NCBI GenBank assembly: GCA_963969595.1
Contig: OZ018414.1
Location: 22,923,660-22,987,659, forward strand
DNA length: 64,000 nt
Direction of reading: 5' to 3'
Source of the DNA: Neckera pumila
Taxonomy: Eukaryota; Streptophyta; Bryopsida; Hypnales; Neckeraceae
Shown here: one piece after another, positions 1 through 64,000 of the stretch
Layout of the letters: each line of letters begins with the position of its first letter
Numbering within the stretch: position 1 is the first letter of the stretch
The notes under the pieces: generated by a model
The model's database searches: none
The model's input: the letters and a program-made list of their open reading frames with translations, nothing else
What the model was told of the DNA's origin: nothing
Position numbers and translations under genes: made by a program

Positions 1-130
1 CACTAAAGGTCCGAATGCCACAAAACAAAGTCTGTACACCCTTCTTCATCAAGAGCTTTCGAGTGGTACCAAGAGTGCCGCCAAAAGCCTCACGGTGTGT
101 TACATCTCAATGTATCAAGCATAACAAAAT
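1..130. repeat. Dispersed repeat fragment (CCACAAAACAAAG family)
   Basis: This stretch carries the blocks CCACAAAACAAAG, AAGAGCTTT and TGGTACCAAGAGTG. Related copies lie at about 48360-48490, 49440-49530 and 49575-49700. All four lie beside or inside TTAA-flanked elements. No coding potential was seen. Confidence 0.5.
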
Positions 131-179
131 AACTAAACAAAATATGGTACCTAAATGTAATTAAAAAATCCAAGCTTGT

Positions 180-1117
180 TTAACCCCTAAATGACCAAGG
201 CCCTTTTTCTACCAAAAATCATTCAAAACTGCCATTTCTATAGCAAAAAGTAAAAAAAATTGAAAAATGTTTTTTTTTCACATCTAACCGTAGAATCTTA
301 CACCTAACTAGTATGAGAATGTGTAGAAAAAATTTCAGAATTTTTAACCGCACGAATTGCAAGATATTTGCATTTAAAGTGAAAAAAATAAGATTTTCAG
401 CACATTGCGGGACTAGATTTTTTGACTTTGAACATTTTTAACTTAAAATTTTTGCAGTTCAGATTTTTGAGCTTTAAGTCTTTCTAGTGGAGAATTGAGT
501 TGAGAGTCTAGGAAAAAAAAAAAAAAAAAAAAAGCTTAATTTTCATTCTTTAAAAATTGTTAATTAGAGGTAGATACAAGATAGAGGGAAAATCGAAAAT
601 ATTCATATATTTTAGATGGAATTAAAATGCACTAATCCGAATGGTCAGATTGTTCTAGCAAGTAAACTTAACCATGCAAAAAAAAAAGAACTGAAAAATT
701 TGAAAAATTGCATTCAAAAATGCATCCTAGAAGTTATTTTTTTCAAGAAGATGCTCTAATTGCCCAAAAAACAAGAATGTCCATAACTTTCTCATAACAA
801 ATCCAAATGAAATGAATCAAAGCTTTCCAGATTGGCAAAAATCTAATCTATGAGAAAAAAATACGAAAAAAAAATTCAAATTTTTGTCCATTTTTTTTTG
901 GCTGCCTGGGCTGCCCGCCGTCCCCTATTTTGAGCTTATTTAGTCATAACTTTTGTTCCCTGGCACCAAATGTGAAAAAAATTATATTCCCACGAAGCTA
1001 ATCAGATTTTCTACCTCCAAAAAAAGTTTCAAAAAATCAGGAGAAAATTTCAGCCCATAGGAACCTGCCCGAAAACGCATTTTTCCCCCGAAGGGACAAT
1101 GGTCCTTTAGGGGTTAA
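180..1117 (+). mobile_element. TTAA-flanked TIR element, copy A (938 bp)
   Basis: The left end reads TTAACCCCTAAATGACCAAG and the right end, reverse-complemented, reads TTAACCCCTAAAGGACCA, so the ends are inverted repeats with a TTAA at each edge. The interior is AT-rich and non-coding, with the family signatures AACCGTAGAATCTTA and TTGCAAGATATTTGC. Exact TTAA duplication is the target choice of piggyBac and also of Sola3 elements. No transposase is encoded, so this would be a non-autonomous copy. The superfamily is inference from the ends alone. Confidence 0.72.
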
Positions 1118-2389
1118 TGTATAGATTTGCACCCCATTCTGAATGAAATGTGCATTAATAACTGTAACTTGTGAAATTACTATAATTTTTGTCTTTTTGT
1201 TAGTTACCTTTTCCAAATATTTTTTTTTTCCGTCCAATGCCTAAAATTGAATTTTCTTGTACCTATTCAAAGTACATTTGAATCAGCGGTGCTAGCACGT
1301 AAACACAAAGACGTGAGCCTATGAGCCTTGACCCTAGTTGTAGGTATGTACTACAACCATTTGAAGGTGTTTATAATATAGATACCTATAACATAGATAT
1401 CTATAACCATAGAAGGTGTCTATAATATAGACTCCTAGGCTTATACGCTTAAAGACCCTATGCTCACATGCTAGCGCTCTTTGCTTCCAATGATAGAAAT
1501 TTCAAGTTCTAATTATAAAACATTTAAAAGTTAGAATTACATTTTATTGGGGGCAAATTCTGAAGTCTATTGAGACCCCTTCACTCACAACTAGTCTTCC
1601 TCTCATTCTTTGGAAATTTTGATTAACGCTTGAAAAGCCAAGCCAAGCCCTTCATGCTTGATTTCAAGTGAATCTTTAACAAAAAGTGGCATTAACATTT
1701 GTTTAGAGCGTTTCAACCTATTGAACCTATTTTTGTAGTGAATAAGGTTTGCCAAGCCCCGCATTAAGGTAGAACCCCCCATTACCAACCACCGCCCCAT
1801 TGTCATTCAATAAGGTTTCTTAAATGCAAGAGAGGCTAGCATTAATTTCCAACCATTAGGTCTTGGTTTCCAACCATCAATTCCACCATTCTTGTCTTGA
1901 CAGATGTGTTTAGTTTGGAATGCCAAAGTAAAGAAGAAGTAGTCTCTCAAATGATCAGAATTGAAAGACTCTATAGGTGAAGGCCACTTTTGGCTTTAAA
2001 AATTCATAGTAATTTCAGTTCAAGCGATAAAATTACCAAATTTTTTGCAATCCTTGTCATTTCCATAGATGCACCTCTGAAAACATTTATTTTGCCTTGC
2101 ACTGCTCCAGATCATGCTGGAATTGCTTATTTGGTTGGTTATGGGTGGTTCTAGCTTAGATTGCAAAATTCAAAGCACTATTTGTTGATCAGTTCTACAC
2201 TTCTACATGCCATGATCACACAAACCTTGGGCAAGAAACATTTAATTTTTGGGGAAGTTACCCCCATCTCTCTTGGTTCTTTCCCTAATTGCACTGCGCT
2301 TTCCTTATAAAAACAACAGTGAGACCGAAGGACTGACAGATCTGCCAGACGGACCCTGAATCGTAGAAAGCCCCGAACGTCGGTCCAGC
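1118..2389. other. No gene seen; AT-rich intergenic DNA
   Basis: Only short ORFs occur here. A short direct repeat (GAAGGTGT-TATAATATAGA) appears near 1364-1383 and 1410-1430 with TATAACATAGATATC between the copies. Nothing else stands out. Confidence 0.5.
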
Positions 2390-3200
2390 ACTTCACGAAT
2401 CACGACCAGCAAGCCAACCGAAAGGAAGGTCCAAACCAGAATGGGGAACGTCTTCCCTTCTAATTTCAGCCCAAAAAGAAAATAAAGATTCCGCTTTCAT
2501 TTTAGAAAAGGACCGGCCCCAACAAAAGTTTAGTTCGTTATTTAGAACTGAAGATCCGCTTGGGGGGCACCAACTAACTGGCAAGGTGACAAGCATTTCC
2601 CAATTCCGGAAAGAACAAAAAACAACTCCCACAACCCCGGGAACGCGAAGGGAACAGGACAGGGGAACCCTCCTTCAAACGGAAAGCCCTGGTGACTGAG
2701 CCCAGGAAAGCCGGAGGAGGCGAACCTATGGGAACCCACGGAGAACCCACAGAGAACCCGCAGAGAACCCGCAGAGAACCCATGGGGACCTACGGAGAAC
2801 CCATGGGAACACACTGAGAACCAGTGAAAGCTTGCCACGATTCCACGAACCCATTGGGAAAACAAGGACTCATTGAGAACTCTCCCGGACCGCATTGGGA
2901 GCGCCGCAAGACGACTGATTTTCGGTTGGTGACAGGTTGAGGGATTCCGTCCGTCCGTCCGTCTCCGTCGGGAGGGGAAATAGCCAGAGTGACGGACGGA
3001 GGGGATCTCGGAGCACGACCGGACGGACGGAGTGACGGGGCCCACGCGGTGTTCCCAATTGGCTCCGGCGCCTATAAACAGACGTGGCAGGACCCCCAAT
3101 AAAGAAAGTCTGAGTGGGAACGCGACTAACAGAAGTAAGTTAAGTTAAGTTAAAGCTGACGTGAATTCCGTCAGTTGCACATTCTAAACTCCGGCTCGGG
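2390..3200 (+). promoter_or_regulatory. GC-rich tract with tandem repeats, TATA box and AATAAA; promoter- or LTR-like
   Basis: This block is far more GC-rich than its surroundings. It holds a degenerate tandem array of about 10-bp units around GAGAACCCRC (about 2730-2810), a CCGT tetranucleotide run (2947-2963), a TATAAA at 3073-3078, an AATAAA at 3098-3103 and a TTAAG run at about 3137-3155. A TATA box about 25 bp ahead of an AATAAA is the spacing seen in LTR R regions, but it also fits an ordinary promoter. No paired LTR, primer-binding site or following ORF was found. The long minus-strand ORFs here come from the repeats. Confidence 0.35.
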
Positions 3201-3297
3201 GAACATGAGTTCTATCATGGGACCGGCGACTTGCCAATTTTTACTCAAACATTTCCTTATTATTCCTAGGTCGGTTTAATAAGGTAGTCTGCTCTTA

Positions 3298-4672
3298 TTA
3301 ACCCCTAATTGTCCAAGTCTTTCCAAGCGTGTTTTTCCTATGGGAAAAACAAGTAGCAAGGGCTTATACTTATCCTCAACGAATCAGATTTTTTTTTTCT
3401 CCAAAATTTAATTGTATAGATGTTTAACCCTTAAAGGACAAAGGGGTGACTTTAGAAATCATCCTTTTTCATTACCTTGTGACATCATCTACATTAAAAA
3501 AATCCAAAAGTATCTATTGGAAGTCAAGCTAGTGTAGAACATCTGCCCTTTTCACAACAAATTCTAAAGATGAATAATTGCACTTATGTCCTATGCAGTT
3601 TGATTTTCAATCATCCATCAGTCACATAATGGCCTCCTCGTTGTTCAAGGGTTAAAGAGCTTGCTTATTTGTGTACATTGGGACTTTTTTTTTGGCATTA
3701 TAGTGTCAAATCGCATTCAAAAAATTTGGCTAGAAAATGGCAACAAATCATGATTTTTTTTGCCTAAATGTTTCAAACTTAAAAAAAAAATGTAGGATGG
3801 AATCATCAAATTTTGGATGAAAATAGAATTATGGACATGTGATATGTAGCTAATGTGATAAATTGTCTATCCAATATGTGTATGAATGTTGAAATCTAGA
3901 GCGCTACTATAACATTTTACATTGCCACTTTGGCACTTTATAAAAAATGAAAAAAAATCCTGGTGTGTTTACTACTTTTAAGCGTGAAATTGCAGAGGAG
4001 GAGTTGTGAAATTATATTAAGATAAATGTAAGTATCATATTTTTAATATGTTGTCCTTCCCTCACAATGTTTGAGAAATTCGCATATAAGATTTTTTGGG
4101 GATTGGAGGTGACATGAACAACTATAAATTGTATTAGCACACTAAATAGCACTTCAAAAAAACTTAAGTTCAAATGAAGAACTACCAAATTTTATTAACC
4201 AATCTACCTTCAATTGTTGAAATGCAATTTAAAAAAGAAAAATAGAATTCACAAATAGCTCCAATCAACACTTGAATGTTTAATGAAGTTTTCAAAGGTG
4301 AAAATTATGAAAAGACTTTATTCTTTCTATTAGTATCATTTTCAAAGCAAATGGATGAGTACATTTTTTTAATCTCAAATCAAGTGAAATTGGCAAGCTT
4401 TACTCAAAGCTAGGAAATTTAAAGTAAATAGGCAAGCTTTGATCAAAGCCAAGAAATGAAGTAAAATAGGCCAGCTCTACTCTTCTACTACCGGTACATA
4501 CATGCCTTTGAGGACCTCTCAAAAATCAAACCAAAACTTCCAATAACTAACCTTCAATACCGCATGTACCTTCAAGAATTTAAAACGGTCAAAGGAATTT
4601 AATTGCCCGCACAAAAACAAGCCTGAAAGTTTAGATCAACTATATATGGTTGGTTGGGCAATTAAGGGTTAA
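3298..4672. mobile_element. TTAA-flanked TIR element, second subfamily (1375 bp)
   Basis: The left end is TTAACCCCTAATTGTCCAAG and the right end, reverse-complemented, is TTAACCCTTAATTGCCCAA: matching inverted ends bounded by TTAA. Part of the interior (about 3685-3965) recurs at about 46850-47160. An inner TTAA-bounded unit (3424-3655) sits inside it. No ORF of note. Confidence 0.6.
3424..3655. mobile_element. Short TTAA-flanked element (232 bp), nested
   Basis: TTAACCCTTAAAGGACAAAG on the left faces TTAACCCTTGAACAACGAGG (reverse complement) on the right, with TTAA at both edges. A diverged relative of nearly equal length lies at 31514-31744, and a related end at about 28274-28293. It is nested in the larger element at 3298-4672. 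Confidence 0.5.
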
Positions 4673-7028
4673 AGCAATCTTTTAAGAACTAATTGCATTT
4701 TGGTGGAAGCTAAACTCCTTGAAATAATTTTCAAAAAATTTTGAAAGGGAGAAAAAATGGAATTGGCATGTAGTCCAAATCGTTTTATATTTTTGGAACC
4801 TTCATGGAATTAGTTATGAATTTTTGAAGCTGAAATGCAAGGATCACTAAAAGCGACCACCTTTTGAAATGTACACTAGCTTGTACATTGAAGAAAGCAA
4901 ATGTACCCATGTGCTAGTGGGCGCTTTTAGAACACCCTATTTTATTATGTATAAATCAATTTAGATCCCTGAGGAATTGTAGGGTGATGACCATTCATTG
5001 TATGCAGTGCCATAAAATCACTCTATTAGGTTCGATTTACACTAAAACCAGATTGAAGGACCACAAACACTCTAAGGTACTCCACTTTGTTATTAGATGT
5101 GACTATGGGAAGTGAGAGCCCGAGCCAAAATAGTAATGACACTTAGTTTGGCTTGAATTCAAAAGAGAGCATAGCCGGGCCACATTGATTTTTTATTAGA
5201 TTCAACATTGCCAAACATAAGATCAATTAAATAGACAAAATCTAAGATTGTGAGATTTTAGCTTGTTATGGTTTCCTAGGAATTTGTCAGGCCTACCTGA
5301 AAGAGAAAGTTAAGAAAAAGCTCCTTAAAACCGAAAAAGTGTTATTTACTTTGGGTATATAGAATTCCAAAAAGACTTTACATCCATGAAAGTAGCATAT
5401 GCCTTAGCCAAAGTGTAAACCCAATATAGACCACATATGTCTCTCCAGAAATCACTACTTTGATAATTCAAAAGAGTCTTCAATCTGGCCCATGTGTAAA
5501 TTCACCCTTAGTGCATAAAAAAGGAAGTCTTTGAGCACTACAATGCAATATGAGGCTATGGTTTCAAAAGACAATACGGTGACACTAAGGTGAAATTACA
5601 ATCCTTTAAATTTGATCAATCTTGAAAATATGAACATCTTGTTTTTCCAATATATAAAGTTGAGGCATATAAATGAAGAAAATGGTATAGGGTGCTTTTG
5701 AAAAATTTAGTTTGATAATTTATGTCTTTTTCTTGGTACCTTGAAATTTTGTTTAAACAATTTTTGTTTGTATTTTCATATACATAATAAAAAAAATCAA
5801 TTCTAGCCTTGGGTATAAGAAGATGTATTGTCTTGCCTTACTATTAGAAACAGGGGGAACCACCTTATAGAAATGTGAGGGCTTTTAGAACCATGTCCTT
5901 GTGATGTGGTTTGGTGATCTAGGACCTCCTTTTTATTAGTAAATTACATACATGAGATTGCTTGGAGGAGGCTTTGTTGTGACAAAAGCTAGATGCAAAG
6001 AGGTTAGAAACTAGAACCTTATTCCGTATGCAAAACATTGCTACAGAACATAACTAGCCTCTCATAGTATAGTTATTTGTTGTATATTCAAATATTAAAT
6101 TGTACTTATATTCTAAAAGAGATTACATCCAATGGAAAACAACAAGTGTGTTTAAAAACTTGTTGTAAGAGCTCTTGAAATTGATGAAGTAAATTTAAAT
6201 AAGTTGAATTAAATTTTAAAAAAAATTCCAACAATGTGACTAGTGTGGTCATTTGATGGTTTATAACTTTTGTGTCATGTTTTTTAAACAATCAATATCT
6301 AAATGGAAACTTAAAGCTTAAAATCCTCAACAATTTTTTAAGAAAAAACATTTAAAAAAATATTGTTCTTTACAAAAACATGCAAATGCAATCTTAGAAG
6401 GTAGAAGAGCACTTCGTGGTGTTATAAATGATATGTCAAATTTGGTGCACATCCAATGGCGCAATTTGCAATAGATGTTGTGTATTGCAAGGCATATGAT
6501 TAGATAGTTTGAACTATGTTATTCTTCCACCTCATCATATTCATGACCATATAGTGATTATAAAAAATATATAAAAATGGATGTAACCTTTTCAATGACA
6601 AATTTAAGCTAATGTATAATTTTTCTTAAATTTTTTTTGTTGAATTTCAAAGTTTAAATTGCAATGTATATAGATTTTATAGTATATACTTATACACACC
6701 TCTAGCAATAACTCAAGTATTTATTTCAAAATTGACATGGAAATCCTAATTGCTAAACATCAACTTTGAGATCTCCCAAAAAAACAAAACTTACAAATTG
6801 CATTTGTATATGCTGTTAATATGCAATAGTATATCATCATATATTAGCATGTATTGTGGTAAATTAGTGTATTATTCAATATAAATTCTCTGAGAGTAAT
6901 ATTAGTTTGTATTGTGATATTTGAAGAATCTTTCACAATTTAAAGTGCAACAATTGTTGTATCATTTGATGCAGTGCTTGATTTCTAACATGCATCTTGT
7001 TTGTACAACGTTTTTTAAAATTTATGTA
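4673..7028. other. No gene seen; AT-rich DNA
   Basis: No ORF longer than about 60 codons and no recognisable protein, RNA gene or clear repeat end was found in this stretch. Confidence 0.45.
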
Positions 7029-7287
7029 CATTAGAAGAGATTTGAGGCCTCCAAGAGCTCACGAGTTATCCTGCGTTCCCGCAATGTTCCCACGCATGAA
7101 AGCTGTTGGCTGATGTGGTCGAGAGAGTGCCATGTCATTTTCGGAAAAAAAAAATGGCCTAAAATGAAATTTGGGAGAGGATTTTAAAAAAAAAATTCTG
7201 ACAACCCGTACCGGCTGTTTACAGATCTGGCCAGATTGGGGAATGGGCCTGAAACGGCCCTCCAATGCCCTCCAATCTCTTCTAATG
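7029..7287. mobile_element. CATTA-family MITE, copy 1 (259 bp)
   Basis: The left end CATTAGAAGAGATTTGAGG is matched by the reverse-complemented right end CATTAGAAGAGATTGGAGG. The interior holds GCTGATGTGGTC, shared with the copies at 20117-20358, 28402-28707 and 30596-30878. Non-coding; superfamily not assigned. Confidence 0.65.
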
Positions 7288-8985
7288 CTTTGAATGACCA
7301 CATTTTGCTTCACTAGGATCAAAAGCGTTAATAAAAACTTGTAAACATGCAAAGTTCTAATTTGGATTTCTGTCCAAGTCATTATTTATTTATATTGCTT
7401 TACACATGGACAATTTCCATTGATAAAAGGAAACAGTACACAGAACACACTCGATTCAGAATGACTTTTGAAAAGCAAAGCATTTAGTGACTGATTTTCA
7501 TTTCCATAATATTCAAACGCAAATGAACCACTAATTAGCCTGGCCACTAATTCTATGGTCACTAAGTGAGGAGAGATTTCAGCATGAAATCAGGGGTGGG
7601 CTTCAAGTTTGGGGACTTCTGGAGGGAACTGGGAATGGGATATTCCATGCAATTCAAATAAGATTCTGGCAAATTTTGTCCTTCAGTGTCCTTCCATGAA
7701 GTCAAGATATTTCAGAGCAAATTTCACTTAAATACATTACTACTGTGATTTGGTCCAATGATTCAGTGACACGTAGGCAAATTGGTGTCGATCATAGGTG
7801 AAGCTAGGTAAGCTTATTGTGTTCAATATCTTATGTAGATATTACAAGAAATCAATGGGGCAATTGTGCAAAAAATAACAGTATTGCTGGTCCATGATCT
7901 TTGTCATTGTCATTGTGAGAAAAGAGCAGGTTGAAGGTGTTTATAATTTTATTGGCTAGGTCATATAAATATTGCTAGCCTTGATATCGTATCATGTGAA
8001 GGTCTTATTTGGCATTCAGGTGCCAAAGTTGAATTTCCACGTTAGATTCTCAGGGGCCATGGCATCTTACACCATTCACAAGATGACATGTAGCACTATT
8101 TTTTTACAAAAAATGACTTCATTTATGTTGAATTTGACCTTCACATATTGAATGTACATATTGGATTCAGAGAAGCAAGTAGTGTATATATATTAGCAAA
8201 TAATACAAGGCAATTATCAAGAAATCAAAATTTAGGTTTGTATTTGGTATTTGTTATCTGTTCTATCTACTCAAAACAATAATCAATGTTGTGCATTTAA
8301 TTGATTTTTGAATATATTATTCAATGAAGAAAAGTAATTTTTATCCCTTAAGGAATATTAACAAGCCCACTTTGGTTGTTTTTATAGAGCTCAGGTAGGT
8401 TCTGTTGACTTTATAATCTATTTTTTTGCATAAAATCTTTAGGATAGGTGCTTATAATCGTAATCTACATGCGAAGCTTTGTTTCACATAATTTCGATAA
8501 ATATTAGAAGAGTTATTATTTTTTTTCATAAATGATACATTGCAATGCATATTATAGTGAAGAATATCATAGTGCAAATAAAATTTCTATATCATTTGAA
8601 AATACACTCAAAATTAAAGTTGCAATAAAACATTAACTTCTCTGAATTTTTCCAAAATTTAAATTAGGATAGAAACGAGAGTAGATGACCTTCAGTTCAT
8701 TAGTTGGTCTCAAACTCAAAAATTATCATTTTCATGGAGAAAGTTCAAATTTAGAGCAACAACTTCTACAAAATGCACTATTGATAATAGCAGTATTTAC
8801 TGCATCTTATTATGTTGAAAGACCATAAATACCTTCACGAGGCAATTTCCAACATCATCCAAAAACAACTTTCATTCAAGCAACTCCAAAACAAGAATTG
8901 GATGAAAAATAATTTTCAGTCATCTTCTACATTGCTATGAATTCATCCAAATGCCAATTTTTTGAGTGTCATTGACATTTCAAGG
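7288..8985. other. No gene seen; AT-rich DNA
   Basis: No coding region, RNA gene or repeat boundary could be supported here. Confidence 0.45.
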
Positions 8986-9900
8986 TTAATTCCTAAAGTC
9001 CCATTGTACCCTCGGGGGACAAATTGGATTTCAAGCAGGTTCATGTGACCTCTATTTTTTTAAGAATTTTTTTGAAACTTTCTCATGAAATAGAAAAACA
9101 GATTATTTATGTAGGAGTATAATATTTTATTTCAAATGGTGATTGGGAACAAAAGTTATACCACAAAAAGCCTAGAACTAAACTTATCGTGTAGTACAAA
9201 AAAAATTGCAAAAAGTCAAAATATATATATTCTTAAATATTATGGTTTTGTCTACATGTGAATCTTGATTCATTCTATTTGGACTAATAATGAGAAAGTT
9301 ATGGACAATCTTGTTTTTCAGGCAATTAGAGCATCTTCTTGAAAATATAGCTTGTAGGATTCATTTCTGAATGCAATTTTCACAACTTTTCAAAAAAAAT
9401 TATTTGACAAGGTTGTATTTGCTTGCTAAAACAATCTCTCCATTGGAATTATTGTGTTTCAATCCCATCTTAGAGCTATTAACAGTTTCGTTTAGTTTTT
9501 CAATCTTGGACCTACTTCTACTTAACTAAATTTTAAAGAATGCAAATCAAATTTGTTTGTTTTTTAATTATTTTTCTAGACTTTCAACTCAATTCTTCAA
9601 CATAAAATTTTTTAATTTCAAAGTCTATAGTGCAAAAAAATTCCACAAATGGCGGTTAAAGTCATCTGAAATTGTAGTCTAATGTTCAAAAAAACTTTCT
9701 TTTGCAACTTTGAATGCAAAGATCTTCCAATCTATATGGTCAAACTTCATGAAATTTTACCACATTATCTCAAACAAGTGAAGTACAAGATCCTACAGTT
9801 AGATTCTAAAGAAATGTTTTATTTTTGTTGGATGAATGCAACAAAAATGGCAGTTTTGAGTGTTTTTTGATAGAGGAATGGCCTTGGGACTTTAGGGGCT
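8986..9900 (-). mobile_element. TTAA-flanked TIR element, copy B (about 915 bp, reverse orientation)
   Basis: It starts TTAATTCCTAAAGTCCCATTG and ends CCTTGGGACTTTAGGGGCT. The right edge has lost the exact TTAA. Interior blocks (CTACAGTTAGATTC, TTTGAATGCAAAGATCTTCC) are the reverse complement of those in the plus-oriented copies. Non-coding. Confidence 0.62.
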
Positions 9901-10146
9901 CAGCTATTAGGGTAGAAAACATTGTTAAAGTACCATGTGGAGTGAAATTCTCCAAAAATGAAGGCCTCACTCTTCACTACCCTATGTGAAGGTCAAACTC
10001 GGCATAAATTATGTCATTTTTGTAAAAAAAATTACCACAAGTCATCTTGTGAATGGTGTGAGATTATGTGGACTCTTGAGAATTTGCCATGGAAAATCAA
10101 TTTTGGCACCGGAGTGCAGAATCAGCCCTTTGCATTCTCATGTCTA

Positions 10147-10433
10147 TAAGGTAACTGCACCTAAAATCGCACAGTCCTTAAAAGCGCACAGCGGATATTC
10201 TTACCTAAAATGTACTCCCACTATTCATATGACTCTATGATCGCTTTTAGGTGCACCTATTTTCAGCACTTTGAAAATTTGTAGTTTATTCACATGGTGT
10301 CCAAAAAATGCATTCTAAGAAAATCTAGAATCTTGTTTTGACTACCAATGGGACCCCACAATTTATTTTTTAATATAATAGTGAAAACCATGCTGAATTG
10401 CTTAACTGTGCGATTTAAGGTGCAGTTACCTTA
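10147..10433. mobile_element. MITE with AGGTAACTGCACC ends, copy 1 (287 bp)
   Basis: The left end TAAGGTAACTGCACC and its following block AAATCGCACAGT are repeated inverted at the right end. Both edges carry TA, so a TA target duplication (Tc1/mariner-like) is possible. A second copy in the opposite orientation lies at 25928-26218. Confidence 0.7.
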
Positions 10434-12023
10434 GGTATTCTGAAGATAATTATGCCTGGCCATGCCTGCCTCGACAGTGTCCCTCTTTCTGAAAAACAAC
10501 CCCCTTACGACTCACCAAATTTGCTAGAGAATAGCGGCCCGAGAGCATGTCCACCGCGGGGGCAATAGGGTCCTGCAAAACAGAATAGCCAGAGGAGGTA
10601 TTTGGTGGCTGGTGGTACACCCCGTGAGGGTTTCCTTCCATGGGAGCGTGGCCAGTAGGTGGAGGGCAATCCTGATGTCCTCCAATCTCTTCCAAACTCT
10701 CAATGGCCATTTTGCATGAGCAGAAACATGTACTTCTTTCAATTACCCAGGAAGGAAATACCGTACACCACAACCGCGTCCATTTCACAAGTACGCAAAG
10801 CTTCATGCCAAAAGTCTAGACCGTCCATGTATTTCAAGGGAAGAAAAAAACAAAAAAAACCCAGACCATCTTAATAAATTGTTTCTTGTCCTTTCCGTTT
10901 CATGCTTCAATGCTTCAATACATTTTTGGCTTTTCTACTAACCCACATCTGGAAAAAATCAGCAGTAAGCTTAATAATTCCCCTTCCAAAGGAGAACGTA
11001 CTCCCTGGTAGAACAAAGTGGACATGATGAATCAGAAGCCATCCAGTATTGACAAGACATGTGGCCAGATGAATGGCAAAAGGAGAACTAAATGCCATGG
11101 AGGTCCCTCTAGCATGGTTCTAGGCCCCTGATCCCTGATTTGCAGGGGAAAATGGTTGCTTTCTGTGTTTTTTTTGTTATTTTTTTAACATGGATGCTTT
11201 CTGGGTTTTAACTACGTCCACAATTCTCACATGGGAATTCAATACCCCCATTTGCTCAATTTTGCGATTAGTGCTTAAAGCTTTTTCTTGCCTCCAAAAG
11301 TGCATCCCCATGTTGCCACTCATCATTCCTAAGTTAATGCAATTTAGGATTACCGGTAGTTCCCATGCAATCCTTCTAAACCAGTCCCACTGTCCCACTA
11401 TCACAAACTCAGCCAGTGGAATTCTTGAGTATACCCATAGTATTAAAATAAGTAGGACAAACAGTGCATCAAATTAAGTTACGTATTTCTTTTTTCGGAA
11501 GCAAATGAAACGGAATTTCATTGCAATTAAACTAAGTACTGAACCACCCCCCTGGGGCGTGACACTGGGTGTTCACTGGAGAGTTGGTTGGTTGGCAACT
11601 TGGCATTGAATCCAATTATCAGAACCTTCACGTAAAAAGTACTGACAAAAAAATCATTAATGACTGAGGAGGGAACTGAAACGAATTCAAAAAAGAGAAG
11701 GAAATTAATGGGGGTTCAGTTTGTTTCTTTCCATTGCCGAATAAACGTTCTTTTGGTGCAAAAGCAAAAGGGCAAAAAAAAGAGGAAAATTAGTAAGAGT
11801 CAGGAAATTAGTTACTGTATGTATGATTTTTTCAGGAGAACTCTATCCTTTCTTTAGAAGAGCAGTAAAGAAGATGCAACTAGTAAGTATTAATTATCGA
11901 TTGACTTTGAGTTGCTTGATTTGGCAAGAACTTCGGGAAGTAATTAACACCAATCATGAAGATTCTATGATTGAATTACCCTTTAAAGGTTCATTGGGAG
12001 TTGGGACTGACCTGTACACACAT
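10434..12023. other. No gene seen between MITE and hAT element
   Basis: Several ORFs of 60-150 codons overlap on both strands but none reads as a known protein. The tract around 10670-10690 (CCTCCAATCTCTTCCAA) resembles the ends of the CATTA-family MITEs. Confidence 0.4.
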
Positions 12024-12046
12024 ACGCTGTGCAATGAACGGGGAGT
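12024..12046. repeat. hAT left TSD and terminal inverted repeat
   Basis: ACGCTGTG (12024-12031) is the target duplication. CAATGAACGGGGAGT (12032-12046) is the terminal inverted repeat and pairs with 16942-16956. Confidence 0.85.
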
Positions 12047-12311
12047 TCTGTGGGCCAAACGGTCAATTTCCGTTAGACTTTCATCCCTCCCGGTAATTTT
12101 AAAAATTGGCCGGAAGTGTGCCGGAAGGTTGCAAAATTGGCCGGTGAATTTCCTAAGAATTTTTTTTTGCCCGGTAGCATTGCCGCCATTGTCCAGTTCC
12201 AGTCGGAAATTTTCCTTCAGAGTCAAAATCTGTCCGGTAGTAATTTTTTGGGATTTTTGTCTTTATTCTTGAAGTGGCTTTATTTTGCTTAAAATGGCTT
12301 CATAAGCATTA

Positions 12312-12363
12312 TCCCTGGCAGGATTTGAACCTGGCATTGCCCCTACCAACTTAGGGCCAGGGA
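12312..12363 (-). other. tRNA-like hairpin remnant with B-box motif
   Basis: On the minus strand TCCCTGG pairs with CCAGGGA as a seven-base acceptor-like stem, and GGTTCAAATCC matches the B box / T-loop of tRNA genes. An AGTTGGTAG block resembles the D-arm. At 52 nt with no anticodon arm it cannot be a normal tRNA. It could be a decayed tRNA or a tRNA-derived SINE head carried inside the hAT element. Confidence 0.35.
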
Positions 12364-12450
12364 TTCAGCCTTCTGAAAATGCACCAATCTAGAAGAAGGT
12401 TGATGCATTTTTAGGAGGCTGGTTAGTACGACATGCCCACAACATTCACA

Positions 12451-12740
12451 TTTACAAGAATCAAACAACATGATTAAAAAAAATGGGGAGAGGAGTGAAA
12501 ACAAGCCATCATTTACAAGAATCAAACAACATGATTAAAAAAAATGGGGAGAGGAGTGAAAACAAGCCACCATTTACAAGAATCAAACAACATGAGCAAA
12601 AAAAATGGGGAGAGGAATGAAAACAAGCCATCATTTACAAGAATCAAACAACATGAGCCAAAAAAATGGGGAGAGGAGTGCGAACAAGCCACCATTTATA
12701 AGATTCAAACAACATGAGCAAAAAAATGAATACAAATCAC
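12451..12740. repeat. Minisatellite, 61-bp unit, about 4.7 copies
   Basis: The block TTTACAAGAATCAAACAAC begins at 12451, 12512, 12573 and 12634, with a diverged copy at 12695: an exact 61-bp period. Each unit also has AATGGGGAGAGGA. It lies inside the hAT element just past the transposase stop. Confidence 0.9.
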
Positions 12741-12767
12741 AAGAAGCTATGAACACAACGGTGTCCC

Positions 12768-14678
12768 CTATTGGTGCACATCTTCATGCATTGAAGATGC
12801 ATTGCTTGCACTAGGGCCTGGGGCTGAATTAGACAAGTAAGTAGAAGGATTAGCATAAAGATACTTATATTTGGTTTCATGCTTCCACAAAGGTATGGCA
12901 TTGTGCACTATACCATCATACTCATCATCCGGTCCCTCTAAAGCAACTCTAAGCAAAGCCTCCAAGTTTTTGCTTCCCAATCGGTTCCTAACACGAGTTT
13001 TAATTAAATTTTGAATGCTGAAAGCTCTCTCGCAGGTAGCTGTGCAAATACATTGTATTCTACCTATATCAGCAAGGACAAGCAGATTTGGATACCGGAT
13101 TTGTAGGGCATGATTCCAAGTGATCATGCCCCACAAATCCCGAAAGGTTTTGTCCCCCCATTCAGTGGTGCATTGCAATTTAAAAGACAGAAATTCTCGC
13201 TTACAAGCCTGCACATCAAGGAGGGGGGGAAAGGCAAAACCTGAATGTGATCGGTCCTCCCCATACAGCTGCAGCAGTCTATCCAACTCAGAGACACCCC
13301 AACTCTGCAATCCGACTTGCTTGGACGGCATGTTAGAAGGGTTAAGTACCTTGAAGCAAGAAATCAGGTCATTGTCTTGAAACCGAGCTTCCAAACCCTC
13401 ATAGATTGCTTCAGCGAATGAACGCTGAAATTGGAGAGCTTCCTCTAAGTCAGTTCCTAGTCTAGACCTAGACATTTCAATATCATGAAACATATTCCCC
13501 CGTATTTGGCTTGAAAGCTTCCTTAGATGACCCCCGAAAGGGCCATACTCAGGAAGCACATGAAACCCTGTGCTCTCATTAAAAGTGTCAGCATTCAAAT
13601 CTGTATTTTCCACAATGAAGAGCATTCGAATTTGAGCTATCTCTGTGCGCACTATGCTACCTATACAGGTGACATCCACAAATTTACATTGGAAGACTTT
13701 AGACAACATAGCTAAGGACTTCAAAATGTCAGCAAGAAAGAACAAAATGTAAATGACTTTGAATTGGGATAGCTTTCCTAAAACTGGTGCAGCCTTACCT
13801 GAATCGTTGTCCTTCACATCACGAAAGTAACACAAGATAGACTCTAATGAGTCACACAAAGTACTCACCGCTTGCCAACGAGATAGCCACCTTATTTTGT
13901 GGTAGCGTTTCATACATTTCTGTGCATCAAAAAGCTCCTCTTGCAAGGCAGCCAAAGTCTGCTTCCGCTTAGACGATTTGGAGAAGAAAGCAACAACTGA
14001 ATTCAAGAGGGAATCAATTTCACCTGAAATCACTTTGCAAGCGAGTGACTTCGCAGCATCAAGGGCCGCCAAATTTGTGCGGTGCGCCACACAGTGAACA
14101 GCAAGCAAGTAAGGGTTTACTTCTTTTTTTAGTCGGGTAGCCACTCCAATTTGAGAGCCTGTCATTGTGCTAGCGCCGTCGCTGCCGAAGCCCAAGAACT
14201 TCCGCAGGTCCAAGTTCCACGATCGCAAAGCTGCAACCAGCAGTTGGTAGATGGTGCCAGCATCCTTCTTTCCACCTTCAATTGGCAATAGGCCCAAGAA
14301 AACACTCACCGGTAGGCCCTCCTCGATAATGGTGGCAAACACCACAAGGTGCCATGTGACACTGATATCGGTAGATTCGTCTATCATCACACCAAAAAAC
14401 GGTGAATTTCGAACACGATTCAAGATCTGCTTCTGAATCACAACTGAAATGCATAAAATGAGATCGGCACATGCTTTTTCGTCATGATACAAAGATAAGG
14501 TCATCGGGGCTTTAACACTTACCAACAATTTACATAAAGAGGGGAATTTAGAGTAGGGTAAAGAGTTCTTCCCCAAGAAATACGCAGCCCGCAACAAAGA
14601 CGCCACAGCCTCATCACACGCTCTCTGGCCGTTCAAAATAGCTTTCTCCATCACCTTCCCGCCACTCTGCAATGCCAC
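12768..14678 (-). CDS. hAT transposase, catalytic and dimerisation part (ZNF862-like)
   Basis: This is the large second reading frame of the hAT transposase, about 636 codons, which would cut and join the element at its CAATGAACG ends. It has no ATG at its start. The frame opens inside the upstream ORF, so the protein depends on a frame change or splice near 14680. Visible hAT features are an acidic VMIDES block (Asp near residue 100), the GFGSDGAS block (Asp near 167) and, near the C-terminus, CERAFS within the hAT dimerisation region. These correspond to the catalytic D, D and E of the family. Overall it resembles the zinc-finger hAT group related to vertebrate ZNF862. The frame itself is open, with no internal stop. 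It lies wholly inside the TIR-bounded element. Confidence 0.86.
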   Translation of the reverse strand: MALQSGGKVMEKAILNGQRACDEAVASLLRAAYFLGKNSLPYSKFPSLCKLLVSVKAPMTLSLYHDEKACADLILCISVVIQKQILNRVRNSPFFGVMIDESTDISVTWHLVVFATIIEEGLPVSVFLGLLPIEGGKKDAGTIYQLLVAALRSWNLDLRKFLGFGSDGASTMTGSQIGVATRLKKEVNPYLLAVHCVAHRTNLAALDAAKSLACKVISGEIDSLLNSVVAFFSKSSKRKQTLAALQEELFDAQKCMKRYHKIRWLSRWQAVSTLCDSLESILCYFRDVKDNDSGKAAPVLGKLSQFKVIYILFFLADILKSLAMLSKVFQCKFVDVTCIGSIVRTEIAQIRMLFIVENTDLNADTFNESTGFHVLPEYGPFGGHLRKLSSQIRGNMFHDIEMSRSRLGTDLEEALQFQRSFAEAIYEGLEARFQDNDLISCFKVLNPSNMPSKQVGLQSWGVSELDRLLQLYGEDRSHSGFAFPPLLDVQACKREFLSFKLQCTTEWGDKTFRDLWGMITWNHALQIRYPNLLVLADIGRIQCICTATCERAFSIQNLIKTRVRNRLGSKNLEALLRVALEGPDDEYDGIVHNAIPLWKHETKYKYLYANPSTYLSNSAPGPSASNASSMHEDVHQ

Positions 14679-15034
14679 GCAAGGCGTCTGTGCTCATTGG
14701 AGCGGGCGTGATCTTGGTAAGCACTTACCTTCAAATTTTTGGAGCCGTCTTTGGCATACGACGATCGCCCGCCTTTATCCTTGCAAACCTTGCAAAACAC
14801 CCTCCCGACATTGGCATCAAATTGCAGCCATTCGAATTGCAAGAGCCACTGGTCCTTCCACAAACTTTGAGCAAGCTCTGCTTCTGAAGGAGGAGCAATT
14901 CGATCCACCGCTGAAGCAACAGTAGTTCCAATAGAAGAATCGTTCTCAGACCCCGAGGACGCCAGATTCACAACCTCTATTTCCCTAGACTTGGAAAAGT
15001 AATGGTCCCTCAAGGACCTTTGGCGTTTAGACAT
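14651..15034 (-). CDS. hAT transposase, N-terminal zinc-finger part (frameshifted from the rest)
   Basis: The ATG at 15034 begins MSKRQRSLRDHYF, a start typical of this hAT group; the frame is open further up to 15085. A finger of the form Cys-x2-Cys-x24-His-x5-His (FCKVC ... HARSNEH) precedes the expected GGKVMEKAI block, but the frame runs out at 14651. Reading on needs a one-base frame change near 14680, where the two frames overlap by 28 bp. Alternatively, a 62-nt GTAAGT...TTGCAG intron (14728-14667) would restore the frame but delete both His ligands. So the copy is either a recent pseudogene, a sequencing slip, or makes two isoforms. Zinc-finger binding of the element ends is the inferred role. 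Confidence 0.78.
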   Translation of the reverse strand: MSKRQRSLRDHYFSKSREIEVVNLASSGSENDSSIGTTVASAVDRIAPPSEAELAQSLWKDQWLLQFEWLQFDANVGRVFCKVCKDKGGRSSYAKDGSKNLKVSAYQDHARSNEHRRLAWHCRVAGR

Positions 15035-15129
15035 CAACCCTGCTGTCCCTAATTTCTTGCAAACAAAACCCAAAAAATAAGACATGAATCACAAAGCAGC
15101 TGAAACTTGAAAGTACTCAGCAGTAAAAC

Positions 15130-15390
15130 ATAAACCCTACAAACCTTGCTCACAAAACACAAATGCAAACATTCCTCAACATCAGCAAGAACCTAAACCC
15201 TAAACCCTTCCAGCAACACTTCAGGCTTGAATTTCCACTTCTAGGAATCTCACATGTTTTCCTTGTTTGAGCCTTTGTCGTTCTAATTTCAGAAGTTCCG
15301 CTATACATTGACTACATGCAGAAATGAACTAACTAAGACGAAAAATCCCAAAAAGGACCACAGACTTACATACCTTAACCCTAAACCCAA
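15130..15390. repeat. Telomere-like CCCTAAA runs upstream of the hAT transposase
   Basis: CCTAAACCCTAAACCC at 15192-15207 and TTAACCCTAAACCC at 15375-15388 match the plant telomere unit; weaker copies lie at about 15132 and at 16462-16475. Such telo-box motifs are common in plant promoters and 5' leaders. Here they precede the transposase start by 100-350 bp, so a promoter role is a reasonable guess. Confidence 0.55.
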
Positions 15391-16440
15391 CACTGACTGC
15401 CGTTCAAACGCATTGCAAGACAACGACTGACTAAGCCAGTACAAAAAGAAGCCCAAAAGCAATGTGGAAAAAAAACAATTTAGGAATGAAGTAATGTGGA
15501 TTGTGGAAAAAAAAACTTACCCAGGAAAGGCAGGAATCGCCGCTCGTCAGCAGCCGCTCGCCAGGGAACCAGGAACCCAAGAATACAGGAACACACGACT
15601 GACACGAGCCCAGGAATCGCCGCTCGCCAAGGAAGTTCCGAACCACGCCGGTCGAAACTCGAAACTCGAAATTGTTGCCAGGAGCCCAGCTGCCCAGTCA
15701 CCGCAAGCCGATCGAAACTCAAAACTATCGCCAGGAGCCCAGCTGCCCAGTCACCGCGAGTGCGCCAGTCGCCACTCGCCAGTCGAGCCGCTCGCCACGC
15801 GCGCCAGTCGCCAGTCGCGCCACAGAGTTTTCAGGAATCGTGCATTCGCGGCGCCACAGAGTCACGTCCTGCACTCCTGCACACTCTGCTGAAATTGGTT
15901 TTAAGATTTTCTGCGGCAAGATGATCAGTGAATTTTTGCTGGAGGGAGTGATGGCGCGAAGCAATCGAAGCCCTGAACCGCGAGCAAAGGAGAAAAATTG
16001 CTCAAAAATGCGATCGATCGAGGAGAGGAGGGCGTGCCGCAGCGACTGAGAAGTGAGAAGTGAGAAACTGAAACTTGAGAGCGACCGACTTCAAGAGTGA
16101 GAACTGAGAAGTGAGAAACTGAGCGACCGACTTCAAGAGCGATTGAAAATTGAGAGCGACCGACTTCAAGAGCGATTGAAACTTGAGAGCGACCGACTTC
16201 AAAGAGCGATTGAAACTTGAGAGCAACCGAGAAGTGAGAAGTGAGAAATTGTCCGAGAAACTGAGAAGTGAGAAATTGTCCGAGAAATTGAGAAGTGAGA
16301 ATGGTGCAGCACTGCAGCCTCACAGACGACACAGAGTCACGTTCAATCGTTCATTGTCTCTGAGAGCCGTTGTGAGTTTGTGACTTGTGACTGTTGTGAG
16401 AGACTGAGAGTGAGTCTGTGAGAGACTGAGAGTGTGAGAC
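15391..16440. repeat. GC-rich leader of the hAT element with short tandem repeats
   Basis: Two copies of a 53-bp unit containing GCCAGGAGCCCAGCTGCC lie at about 15677 and 15730. From about 16040 to 16300, GAGCGACCGACTTCAAGAG and GAAGTGAGAAA units recur in an irregular array. Several ORFs of 60-142 codons on both strands come from these repeats and do not look like proteins. Confidence 0.6.
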
Positions 16441-16941
16441 GGGCAGACGGCTGACGGCTCGCCCTAAACCCTAAGTCCCTATTTCCTAACCCTGTTTTTG
16501 AATCCTTAAGCAGTTAAGCACTGTAAAGACATAATTAATAAAAGAGTTAGTTGGTCTGCGAGTTAAAGGGGAAGTTAGTGAGTCTGAGAGTATGAGGTAC
16601 TGAGGTATCCTAGGTTTTGTAACTTGTACAGTTGTACTTTACTACTCTTGTAGTCTTGTACTCTTATTACTTGTATAGCAAAAGTAAAAAAAACAAAAAA
16701 CTACTATATAAAAAATTTCCTACAAAGTATAATCTTGGCCGGCTAAAAACCAGATTTATGAATTTTGAATCAGTAATTTTCTGACATGCTCATAGGATGG
16801 ACGGCAAAATGCCGACATTTTATTTTCCTAACCGGTCCATTTCCGAAAATCTTTTTTTTCATCCGGAACCTCTGCCGAAACTTTTCTATCTCAACCGGAA
16901 ATTCTCAAAATCAACCGGCTAGGATGTAACTAAATGCCGGT

Positions 16942-16964
16942 ACTCCCCGTTCATTGACGTTGTG
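16942..16964. repeat. hAT right terminal inverted repeat and TSD
   Basis: ACTCCCCGTTCATTG (16942-16956) is the reverse complement of the left end, followed by the duplication ACGTTGTG (16957-16964). Confidence 0.85.
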
Positions 16965-17071
16965 TAACCCCCCGTCCATGTACGTACTCAATAATATGAC
17001 TTTGTATTTGTTGGATATTATAGTGTATTACAGTATATTATAATATAGACTATAGAGATGTACTTACCCTA

Positions 17072-17930
17072 AGACCATCTACAGTAGGGGTAGTCACAGT
17101 TTGTTCTGCAACACCGTGGAGAATGGAGATTGAGATTTGAGGAGGAAAAATAGGAGCCAACGGGGAGCCAACCTAGGTGAACAAGCCTCAAATGGTCGAC
17201 CGTTGAGAATGGATAATGGAGATGGATGGAGGTACTTGGAGGCCAACCCTACACCGCCATGACTTCAATCTCCATTGTTCACTGCTTGTGCACTCTCAAC
17301 ATTCACCTCCGAAGGTGGATGTTGAGGGTAAACAATCAATGTCATGCTAAGAATACTCCAGCAAAAGGAGGCCAACCCTACGCCACCACCGCTTCAATCT
17401 CCATTGTTCACCTCAATTGTGAACAAGCCGTGACTACCCCTAATGCTGGCCCAATTAATGGCCCAGTGTTGGTATAGCTAACTTTTGAATGCCAAATAAT
17501 TAGAATTTGAAAATTGTCCAATGTCTAATTTGAATTTTCTTGTCCTTTCTCTAAGTTCTTTCCGATGTGCTTCCAATGAGACAAGTACTTCAAAAGCAAG
17601 GTACAAATATGAAATTATAGAGGTTTTAGCAAATCACGGTTACCAAAGCAACATTTGGCCATTGACCCTCTAAAAATTGCCAAATGTGGAGGGTCAAAGA
17701 CCAAATTTTGTTTTAGTAACCGTGATTTGTTAAGACCTCTATAATTTCAAATTTGTACCTTGCTTTTGAAATACTTGTCCAGTGTCTATTTTTGAATTTT
17801 CTTGTCCCTTCTCCAAGTTTTTTTTTATGCGCTTCCAATGAAAGGGTTTTCAAATTATAATTATTTGGCGTTCCAAAGTTAGCTCTATTGATACTGGGCC
17901 ATATACTGGACTAGCATTGCGGATGGTCTA
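17072..17930. mobile_element. Nested MITE block with AGACCATC ends
   Basis: The outer ends AGACCATCTACAGT and (reverse-complemented) AGACCATCCGCAAT are inverted repeats. Inside, GGGGTAGTCAC (about 17087-17097) is inverted at 17430-17440 as GTGACTACCCC, bounding a first unit of about 370 bp. That unit contains a direct repeat around GGAGGCCAACCCTAC (about 17238 and 17368). The rest is a long palindrome, described separately. Confidence 0.6.
17441..17919. repeat. Long imperfect palindrome, about 220-bp arms
   Basis: The left arm holds the blocks TGGCCCAG, TAGCTAACTTTTGAATGCCA, CTTCAAAAGCAAGGTACAAAT and AATCACGGTTAC. The right arm repeats them inverted in the same order. The centre lies near 17680 (TTGACCCTC ... 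GAGGGTCAA). Transcribed, it would make a long hairpin, a source type for small RNAs. Confidence 0.7.
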
Positions 17931-18345
17931 AAAGAGGTAGCATCCACTTGGCGGATTATGAATGCTTTCAAGAGTTTTTTGTGGGAGCCGAGGGAGCCAT
18001 TCCATTTCCAACTACTTAAGCAATTAAACATATCTGGAGCGCAAATATGTTGAGTGGAAACTTTTTCTGTGTGCGGAAATAGATTTCAAGAAGATTCTAT
18101 AATCATTCACAATTTTATTTTCCAAAGCAAATTTTCCATGAATTTTCTAGGTGAAAATTATGTTCGTTCCATATTGGTTAAATAGGTCATCTTATTTCTG
18201 ACTAAGGGTTGGTTGCAACATCGAGAGTCATTTTGCCCAGTCAAAATGGGCTATTCTTGATCACTTACTTGTCTCATAACTAATCAGAAATAGATTTGTT
18301 TGCATTGCCAATATAGAAGGGCAGGTAGAAATCGATTTGGCTCCC
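17931..18345. other. No gene seen
   Basis: Non-coding spacer between the palindromic MITE and the next TTAA element. Confidence 0.4.
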
Positions 18346-19178
18346 TTAACTTCTAAAGGACCAAATGGCATTTTTTTGGCAACACGGCAATTTTGGGTAG
18401 CTCACTACAAATGGAATACAATTTTTTTCTTCCCAAGGAGTAGCTTTAAGGCCCAACAATTTTCAAAACTTTTTACTACATGGTTAAAAAGTTATTGGAT
18501 GATATGTCATTTTCAACGGTTGGTGGGTAGCTCAAAAAAATTCTGGAAAATAACTATTTTGATTTATAAAATGAGAATTATGAAGTGTTCTAGTTTGTGG
18601 GCAGTTATGGATTTTCTATTCTAAAATAAATTTTGAAGTACTTTATTTAACTCAATTTTTAATATTTTTTGAAAAAGATAAAGGTATAGGATGTTGATTT
18701 TTAATTACAACATTACAATTTTTGGAATTGAAAAATTCCATAATTAAATTTTTAATAATTTAATATTTTGAATCATTCTCTACTTCTTTATACTTACTAT
18801 TTTTTTCCTATATTTTGTACAATTCCAAATGATCAGAAAATTTTCAAACATATATCCATCTTTCTTTCAAGAATGATTCCAAGGAGTAACCACCATTTTG
18901 GACAGTTTTCATTTAAATGTGACCTTGTAAAGTACAGCTGCCCAATTTTTTGCAAGGCCAAAAAAAGTTTTTTTGTCAATTCAAATGCTAATATCTTGCA
19001 ATCTATAAGGTGGAAAATTCTAAATTTTTTTCTACATATTTTCAAACAAGCTTACTACAAGATCCTATAGTTACATGTGCCCAAAAATGTTTTTTTTCTA
19101 AAATTTGATACTTGTACTAGAAATGGCAATTTTGGAGTGTTTTGGGTGAAAATATAGTCTCTAACCTTCAAAGGGTAA
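18346..19178 (-). mobile_element. TTAA-flanked TIR element, copy C (about 833 bp, reverse orientation)
   Basis: It starts TTAACTTCTAAAGGACCAAA and ends near CCTTCAAAGGGTAA, a decayed right terminus. The blocks TTGCAATCTATAAGGTGGAAA and AGATCCTATAGTTACATG match the family interior. Reverse orientation relative to copy A. Non-coding; the 95- and 100-codon ORFs inside are chance. Confidence 0.58.
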
Positions 19179-19297
19179 GCTTACATGACCCTTGTGAAGT
19201 ATATTCAATTTTGTCAAAAAAAGAATTTCTATCTATTCTCTTAAAGATTTAACTAGCATGGTGTGCTTCATGATTATTGTGCAAGTTTTTGAACATA

Positions 19298-20392
19298 TTA
19301 ATTCCTAATGGACCAAACTGTGTTTTTTGGCAAAATAACAATTTTGGGCAGCTCACTACGAATAGAATTTTTATTTTTTCTTGGAAATTTTCACACAACA
19401 TTTGGATGATTCTTTTAAGGCCAACAATTTTCATAACTTTTGACAATATGGTTAAAAAGTTATTGTATGATATGTAGTTTTATTTCTACACTAGGCAGTG
19501 TCGGCAGATTAGAAAAAAAATTCTTGAAACAAAACTTTGAAGTTAATTTTCTATATTTATATATACGTGGAAAGATTTTAATCATTCTATTTTGATTAAT
19601 GAGATGAAAGTTATGAGGAATTTTAGTTTGCAGGCAACTATGAATTCCCTACTCTAAAATAAACTTTGAAGTCCTTTATTTAATTCAATCCTCATCATTG
19701 TAATGTTGTAATAAACAATCTACATCCTATGATTTATTTTTTTCCCAAAAAATTGTGACTATTATTCAATTCCATAACTAAATTCTTAACAATTTAGTAT
19801 TTTGAATTATTTTCTACTTCTTTCTATTTACTATTTTTTTCCTATATCTTGTACAGTTTTAAGTGATCTGAAAATTTTCATACAAATGTGACCTTGTGAA
19901 GTGCAGTTGTCCTGTTTTTTGCAGTGCCAAAAAAGAAATTCTATCAATTCAAATGCTAATATCTTACAATCTATACGGTGGAAATTTCTAAATTTTTTTC
20001 CACGTCTTTTTAAACCAACATACTGCAAGATCCTATGGTTAAATGTATCCAAAAATGTTTTGTTTTTTTCTTAAACTTTGGTACTTGTAATAGAAATGGC
20101 CGTTTGGAATGTCTTGCATTAGATGACATTTGAGGGTTTTGGGAGACCATGAGTTCACGGAGAATTCCCTGCATTTCTAGACTATAAGAACACAATAGCA
20201 GCAGCTGGCTGACGTGGCCGGCACCATGTCATGTCATTTTTTAATATTTTTTTTTATAAGATGATACTTAGAAAAAAAAACTAACAACCCATACTGCTGT
20301 TTGCAGAATTGGGTCAGATTTGGGAACACCCTCCAATGCCCTCCAATGTCATCTAATGGGTGAAAACATAGTCAAGGAACTTTAGGGTTTAA
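19298..20392 (-). mobile_element. TTAA-flanked TIR element, copy D, interrupted by a CATTA MITE
   Basis: TTAATTCCTAATGGACCAAA at the left and TTTAGGGTTTAA at the right bound a diverged copy close to copy C. The 242-bp MITE at 20117-20358 splits it. Removing that MITE rejoins sequence that aligns with copy C (GGAATG... to GGTGAAAACATAGTC). Confidence 0.6.
20117..20358. mobile_element. CATTA-family MITE, copy 2 (242 bp), nested in copy D
   Basis: Ends CATTAGATGACATTTGAGG and (reverse-complemented) CATTAGATGACATTGGAGG differ at one position. The interior GGCTGACGTGGCC is shared with copies 1, 3 and 4. The insertion post-dates TTAA element D. Confidence 0.72.
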
Positions 20393-22649
20393 AGTAGCGA
20401 TGGAACAAAAAGGAAAATTTGCTGAAATGAAGATTTAATGTTTGGATTCTTTTCATGCCACAATTTTAAAACTCAAAATCTACATTGCCAACTTCTTATT
20501 AGAGATTTTTATGTGGGAGTTTCTATACGGTGTAATCTTTATAGAAAATTTTGTTTCATGAGATTTTGAGAAGTATGGTCAAAAATTTTGAATTTTTTTT
20601 GTGTGAATGTATGTATTGATTCAAGGGCCTCTATAAACAATAAATTGTACTACAATGTAATTTGAGAGTTCTATAAATGTAAATCATAATTTAATTTGTG
20701 CCAAATGTGAACACAAACCCCAGCTATATTTGAACTCCATATTTCACATCTCATTTCCAAATGGATGTACTAATAGGGCGATTTCAAACCCCCCAAGTGG
20801 TTCCATGTACTTTGAAGAGAATACCTTAAATTTAAGTTCAAATAACAGTTTCTCATTAGATAAAGAGAGCTACACTAATTTTCATAATACAGGGCTTTTT
20901 AGTATTAGAGGTTGTTACACCTTCTATGAGAACAAAACTTCCATGAAGCATGAGAAGTTGTGGAGTGAAAAAAGGAGCCAATTGGGAGTTGTTCTCCACA
21001 AAGAAGGTGTAATACTCCTTTTGTGTCAATTAGAAAATGAGAAGAGATGGATGTAGTATTTTTTCCAAATGAGAAAGATTAGCAATGATTTGTAGTAAGG
21101 CTACAGTGAGGATACAAACTAAATGTAAATGATCAACAATGATTTGCGGTAAGACTACAATGCCCGGATACAAATGAAAAGGATCTTTATACAGAGATCT
21201 GATGATGACTTTTTTGCGTCGATGCTGAGCGGAGCACGGAGGATGTAAGCCATGTTAAAACTTCGCAAGAGAAATGTTCTTCACACCCATTATTTATCTT
21301 CAGAGGAGAATACTTTTCATTCTCAATTTTCAGAGAATGGACTTTCCACAAGCCTCCACAAGCCAACGAGATAGAGTACCACGTTCCCATTCTCTAAAGA
21401 TTGGAAATGGAGAGAAGAAGGTGTGACAACCCCTATTAAAAAGTCCTTTTGGTTAGACCCATGACTGAACATGGTTCATAACTAGGATCCAACCATTCAA
21501 CTATTGAGGTTATGTACGGTAACATAAACATAGAAATTCTTTATGAGAAATAACATCCATCCGCAAGGCCACTCCCATGGCTCCACATGCTATTTCTCAT
21601 AACGAAATTCTGCGTTCACATTACGTACTCCATATTTTCTTCCAAAGCATATGAAACCATGTGAAGTGTTGACAAATTAGTGGAATTACAATGAAGCAAC
21701 CCAATTAGCTGATTGATTGTGTAGCAATTCCGCAAGCGTGTGTAGAAGTGTGTAGAAGCGGGGTAGCCGTCTGACTTCTGGAGCCATGCCCGGCGGTGGC
21801 AGACTTCCTTTGAATAAGTTACAAATATTTGAAATCCCGTTGAAACATAGATTCTTCGGTTGAAACTTCCCAGAATCAGCCTCACAGTCCAGATTTGACA
21901 GTAGTCAACTGCTGAAGAAACTTAACCGTAGTTGAGTCAAGTTCAGTGGTCTTGCACTCTTGGGTGACTCAGGCTGAGACAGCTGGCATATTCTCGTCAC
22001 TCTAGACGTATTACAATTTGCTGGAATTCATACTGTTAGGGAAGGGCCTTTGGGTTGAGAAGAGCAATATTTTCAAACGAAATACTGTTGGAGATCTTGG
22101 AAACGAGTGACTGTGAAACTATGTCCACTCCAACCAAACCCTAACTCTAACTAAATAGTAACTATGTTGTGTAGTGTAAATGCGGTTGTAGATAAGATTT
22201 GGAATTTTGGATTCAGAAGCTAGAGAGCAGATGTTGGAGTTGATGCTATGGTCTTTGTCCATAGGATAGAGCCAGCAAAAATCCCTTTCAAGATAATGTA
22301 GACGAAGTTTTTAGCTCTTTGTCAAACTAAATTTTTTTTACACTTTGAGGATTTCGGACTTTGCAAGGAATCACTGGAAAATCCTTAATTAGGCGGGTAT
22401 TACCAAGGTTATCTCTTATAATTTAGACCCAAATCACAAGAGCCCCTCCTGTGTCCTATATAAAACCAACCAAGAATTCTAAAGGGTCAAGATCAACTCT
22501 ACTTGACTCTCACAAGAACAAACAACAATGCACAAACTCCCAAGTTTGTTGGCCTCCACTCAAACCATCCGTCTCCCCACTCTAAAGACTTCCAAACTCT
22601 TGCTACATACTCAAATACTTTAATCCGATTCCGTCACCTCGTACGCAAC
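20393..22649. other. Non-coding region with small inverted and tandem repeats
   Basis: TTACACCTTCT (about 20912) pairs with AGAAGGTGTAA (about 21003), making a potential hairpin. A roughly 53-bp unit around AATGATTTG-GGTAAG-CTACA is present twice at about 21083-21175. ORFs of up to 108 codons are not recognisable. Confidence 0.45.
21480..21640. repeat. Dispersed repeat R3, copy 1
   Basis: Shares the ordered blocks ATCCAACCATTCAA, GGTTATGT-GGTAACAT, CACTCCCATGGC, TATTTCTCATAA and CACATTAC with copies at about 34668-34800 and 37485-37640. Confidence 0.5.
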
Positions 22650-22762
22650 AACTACACCAAATAGTGAAATTAGGTTGCCCCAGACTATAGTTGACCATGT
22701 CTGAAAGTGTTCGATATGAGAAATTAGTGTGGGGCAACCTAATTTCACTATTTTGTGTAGTT
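22650..22762. mobile_element. Small hairpin MITE (113 bp) with ACTACAC ends
   Basis: The 33-nt arms (from AACTACACCAAATAGTGAAA onward) are inverted with a single mismatch around a loop of about 47 nt. The terminal ACTACAC(C/T)AAA is shared with 26261-26487 and 58723-59040, suggesting related elements. As RNA it folds like a miRNA precursor. Confidence 0.75.
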
Positions 22763-23313
22763 ATTGACCAGATCCCAAAGCGGTCAACTATATCCCCCAA
22801 GTGGTCGACACTTACCATTCCCATGAGAATTATAGCTCCCATCTCTTGATTCCATCCCCAACCAAGATCAATCCACCAACTCTTGAACTACTAATTCTTG
22901 TCCCCAAGTCCCAATTCCTATCCCATCTCAATGTGTAGAATCTACCCCTACAAATCACTCCACTCCAAGGACTACTATGTCCCCCTTGGGAACATTATGA
23001 CTTCCATTGGACTTTGTCTCTCTAAAGTCTCCGAGGTCGTTTGTGGGTCTTGTATGTATTGACCTCACCCGAAGCTAGTTGTAGTTTCCAAGTCGAGAGA
23101 GAAGTGTGGACCCTGTCCCTTTGTGCACATGTGCAACTAGGGAGTAGCTCTCCTTGGGAGACCAATTCCAACTGATGAATCCCAGTGGCTGGGAGTGTGA
23201 TGAGTGCTGACCTCCTTGGAACTCCCTCACTGGAGTGGAGTGGAGTTCGTGTGTTGAGACACGACTCCTAATAAGCTCCTGAATTCCATTCATTGGTGAG
23301 TTCCAGGGAAAAG
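22763..23313. other. No gene seen
   Basis: Moderately GC-richer spacer with short, unrecognised ORFs only. Confidence 0.4.
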
Positions 23314-23572
23314 GTTAAGGTGGGTACACCCAAAACCGCCACAAATTGGTACTGTGCCTACTTACTATTACTAGTCTTGTTGATAAGTGAAAGGAGGTTC
23401 CAACGCATCAAAGAACGTAGCATTTGGATAATGTATGCAAAAGTTATTAAAGAACAAAGTTGAGTTCTAAAAGCATTTCTTGCACATAGGTACAGAACTG
23501 ATTTTGGAAATGTACAGAGAGTATAGATGGCGGTTCAAGGTCAGTGGCGCATTTGGGTGTACCCACCTTAAC
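23314..23572. mobile_element. MITE-like inverted-repeat element (259 bp)
   Basis: GTTAAGGTGGGTACACCCAAA at the left is inverted at the right end as TTTGGGTGTACCCACCTTAAC; the two ends are perfect over about 20 bp. Only one copy in the window. Confidence 0.65.
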
Positions 23573-24042
23573 TTCACTTACCCTGGTTGAGAGGCTGCTA
23601 GCTGGGCTGGGACCCCTGCTTAAGCTTAGATTAGGGTGTGCTCGCTCAGCAAATGCCTCAGCCTGGGTGGGTTTCTGTTTTTTCTGGATTTTAGGGTAAC
23701 TTAGTCTTGGTTGGAAATTTGGATCCCCTGGGACTTGGGGAGTTGACTTCTGATTGCACAGCCTTCGAAACTCGCAGGGAGGAGGGGCTGCAGACAGACA
23801 GACAGGCAGTCGGTCCCGCATCAGGAAGTTGTCACGGAGGGGAGGCGGGGGAGGGAGCAATGGAGCATGAGCTGAACTGCTGAAGTCAGTCCGGAATCTA
23901 GGCTTAACTCGCTGTTGGGGATGCAGAAACTTTGGAGGTTAGGGAACGAAACGGACCGGAACTCAGTGCGGTGGTCAAACGGAAGCCCAGGGGTGAGGGA
24001 GCTAAACGGCACCCTGGCATTTATGGTTGGAAGGAAGGTAAG
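23573..24042 (-). other. GC-rich island; possible unknown proline-rich ORF
   Basis: A minus-strand ORF of about 137 codons (23447-23860) opens with an ATG and a run of prolines, but its C-terminal third lies inside the neighbouring inverted-repeat element and no family is recognisable. It could be a decayed first exon. A GACA-type short repeat (CAGACAGACAGACAGG) lies at about 23792-23807. Confidence 0.25.
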
Positions 24043-24950
24043 TTAACCCCTAAAGGCCCAAGGCATTTTCTGGCTCCAAAACCACGGAAAAATTGCCATT
24101 TCGGCTGCAATCACTCAGAAAAATCAATTTTCTGTTTAGGGAATCTAACCGTAGGATCTTGTATTTCACTTGTCTTAAATTGTGTGGTAAAAATTTCATG
24201 AAGTTTGACCGTATGGATTGGAAGATATTAGCATTTGAAGTTGGAAAAAGAAGTTTTTTGGAAATGTGGCCTGCAATTTCAGATGACTTTGATGGCCATT
24301 TGTAGATTTTTTTTGCAATACACACCATTGGGTTAAAAGAAATTTATATTGAACATTTGAGTTGAGAGTCAAGGAAAAAATTTCAGAATGTCAAAACTTG
24401 ATTTTCACATATAAAAAAATTATTAAATAGAAGTAGGTCCAAAATTGAACAAAACACTAAATTGTTAATAGCTCTTAGGTGGAATTAAAACACCATAATC
24501 CCAACGGTGGGATTGTTCTTGCAAACAAATTTAACCTTTTAAAAAGAAAAAAATTGAATTCAAAAATGAATTCTATAAGTTGTTTTTTGAAGAAGATGCT
24601 AGATTGCCCAAAAAACAAGATTGTCTATAACTTTCTCATTCTGAGTCCAAATAGAATGAATCAAAGCTTCAAATATAGACAAAAATATGATCTTTGAGAA
24701 GGATTTTTTTTTAAAAAAATACAATTTTTTACAATTTTATTTTCTATTCGACGAGTTGCTTTTCTGACTTTGGTTGGCATAACTTTTGCTCACAAGCTCC
24801 GATTGAAAAAAAAATTATATTTTTAGAAAGCTAATGTGATTCCCTATCTTTGAAAAAAGGTTCAAAAAATCAAGTCAAAATTTCAGGTCACATGAGCCTA
24901 TCTGAAATCCCAAGTGTTCCCCAAGGAAACTTTGGGCCTTTAGAGGTTAA
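24043..24950 (+). mobile_element. TTAA-flanked TIR element, copy E (tandem partner 1)
   Basis: Left TTAACCCCTAAAGGCCCAA; right, reverse-complemented, TTAACCTCTAAAGGCCCAA. The terminal TTAA at 24947-24950 is also the first TTAA of copy F. The interior CTAACCGTAGGATCTTGTA block is the best preserved family signature. Non-coding. Confidence 0.78.
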
Positions 24951-25864
24951 CCCCTAAAATACCAAGGCAATTACTGGCTCCAAAACCACTGAAAACTGCC
25001 ATTTCTGCTGCGATCACTCCCTAAACAAAAAAAAACTTTTTTTTTAGAATCTAACCGTAGGATCTTGAACTTCATTTGTCTTAGATTATGTCAAAATTTC
25101 ATGAATTTGACCGTACGGATTGGAAGATATTAGCATTTAAAGTTGGAAAAAGAAGTTTTTTGGAATTGTGGCCTGCAATTTCAGATGACTTTGACGGCCA
25201 TTTGTGGATTTTTTTTGCACTATACACCATAAAGTTAAATTTTTTCGTGTTGCACATTTGAGCTGAGAGTTTGGGAAAAAAATTTTAGAATGTCAAAACT
25301 TGATTTTCACATATAAAAAATTGTTAAGTAGAAGTAGCTCCAAAATTGAACAAAACACTAAACTGTTAATAGCTCTTAGGTGGAATTAAAACACTATAAT
25401 CCCAATGGTGGGATTGTTCTTGCAAACAAACTTTACCTCGTCAAAAAAAAATTTGAATTTTTTTGAAAATTGCATTCAAAAATGAATTTTAAAAGTTTTT
25501 TTTTTTGTAGACGCTTAGATTGCCCAAAAAACAAGATTGTCCATAACTTTCTCATATTGAATCCAAATAAAATGAATCAAAGCTTTAAATGTAGACAAAA
25601 ACAAGATCTTTGAGGAAAAAAAATTGAAAAAAAAAATTCAATTTTTTATAGTTTTATTTTCTGCCCGGCAACCTGCTTTTTTGACTTTGGGTGGCATATC
25701 TTTGCTCCCAGGCATCGATTGAAAAAAATTATATTTTTAGAAAGCTAAGGTGATTTTCTATCTTCAAAAAAAGTTTCAAAAAATCAGGTCAAAATTGCAA
25801 GTCGCACGAGCCTGCCCGAAATCCCAAGTGTCCCCCGAGGGGACTTTGGTAGTTTAGGGGTTAA
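24947..25864 (+). mobile_element. TTAA-flanked TIR element, copy F (tandem partner 2)
   Basis: Left TTAACCCCTAAAATACCAA; right, reverse-complemented, TTAACCCCTAAACTACCAA. It is a close head-to-tail relative of copy E and shares one TTAA with it, so the pair reads TTAA-element-TTAA-element-TTAA. Confidence 0.78.
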
Positions 25865-25927
25865 ACCTGTAATGTAATGTCCACACTTGGCTTGGCTTTA
25901 GTTCTTTCCCGGCCTTTGAATTATTTA

Positions 25928-26218
25928 TAAGGTAACTACACTACACCTTCAATCGCACAGTTAAGCAATTCAGCACGATGTAGCATGGTTTTCACTTTTA
26001 TATTGAAAAAAAATTGTGCGGTCCCAGTGGTTATCAAAACAAGATTCTTGAATGCATTTTTTGGACACCGTATGAATAGGCTACAAATTTCCAAAGTGAT
26101 AAGAATAAGTGTACCTAAAAGCAATTATAGAATCATATGAATAGTGGGAGTACATTTTAGGCAAAAATATCCATTGTGCAATTTTAGGAAGCATGCAATT
26201 TTAGGTGTAGTTGTCTTA
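25928..26218. mobile_element. MITE with AGGTAACTGCACC-type ends, copy 2 (291 bp)
   Basis: Ends TAAGGTAACTACACT and (reverse-complemented) TAAGACAACTACACC, with interior blocks (ATCGCACAGTTAAGCAATTC, GTGGGAGTACATTTTAGG) that are the reverse complement of 10147-10433. Confidence 0.68.
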
Positions 26219-26260
26219 AACCACATAAGAATTCAACCATTCACACTTGTGTTCGATTGG

Positions 26261-26487
26261 AACTACACTAATGATGGTATTTAGTGTTACCCACACTACT
26301 TGCTTTCAAAATGCCATAAATTATTACTCTTGATGAATATTTTTACCAACTACATTCATTAAGAACCGCAACTTTGGAACATATCGATACCTATGCCCTT
26401 GGTAAAAATATTCATGAAGAATAATAAATTATAACATTTTAAAATCAATTAGTGTAGGTAACACTATTTACCATCATTAGTGTAGTT
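26261..26487. mobile_element. MITE with ACTACACTAATGATGG ends (227 bp)
   Basis: AACTACACTAATGATGGTAT is matched by the inverted right end AACTACACTAATGATGGTAA, followed in both by TTAGTGTTACC or TAGTGTTACC. The pattern ACTACACTAA-ATG-TATTTAGTGT is shared with the CACTA-like element at 58723-59040. Confidence 0.75.
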
Positions 26488-27047
26488 GGCGTCCAATAGG
26501 ATAGGCTCATGAAAGTGATGACACAAAGGGAAAAACACACCCTTTTGAAGAGATCCGGCAAAAATACCAAAAAATTGAAACCCATCAATGAATGATCATG
26601 TAGATTTGCATTATATAACAACAATTTTATGTAATGTGACCCCCAAAGGTGCCATTAAGTAAGAGCATGTAAGGTAGGAGGCTCAGAAATGGAGCATCTA
26701 AGGGTTGGTCCGCCTTTTTCATGTACTTCCTTGGACGGGAATATTTTTAGCTCATTTTTCAGACAAAGAAAAATTGTTGAGGAATCTAAACCAAGCGGTT
26801 TCATATTTTTCCAAGAATTTTTGAATTACCATGAATTTTCAAACAAGTTGGGTCATAGGTCCCTATTTGTGAGCCTAGGTCTTTCATAAACGGTTCACTT
26901 GCAATTCTAAATAAAAATGGGGAAAGCAAAGAGAATGATTGGCTCTTGCAATTAATAATGCTTTTTTCCTTGATTTATTCAATGGCTATACTGGTTAATT
27001 CCATAACCAACTCATGTCCATTTCACAGCCATTTATAGGGTCCATTC
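26488..27047. other. No gene seen
   Basis: AT-rich spacer; a 66-codon ORF (26689-26889) has no recognisable features. Confidence 0.4.
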
Positions 27048-27978
27048 TTAACCTCTAAAGTTTCATGACTATGTAATCACCAAAAACGCTCCAAAACTGC
27101 CATTTCTAATACAACTACCAAATTTTTGGATAAAAACAAGTTTTGACACATGTAACCATAGGATCTTGTAGTATGATATTTTGAAAACATGTGGTAAAAA
27201 TTTCAGAAAATTCCACCGTGTAGATCATAAGATATAAGCATTCAAAGTCTTGAAAACCATTTTTTCAATCCTGCGAAAAACCGGGCAGCTGCACTTTGCA
27301 AGCTCACTTTTCAATGAAAAAATGCCGATAAAGGTGGTGCTTCTTTGAATTCAGTTTCCTAAACAAGTTTTCTATATGCATGAAAAATTTCACATCATTT
27401 GGAATTGTACAACATATAGGAAAAAAATAGTAAGTAGGAAGAAGTAGAAAATGACTCAAAATACTAAATTGTTAAAAATTTAATCATGGAATTTAAAAAT
27501 GCCAATCCCAACGGTTGTAATGTTGTAATAATCAATCTACATCCTAAGATTTTATTTTTTTCCAAAAATATTGAAAATTGAATTAAATAATCGATTTTAA
27601 AGTTTTATTTAGAGTAGAGAATCCATAACTGCCCGCAAAACAAAAACTCTCATAACTTTTGACTCATTGATTGAAATGGAGTGATTCAAAGCTTTTTAAG
27701 TATATATAAATGTAGAGAACCAATTTAAAAAAAAAATTCCGGAAAAAATGATTTTTTCTGATCTGCCCAAACTGCCCGGTTACGAAAAAAAGTAATATAT
27801 CAGGTCACAACTTTTGACTCGTATTTTGAAATGTCATGAAACTTGGTACACGTGAAGATATTCCTTGCCCCCACCTTCTATTAAAATTTCAGCCTCAAAT
27901 ATGGATATCTCTAGTCACACGTACCTGCCCAAAATTTCTATACGGCCAAAAAACGCATGTTGGTCCTTTAGGGGTTAA
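27048..27978 (+). mobile_element. TTAA-flanked TIR element, copy G (931 bp)
   Basis: Left TTAACCTCTAAAGTTTCATG; right, reverse-complemented, TTAACCCCTAAAGGACCAA; TTAA at both edges. The interior carries TAACCATAGGATCTTGTAG and is the plus-oriented counterpart of copies C and D. Non-coding. Confidence 0.72.
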
Positions 27979-28401
27979 TGCCCGCTTTGTTTTATAGCCT
28001 CCTACCTTAGTAGTCTTTGTTGAAAAGCTGCAACTCTGTTGTTGCTTGAGAACCTACAATAGTCATCAACTTGCATTTATTCTCACAATGCACATACGTG
28101 ACAAATCCTTGGCGTTAATTTAAAAAAAATTGGGTCATATTCAAATGCACATTGCTTCCTAATCTTTGCAATTTGCGCAAGGAGTTGTTTTGCATATTTG
28201 AACGGTGGATGAAAAAGCCCATTTCGGTGAGTTTAAGATGTGTTATCGTTCATTCATTGTTCAAAATCTGCACTCATGGTCCTTTAAGGGTTAAAAGCAG
28301 AGTCAAATCCCATAGAGAGCCACACGAGGGGCTTGCCATTTGGCTATCTCCTCTTTAAAATTTGAAGTGGCCAGGCTTTTTTAGCAAGTCCGCTTGGTTG
28401 T
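27979..28401. other. No gene; contains a probable short TTAA-element end
   Basis: GGTCCTTTAAGGGTTAA at about 28277-28293 reads as a right terminus of the short TTAA element type seen at 3424-3655. A left TTAA may lie at 28115. Confidence 0.4.
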
Positions 28402-28707
28402 CATTAGGAAAATTTCAGCCCTCTAGAAGGCCGCTAAGGAATTGATTTATGGGACCCTTTTGGTGCAATTTCAGACAAATAAAAAAATATTTTTTCTTAA
28501 AATATTTTTTTTGAAAAAGAAATATTAAAAAAATAAAATAAATTTAAAAAATATATTAAAAAAATATAAATCTGATGTGGCACTACTAGTGCCACATCAG
28601 CACCTAATTTTCAAATATTAAAATATATATATATATATATTTTCCATAATTGCACTGGGCGGGTGCCAAACTCGTGGCCTTCTAGAGGGCTGAAATTTTT
28701 TCTAATG
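28402..28707. mobile_element. CATTA-family MITE, copy 3 (306 bp)
   Basis: The left end CATTAGGAAAATTTCAGC and the block CCTCTAGAAGGCC are inverted at the right end. In the middle lies a near-perfect palindrome (28572-28600, CTGATGTGGCACTA with its complement and one central base) and a TA run (about 28623-28641). Confidence 0.72.
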
Positions 28708-29170
28708 CGTAGGGCAATAAAATTGGCTTGTCTCGCCAGTTCAGCAAGTCAGCCCCACTTGGCGAGTAGTCGTGGGGATGCTCTTAGAAACTAATGCAAC
28801 TCAATTCGGTGGTCAAAGCCTAAGGGTGATGGGTCTAAACTAATCTTGTAACCATGCAATGTTGCTCTAGACACTAAGCGTCCAATGGATGACAAAGAAT
28901 CCTTCTATATTCATCCTTGGAATTTGGGGTGAAAAACAGGAAGTCTTGAATAGTAGTTTGTAATAATTTGATATCCAATGAGGGCTCTTGGAGATTTTGT
29001 AAACAAATGATTCACATGGTATCCAAAATGATGATTTTCACGGTGACCAACTTGGTATTATTGGACTAATCTTAAAAGGGCATGGCTCCAATGACCAAGG
29101 TAGTCACCAAAATGCTTTGATTATTGGACCAATTTTTTTTTTTAAATGGCACTTTTTAGGTGTTTCTACC
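28708..29170. other. No gene seen
   Basis: Spacer without recognisable features. Confidence 0.4.
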
Positions 29171-30072
29171 TTAACCCCTAAAGTCCCAAGGCCATTCTTC
29201 TGTAAAAAAACAATCAAAACTGTCATTTTTGATGCATTCACCCAAGAACACAAAAAAAAACATTTTTTTAGAATCTAACAATAGGAACTTGTACTTCACT
29301 TGTCAAAGATCATGTGGTAAAAATTTCATGAAGTTTGACTAGATAGATTGGAAGATATTAGCATTCAAAGTTGAATTTTTTTTTTTTTGAACACTAACTT
29401 GCAATTTCATATAACTTTGACCGCCATTTGTGGAAATTTTTTGCACTACAAACTTTGAATTTCAAAAAATTTATTGAAAAATTGAGTGGAAAGTCTAGAA
29501 TTTTTTTTCAAATAAAACACACTTGATTTACTTTCTTCAAAATTTTTTTACGTAGAAGTTGGTTCAAGATTGAAAAAAAAACTAAATTGTTAATAGCTCT
29601 AAGATGGGATTGAAACACAATAATTCCAATGGTGAGATTGTTTTAGCAAGCAAACACAACCTTTCCAAACAATTTTTTTTTTTATAATTGTGGAAATTGC
29701 ATTCAGAAATGAATCCTACGAGTTATTTCTTCAAAAACATTGTCTATAACTTTCTCATTATTAGTCCAAATAGAATGAATCAAAGCTTCACATATAAAAA
29801 AATATAATATTTTAGAAAATAAAATAAAATAAAATTATTTTTGAATTTTTGCAATTTTTTGGGGGTTGACTACCAAGTTCAGTTCTAGGCTTTTTGTGGT
29901 ATAACTTTTGCTCCCGGTCACCAATTGAAAGAAAATTATATTCCCACATAGCTAATCAGTTTTCTTATCTTTATGAGAAAGTTTCCAAAAAATTCATAAA
30001 AAATTGAGGTCATAGGAACCTGTCCGAAATCCGATTTGTTCATCAAGGAGACAATAGAATTTTAGGGGTTAA
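29171..30072 (+). mobile_element. TTAA-flanked TIR element, copy H (902 bp)
   Basis: Left TTAACCCCTAAAGTCCCAA; right, reverse-complemented, TTAACCCCTAAAATTCTATTG; TTAA at both edges. The interior follows copies E and F (ATAGGAACTTGTACTTCACTTG, ATTGGAAGATATTAGCATTC). Non-coding. Confidence 0.75.
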
Positions 30073-30595
30073 GGCATGGGATTCAATTTCAAATTTGAGT
30101 TCATCATAGTAAAGCACCAATAATTGGTAGGATGGTATGCAAAATCTATAAAGAAGTGTCAATAATGAATTTCCACTTTAGATTTTGACCGGTCTAGGTC
30201 ACCCAAAACCAATCATAAGATGGAATGTGACATTTTTTTGATAAAAATAAATACTTAATTTATGTTGGATTTGACCCTCATGTATGCTATTCTAATTTGT
30301 AAAAGTTTTCAACTAGATTATCAACTATGAGGTATTGTCATTCTAGACTTGAACTTTTGATTAAAACTTGAAAGCATATGGCATCAAAAAAACAATTGAG
30401 GTACAAGGAGGGGTTAACAATCGAATGGATTTTTATTTCATGATTTTCATAATTTCAAGTGGAAACTAATCTTGCATCTCTTTAAACCAACTTTTCAATG
30501 AGAATTGACCTGAGATGTAATCTTTTGTCCGATCTTTGCCTTTATAATATAGTACCTCTGACTTTCAAAAAGAATATAAAATTTATGTTCATTAT
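30073..30595. other. No gene seen
   Basis: AT-rich spacer without recognisable features. Confidence 0.4.
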
Positions 30596-30669
30596 CATTA
30601 TAAAAAATTTCAGGTCTCAACAAGACTTTGAGTGCATGATTTTCGGCACCCGTGGGGTGCAATTATGGG

Positions 30670-30705
<36 letters not shown>

Positions 30706-30878
30706 CTTTGAAGAAGATTTTTTTTTTCAAAATGACATGGCGCTGATGTGGCGCTGACAGCGCTGATGTGGTCGAAATGCGACCACGTCACATTTTCAAT
30801 TTTCATTTTTTTTTCCATAATATCACCATGGGGGGCCAAGCTTAGCAGCCTTCTAGAGGCCTCATATTTTTTGTAATG
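30596..30878. mobile_element. CATTA-family MITE, copy 4 (283 bp), with TA microsatellite
   Basis: CATTATAAAAAATTTCAGG at the left faces CATTACAAAAAATATGAGG (reverse-complemented) at the right. It holds a long TA run (about 30669-30702) and repeated GCGCTGATGTGGC blocks, shared with the other three copies. Confidence 0.68.
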
Positions 30879-31513
30879 CTTTGAAACAACGTTAATGGCA
30901 CAAATCTTATACAAAAGAATAAATAGCAATTCAACTAACATTTCAAGTGATGAACAAAATCACTACACTGAATAGTTCTATCCAAAAAGTACAAAATCAA
31001 AAAAATATTGGAATACTTCCTTTTATTTAAAACACATAATTATTAAATCATATTTCATATCATAATTATGAGTTCTAAATGGTTTCAATTTCAATTCTCT
31101 ACTACTGGTATACAATTAGGGATAAATTTAAAGAACATACCTTTTCTATTTCATTGCTCCCAATTCTCCATATGTTAGTAGAAATGGTGTCCCATTCTAC
31201 AACTGCAACAAGTAGCCACTCTATGAGAGTAACTATCTAGAACTGCTCCCATCACATGAAGCTTGTCAATAGAAACCCTCTTGCCCTTGAGTTCGGTCAA
31301 GAGCCAACAAAACCATTTCAAATTTTTCTATGAAACTGCCATTCATTGGTATAATTGGGCCATGAATTTCAATCCATTTTCTATCCAAAATCACCATTCT
31401 TCTCCACCCAAATGTACAATGAATTAGAATAGTCCACATGATTCCAAATAAGATTCTTTAAAGTTTATGCATTTTGTTGCATGTTTGTATGAATTTTGTC
31501 ATACAAAACTAAC

Positions 31514-31744
31514 TTAATCCTATAAGGATAGGTTGGTCATTGTCGAAATCATCTCTTCTTGTACAATGTGAACCACCTACTTAAAAAACACACCAAAAGC
31601 ACTCAGTGGAGGTCAAACTACTATACAAGACCTCCCCAATTTTTGCACAAAATTCCAAAAATGAACATTTCAGCACTTCTTGTCTTCCATGGAAGGATGG
31701 ATTCTCTGTCATCCATCGGCCACTCAGTGACATTCCAGGCTTAA
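31514..31744. mobile_element. Short TTAA-flanked element (231 bp), diverged
   Basis: TTAATCC...  at the left and GGCTTAA at the right bound 231 bp that align loosely with the 232-bp element at 3424-3655 (shared AAATCATC, AGGTCAA-CTA-T, CATCCATC blocks in order). Diverged; moderate support. Confidence 0.42.
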
Positions 31745-34667
31745 AATTCAACGATACAATACAAGTTCATCTAGCATTTATTTCATCACTTGTCTGATTT
31801 AAAAAAAAAAAAAAACTGAAAACAAGAAAAATGAGATGTAAGTAAATTCCAGTGTGGCCCAAGTGACTGACACCCAGTTCCGTCAAATCCAGAGTCTGTG
31901 GACCCTGTGGAACATGGCCTGCAGTCTGTTGTTGTTGCAAGTAAGACTGTCAGAGCCTTCAGGCACACACATGGAGCCTGTTGTCCCAATTTCAATAACA
32001 CAGCGCATTGGACAATGATAAGACAAGTCAGGACTGCCAAAGCGAGGGACGCTCAGTGGGCAGCCTGCCTGCCGTGATGGCCATGGCGCATTCTTCCGCA
32101 CTTCCCATCCTTCAATCACTTGGGACCGCTCTAAGCTTAAGCTATTTGTCATTGGAGGTTAATTGGTTAAATTCCCAGACACTTAAATAGCTCAGTGAAG
32201 ATGGAATTTCTGCTTTGCCCTTGCCTTGGGATGGATGATACAAAAATTAATTAAAAAAACTTCCACTTGTAAGCAGAAATAACAGAAATCAAGAGCAGTT
32301 GAAATTGTAGTTTCCGACAAATTGTGAATTTGTTATGAATTTTGGAAGTGCAGCAGTGGAGAAATGTAGCTCTAAAAGAGTTCGTAGACTTTGAAACCAA
32401 TAGACGTGCATCCATAATGATCATGTTACATAAAATGGGTGTAGTATTATCCTAAACAACCACTCTTAATTGAATTAGAACAGTCATTCTTTGGGATGGA
32501 TTTCCACCCAAAAGATAGAAGTTCTAGATGCAGTCTCGAATGCACTCCGTAATTGTCACTCAAAGCTGTGATTGTGACCACTATTCATCCCTTTTGCTTG
32601 TAGCCCAAATCTCCATTATTATTAGTCAAGAAAAGCTCACACTGCAGGTTGAATGCGTTGACTGTTTATGGGTCCATTCCATTCCATTCCTAGTTGCATA
32701 GAATGGACAAAAAAATTGTCCCCTCCTGCCAAAAATTCGACAAGCTTTGAGTATGTTTCCATGGCTTTGCAGTTGTCATCAGTTGCCCCAAGTAACTTAT
32801 TTTGGGCTGGCCAAGTGATGAAGTGCAGCCAAAGGCTGAGTTGTCTGTTTCACTCTTCAGTTGCGAAAGTTGCATGTGTACTACTGGAAGCACTTGTCAG
32901 GTCAGATGATAGTGAGAACTGCACTGCACCTTGGCAGCACACTGTTCTATAAAGACAAGAAGGAAAAATCAGAGTAAGTACCTAATTGCAATACACACAC
33001 CTAATTGCAAAAGACGACATGGACCGAACTAAGTACTGCCGCACACATCGAATAACAGCCTGGGATTAGCTGCCATAGAAAATGTTGAAGTGAATGTTGT
33101 GCACTTTGGAGACGGGATTGGCACTTAAAAGAATTAAAAGAGTTGGAAAATGGATCATGCTTATTACATGGAAGTTCAGAATGACAACACTCTGCTGCAT
33201 TGGTTTCGAGTGTCAGAATCCCACCAAACGGGGTCCTCTCGTTGATAGAGCTTGATTTGATCGAGAGAGGTTGACGTATTAAGTGAGTATCAATGATACA
33301 ATTCTCGATTTTTTATCTTTTTTGCATTACATTGGCAATTTTCAGTTAAAAGGGCGAAGCTTTTGCAAACTTAAATCATCTATATTTGTCCTTGTTATCA
33401 AACTTACCTCTTGTGTACACCTCATTTTTGCATACAGAAACTTGCCGGTATAATTGAAATTGCACTTGAACCTCTTCTGCTGTAACGTAACAGACTTTTG
33501 AGTTGTGAAATTCAACAGCCGAGCCTGTTCAAGATGTTTATTACATACTCTTTATGAGGAGAGGACAACTCTCACCTGCATCTTTACAGACTTCAGACTT
33601 TGAACATTACGTATAATTCTTTCTGTGTGTCTCCGATTTACTGAACATCTATTAACATGAATATAGCAAGCATCCAGTTGCTAAAAATTGTAATCTGGAA
33701 GTGTCAGTGATACTGTTCCCACAAACCAAAAGATTAAGCTCAACCATAAGTCGATCACTAGAAAACATTGCGAAACCACTTTGAAGCACAAGAATCTCGG
33801 ACGGAAAACACACTTGTACACAAAATCTATTTAACATTCAAGCTTGTGTGCTTGAGAGCTTCCCAAAACGCATGTCGGTGCCCTCTTTCCAAGCGCTCCC
33901 TAAATGCAAGTTCCCAACCAATTGTGTTGGGGAATGATTGCAACATCAAACTGCATCTTTCTGTCACAGGGCATGTGAGTATTTGAAGTATCCGCTTTAC
34001 TTTGGGTGGGAGTCTGACTGCACAAATAACTTCTTACTGTGAAGTTCGACAATAATGTTACTATACTGGCTACAAATGTCTGGACACATGTATACAACTT
34101 TATAATTCTACTCGAAGGTCTCTAACTCTGTAATTGCATATTCTATATAAATGGATGTCCTCACAATTTTGTCTTGTTGGGTACACGTGGGATTCAAGAG
34201 CTTCCACTTGTCAACGAGTGAGAGCACAAGTGAGTAGGTTCGGTGGAAGGCTCATGATATTGTCGCCTGAGCGAGACACAGTGTGTCATTCAACACAGGA
34301 TTGAGTGTGGCAGAGTCCTGTCGGTCTTCCATTCGGTATATATCCATCTTCACGGATGTCCTCCTTCAACTAATAACACTCCTGCCGCGAGCCTCGTTGC
34401 AAGGGTTCAAATCAAGAAACTGAAGATGTTCAATCAGTTGTGGGAGTTTCCTGTTGTGAAACCTTATTGCTTGATCTGCACCATGAAAGAAAATTGTTAA
34501 CAGAAAAGTGTTAATTCTATGTACTAGACTCCAAAACTTGAAACACTTTGGCACAAAGTTCAAATTATAAGTCACTCTTTGAAGAAAGTGCCGCATGTAA
34601 GTTTTCATAACAAGCTGCTTTCGTGTTATGATGTCCATTTTAGACCCTTAATTCAGCATAATTGAAC
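31745..34667. other. No gene recognised
   Basis: Less AT-rich than its left side, with ORFs of up to 94 codons on both strands, none like a known protein. It could hold a non-coding transcript or far-upstream DNA; nothing can be supported. Confidence 0.4.
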
Positions 34668-34800
34668 AAGATCCAACCATTCAAGTAATGTCTAGTAGCC
34701 TAAAAGTGCAGTCTTACTAGGGACTAACATCCTTTGTCATTCCCGCGGCTTGGCATTGTATTTCTCATAAAGAGGCTCTACTATCACATTACCTAATCCA
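34668..34800. repeat. Dispersed repeat R3, copy 2
   Basis: ATCCAACCATTCAA, TATTTCTCATAA and CACATTACCTAATCCAT in the same order as at 21480-21640; lies about 450 bp beyond the 3' end of the translocator gene. Confidence 0.5.
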
Positions 34801-35253
34801 TCTATGGTAGAACAACCCAATGCCATTAGTAACCCAATTCCGACATCTACTAGACCCTCCCATTTGCGTCAGTCACTTACCCATTATTGTAATCTTATAA
34901 GCAATCCTTTAGCATCATGTCAATGCACATGGGGAAGGGACATGTCAGCAAGTGGATTAGCATGGATCTACCCATGCTTTACCAATTTAGTCCCAACAAA
35001 CTTTGAAAAATCACATAAAATTCATTTCTTGTCGGAATGTCTTGATTCTACTCAATGCAAATAGGCTTCTCTCAAACTTTTCTGTCTCTGAAAAATACGC
35101 GTTTCTGAAAAATACGTGAGTTCACAAATAGCTTCTCTAAGGTATCTCGATATCTGCTTGAAAATAGGCATGTTTACCTTTATATGCTTTTTAGCACACA
35201 ACATGGTGATTGTTATCCTACATTCTACAAGTGTCCCTAATGTACCCACATCA

Positions 35254-38200
35254 TTACACGCCTCCAAAAATCTGCAATCAATCCAAAGTGTATGAAATTA
35301 TAATGCTTGTAGTACTACAAGACGTGTCTGGATATGACTCGCTACCTGAGAGTACAAGAAGGTCCCCCAAATTGCAATAGCAGCACCAAGGATGTTGATA
35401 GGCAAGATTTTTGTATGGAAGATGAGAATTGAGGACACAATAACAGTTACACGCTTTATGGTGTTCCCAATGCTGAAGGTGAGCGGAGAAATTTCATCCA
35501 ACGACATGTAGGACACTTGATTGTACAAGTGATAAAACACACTCTGCGCCGCAACCCACCTGCACATCACAATTATTTGGAAAGTCAAAATAACACAAAC
35601 TAATCACCACTGCACTTGCCTGACTCCCCATCCTTAAGATTACACTATTATTGATTTTAATGTTGGTAAAACTAAGGGACGCTTTAGGCTTAGAAGCCAG
35701 GCTAGAAATCTTCACTTGTGATTGGACTAAAGGCTGAAATCTGTACAATCGGTCTCTAGGTGTAAAGTGTCCCTAGTATTGGATGAATGCAATATTGGTA
35801 CCTATGCTAAATGTCAATTAAGGACTTATTGATAATTGAAAGTTCATGAATAGGGAGTCACCAATAAGTAAGCTGTTTAATTGAATTTGTACAACGATAA
35901 GTGAGTTAAATGACCAACAATGAAAATATAATTGATAGTGTAATATTTTGTGTGTCATGTGATAATTGTGGTTAAAAAATCAAATAGAATGCATCTAATA
36001 TTGTTTGATCCATCAATGTAGATGGAAATCACAAAACACAAAAAACAAACTCTCTAATCTACGTCATTGTTGGCAAACTATTTATTTGATGAAAGTTTTG
36101 AGTTCTATAATCTTACGGGTAGTTATTTTTAATAATGAATTTGAGTTTATACTCTCAAACAACATACTTAGTGATTGCACATTCTATGATATCCTCAAAA
36201 CTTGTCATATTGTGTACACATATGATTGTACAATTGTCACATGTTATTCAATGTTACACTGTTGTTTAGGATGACTCAAAATGTTCAGTGAATGACTTTA
36301 CAAGGTATCAAGGAATGCAAGTATTCAATCGTCTTATTAGAAGATAATTTTGTGGTTGATGATTATAGTAATGGACCTTTTGTTTCAGGGGTTAACCTAG
36401 TAAGGATGCCGATGATTGAAAATGTGTACCAAATGACTTTCAAAAAATTATAGGACCAAAAAATGTAAATATTCATTTTAGAATCTAATAATTTTTTGGT
36501 TGACTTCCTTGGTAATAGCGCCTTATTCTTCAAAGGTTAATTGCAATCATGTGTGAGAGCATTTAGACACCCATTATCTTGAGACATGTCATTAGAGGGG
36601 TTAGGCGGTACCATAATACTTGATTGCCATGGGTAAGGTTGGCAGCTTTCCAACCAGCAATCCAAACTTTTGGACCTTCAACGACTAATGCAAAAGGAGT
36701 CAAGATTGCAAGCGACATCATGCTTAAGCATGCGTAGTAGTTCATGCCTCCAATATTCTTGCTCTTGTTGGACATGCCTTTTTTGGAAAATATATTGCGG
36801 AACACAAAAGCAACATTGGAGATCATAGCCCCCACAAATCCTGTCCACCAACAATGACATTGCCCTTTTACTCCCAGAAAGTAGTCCATAAATTTGCAAC
36901 CTAGATAAACCATTCTTGAATAGCCAAAGTATCTTACAAAATCTATGATTGTAGTTGGAGAAAGACCTATCATGTTGAAGTGGAGCTCGGTGGCAGCTGC
37001 TAGTGTACAACCTCCAATAATAGGTAGGAGCGAGAGATATATTAGCAAAGGAAAGCGCTCTCCAAAAATCAATCTTTGGATGAGTACACTGAAGGCAGGC
37101 TCCGCGCTTTTGATGATGTGCGTGAAAGATATGTCCACCTTCGACATGCTCACAGTTGCTGCCACATGACCAATTGTGTGTGCTATCGCGACCTATTTGA
37201 GATGCCAAACCAATGGTTGGATGTATCAACACTTCATTATGCTAAGTCAAGTATTTGGGGCAATTGTATCATTGCCCCAAACACTGTTGGGAAATCAAAA
37301 TAGGGTTGTCATACTTAGTCCTTCTTTTTATAAGCCCTTAGATAAGCCAAAAAGTATTGAATGTGTGTAATTAAGTAGTGAGGCTTGGCATGACTGTATA
37401 TACAATAATGCCTTTGAGCCTCCTTGCTCTTCAAGCATTATTTAGTTCTAATTTTAGTATTCACTCATTGAATAACGAGGTGTATGCTATTTTCCAAAAC
37501 CCAACTATTGAGGTTATGTCTGGTAACATGAATCATTATAGATATAATGTCCCTTGTCACTCCCATGGGCCATAGCTCAACATCTTACTTCTAGTGTATT
37601 GAAGTTGTACTTTCACAATTTACCTAATCTATAACACTAAAGAAAGACAGGCTTACAAGACACAACTAAATATGCTATTTGTTTGCAATGCTAGACTGTT
37701 GCAAATATAGTCAGTTCATTGAGAATTCCAAGGCAATAACTTTTTAGAGGTTAGATAATAAACACAAGTATACATACATGAGCTTCAAATAAGATAATTG
37801 AATACAGACGTAATCCAAAGCATGAAAAGTGAATTGATAATCAAGTTGAAGCACAATTATACCGGAGCAAGGTGCTTCCAAAATTCACAATCCACTTGAG
37901 GGGCTTCCACAATCTTGAATGCCCACGAAACAAGCATAATGGCTGACCCAGCAGCAAGGGAGAGGGTGGATGTCAACCAAGGGAACGGATACACATTCAA
38001 CACCTTCTTGTTATAAATGTTGAACACCACATTCAAACTCCACCAAATGGCAAAATAGAGCCCAATTTTAAGCTTTGGAGGTACTACAGCATCCCCCGCC
38101 TTGACATCAATTCGAGGCTTTGGAGGTAGGCTTGGTCTAATATTTTCTTCTGCCTTGGCAATAGGAGACTTCTTGATAAATGAACACTTTTCCTTACAAA

Positions 38201-38417
38201 CTGGTGCTACATTCAAAGATTGACCACGAAGAAAAGGGATTAATTTTGAACTTGGCACTGGTTTGAGGGTTGATAGGTTGATGGTGCTAACATATTGTAA
38301 CTTGGAACGGGAATGAGAAATTGGTGAAAAGAGTCTAGATGGGTGCTTGATGGTACGGAATTGCAGCAAATTGGGGCTGTATGTCGAGGCCACATTGAAC
38401 AAAGCATGTGAATTCAT
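35254..38417 (-). CDS. GPT: Plastid glucose-6-phosphate/phosphate translocator-like protein, 5 exons, 413 aa
   Basis: It exchanges a phosphorylated sugar (glucose 6-phosphate in the GPT class) for phosphate across the inner plastid envelope, feeding starch synthesis and the pentose phosphate pathway. Exons: 38417-37863, 37192-36967, 36840-36612, 35559-35346, 35271-35254. All splices keep frame and rebuild family blocks. The start is the ATG at 38417; the next frame opening upstream is only a TTG. Residues 1 to about 105 are Ser-rich, transit-peptide-like. The hydrophobic core begins near [10 protein letters not shown]. Conserved pieces include [15 protein letters not shown] (Lys 213), [14 protein letters not shown] and the Lys372-Arg373 pair in GNTIKR, which in this family binds phosphate. 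The motifs favour GPT over triose-phosphate or PEP translocators, though substrate is inferred. Intron 2 has a weak GTCTTT donor, is 126 nt long and stop-free. The last exon encodes only five residues and is the least certain. Confidence 0.9.
36841..36966 (-). other. Stop-free 126-nt intron 2 of the translocator (exitron-like)
   Basis: The donor GTCTTT is weak and the acceptor is GGACAG. Splicing joins ...NMIG to FVGAMISN exactly as in the family. Length is a multiple of three and there is no stop, so retention would insert 42 residues between membrane segments instead of ending the protein. Confidence 0.75.
37485..37640. repeat. Dispersed repeat R3, copy 3, inside intron 1 of the translocator
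   Basis: Carries CCAACTATTGAGGTTATGT, GGTAACATGAAT, CACTCCCATGGGCC and TTTACCTAATCTATAACAC in the order of copies 1 and 2. Confidence 0.48.
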
Positions 38418-38496
38418 TGGAATGTCTTGGGTCTCACACAAGTGAGGAGAACATCTAAATTAGATAACAACTTCGGGATGTCTTTAAATTCATGTT

Positions 38497-38502
38497 CTTA
38501 TA
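38497..38502 (-). promoter_or_regulatory. Candidate TATA box of the translocator gene
   Basis: TATAAG on the minus strand, about 80 bp upstream of the ATG at 38417; another ATATAAG lies about 20 bp further upstream. Position fits a short 5' leader; no transcript support. Confidence 0.3.
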
Positions 38503-38524
38503 CCTACATGCTCCCACTTATATT

Positions 38525-40577
38525 GCACATAATGGGAGGTTCACTATTGCATTCAAGAATATGAATTCATCATTTTGATTTTTATCAAATGTTTTTTTCT
38601 TAGCTTGCAATCTTGCCATTAGATACTTGGTGTAGAGTCAATAACACCTATATGGGAGTAGAAGAATGTTGATTAAGATTCTAGTTCAAAATTGTAACCA
38701 ATTGTTGGTCATCCATGTAAAAATGCAATGTTGAATTCAATTCTTGAGGTAAAGAAACTTAATCTATCATTTTGATTCTATCCAATGTTTAATGTAAAGT
38801 TTGTATATTGGTCTGTTGTTTTGTCATTAATAATGTAGCAATGACCTAATTGGAATACAAGAATGATACTTATAATTCATTTTTAGGAAAGCCTACCAAT
38901 TTTTCACTAGTAATGTTAGAATGTTGCTTCTTGAAGAAAGAGGTTTGTCTTAGAAGGGCTAAAGAATTTTATGGACGAAAGGATATCAAATGTGAATTGA
39001 AACCAGCTATGTAGATGAGATTTCATATTTTGAATCATATTTCTTTAAAGCTTTGTAGCCTTTGCACGCACAATAAAGCAAAAGTATGAGTCACATTTTG
39101 TATTGAATTTCTAGAGCTTCTGTACAATATAAACAACTCGAAAGTATATTGCCCTTCCTTCTTCACATTGAATAGGTGCTACCGGATTTGAAAAGAAAGC
39201 ACAAAAAATGGTTCATTCAAAGAAATAGGTTTAACATGGTGAAGAGACAACTTTGAAAGGGTGTAAGGATGAAGAATATGCAAGAGCCTTACTTAACAAA
39301 GGAGGAATATTGAGATGAAATCGAGACAACCAATGTTTTAATCTAATGTGCTCTATTTAGAATAGGATTCTTCAAGAAGGAAATTCATCATACAATACTA
39401 TTGTAAGGCATATAGGTGAGGTTCTTCAAAGATAGACTTTATGCGATAGGGCAAGCGTGTATTTAAATACAATATTTTCATGTATTGTTTTGCTAGATGT
39501 AAAATTTAAGGATATTTTAATTTGGAATGAAGTAAATTTTTTTATAATGCTTTCAATTTCAAAATTTGTTATTCAACTATAACTTATGTTGAGAAGGTGA
39601 AAAATATAGTATGTGTGAAGATCATTAGTAGAGAATTTACTATAATTAAACAAATTCAATATTTTTTTTCTTTCCCAGGCGCATAAAACTTGTACTTAAG
39701 ATTGAAGAAAAACAAGAAGAAGAAGACAAATTGAACTCTTAACATAATAGGGAAATAGAGATGGTAGGTAGCAAGATAAAGAAATTGACCTGAAAGTAGT
39801 AATGTTAATGCAATAATACTTATGCAAAGGTAATCCATTTGAGCACGATTTTTTTTATTATAATGAAAAAAAAAAAAAATTGCTCTCCAAAAACATTCTC
39901 CTAAGTTGGCCAGCAACTTCAAGTACCCACACAAAAAAGAGATGCCCCTAAAACTCCGTTATTTTCAGAAGTCTTTTACCACAAACAAGTTTTGATGATA
40001 CTCTTTCCTTGATTACAAGTACAGTAGCTAGTTATTGAAAAGACCAAGTATTGAGGCCCGGTATGCAACACTAAAACCCCCTATAGAAAGCAAGAACGAT
40101 GAGCATTTGGGAATCAACCAGATGATACAAGGATCTTTGGCATCTTTGACACTAATTAATTCATTTTTGCCACATGTCCATCACACAACTATGGATTACA
40201 GCATTTGAAAAAGTTAATGATACACAAAATAAGATTTGGTTCAACAAGGCTAGTATTGAACCTTCCAATAGTACTGCTGTTAGTGCGGTAAATTCAAAAA
40301 GTGATGCTCTTTCATAAATTTAAATTACACTCACATTTTTGAAGAGAAGGATGATCAAAATTCAACAGAAAGAAAATTTGTCGCTGAACTGCCAAGATTA
40401 GATGACATGGGCTTGATTGCTGGATTGACTGTCAATTACAACCATCAGAGCTGAATTCTTCTCTAACTAATTCTAATGATCGGTTTCCAACATGGAAAGC
40501 GAACTAAATTAGAAAGCACGAGATAATTTAGAGCCACATGCTGAGAGCGCGGAGCATTAATGTCCATGTCGTGGCAG
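38525..40577. other. Intergenic region between the two host genes
   Basis: About 2.1 kb between the translocator start and the hydrolase stop; both genes read on the minus strand. It must hold the hydrolase 3' UTR and the translocator promoter. No repeats of the families seen elsewhere were recognised, and no ORF beyond about 92 codons of low-complexity sequence. Confidence 0.45.
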
Positions 40578-43500
40578 CTAGCGAATGGGGTACTTGCCTT
40601 TGAGCATGCCAAACAACTGATCCAGAACTAGAGCACCATCCTCGCGAATTCCAGAATGGAGGAATTGATTTGTCACCCAAAGCCGGATATCTTTAATCTG
40701 GGCGGCAGTTTCCTCTGAGAGGGCAATGTTCACATACAAGTCCTCATAGTAAACCGCTGCAGCAACAGGTACCTGCGGAGATGGCAAAGATGGAGGCCTC
40801 ATGTTAAAAACTTGTGGCGATACTGCACTGAGAAACTCAATACGCGACTAGTACTATTAATTTTGATCACAAGACATGACCTTTGGAGGATGAAATAAAC
40901 AGAACAGAAAAAAATTAACCGCTTGAGTTATGATCTGTAAGAGTTGTCCTTGGATTTTGTTCTCGCACCTTATTGTCATTCAGTTGCTTCCTGTTGTAAA
41001 GAGGAGGCCAGTCAGTTGTCTCAGCTATGATGTTGGCAGTCTCCTTAAATGGACGCAGGGCTGCCATGTCATCAAACATCCATGGGAAGATCATCTGTTC
41101 AAATTGGAAAAATCCAGCAATTAGAAAAGTTGCAAGAAATGTGGAGAAATAGACTTCCTGAGTTTTGTTTGATTATCGCTTTAATTGGAGCAGAAATCAT
41201 GTTTATTCGAGCTACCTTGTTATATTCAACATCAACCATACGCGAATCCAAGTAACAAGAATGAGCATGAAAAGGTGCTGCTTAAATGGCTTCTATGTGA
41301 CATGCTAAAAAACTATTTAGCAGGGTTTCGAGCTACTTCTTTGAGGTGGATTGCACACTTGTTACATCATATGCGCCATATAAATGCAATGGATAATCCT
41401 AAACTTGTTATGTCAGGCCCCGTTTGGACAAGATGTTGATTCAATTTAAATACTGTTATTTCAAGCTCGTTACTTCGACCTGTGTAGCCTGAAGTGACCC
41501 TAATACGAGAATCATACAAGTGATGCCAGATTCAACTTACCTCCCCAGTAAAGAGGACTTGCATACCATTTGACGCAGACTTCACTGCATCGAATTGTTC
41601 GCCCAATTCCTCACGTACACGGTGTGCAGCCCATTTTGAAGCGACACCCTTGATAAATCAAATGCATTTCACAAGTGTTGAGAACATATAAGGATCACGT
41701 AGAGCGTAAGACACGAGAACATGTGAAACTTCATATGATTCCCATCACCTAGTCAGCTTGTAATCCGAAGCAACATGAGTATTATGAAATTCAATAAATT
41801 CTGCATAGAAGGATGACTCTACATCAATCTTGTGCTGGTATGTAGCAAACAAGTACGAGCCAAAGAATTGTACTGCCCAAAAGAAACGGACTTAGATACC
41901 TGGCAATAAATAGACTCGTGCATGATGGCGTACAGCGGGTTTGTATCAAAGTCAAACCAGTTATCAATCTGCATAAATTCAATGCTTTTCGTCAATCCTA
42001 AGAACGTCATAATCTTAAAACTCATGTATGCTTAAAACATGGTTTAAATACCACACAGATTTGAAAACCCCTCAGATTTGGAATTTTCTATATTCCTCAT
42101 ATTAGCAAAGCCATAGTCAAAGAGTAGTGTTTGTCAATGCTCGATTCGAAAGGAGGGAAACACACTGCACGAAGGAAGTTATAGCTGAGTGCTCTCTTAG
42201 CTCCATCCACAAGAATTGGATCCCAAACTCTCTCAAAGCTGCAACAGAGACAAATACTACAAGAGTCATACTCCCTCGTATTACTAAGTCGGAAAGGATT
42301 TCTGGACAAGGAATAAATCACTTCCACACTAGACCACACTGGACCTCACTGATGTCAAGGTTGTTCCTTAAGCTGCTCTAAAGCAAGACGACACGTGAAC
42401 TCATAATATCTTGTATGTGGGCAGAAGCAGAAATTGATAGATGGAAACAATTTTTATACAGAATGTACTGGTCTCGTAGGCAATCACATGATAGTTCAAA
42501 TGAAGCCTTCGCTACTTGTTGCAACACGGTGAGCGAACATTGCTCACAGGTAATGTAGACGTTCAAGGCCACCCGAAGACCCCAACCCAGTCAACCCAAG
42601 CAGCTGAAGTCCACGAGGTGTCAAAAATCCTCCAGAGGGCAATGCTACCTGCACTGAATGCAATATTAGAGCCACAATTGATTGAAGAATTTCAAGAAGG
42701 GGAAGGCACTAAACTTGGAAGTGGACATCTTACAAAGACAAAGTCTCTAGGTTGCAAAGGAGATAAGTTGTAGGATTTAATTCCTATATCTTTCATAAAT
42801 CCAATCTTCAGAAAGTAGGGCGATATTTGCTAAAAGTGATATACATTCCCAGTTTCCTGATCCAATTCACATTTTCACAGTGCTTATCTACTTATGCTTC
42901 TGTTCCAGGGTTAGGATATAGTTCAGATGAGCTCACTACATACGTTTTTTAGCATGACCAAATGCATTCGAGCCACACGATCCACGCTGTTTCAATGAAA
43001 GATTAACAAAAAGGTTGACATTAAAAGAACCTATAGAGCAGATGCTACTCAAGAACTCACCCCTCCTCCCTCAGACTGCGCGAGATGAAGGACAACTGAT
43101 CGCACAATTTCCGCATCCCCAGGAAATCGCTTGTAATACTTGGCATTCTGCAAGGCGACTCTCTTGTAACATGCACGGTACACTGCCTCCGCTGTACAGC
43201 CATCGTCTATTGGTGGAAGTCCACCAGTAAGTAACACATGGTGTAGACCATGGGGAGCCATGCTCAAGTATGTCACTGCACAAAACCCCCCATAACTCTG
43301 AAAAGGGCCCACGCTTCATTGTATCAGACCACTCTGCCTACACATTCACGTTTCCAGATGTCCGAATTGGCAAGCACGATAGACTACCGGTTACCTGCAA
43401 ATGAAGTCCGCAAAAAGAAAACCATAGAGTGGCAAGTCAAGTTTAGAGGTTAGATTACTAACCTGCCCAAGGACAGACCAGGGCTCGCCGTCTGGAACTA

Positions 43501-44862
43501 GATAGCTTCGGACGATTTCAGCATCTTTGACAATACTGTCAGCGCGGAAATTCCGAAGGTACGCTGCCTGTTGCTTTGGCGAAGCAAACTGGGCAAGAGC
43601 AGTTGTAGTCAGGGGTGTTGAGAGTCCTGTACCCCGCTGTAAACGAAACACATAATTAGCTAAACAAGGATGAGGACAACTTCCTTGAACTTTTAATACA
43701 CAGTGCAGAAAACAGCGGGGTAATTACTAAACACTTTGTGATGCTCAAGCATTCAGCATAAAACTCAACTCAAACAGTGAGACCTTGCAGCATCTTTGAC
43801 AGATGCACTTCCCGTTCTATTACAAATATGTTCAGCTTGTATGTTCTGTGTAAGGGATGCATATCCAGTGAAAATTTGAAAGTGAAATTTGAAAAATTGT
43901 TAGCCATCTCCTTGTTGTTTTTGCACAATGGCATCGTGAACAACGCAACCTATGTAAGAGAAGTTTATTTATCAGTGCCTGATCAAGGAGGATAACACGA
44001 TACTCCTCGCAAGCTTTTTTCACCCAGCCTCCTGCCTCTGTAGGGCGAGCACACTCAAAACCTGGGCCTCCTTGTAGAAATAGCAAGCACGGCAACAACT
44101 TATCTTCTTTGCCAACTGCAAGTCGTGAAGAGAAACAATATTAGTACCAATTCATCATCTCCATGAGTCGTGCAGATTAAAAGGATCATACAGCCATCAA
44201 TATATAGACTAAACCGCAAAAGAAACACACTAATTACTAGGTATTCACTCTTGGGATACGCAAAAATGATCGAAGAGATGTACCTCCAACAACTTCTCGC
44301 ACAAAAATCGTGATTGAAGAACCCTCGGAATTCCCATGATCTAAAGGCACAACAAAATAGTGATCTCGTAGTGATAATTCAGGCACTTGATACCACTCGC
44401 CAGAATTGCAGCCCCCTACATGAAAATCATCTATTGGTCTGCGCCAACACAAACCCAGACCATGAACAAGAGACACTCATATCGTCCGAGTAAGCTGAAA
44501 GGCCACATCCAGTGCTCTGTTGCAGTAGCCAATAACCTAATCTCATAGAAATAAGTAAAGGACTGATGTGCAGCTTGTAAGATAAAGGACCAACAAACAG
44601 GATTTGCATACTTTTGGTCAGAAGCTACAACGGAATCTGGAGGAGCTGGAGCAGTAGCTGCCGTCCAGGAATCTGAGCGAGCTGCAGTGATAGCAATACC
44701 AGCTGTAAATGCCCCTCCTGCCCATCCACGTTGAATCCTCCCGGTTGCCCTCAAACTCTTATCACCCCACCTTGAAATTGCCGGCCCTGCTCCTGTTCTT
44801 AACCTGGACATGCAAAACCTTGCTGCCGCCATTGCTCTCCCCACAGGTACTGCCATAAACAT
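40578..44862 (-). CDS. Alpha/beta-hydrolase, prolyl aminopeptidase type (S33), 11 exons, 541 aa
   Basis: Family members cleave N-terminal residues, often proline, from peptides; this plant branch resembles Arabidopsis At3g61540 and its true substrate is not established. Exons: 44862-44612, 44438-44284, 44115-43979, 43636-43463, 43297-43061, 42648-42548, 42238-42166, 41968-41900, 41648-41541, 41094-40969, 40772-40578. All joins keep frame. The first 80 residues are rich in Arg, Ala and Ser, suggesting an organelle presequence. QGGPG (150-154) is the oxyanion motif, DQRGTGLS follows, GQSYGG holds the nucleophile Ser240 (split between exons 4 and 5), and FLHSG supplies the probable His516. The acid is not certain; Asp488 in YYEDLYV is near the right place. 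Intron 3 has a GC donor; the other nine begin GT. The gene appears complete and intact. Confidence 0.9.
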
Positions 44863-44983
44863 GCAAGAGTCTGAGATTCTTCAACTGATCTACGAAGTCG
44901 TCTTCAACACACCTAAGTCCGTCTCTGATTCGTTATTAAGCCCTTATTACGCAGACTTGGCCATCGTTGTCAAGAGTCTAAAT

Positions 44984-45233
44984 AGATCCTAATTTCCTCA
45001 AGGACCAAGGATACATGGTTTGAAAATGACCAATTCAATTTATCATAATCTGAGGAATTTAATTCAGATGGAGCTAAAGCTTATCTCATCTGAATCAGAG
45101 TAGAACATTGCAACGGAAAGTCAAAATTTAAATAAATTGGACAAAAGATAGTCCCTACATGACATAATCCAACTGCAAGAAAATATGGGTCCCAATTTGG
45201 TTCTTTTAGTCCTTCAGGGCAATTAGGGGTTAA
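44984..45233. mobile_element. TTAA-element end upstream of the hydrolase
   Basis: GGGCAATTAGGGGTTAA ends at 45233 and matches the right terminus of the 3298-4672 subfamily. A possible partner (CCTCAAGGACCAAGG) lies near 44996 but lacks TTAA. Probably a truncated copy within 400 bp of the hydrolase start. Confidence 0.4.
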
Positions 45234-45344
45234 ATTCGTCTGAAGAAACTAAAATCGAGCCTTAAAATGTTTCATGTTCACCGAAAAAACATAAAAAACA
45301 TTTGACAGCTTCATGTAAAGACAAAAAAAGGATAGTCCGCATTT

Positions 45345-45905
45345 CAAATGTACTACTGCACAATTCACACAAACCTATCCACCAAATTCTAAATCATTGC
45401 CAAAACACTCGAACGCCATCCAAAAGTATCTCGAAATTGCCGAGTAAAGGACCACAAGTCTCGCACCTGAAACCTCAGCTAGAACTTGCCGAATTCACTC
45501 CAACAGCTCCACGCCCAAGCTCTTATCACAGCACAACTCATATCAAAACATGGAACAAAGATAAAGAAAATCACCGAAAACAGGGAAATCCTACCATAGC
45601 TGCGAAATAGCCTTCCGCATTTCAAACGAAAAAAATAAAAGATTCAACCATTGAACCAAGCCATTCACCTGAGATGTTAAGCACGCGATCACATTGATCA
45701 TATAATGCTGCACAATTAACAACAAGCCTATTTACTAAACCCTACATTATTAACAAAAACACTCGAACGCCATCAAGGGGTACCTCGAAATTGCCGAACA
45801 AAGGACTAAAATGCGCGCACCTGAATAAACCTCAGCTGGAACTTGCCGAATTCTCTTTGACAGTCCCACTCCAAGCTCTTCGCACAACACAGCACAGCAG
45901 TTTAT
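45345..45905. repeat. Diverged tandem duplication upstream of the hydrolase
   Basis: About 45350-45560 is repeated at about 45705-45905, offset 354 bp. Shared blocks include CACTCGAACGCCATC, CTCGAAATTGCCGA, CCTCAGCT-GAACTTGCCGAATTC and CCAAGCTCTT. The copies differ by scattered substitutions and small indels. On the minus strand this lies 500-1050 bp upstream of the hydrolase start, so it may be a duplicated promoter or leader region. Confidence 0.7.
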
Positions 45906-46849
45906 TTTCTCTGGCAGGCTAGTGAGGCAGCAGCGGGAGCTCCAGGTCCGATGCAATTGTGTACAGAAATTGGCAAAGTAAGAGAAGGATCAAACCCTAG
46001 TTCTCAAAAGCACAGTTTCCCGAAAATTGCACGAAAACATTAAGATTCTTGCGATCAGCATGTGCTGAAGAGCTTCAAATGGAAGAGCACATGCTTGAAT
46101 TGGTGTTGCGAAGTTCAAAGCATGAAGAACAAAGAAACCTCTTTTCTCTAATATCACCTACTAATATCACATCCCCTGCAAAGTTCCCACAATCGCACCT
46201 GGTTGCAGACTGACTTCTTTAATATCACCTTCTATAATGTCACATGCTCTGTTCTATGAAGCCACCCCCGTTTGCACTCACTCTTATGTCACAGTAAGTT
46301 GCATTTAAATATGATACTAAAGAATTTGATAGATGTGGAAAAGCTTTTAGAATCCACTCTTTTGGCTCATGTCATCCCATGTACTTCTTTGATGTTATAA
46401 TTACATGCAATACCATTATAAGGTAGGAATATCCAAATGTAATAGGATTCGTTTATCGACACCTAGAATAAGTATTACAATAACGTAAAAGTGGACCCAA
46501 TGCTGACAAGTGAATTTACGTGAATGTGTTACAATGATGGGGGCAGATTTTACATTGGCCAATAAAACAAGCATGATACAAGCTTACGGTCAGTTGCTTT
46601 TGGGTGTTTTCGTGTCCATTATTCTGTTAGTCTATAATCCATAGTAGGTGCATCTACGCACTTGTTTCCACAAAATTTGTATTATATTTGTACAAGCTCA
46701 AAAAAATACAAGCCATGTTTTAACAAGCACACATCATTTTATTCTGGAGCTACCTTCAAAATCTGCAAATCTTGAATAAGTGTTACACTGAAGCTAAGGT
46801 GCTTCTACCATATTGCAACAATGTTACAAATCTCTATATCATCATATGC
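45906..46849. other. No gene seen
   Basis: Spacer with CTTTAATATCACCT / CTAATATCAC short repeats at about 46145-46240; otherwise featureless. Confidence 0.4.
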
Positions 46850-47160
46850 ATTTTGGGTGACTAAGGTTGTGATCAACACTTTTTTGAGGGCAAAATAGTG
46901 CCAATTTGCACCCAAAAAAATTAATTTGGCTAAAAATAGTGAAGAACCATGAAATTTTTTTGTCAAAAAATTACAAATTTAAAAAAAATTGTGAATGAAA
47001 TCGCCAAATTGTGGATGAAAATAGGATTAGAGATATGTGATATGTGCTAATATGATATTTTTTGTCCAATATGTAGATGAATGTTGAAATTTGGGGCGCC
47101 ACTATAACATTTTATATTGCCACTTTCATTGGCACTTCATAAAAAATGAAAAAAAAAAGC
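46850..47160. repeat. Truncated copy of the 3298-4672 element interior
   Basis: Follows 3685-3965 block by block (GGATGAAAATAG, ATGTGATATGTG, CAATATGT-GATGAATGTTGAAAT, CACTATAACATTTTA, CATAAAAAATGAAAAAAAA). No TTAA termini were found. Confidence 0.6.
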
Positions 47161-47179
47161 ACTGGTTGTGATATCTTGT

Positions 47180-47897
47180 TTATTGATTTTGGATAAAAAT
47201 GAGGATGTTCCAATTTATTGCAAAGAACAGGATATGGAATTTGCAGCCTTTCATGAAAGGGTCCACAGGCACAAGAATTTTTTCCAGTTTATACTCATCT
47301 ATGAATGAATTACTTGAAATGTCGTGCGGGTAAGCGGCGTCTCCTGCGTCTCCGCATTTCTTTCTGTGCATTTGATCACGCTTCTTTTGAGCTTTTCTGA
47401 TGGTCAATCGGTGCTGACTCGGGGGGATTTCTGTGGAGATTTGCATTCGATGGGAAGCTTTTGGTGAGAGTCGTGTCTGTTTTCGTATAGGGCAATGTCC
47501 GTAGAGGAGGGCTGATTATTTGGCACAATGCCTGACAATAAGGGTATTGCCCGATATAAATCACGACTGAAAGAAGAGATAAAATTGGATGAAACAATGA
47601 GCCGGATGAAAAATCTAGAATCCCCGCCCTGATTGAACAGGACGGGAACCATGAGTGGTTTACGATTGGGAGCTAGCAAGCTTGAGATGATTATGTTCAT
47701 GAGTATCAATGAGGCGGCTGGAGCTTTGGGGAGAAATTTGACGTTTTGGGAGAGGTGGTGGTGGAACCAGACTCATAGTGTGAGTGATTACACGTTGTAT
47801 TGCCTTTCACAGGGAACCTCGGCCACTTCACTAGGTGGTGAAGTGGCGATGTAATGCTAGCCAGTTCAGCCCCGCGACCTGCCATCCACGTGGACAC
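47180..47897 (-). other. Unrecognised ORF cluster in a GC-richer island
   Basis: Overlapping minus-strand ORFs of 63, 101 and 88 codons run down this island, with a charged stretch (RKAQKKRDQMHRKK) in the last. They could be pieces of one exon broken by frameshifts, or chance. No domain is recognised. A 10-bp inverted repeat (GCCACTTCAC, 47822-47831, with 47838-47847) lies near the upstream end. Confidence 0.25.
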
Positions 47898-48061
47898 GTG
47901 GCGCGACAGGAGTGGTTGGTTAGCTAGGGCTTCTTCATTGGAGGCTCATTTGCTCACCTCATCAGTTCCGTCATGCCACGCCAAGTGAATTCGTCCACTA
48001 GTTTTACAAAATGTTCTCTCAAAAACTATTTAGGAACAACTTGTGAGTTTGTTTGTTTTTT

Positions 48062-48170
48062 AGATGTTCTTTCAAATTGTGGCCAAGAGATTGCACCTCT
48101 TCTTAGTTTGTTTTTTTCCTTCGTAGGTGTTCTTTCAAATTGTAGCCAAGATATTGCACCTTTCATGAGC
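48062..48170. repeat. Two-copy tandem repeat (about 62-bp period)
   Basis: TGTTCTTTCAAATTGTGGCC-AAGAGATTGCACCT is repeated as TGTTCTTTCAAATTGTAGCC-AAGATATTGCACCT about 62 bp later. Confidence 0.65.
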
Positions 48171-48600
48171 TTGAATTTGTACTTTTATAGTAAAAAAAAT
48201 TTGAAAATCTATATCTTAAATTAGGTTGTTGTTTGGTTTGGTTTGTTTGATAAGTTAGACGTCCAAAAGCTTTATTTGTGGTGTTCAACCTATGGTGTAA
48301 AAGTTATGGATTTTTTAAAATTAAAAAATTGAATTAAATTATCTTTTATTTTAGAAAATGCATCACATTTGTATTGTGTGTCCAAACACCACAAAACAAA
48401 GTCCTTGCACCCCTTTGTGCATAAAGCTTTGCATTTGTACCAAGAGTGCAACCTCTCATGCTACGATGTGAAAGTTATTGAAATTCTAAATTTTAAAGAA
48501 TGAAAAAATGAAAAAACGATTTTGGATTTTTTTATTGACTATGGCAACGACAGAGAGCACAATAGAGAACTTTGTGACCATGCATCCCTTGGTTGCATTC

Positions 48601-50927
48601 TTAATCCCTAAAGGACCAAGATGGCGAATTTTATTAAAATGGCCAAATTCCGTGTGCTATTTTCCATACCGTGTCGTCTGACAAATCTGGGGTTGTTGTA
48701 CATTTCAAACATCTAAGAATGGTATAAATTTTAGACCGTGCGGTCTAAAATATACAGGAGTGCTCTAGATTTTAGGTATCCAAGACTGACATAGTTTTTA
48801 ATAATCTAAGATAGGTACAAATTTCACTTATAGATTAAATTGTTTAGACCGCATGGTCTGCACTGTTAGAAGTGCCAAAAATAACAAAATATGGCCATTT
48901 TAATGAAATTTGCCATCTTGGTCCTTTTTGTGCCGAAAAACTCTCGAAATTGCCATTTTTGTAGCAAAGAGTAAGAAAATTTGAAAATTGTTTTTTTGGC
49001 ACATATAATTGTAGGATCCAGGGCTTTTTTTTGGCACCATGGTCCCAGATTGTCAGAATTTTGGCCTATGTTCGTCCCTCCCTCCAAATACTGGCCTCTG
49101 TTGTGAAGCTAGAGGGGGGTATACTGGTCCAAAAAAAAAGCTTTGGTAGGATCTTACACCAAACTAGTATGATAATTTTAAAAAAAAATCCAAAATTTTT
49201 CACTGCAGACATTGCAAGATATTTGCATTCAAATTGAAAAAAAAAAGTTTTCCAATTCATTGCGGGACAAAATTATTTGACTTTGCACCTTTTGAACTTC
49301 AATTTTTTGCACTCTAGAATTCTGATCTTCCAATCTTAATTAGTGTGCCTTGTGTCGCTGTCTTAGCTAAAATCATAGTAAAAATAATTGTCTAATTTTC
49401 TAATTCATAACAAAAACTTTGAAATTTAATATCTTTCACACCATCATTCCAAAAGCCACAAAGCAAAGCTTGTCCACCTCTCCTTGCCAAGAGCTTTGCA
49501 GTGGTACCACCAACGCAACCAAAACCAAAGTAAGAGTAAAATTTCTAATTTTTTGATACATAAACACTTTAAAATTCAATAACTTCTGCACTGTAGGACC
49601 AATCGCCACAAAAACAAGCTCGCTCACCTCCTCTTGCTAAGAGTTTACCGACAATATCAAGCACGCGGCCATGGAACACACAATCCGGGAGATCTCAATG
49701 TAACAAAACAAACAAATAAACAACCAAACTTAAGGTATGGATGGTGGAGAATCGAGCTCAAAGTATAGGGAGGGAAAATCAAGAAAACTTTATTTTTATA
49801 CTTCAAAAATTTATTAAATAGAAGTAGGTACAACATAGAAGGAAAATCTAAATTATAATACTTGTAAAATAGAATTAAAATGTACTAATTTCAATGGTAA
49901 GATTGTTCTAGCTAGCAAGCAAATTGAATCATGTGGAATTTTTTTTTTCCAATTGTAAAATTGCATTCAAAATTGAATCCTACAAGTTTATTTTCCAAAA
50001 TGATGGTCTAATTCCCCAAAGAACAAGACTAGCTATAACTTTCTTATAACAAATCCAAATGGAATGAATAAAAGCTTTCCAGATGGACGAAAGAGTGCAA
50101 AAAAATAAATTATAGCATTGAACTTGAACATTATTTCGCACCAACTTCAGAATTTTCCACCATGTAGATTGCAAGATATTAGTGTTCCAATTATGAAAAA
50201 TCCTTTTCTTGTCCCTGTGAAAAATTGGGCAGCTGCACTTCACAAGGTCACATTTGTATGAAAAATGGTCCAAAATGGTGGTCACACTTTGGATTCATTT
50301 TTAAAGTCAAGTTGGCTACATGCTTGAAAAATTTCAGATAATTTGGAATTGTACAATATATAGGAAAAAAATAGTAAGTAGAAAGAAGCAGAGAATGATT
50401 CAAAACACTAAATTGTTAAGAGTTTAATTATAGGATTGAAAAATGCCAATTCCAATGGTTGAAATGTTGTAATAAACAATCTACATCCGATGTTTTTATT
50501 TATTTTTATCAAAAATACTGAATTTGAGTTAAATAAAGGACTTCAAAGTTTATTTTAAAGTAGAGATTTCACAACTACCCGCAAACTAAAACTCCTCATA
50601 ACTTTCATCTCATTAATCAAAATGAAATGATTCAAAGCTTTTTATGTACATATAAATCTAGAGAACCAAATTCAAATTCATTTTTTTTTAAAAGTAATTT
50701 TTATAGGAATTTTTTGAGTTGCTCGCCGTGCATTGAAAATCATGTATCATACAATAACTTGTTAACCATGCAGTCAAAAGTTATGAAAATTGTTGGGCCT
50801 CAAAGCTACTCTTTGGGAAAATGTTGTGTAAAAATTTCAAAGAAAAAAAATATAAACTCCGCTTGTAGTGAGCTACCCAAAAAATGCTATGTTCTCAAAA
50901 AAGTATGTTCAATGCTTTAGGGGTTAA
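48601..50927 (+). mobile_element. Composite TTAA-flanked element, copy I (2327 bp)
   Basis: It opens TTAATCCCTAAAGGACCAAG and closes CTTTAGGGGTTAA, both edges TTAA. The first part follows copy A and the last part follows copies G and D, so it is a mosaic or a nested pair. It also contains an inserted MITE (48613-48924) and two copies of the window-start repeat (49440-49530, 49575-49700). Confidence 0.55.
48613..48924. mobile_element. MITE (312 bp) inserted at the end of composite element I
   Basis: GGACCAAGATGGCGAATTT (left) and its near-exact inverse ending at 48924 continue into ATTAAAATGGCC, about 30 bp in all. Past 48924 the sequence resumes the copy A pattern (CCTTTTTGTGCCGAAAAACT), so the MITE interrupts the TTAA element about 20 bp from its end. 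Inside, GACCGTGCGGTC and GACCGCATGGTC are small palindromes. Confidence 0.7.
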
Positions 50928-51604
50928 GCTATTCACATTATTGTAAAGTAATGTTACACCTTTCAAATCGTAAAGGAGTGGAAATATTTTGCTTCATGAA
51001 CAATACAATGTTTCTACTTCTAATTTGTAGGATATAGTTTTATTGTCTCAATATTGTTTTCTCTATCCAACCTTAGAAACTCATCCTATAATATGAAAAG
51101 AATGTGCTCTAAAATGTTCACAATTCTTTAGTGTATAGAGTAGAAATTACATACGTTTGAAGTGAGAAAATGCAAAAATACAAATGGCCCACAATTTGTA
51201 GCCACATATTCATCATATTCTTTTATAACTATTCCACTCTAGAGACTTGTCACTCTTCAATTTCACAATGTACATTAAGTCAACTACTTGCATACAAAAA
51301 TTGGACATGGCCATTTGTAAGGTCTTCGTCTTTAAAATATGATGCATTGAAATTTTGTAAAACAGAAGTACTGATTTAGGCCAAATTTATTCATGGTTCA
51401 AGTACAAAGGCCATAATAATGGTTTCCCAAATGGTCCAATACATTCAATACATTCATTTTGGAAATCCTAATTGTATAGTAATTTCATATTGCAAATTCC
51501 AACTCATTTGCATACCTTCCTTTAGTGTGTACTAATATGCCTTATGCCGTTTCCATAGTCAAAACAAAAATAAAATAAATGGTCTAGTTTGCAAAAAAAT
51601 TAAT
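50928..51604. other. No gene seen
   Basis: AT-rich spacer without recognisable features. Confidence 0.4.
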
Positions 51605-53160
51605 CTTCAACCCTTAAAGTCCCAAACACCAATTTTTTGGCAACATAGATATTTTGGGCAATTCACTAAAAATGTAATTTTTATTTTTATATTTTGAAAT
51701 TGTCACGCAACACATGGTCAAGGAGTACCTTGAAGGCCAAATCATTTTTATAACTTTGATTACTTGGTTGAAAATTTATTGCATGATATGAATTTTTCTG
51801 GCAAGGACAGGCAGTTTGGGCACATCTTAAAAAATCATTGTTTTAAGAAATAAAAATTTGAAACTGGTTCTCCAGATTTATATAAGGTAGAGGCACCCAT
51901 TGTCAATCTTTTAAGGGATTTCCTAGCAGATCATCAGCAGTTTGTGACAAAGCAAATTTTTCTCATGTAAAAATATAGGAAATATGGGGACTAAAAGTTC
52001 TTCATATTTTTATTCCCAATGCTAAAATTATTGTGAAATTTTGGGAGCCAAAAAGTACTCAATACCAATAGCCGATCTCTAGACTCTTCTAATTCCGATC
52101 CGTCATGAACTACTTTTTTGCTCACTACTTTGGGACATGTGTCACAACCTTATTAGTCCATACCTTGAAAAAACACATTCCAAGCTTAGATTGGATTTGT
52201 TTAGGTTTGTTCCAGCTAAGATCGGAAATAGTATCCCCTATAGATTGGGAATGGGTCCAAATTGACAATGGGTGCCTCTCCCTTATACATAGAAAACTTT
52301 GCATCATTCAATTTTTGATCAATGAGTCTAAAACTATGAGGAGTTTTAGTTGTAGACAGTAGGCGGGTAGTTATGGAAATTCTACTCTAGAATAAACTTT
52401 GAAGTCCTTTATTTAACTCAATTTTCAATATTTTTGAAAAAACAAACAAACATTGGGTGTAGGTTGTTTAGTACATCATTCCAACCGTTGGAATTGGCAT
52501 TTTTCAATTCCATAACTAAATTCTTAACAATTTAGTATTTTGGATCATTCTCTATTTCTTTAGAATGTAGCCAATTTGCCTTGAAGAATGAATCAAAGAC
52601 GCACAAGCATTTTGGACCATTTTTTCATACAGAAGTGATCTTGTCAAGTGCATCTGCTCTTTCTTTTGCAAGGCAAAAAAAAGGATTTTTTGTCACTTCA
52701 AATGCTAATATCTTGCAATCTACACGGTGAAAATTTCAGAAATTTATATCCACATCTTTTCAAACTAGCGTACTACAAGATCCTACAGTTACATGTGTTT
52801 GAAAATGCTTTTTTTCTAAAATTTGATACTTGTACTATAAATGGCCCTTGTGGAGCGGTTTTGGTGAAAACATAGTCAAAAACCTTTAGAGGTCTAAATC
52901 CCATTGTCTCTGTGCGGATGAAAATGCATTTGAATAGGCTCCTATAGTCTCATTGATTCTCTTGATTTTCTGAATTTTTCTTTAAAGACCAAAAAATTGT
53001 AAGCTTCCAAAAAATATAATTTCTATTTCAAGTGGTGCCTAGGAGCAAAAGTATGGCAAAAAGCCTAAATTCTAGTTTGGCGTGAAGAACATAAAATTGA
53101 AATAAAAATAAAAATAATTTTTTTTTAATACCTAAACGACCAGGGGGGGGGGGGGGTGTC
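51605..53160. mobile_element. Decayed, overlapping TTAA-element fragments
   Basis: AACCCTTAAAGTCCC at 51609 and CCTTTAGAGGT at 52876 look like the two ends of a copy related to C and D, with an unrelated stretch at about 51885-52300. A second, reversed fragment runs from about 52900 to TTAATACCTAAACGACCA at 53126. The termini are eroded, so boundaries are approximate. Confidence 0.45.
53144..53156. repeat. Poly(G) run, 13 bases
   Basis: Thirteen consecutive G sit right behind the TTAATACCTAAACGACCA terminus. Such a run is prone to slippage and could be a local sequencing error. Confidence 0.85.
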
Positions 53161-53643
53161 TACATTTCCAAAATTGTGAAAATCTATTGTAAAATGCAAC
53201 TTACAACATTAATTTATGATGACTACAAAATAAGAGTTGTAAGAAATGATTTGTAGATTACATCCATACGGCTACATCTACAAATACTCAAACCAAAATT
53301 TTACAATAATAGCTTTTTTCTAAAATTCCTTTTTCAATGTTTAAGAACCCTTGCAAACTCTCCTTGGCAATTACAATATTTATTTCAAATTACTTGCATA
53401 GTAAAAAAATTCATTGCTTGGAAGGCTCAGTTACATATTAATCAAAACATTACTTCACTTCTATATTCAGAATTTTGACTTACTCCATCAATTTGATGCA
53501 AGCATTAGTAATGACATTAATTTGCAAAGCCTACTTATTCAAAAATGATTTCATTTCACTTATTCTTTATATATATTCATGTGATTGCTAATTTTACACA
53601 ATACACAATAATGATGCCATTTGGTTCACTGTAAAAGACTATT

Positions 53644-54828
53644 GTTCAAGTAGCCTACTATGTAATTCTAATATGCGCTCATGTTTTGTGTTATCATTCA
53701 TTTCAAAAGCAATTCTTAATCCTTCCCTTCTAGCTCCATCGTGGGTAGGACCAATCTTCATAAATTTGTGTTGCAACAAATTCAAAGGCTTAAAATATTT
53801 ACCATCAAATGCAACCCTCTAATCTATGTATATCAAATGCTTCCCCGTAATGGTTTCTACATAATCTGTTCCTTTTCCGAACTATTGACTTGCGTTGCAT
53901 CCTTCTGCCATTTTCTTTTTTCATTCGATAGAAGTTGTAATAAGTTGCACCAAAGAACACATGCATTTCTCTCTTATACCATACATAGATGAATTGAGAT
54001 ATTTGGGCTTTCATAGACCTGTACATGTTCTAAGTTATGCGACTTGACAGCAACATCGTCTCCAACCTTGTATAGAACTCCCCGTAGCATACACTTTTTA
54101 ATGTGCGTGTAAACTTATGTTCCCTAACACTCTACTTGAAAATAAATTTGTAAGAAGTTAGCCAATCTAGCACCGACGGCTTTAGGGCGTGCTCTCCTAC
54201 TCGTCTTTGTTCCAATCAAGATCCCTTTGGAATTGGCTATAGATGAACATGTAGTCTTTGGTGTATTTATTAACAACTTATTGATCTTTTTGGCAGCCTC
54301 AATGGTGGTGCAAGAAAGGAAGTGTTTCTGGTGCCAGAGTGGACAACAAGAAGTATCATAGTTGTTTTCTTCATTTGGATAATGAGATAAATGCAAATAC
54401 TTATGAAGTTCAATAAGTGCTCTTCCAGACATATCCATTCCATCACTCTCTGCACATACACTTACTTCTACATTTTGAAATTGCCTCCGAGTGTAGAATT
54501 GAACAAATGTTTGTTCAACTTGTTTGTCATTAGAATGTATATCTTGATATTTCTGAACCTCTCTTTCATATGGAAAACACCAATATACATTCGAGTGACC
54601 CAATCTCAACACATCCTCCAAGATGTGTCTTGCACCTGCAACATGCTCTAAAGGTCTTCCATTTGGACCATATTAATCTTTTGACAGAATTCGCCATGTT
54701 TGAAGTAGTATTCTCACATTTTGTAGATCTGTTGTTGTCCATCCTTTGATGCGAGTCTCATTGAAAATATAATGTGAAATATCAATGAGACACAACCCCA
54801 TGTCTAAGAGTTTGTGTAGAAAGAAAAT
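53644..54828 (-). pseudogene. C-terminal part of TNP2-like CACTA transposase, broken
   Basis: Minus-strand reading from 54828 gives a coherent protein: ETRIKGWTTTDLQNV, a TAA stop near 54676, then GRPLEHVAGARHILEDVL and YWCFPYERE, which resembles the conserved Trp/Phe-Pro-Phe-Glu-Arg block near the end of plant TNP2-type transposases. After the frame ends at 54124, further pieces continue in shifted frames (KVGDDVAVKSHNLEHV; REMHVFFGATYYNFY; FDGKYFKPLNLLQHKF) to a stop at 53644. That is one nonsense change and at least two frameshifts. It is most simply the downstream part of the transposase at 57110-58189, separated by non-coding DNA. It lies outside the inverted-repeat arm seen here. Confidence 0.62.
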
Positions 54829-57109
54829 TTAGATAAAAATAGTAAATTTAGAATAAAACTAGCTGTGAGGGGCCCTTTGTAGGAAAAAGTAGAAGTAAAA
54901 TAAAATATAAAAGTTAAAATGCATTTTATAGTGTAAATAGGTTCATGCACAAGAATGAATGAAAATGAAAATGAAAACTTGGATGAATGAAGTGTGACTT
55001 AGGCCAGACCTCTTTATAAACACACCGGGTGTTTTTTCTTAGAAAACTATAAAAAAACTAAAAAAAAATAAGCAAACATTGGCAAATGTGTAAGTCCCAA
55101 TTATATTGAAATATATATTTATTCTTGTGATTATTATTCTTGTGTGTGTGTTGAATTGTATTTTTTATTATTATATGTGTGAGAAATTAGGGTTTGTATG
55201 TGTTCGTATTGGATTCTGTACTGTATTACGATTGTGGAATTGCGAATTGATCTGGGCGCTGGAGAAATTCTGGTCGTAGCTGGAAAGACCAAAATTGTAC
55301 GGAGTTCGCTGAGAGAGCCTGTCTGATCGGGAATTAAGTGAGTGAGAGTAGGTGGAGTGCAAGAAGGCTGGAAGAAGATCTCGGAGCAGTGGGAGGCTGT
55401 CGAAGTTGCAGCGGCAATGGCTCCACATGACTGATTACTCTGATCTGCGAGGGTGTGACAAATTCACGGAGAGAACCCTGTCTGATGAAGAGTGCAGTAG
55501 GCGAGAGCAACAAGATCTGAATTGCTAGGTTGATCGTGGAGAACCTATTGGAGGGGAAGCAAGTTAAAAAAAATCAAAATTTGATCAATTCGTCAAGCAC
55601 TGGTCAGCAAACCTTGACCTGGTGAGTAATTCTTTGTTGTTGTTGTTTTTGACAATCAATATTCGGTGTGGATTCACAAGATTGAAATCCACGATCAAAG
55701 CAACAAGATGGCGACAAAATACAACGAGCATTTTGAGAAACTTGGCAATCTGAAGTGCGAATAGCGCAGCTCATGCAATAGAAGCGACGGATCAAATTTT
55801 TTTTTTCTTCTTCTTCTTCGATTGTCGTGAATTCTCAATGACTGTAGTCGATCAACTGAGAAGCCCCACCACTCACAATTGCGGAATTCCACAAACCAGA
55901 GCAAATTTGGATGCAAAAATTGTGAAATTTTAGATAAAAAGTTGCACTTGATTCAATCTCATTGCAAAAGAATGAAAATTATAAAATTTTGGGTGAATTT
56001 GATTGTTGTGGGCTTCTAATGCACTGATAGATTGGTTGCGCAAGCAAATCCTCAAGAAATTGCAGAAATTGCACCCAAATTGAATTCTTTTTGGTGATCA
56101 GAAAGCATTGCGCAGTTTGTGGAAGCTTGCTACGTTGAAATCAGGGTTCACACGGTCTTGGGATCTCCACTGCGCGGTCATAGGGTCCCAATGTCCATGG
56201 TCATAGGGATTGCAGTCCACGGATATAGGTCTTTTGACCATTAATTTGTAAATTTCAGCGTTTTCAGGGACTATTTTCAGATTTTAAGTTATTATAATAT
56301 ACATGTAAATATATATAGTTGATTTCTGAATATTATTTTATATGCTTGTGGTTTTAGATCCTTGGGTTATTATGTGTAAATTTATATATACATATATTGA
56401 CGTTTTGGTTTATGTTTTTAAATCCTTTGTGTCTTGCTGATTGCTTTATTCCACTTTAAATCTTATGTTTGATATGATTACATGAATTGTAAATTATTTT
56501 TTTTAGTTTTGGTCATAAATTTTATATGTGGTGAAATTGCAAATTATTCCAAGGGTATGTTTGTATGTTAACACTTGTTGGTTTGGATTCATTTGACATA
56601 ATTTGGCAAAAGCGAATAAGAAATATTTGACATCATCATACATTGCACAACTAGGAATCATTTGATATAGAATACGGAAACACTAGACATTCTTGCATGA
56701 TCGCATTAGCTATAGATTGACTGGACTATTTGACATAAAAACATAAAAAGGTATAATGAACAAATTATATATATACTATTTTATCAATACTATCTTGTTA
56801 TGATTACGTCCTAATGCATGCATCATATAAGATTCATTTGACAAAACTTGATTTATTTGACAAAGAATGATTTGACCTCCCTTAGAACACTATATAGGAC
56901 TGGGACTTTATACATACATTGGTAATGGACTAGCCAACAAATTTTACACACAAAAATAAGAGTGATATAATATTATACTAAATTTGTAAATACAAATCTA
57001 TTTGTAAGTGACTTTTAGTCATAAAACATTAGACTGATTAAACCTTTCCCTAGAACAAAGACCCCCCTATACTAATGTTCCTGGGTTTTGTAGAAGTGCA
57101 AAATCTAGT
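54829..57109. other. Non-coding DNA between two transposase parts
   Basis: No transposase-like frame was found here. The stretch 55170-55620 is less AT-rich, with TTAGGGTTTG at its start and GGTGAGTAAT at its end, like a plus-strand leader exon and splice donor, but no long ORF. A CTT run lies at about 55800-55820. From 56169 on, it belongs to the inverted-repeat arm. It may be a large intron or an insertion. Confidence 0.4.
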
Positions 57110-58189
57110 TCATAGTTTGGAATTCATACGTTCTTCTTTGTTCAATGCATATAGTACACTTGGTAGCACCTACTGAATAAATTTTTGGTTTTCTTCTGCC
57201 ATAAAAGAATTGCTATACTCAAATGGGTTGTTTCACCAACGTCCCCCTCTTAACTCACAAGGGCGTGGCTCTTCCACTCCTGTACACATTTCTAATATTC
57301 TTGTCTTTTTATCTGCATCGTCGCCAATCCACATGAACAAATTCTTGATGTATGACTTGAAAATGTTCAAGCCCATGATGTGCATTACATCGTACACAAG
57401 GTCTACTGAAAGGTCAAATCCATATAGATGATATAGTGTCCACAAAGAAGACTCTCCACATACACCTGTTCTTTGTCCATGACTAATGAATGCTTTTTTT
57501 GGATTAGCAGGCAACCGATTCCAACCACGCACATCTTGCCATAACTGTGCAATGCTACATTTTTCAGGAGCATGGAAAATTTGCTTGCAATTATGGCCAT
57601 ATACATAATGACCATCTTTTAGCTCAATATGCATTTTGCACCTTCTACAAAGGGACTTCCTAGGTTGTTTCAATTTTCCCATTTTGCATTGAGCAGGGTG
57701 ATCCCTTATCACAAGCATCAATATTGCCCTTATGTTAGAGTCTCTTGGTATATTTGGAAAATATTTGCTCATGATAGACTGCGGATAGTCCATGTTGAAA
57801 CCATCATAATATAATTCTTGGAGCTCCTTAATGAATGGATCTAACAGTTTAACCATCGACTCTTTAATTCTTTTTTCCACCACTAAACTTGCACCACCGA
57901 TTTTGGAGATGAATGTTGTCAGAATGAAAAGCACAAGAATGAGTTCAATTGGGTTTGTTGTTCTTGCACTTAAGATGGCAACTTCTAAAACCCAGCTACT
58001 TTGATTGTAGTGTTTTGAAATAGTAAATCCATCCCAATGAGCAGCCAACGCTACATTGCGTGGGTCGCCCTTTACCATCTTCTTTACAGATGAGACCTTT
58101 TCCAAACAATTCCAACAATCAAAATCATACTTCTTTGCTTCCTCATTCTATGCAGAAATACTATTGATCTTTGGAGGTACATTAGACAT
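57110..58189 (-). pseudogene. TNP2-like CACTA transposase, N-terminal and core part (left-arm copy)
   Basis: From the ATG at 58189 the frame has a TAG at codon 14, then 290 open codons, then TGA, TAG and TGA with clearly coding sequence between them (NPFEYSNSFMAEENQKF; VLPSVLYALNKEERMNSKL). The open part shows the TNP2 plan: AAHWDGF, LLDPFIKELQELYYDGF, DHPAQCKMG followed by a Cys-x2-Cys pair, and YDVMHI, matching the DVMHI block of Transposase_21 proteins. It would cut CACTA-type ends. The stops are shared with the right-arm copy, so it was already dead before the duplication. Confidence 0.72.
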
Positions 58190-58722
58190 ACTTAAAATCA
58201 ACTTCACACAAATCTATCTTACAAAATAAATTGTAATAAGTATTTCCAAGGGTGGTCTAATTTTCAGTAGAGTTCATTTTCATTATAATTAATTCTACAA
58301 TTTATTGAAATAAATCAAAATTTGATGTCATCTTTAAATTTTTTTTGTATTAATATACATACAAAGGAAATTTCAAGTAAATGTTTTCATCTTTTGCTTT
58401 AACATACTATTAAGAAATTGTAGAAAAAAATCAAAATCATTTGAAGGTCATATGCAAAAAAATGAAGTGGACTTTTATGGATGTATTTCTACCAACTTTG
58501 ATCCAGCGTAGTGTGCATTTGCCCCTTGACCTTTGATGGATGAATGCATTGATGGATGAACTAATTCATGATCAAAATGTACACTAGTGGATAAGTAGAG
58601 ATCGACTGGTGATAAATATCTTGAGATGGTGGACTAGTGTACTGGAATAAGACAATTCTAGTTAGATGGATATCTATAAAAGATGGATTTATTTAGTGGA
58701 GTTAGATAGCTCCAATTGGACG

Positions 58723-59040
58723 ACTACACTAAAAATGATATTTAGTGTAGTATGACATTTAGTGTTTTACCCCCCTACCAGCCACAACACTAAATCTGAA
58801 TTGTAGCGGATTTAGTGTTGTGTTGGACTTCAATGCGCCGCCTCTGCCACCGCCTCCGCTTCCTTTGCAAGTTCATTTTTTTAACCTGTTCTAACACTAA
58901 ATGTAAACCTTTTCAGATTTCAGATTTACCATAGAGCATATTTAGTGTTAGAAATTAGATTTAGTGTTACTTATTTATGATATTTAGTGTCAAGGTTCGT
59001 AATTAGTGTTGCCAACACTAAATATCATTTTTAGTGTAGT
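58723..59040. mobile_element. CACTA-like MITE (318 bp), left-arm copy
   Basis: The ends ACTACACTAAAAATGATAT are inverted repeats. Between them the motif ATTTAGTGTT, or its inverse AACACTAAAT, occurs about ten times on both strands, the subterminal-array layout typical of CACTA elements. It lies about 530 bp upstream of the transposase start. No clear target duplication was seen. Confidence 0.72.
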
Positions 59041-59357
59041 GCGCTGATATATTTAAAATTTACCAAAGCATTTTTAAAAGTAAATCACTAATACTTCAAT
59101 TTCGTCCACTACTTGTTATATTAATTCTAGTTCAAGTACTACTTTTAATTTAAAAATAGGTAAATCACATAAAAAGTAAAAGATCAAGGTTCTACACCTT
59201 ATTATATAAGAAAGGGAGGAGATTGAATATCAATTTATGTAGTTGAAATATATCACTGATATTTATGATTCATACTTATAAAAGAATTGAAGCATAACAT
59301 ATCATTTGTTAGTATTCATAGTTGTTTCAAACTGTATTTTTATCTTTTGTTTTTACC

Positions 59358-60712
59358 ATGACTAGCCTTGCAACATTATGTTCCCGTTGCCAACACAAAT
59401 TTAAACGTACGTCTTATAAATATTGCCCTATGTGTGGCACTCCTTGTTTGCCGTTTCCAATAGATGGTTTTTCTACTGACAAATTAGAAGTAGAATCTGC
59501 TACAGGCCTACAGGGACTCATAGGGTGCAAGGTCTTCCTATTCCAAGTTATGAACAAATTTATGTTCATCATCCTCAGAGCTTGAAAGAGGAAAGCAAGT
59601 TGTATGGAAAGAAGTTTCTTTTAGCATATTACATTGATGAGTATTATAAATTCATGAATAATCAACAAAAGGCAAAAGGGTGGCTACAAAAAGACAAACT
59701 TGTAAACCAAAATTTGGAGGGGAGTTGAGAAGAATGGAGGGATATTTTGAAAGCAATATGCGAAGCCAGGTCTCCACAAATGGAGTTGCTAGATTTTGGA
59801 AAGATCCAAATGCCTTGGCGACCAAAAGAAGTTTACACTTACTTATTAGAGCACACGGAGAATTTGAGGAAATACAACAAAAGCAAACGCATGAGAACAA
59901 TTGATATAAGTGTTTCTAATTACTTTTTCAATAACATTTTGTAATTGCCATTTCTTATATGTCATTCACTTGGATGAAAATTATTCATAAAAAGTTCAAT
60001 ATTTAGTGTAGAAGTGTTCTGTCTCCTCTGGTTTCATTGAATCATGTTTCATTTCTTTTTTTCTAGTAATTAATGCATTCCAACTGATACATTTGAGGCC
60101 ATTGAAATGTATTGTCTGTAATGAATTTTGTAGATGAATCTTAAAGGAGTGGGCAACCAGGCTGCAGAAGTGGGCAGTCCTGAAATTCAAGATCGCCTAC
60201 CACAATTGGAAGTTGCAGAAACTCAAAGTCCAAAGGTATATAATTTGCAGTCATCAATGTTTACTAATCATTTCATCTCCATTTTATTCAAATGTTCACT
60301 TATTTGTGTTCATAATGTATAATAATACAATGCTTGCCTTAACTAAATTAAGGATGATGTGTAGGCACCACCTTCAAGTCATGAAAAAGACTTGAGACCA
60401 CAACGTCAAAGACAACCAACAAGAAAGGCAAATGAAGGAGATTATCAACGCAAGAAGAAAAATAGAGGGAAGGCTCCAGCAGAAGATGACAAAAGTATGG
60501 ATGATTTCACATTGAAAGATGTTGAATGGACCATCCGACAGCATTTTCAATACAAAAAGGTGGATGATATAGCAAGTCACATCTAGATGTAGCCTTGGAT
60601 GGATGAAATGCTATAGAAAGAACAAATCGTTATAGCAAGTGGAAGACATATGAGTACAAGAAGAAGGTAAAAAAACTAGCTTATAAGTTAAATGAAATGA
60701 ATGAAAATTAAA
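59358..60712 (+). pseudogene. Second transposon gene with N-terminal zinc ribbon, broken
   Basis: It fills the spacer of the inverted repeat, starting at the ATG at 59358, 25 bp inside the boundary. The first 30 residues hold Cys8-x2-Cys11 and Cys23-x2-Cys26 (LCSRCQ ... YCPMCG), a zinc ribbon. A frame change near 59505 leads into GLPIPSYEQIYVHHPQSLKEES; a TGA at 59726 interrupts before EEWRDILKAICEAR. Two further exons are clear: 60134-60235 (MNLKGVGNQ to QSPK, then GT) and 60365-60585 (APPSSHEKDL, then a basic RKKKNRGK stretch); a shifted remnant KWKTYEYKKKVKKLAYKLNEMNEN follows. No family is recognised. A DNA-binding helper protein of the CACTA element is a guess from position and composition. 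Confidence 0.5.
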
Positions 60713-61128
60713 AAACCCCTAAGGAACAATGATACTTCAGGGGAAGTTAAACCCTACATAATAAGTCATGACTTTCACTAATGTTGTTTAGAACTCTACA
60801 TTCATTAATAAGTGCTTCTGCAGTACAAAATACTAAGTTTGAAACAACTATGAATACTAACAAATGATATGTTATGCTTCAATTCTTTTATAAGTATGAA
60901 TCATAAATATCAGTGATATATTTCAACTACATAAATTGATATTCAATCTCCTCCCTTTCTTATATAATAAGGTGTAGAACCTTGATCTTTTACTTTTTAT
61001 GTGATTTACCTATTTTTAAATTAAAAGTAGTACTTGAACTAGAATTAATATAACAAGTAGTGGACGAAATTGAAGTATTAGTGATTTACTTTTAAAAATG
61101 CTTTGGTAAATTTTAAATATATCAGCGC

Positions 61129-61446
61129 ACTACACTAAAAATGATATTTAGTGTTGGCAACACTAATTACGAACCTTGACACTAAATATCATAAATAAGT
61201 AACACTAAATCTAATTTCTAACACTAAATATGCTCTATGGTAAATCTGAAATCTGAAAAGGTTTACATTTAGTGTTAGAACAGGTTAAAAAAATGAACTT
61301 GCAAAGGAAGCGGAGGCGGTGGCAGAGGCGGCGCATTGAAGTCCAACACAACACTAAATCCGCTACAATTCAGATTTAGTGTTGTGGCTGGTAGGGGGGT
61401 AAAACACTAAATGTCATACTACACTAAATATCATTTTTAGTGTAGT
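61129..61446. mobile_element. CACTA-like MITE, right-arm copy
   Basis: Mirror of 58723-59040; its presence in both arms shows the MITE was inserted before the inverted duplication. Confidence 0.72.
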
Positions 61447-61979
61447 CGTCCAATTGGAGCTATCTAACTCCACTAAATAAATCCATCTTTTATAGATATC
61501 CATCTAACTAGAATTGTCTTATTCCAGTACACTAGTCCACCATCTCAAGATATTTATCACCAGTCGATCTCTACTTATCCACTAGTGTACATTTTGATCA
61601 TGAATTAGTTCATCCATCAATGCATTCATCCATCAAAGGTCAAGGGGCAAATGCACACTACGCTGGATCAAAGTTGGTAGAAATACATCCATAAAAGTCC
61701 ACTTCATTTTTTTGCATATGACCTTCAAATGATTTTGATTTTTTTCTACAATTTCTTAATAGTATGTTAAAGCAAAAGATGAAAACATTTACTTGAAATT
61801 TCCTTTGTATGTATATTAATACAAAAAAAATTTAAAGATGACATCAAATTTTGATTTATTTCAATAAATTGTAGAATTAATTATAATGAAAATGAACTCT
61901 ACTGAAAATTAGACCACCCTTGGAAATACTTATTACAATTTATTTTGTAAGATAGATTTGTGTGAAGTTGATTTTAAGT

Positions 61980-63059
61980 ATGTCTAATGTACCTCCAAAG
62001 ATCAATAGTATTTCTGCATAGAATGAGGAAGCAAAGAAGTATGATTTTGATTGTTGGAATTGTTTGGAAAAGGTCTCATCTGTAAAGAAGATGGTAAAGG
62101 GCGACCCACGCAATGTAGCGTTGGCTGCTCATTGGGATGGATTTACTATTTCAAAACACTACAATCAAAGTAGCTGGGTTTTAGAAGTTGCCATCTTAAG
62201 TGCAAGAACAACAAACCCAATTGAACTCATTCTTGTGCTTTTCATTCTGACAACATTCATCTCCAAAATCGGTGGTGCAAGTTTAGTGGTGGAAAAAAGA
62301 ATTAAAGAGTCGATGGTTAAACTGTTAGATCCATTCATTAAGGAGCTCCAAGAATTATATTATGATGGTTTCAACATGGACTATCCGCAGTCTATCATGA
62401 GCAAATATTTTCCAAATATACCAAGAGACTCTAACATAAGGGCAATATTGATGCTTGTGATAAGGGATCACCCTGCTCAATGCAAAATGGGAAAATTGAA
62501 ACAACCTAGGAAGTCCCTTTGTAGAAGGTGCAAAATGCATATTGAGCTAAAAGATGGTCATTATGTATATGGCCATAATTGCAAGCAAATTTTCCATGCT
62601 CCTGAAAAATGTAGCATTGCACAGTTATGGCAAGATGTGCGTGGTTGGAATCGGTTGCCTGCTAATCCAAAAAAAGCATTCATTAGTCATGGACAAAGAA
62701 CAGGTGTATGTGGAGAGTCTTCTTTGTGGACACTATATCATCTATATGGATTTGACCTTTCAGTAGACCTTGTGTACGATGTAATGCACATCATGGGCTT
62801 GAACATTTTCAAGTCATACATCAAGAATTTGTTCATGTGGATTGGCGACGATGCAGATAAAAAGACAAGAATATTAGAAATGTGTACAGGAGTGGAAGAG
62901 CCACGCCCTTGTGAGTTAAGAGGGGGACGTTGGTGAAACAACCCATTTGAGTATAGCAATTCTTTTATGGCAGAAGAAAACCAAAAATTTATTCAGTAGG
63001 TGCTACCAAGTGTACTATATGCATTGAACAAAGAAGAACGTATGAATTCCAAACTATGA
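61980..63059 (+). pseudogene. TNP2-like CACTA transposase, N-terminal and core part (right-arm copy)
   Basis: ATG at 61980, TAG at 62019-62021, open to TGA at 62934-62936, then TAG at 62997-62999 and TGA at 63057-63059, all in one frame. The 290-residue open part is identical to the left copy (AAHWDGF, DHPAQCKMG, YDVMHI). Here the transposase reads in the same direction as the zinc-ribbon gene at 59358, 1.3 kb upstream, which may be the original two-gene order of the element. The C-terminal part, if present, lies beyond the window. Confidence 0.72.
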
Positions 63060-64000
63060 ACTAGATTTTGCACTTCTACAAAACCCAGGAACATTAGTAT
63101 AGGGGGGTCTTTGTTCTAGGGAAAGGTTTAATCAGTCTAATGTTTTATGACTAAAAGTCACTTACAAATAGATTTGTATTTACAAATTTAGTATAATATT
63201 ATATCACTCTTATTTTTGTGTGTAAAATTTGTTGGCTAGTCCATTACCAATGTATGTATAAAGTCCCAGTCCTATATAGTGTTCTAAGGGAGGTCAAATC
63301 ATTCTTTGTCAAATAAATCAAGTTTTGTCAAATGAATCTTATATGATGCATGCATTAGGACGTAATCATAACAAGATAGTATTGATAAAATAGTATATAT
63401 ATAATTTGTTCATTATACCTTTTTATGTTTTTATGTCAAATAGTCCAGTCAATCTATAGCTAATGCGATCATGCAAGAATGTCTAGTGTTTCCGTATTCT
63501 ATATCAAATGATTCCTAGTTGTGCAATGTATGATGATGTCAAATATTTCTTATTCGCTTTTGCCAAATTATGTCAAATGAATCCAAACCAACAAGTGTTA
63601 ACATACAAACATACCCTTGGAATAATTTGCAATTTCACCACATATAAAATTTATGACCAAAACTAAAAAAAATAATTTACAATTCATGTAATCATATCAA
63701 ACATAAGATTTAAAGTGGAATAAAGCAATCAGCAAGACACAAAGGATTTAAAAACATAAACCAAAACGTCAATATATGTATATATAAATTTACACATAAT
63801 AACCCAAGGATCTAAAACCACAAGCATATAAAATAATATTCAGAAATCAACTATATATATTTACATGTATATTATAATAACTTAAAATCTGAAAATAGTC
63901 CCTGAAAACGCTGAAATTTACAAATTAATGGTCAAAAGACCTATATCCGTGGACTGCAATCCCTATGACCATGGACATTGGGACCCTATGACCGCGCAGT

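What the first reader, a model, noticed from the sequence alone, without database searches (positions are those of the whole stretch)
56169..64000. Apparently perfect inverted repeat, at least 3165-bp arms and 1502-bp spacer, built from a dead CACTA transposon
Seen: 56169-59333 and 60836-64000 are reverse complements with constant coordinate sum 120169, so no net indel; the 290-residue frames are identical and share the same nonsense codons. Inference: the transposase was broken first and duplicated inversely later, very recently or under gene conversion. A transcript across it would form a very long hairpin, a known way to start small-RNA silencing of transposons (as Mu killer does for MuDR in maize). 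An assembly error is the main rival explanation.
Basis: partly seen in the sequence, partly recalled or inferred. Interest (0 to 1): 0.82.

Follow-up and report, generated by a model that had tools for sequence, protein, structure and literature searches.

The report
Inverted copy of dead moss transposon
A decayed jumping gene, probably in a moss, appears as two perfect mirror-image copies around a second decayed gene that probably belongs to the same jumping-gene family; this looks like a very recent mirror duplication (or an assembly error), and nothing here shows that it switches other jumping genes off.

Summary
The right arm is cut by the window end, so the outer end is unseen. The arms hold a broken TNP2 (CACTA) transposase fragment with three shared stops, a 318-bp mini-element with CACTA-like ends, and part of a 2.3-kb insertion splitting the transposase, whose remainder lies further left at 54813-53822. 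The spacer holds a broken gene with a zinc-ribbon-like start. Relatives of it and of TNP2 both list a 373,688-base contig, so spacer and arms probably belong to one transposon family. A transporter gene 18 kb away groups with mosses, where CACTA elements are reported to be abundant. Best reading: a real, very recent inverted duplication of an already dead element. Main rival: assembly error, untestable because the genome search did not complete. A Mu-killer-like silencing role is possible but unsupported: no transcript, small-RNA or live-target evidence, and in Physcomitrella inverted repeats are very numerous while small-RNA hotspots are few. If it acts, about 21-nt RNAs from the arms are expected. 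Ordinary in kind; modest interest.

The parts
56169..59333 (+). Left arm of the palindrome (seen part; the true outer end is unknown)
   Evidence: exact reverse complement of 60836-64000
60836..64000 (-). Right arm, cut off by the end of the window
59334..60835 (+). Spacer between the arms, 1502 nt
   Evidence: no match continues inward beyond chance (698 of 3000 and 453 of 3000 random pairs score as well, at two gap costs)
59358..60711 (+). Broken gene with a zinc-ribbon-like start inside the spacer; model of three exons 59358-59911, 60134-60235, 60365-60711; frameshift about 59495-59510, stop 59726-59728, frameshift about 60570-60584, stop 60604-60606
   Evidence: relatives P0020-P0025, exon 1; frames and stops computed, splice sites chosen by eye; exons 2 and 3 not confirmed by a relative
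57113..58213 (-). TNP2 transposase pseudogene part in the left arm; residues 1-93 of relative P0001 have no match in the window
61956..63056 (+). Mirror copy of the TNP2 part in the right arm
53822..54813 (-). C-terminal part of the same TNP2 pseudogene, left of the seen arm (three stops, two frame changes)
   Evidence: P0004 residues 173-501
54814..57112 (.). Insertion of about 2.3 kb splitting the TNP2 gene; AAACT (coding strand) at both borders; six TTTGACA motifs on one strand
   Evidence: P0004 runs across this point without a gap, P0010 and P0011 with 8-9 unmatched residues, P0015 with 23
58724..59041 (.). Mini-element with 25-bp perfect terminal inverted repeats of CACTA type and TTTAGTG repeats; a 3-bp target duplication is not convincing
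61128..61445 (.). Mirror copy of the mini-element in the right arm
   Evidence: Coordinate sum 120169

Best explanation
A real and very recent inverted segmental duplication of an already dead CACTA (TNP2) element in a moss-like plant genome. The original locus held a decayed transposase gene, already split by a 2.3-kb insertion and carrying a mini-CACTA insertion, beside a decayed zinc-ribbon-like gene that probably belongs to the same family. One event, most likely fold-back or template-switched repair synthesis, copied at least 3165 bp in mirror orientation on the far side of that gene, giving arm-gene-arm. Shown: exact identity, shared lesions, nested insertions, gene contents. Inferred: that the structure exists in the plant, the repair mechanism, and that it is functionally inert or nearly so.
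For: 0 of 3165 differences with the same three stops in both copies and the same nested insertions, so the copying came after the decay. The relative P0004 runs without a gap across the insertion site, so the left copy is collinear with a whole gene apart from that insertion; whether the right copy is too lies beyond 64000. The spacer gene's relative P0022 and the TNP2 relative P0001 both list a longest contig of 373,688 bases, with 3 member sequences and 1 contig each. The 1502-bp spacer, which has no second copy in the window, is not what a simple missed-adapter read gives (recalled). CACTA elements are reported as the largest share of the terminal-inverted-repeat transposons in the moss Ptychostomum knowltonii (that class is 29.13% of the genome) and as 6.8% of Sphagnum, so the raw material is common.
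Against: No read or second assembly was available; perfect identity is also what a mis-joined copy would show. The inner junctions show no homology beyond the arms that would mark a fold-back point, and the outer junction lies outside the window. The orientation of the two genes in an intact relative is unknown, so which inner junction is the new one is not settled. The host assignment rests on one gene, whose best hit by E-value is a Brassica cretica protein (57% identity).
Confidence: 0.55

Rival explanations
1. Assembly or read artefact: a chimeric read or a wrong walk through the assembly graph re-used the left arm in reverse, so the plant carries one arm only.
For: Perfect identity. Palindromic chimeric reads are a documented artefact of amplified libraries (47.8 and 43.6% of reads in two Arabidopsis WGA sets); [quoted passage not shown]
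Against: A simple missed-adapter palindrome has no spacer (recalled); here 1502 bp holding a gene lie between the arms. If the host is a moss, sampled tissue is normally haploid (recalled), which lowers the chance of mixing two haplotypes.
Confidence: 0.32
2. An older palindrome whose arms are kept identical by gene conversion, as on human and ape Y chromosomes.
For: Shared lesions and perfect identity are equally expected; gene conversion between palindrome arms is described for the Y chromosome (cited in PMC5490193, passages).
Against: No trace of older divergence at the inner ends; the identity runs to a sharp edge. In the springtail genome paper a wide range of Ks was taken as evidence against concerted evolution as the explanation of its palindromic blocks.
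Confidence: 0.08
3. A Mu-killer-like silencing locus: transcription across the palindrome gives a hairpin RNA with a stem of at least 3.1 kb that is diced and silences live CACTA copies in trans.
For: Architecture fits: partial inverted duplication of a transposase gene, as described for Mu killer (PMC3440606, passages). In Physcomitrella, many of the 21-nt small-RNA loci have all their small RNAs on the arms of one inverted repeat (PMC2600652, passages).
Against: No promoter, transcript or small-RNA data. Physcomitrella has 132,656 inverted repeats but only 52 of the 21-nt loci, and those loci overlapped no interspersed elements other than LTR retrotransposons. The nearest relatives found are 69-77% identical in protein at best, in my judgement too far for siRNA targeting, and no other copy lies in the window at E 1e-6. 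Skibbe et al. report short antisense transcripts in effective Mu killer plants and say that these cannot form large hairpins, while allowing that minor longer transcripts might.
Confidence: 0.05

Closest known systems
Mu killer (Muk) of maize, derived from MuDR
   Same: Partial inverted duplication of a DNA transposon's transposase gene; long hairpin potential
   Different: CACTA, not Mutator; the gene was already dead before the copying; a second, probably related gene sits in the loop; outer ends unseen; no silencing data
CACTA (En/Spm) elements with TNP2 transposase (Pfam PF02992)
   Same: TNP2 homology; CACTA-type terminal repeats on the nested mini-element
   Different: N-terminal residues of P0001 missing, split by an insertion, own ends not recognised; second gene of unknown family with a zinc-ribbon-like start
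Physcomitrella inverted-repeat small-RNA loci (among Pp21SR)
   Same: Inverted repeats in a moss genome, diced from a single transcript
   Different: Arms here are 100% identical against a genome-wide median of 79% in Physcomitrella; no small-RNA data here
Palindromes in animal genomes (springtail, rotifer, Y chromosomes)
   Same: Inverted segmental duplications, arms able to undergo conversion
   Different: Those described are palindromes of gene blocks; this one is transposon-sized

Membership tests
CACTA/TNP2 transposon | TNP2 transposase (PF02992) | tested here: met
   E 7.9e-6 but 25.7 bits, below Pfam's cut-off of 28.6 (a broken fragment); of 19 relatives found, 8 carry PF02992 as precomputed domain
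CACTA/TNP2 transposon | Own terminal inverted repeats starting CACTA, with 3-bp target duplication | tested here: inconclusive
   only the nested mini-element shows such ends, one with G for the first C; its flanks do not match as a 3-bp duplication; the TNP2 element's own ends were not recognised
Mu-killer-like silencing locus | Partial inverted duplication of a transposase gene | tested here: met
Mu-killer-like silencing locus | Transcription through the palindrome and small RNAs from the arms | not testable with these tools
   No expression data available
Mu-killer-like silencing locus | Live, near-identical target elements in the same genome | tested here: inconclusive
   None in the window at E 1e-6; the genome search did not complete
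Foldback-type transposon with long terminal inverted repeats | Arms end at both outer borders in target-site duplications | not testable with these tools
   The outer end lies beyond position 64000

The most novel reading that the evidence does not exclude
The palindrome is a newly born silencing locus in a moss: a CACTA element that duplicated onto itself in mirror form and, when transcribed, makes about 21-nt small RNAs against its own family, caught at the stage when the arms are still identical.
Probability: 0.05. Interest if true: 0.7.

Novelty: new member of a known kind. Interest (0 to 1): 0.3.

Why it matters
If real, it is a young, undiverged inverted duplication of a transposase gene in a moss-like genome, the kind of structure proposed to start small-RNA silencing of transposons. 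Its age can be bounded (95% upper limit on arm divergence 0.00095) and its small RNAs could be measured directly. If it is an assembly error, it is a warning against reading palindromes from assemblies alone.

Tried and rejected
Homology of the spacer ends beyond the arms: not better than random pairs. Rfam scan of the window: 0 matches at gathering scores. Search for missing TNP2 N-terminal pieces in 58150-61000: TNP2 relatives gave only hits of E 0.14 or worse, none to residues 1-93 of P0001. Other copies of arm or spacer in the window: none at E 1e-6 for 53128 onward apart from the palindrome itself. Terminal repeats of the 2.3-kb insertion: no clear terminal inverted or direct repeats; I considered a solo LTR (ends TG...CA plus one T) and left it undecided. 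Solved structures: one weak match, E 0.0057, a protein called P9-1, not taken as homology. Host genes between the transporter and the TNP2 pseudogene: the six frames of 110 aa or more between 38460 and 53800 gave no Pfam match above a cut-off. Literature: 9 searches. One search found 0 papers holding its five terms. In the listings of the other eight (10 to 12 rows each, 8) I saw no paper on a CACTA palindrome in moss, which is weak evidence of absence. PMC3565333 (passages) was looked at and not used. One search failed through a script error of mine and was redone; one search stopped part-way after printing the translations, and the rest was redone.

Full report
Observation. Positions 56169-59333 and 60836-64000 are exact reverse complements, 3165 of 3165 positions. 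The repeat finder gives the same pair, and the next of its 22 inverted pairs is 188 nt at 82%. With the right arm left out, the longest exact inverted match in positions 1-60835 is 45 nt, and 15-18 nt in five shuffles. The left limit is imposed by the end of the window, so the arms are at least 3165 nt.

What the arms hold. The minus-strand frame 57236-58147 (304 residues; 303 of them plus the stop codon were submitted) matches Pfam Transposase_21, family tnp2, at E 7.9e-6 and 25.7 bits, under the curated cut-off of 28.6. Its database search gave 19 relatives at E 0.001 or better among 909 candidates, the best four 69-77% identical over 44-86% of the query; 8 of 19 carry PF02992. P0006 and P0013 are named as Riccia sorocarpa proteins. 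P0004 (501 aa) aligns without gaps as residues 1-174 on 57634-57113 and 173-436 on 54813-54022, then on to 53822 in two other frames. So one transposase gene runs from 58213 to 53822 and is split by 2299 bp at 54814-57112. The codons at the two borders share AAACT, as expected of a target-site duplication. P0010 and P0011 cross this point with 9 and 8 unmatched residues, P0015 with 23, so the 2.3 kb looks like an insertion rather than an intron common to the family. Residues 1-93 of P0001 have no match in the window.

Order of events. The three stops in the 349 codons of the N-terminal part are identical in both arms. The part of the insertion inside the seen arm (56169-57112) and the mini-element at 58724-59041 are mirrored too. 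The mini-element has 25-bp perfect terminal repeats, 7 plus 4 TTTAGTG motifs and a fold more stable than 100 of 100 shuffles; one end reads CACTA, the other GACTA, and a 3-bp target duplication is not convincing. Decay and both insertions therefore came before the inverted copying, unless gene conversion homogenised the arms later. With no difference in 3165 positions the 95% upper limit on divergence is 0.00095; at assumed rates of 1e-9 to 1.3e-8 per site and year this is about 473,000 to 36,000 years (the rates are recalled, not measured in this host).

The spacer. It holds a gene on the plus strand that begins with a zinc-ribbon-like motif (12 weak Pfam matches, all below their cut-offs, best DZR_2 at E 0.00028). 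Six relatives were found among 19 candidates, 62-72% identical. My model has three exons from 59358, which is 24 bp inside the left junction, to a stop ending at 60711, 124 bp before the right junction. Exon 1 is supported by relatives; exons 2 and 3 rest on open frames and splice-like sites chosen by eye. The gene is broken by a frameshift near 59495-59510, a stop at 59726-59728, a frameshift near 60570-60584 and a stop at 60604-60606. P0022 (spacer gene) and P0001 (TNP2) both list a longest contig of 373,688 bases, with 3 member sequences and 1 contig each. I infer that they lie on one contig and that the spacer gene is the companion gene of this CACTA family. Their distance and orientation there are unknown, the other relatives list other contigs, and two separate elements on one contig are not excluded.

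Host. A sugar-phosphate translocator gene at 36566-38459 (minus) matches Pfam TPT. Its search returned 938 proteins at E 1e-60 or better among 2826 candidates, 120 listed; the first row by E-value is a Brassica cretica protein at 57% identity, and Physcomitrium and Ceratodon follow within the first six rows. I put 34 of those 120, chosen by me for spread, in a tree over 225 columns. The window's gene falls beside one Physcomitrium paralogue (support 0.842; 0.966 with P0029) inside a group of Physcomitrium, Ceratodon and unnamed sequences (0.989), with Sphagnum next to it. Over those columns it is 78.6% identical to Physcomitrium, 77.7% to Ceratodon and 75.9% to the fern Adiantum, so one gene is thin evidence. 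[quoted passage not shown]

Mechanism. The most likely course is a repair or replication event in which a strand folded back or switched template and copied at least 3 kb in mirror orientation. No homology marks the inner junctions (698 of 3000 and 453 of 3000 random pairs extend as well), so this step is inference. A missed-adapter palindrome would have no spacer (recalled), but a wrong walk through an assembly graph could give this structure; no reads were available, and the genome search machine did not answer 12 identical requests.

Silencing. Mu killer is the apt comparison (PMC3440606, abstract and passages). That paper could not sequence its centre, found in the plants that silence short antisense transcripts that cannot form large hairpins, and kept the long hairpin only as possible for minor longer transcripts. 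For mosses, the Physcomitrella DCL3 paper (PMC2600652, abstract and passages) gives 132,656 inverted repeats with median arm identity 79%, and 52 Pp21SR loci. [quoted passage not shown] the Pp21SR loci overlapped no interspersed elements other than LTR retrotransposons. So in a moss the expected product is about 21 nt, and the prior that any one inverted repeat is such a locus is low. No host gene that could read through was recognised between 38460 and the TNP2 pseudogene: the six frames of 110 aa or more there gave no Pfam match above a cut-off; shorter exons were not examined.

Verdict. Observation confirmed; interpretation partly supported; probably a real but ordinary recent inverted duplication of a dead transposon, with assembly error as a serious rival.

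Noticed in passing
12771-14693 (-) and 14654-15088 (-): A 641-residue open frame with hAT dimerisation domain and a weak DUF4371 match, overlapped by a frame with a zinc finger (zf-C17orf113): a possibly little-damaged hAT transposase gene.
   Followed up: partly
12449-12726: Tandem array of a 61-bp unit, 4.6 copies, 94% matches, next to the hAT frame.
   Followed up: no
17580-17779: Short hairpin-like inverted repeat, 91-nt arms 90% complementary, 18 nt between them; MITE-like.
   Followed up: no
36566-38459 (-): Plastid-type sugar-phosphate translocator gene (TPT family) that groups with mosses in a small tree.
   Followed up: yes
280-1120, 9119-9906, 18592-20065, 24141-30062, 50110-53127: Interspersed diverged repeat families (about 65-93% identical) in both orientations, one matching up to about 53127, left of the TNP2 pseudogene.
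   Followed up: partly
54814-57112: 2.3-kb insertion (34% GC) with six TTTGACA motifs on one strand and a GC-richer stretch at about 55150-55900 (43%), possibly captured or LTR-like sequence.
   Followed up: partly
59358-60711 (+): A gene family with a zinc-ribbon-like start and no Pfam model reaching its cut-off for the four pieces tested, with six database relatives; perhaps an undescribed CACTA accessory gene of mosses.
   Followed up: partly
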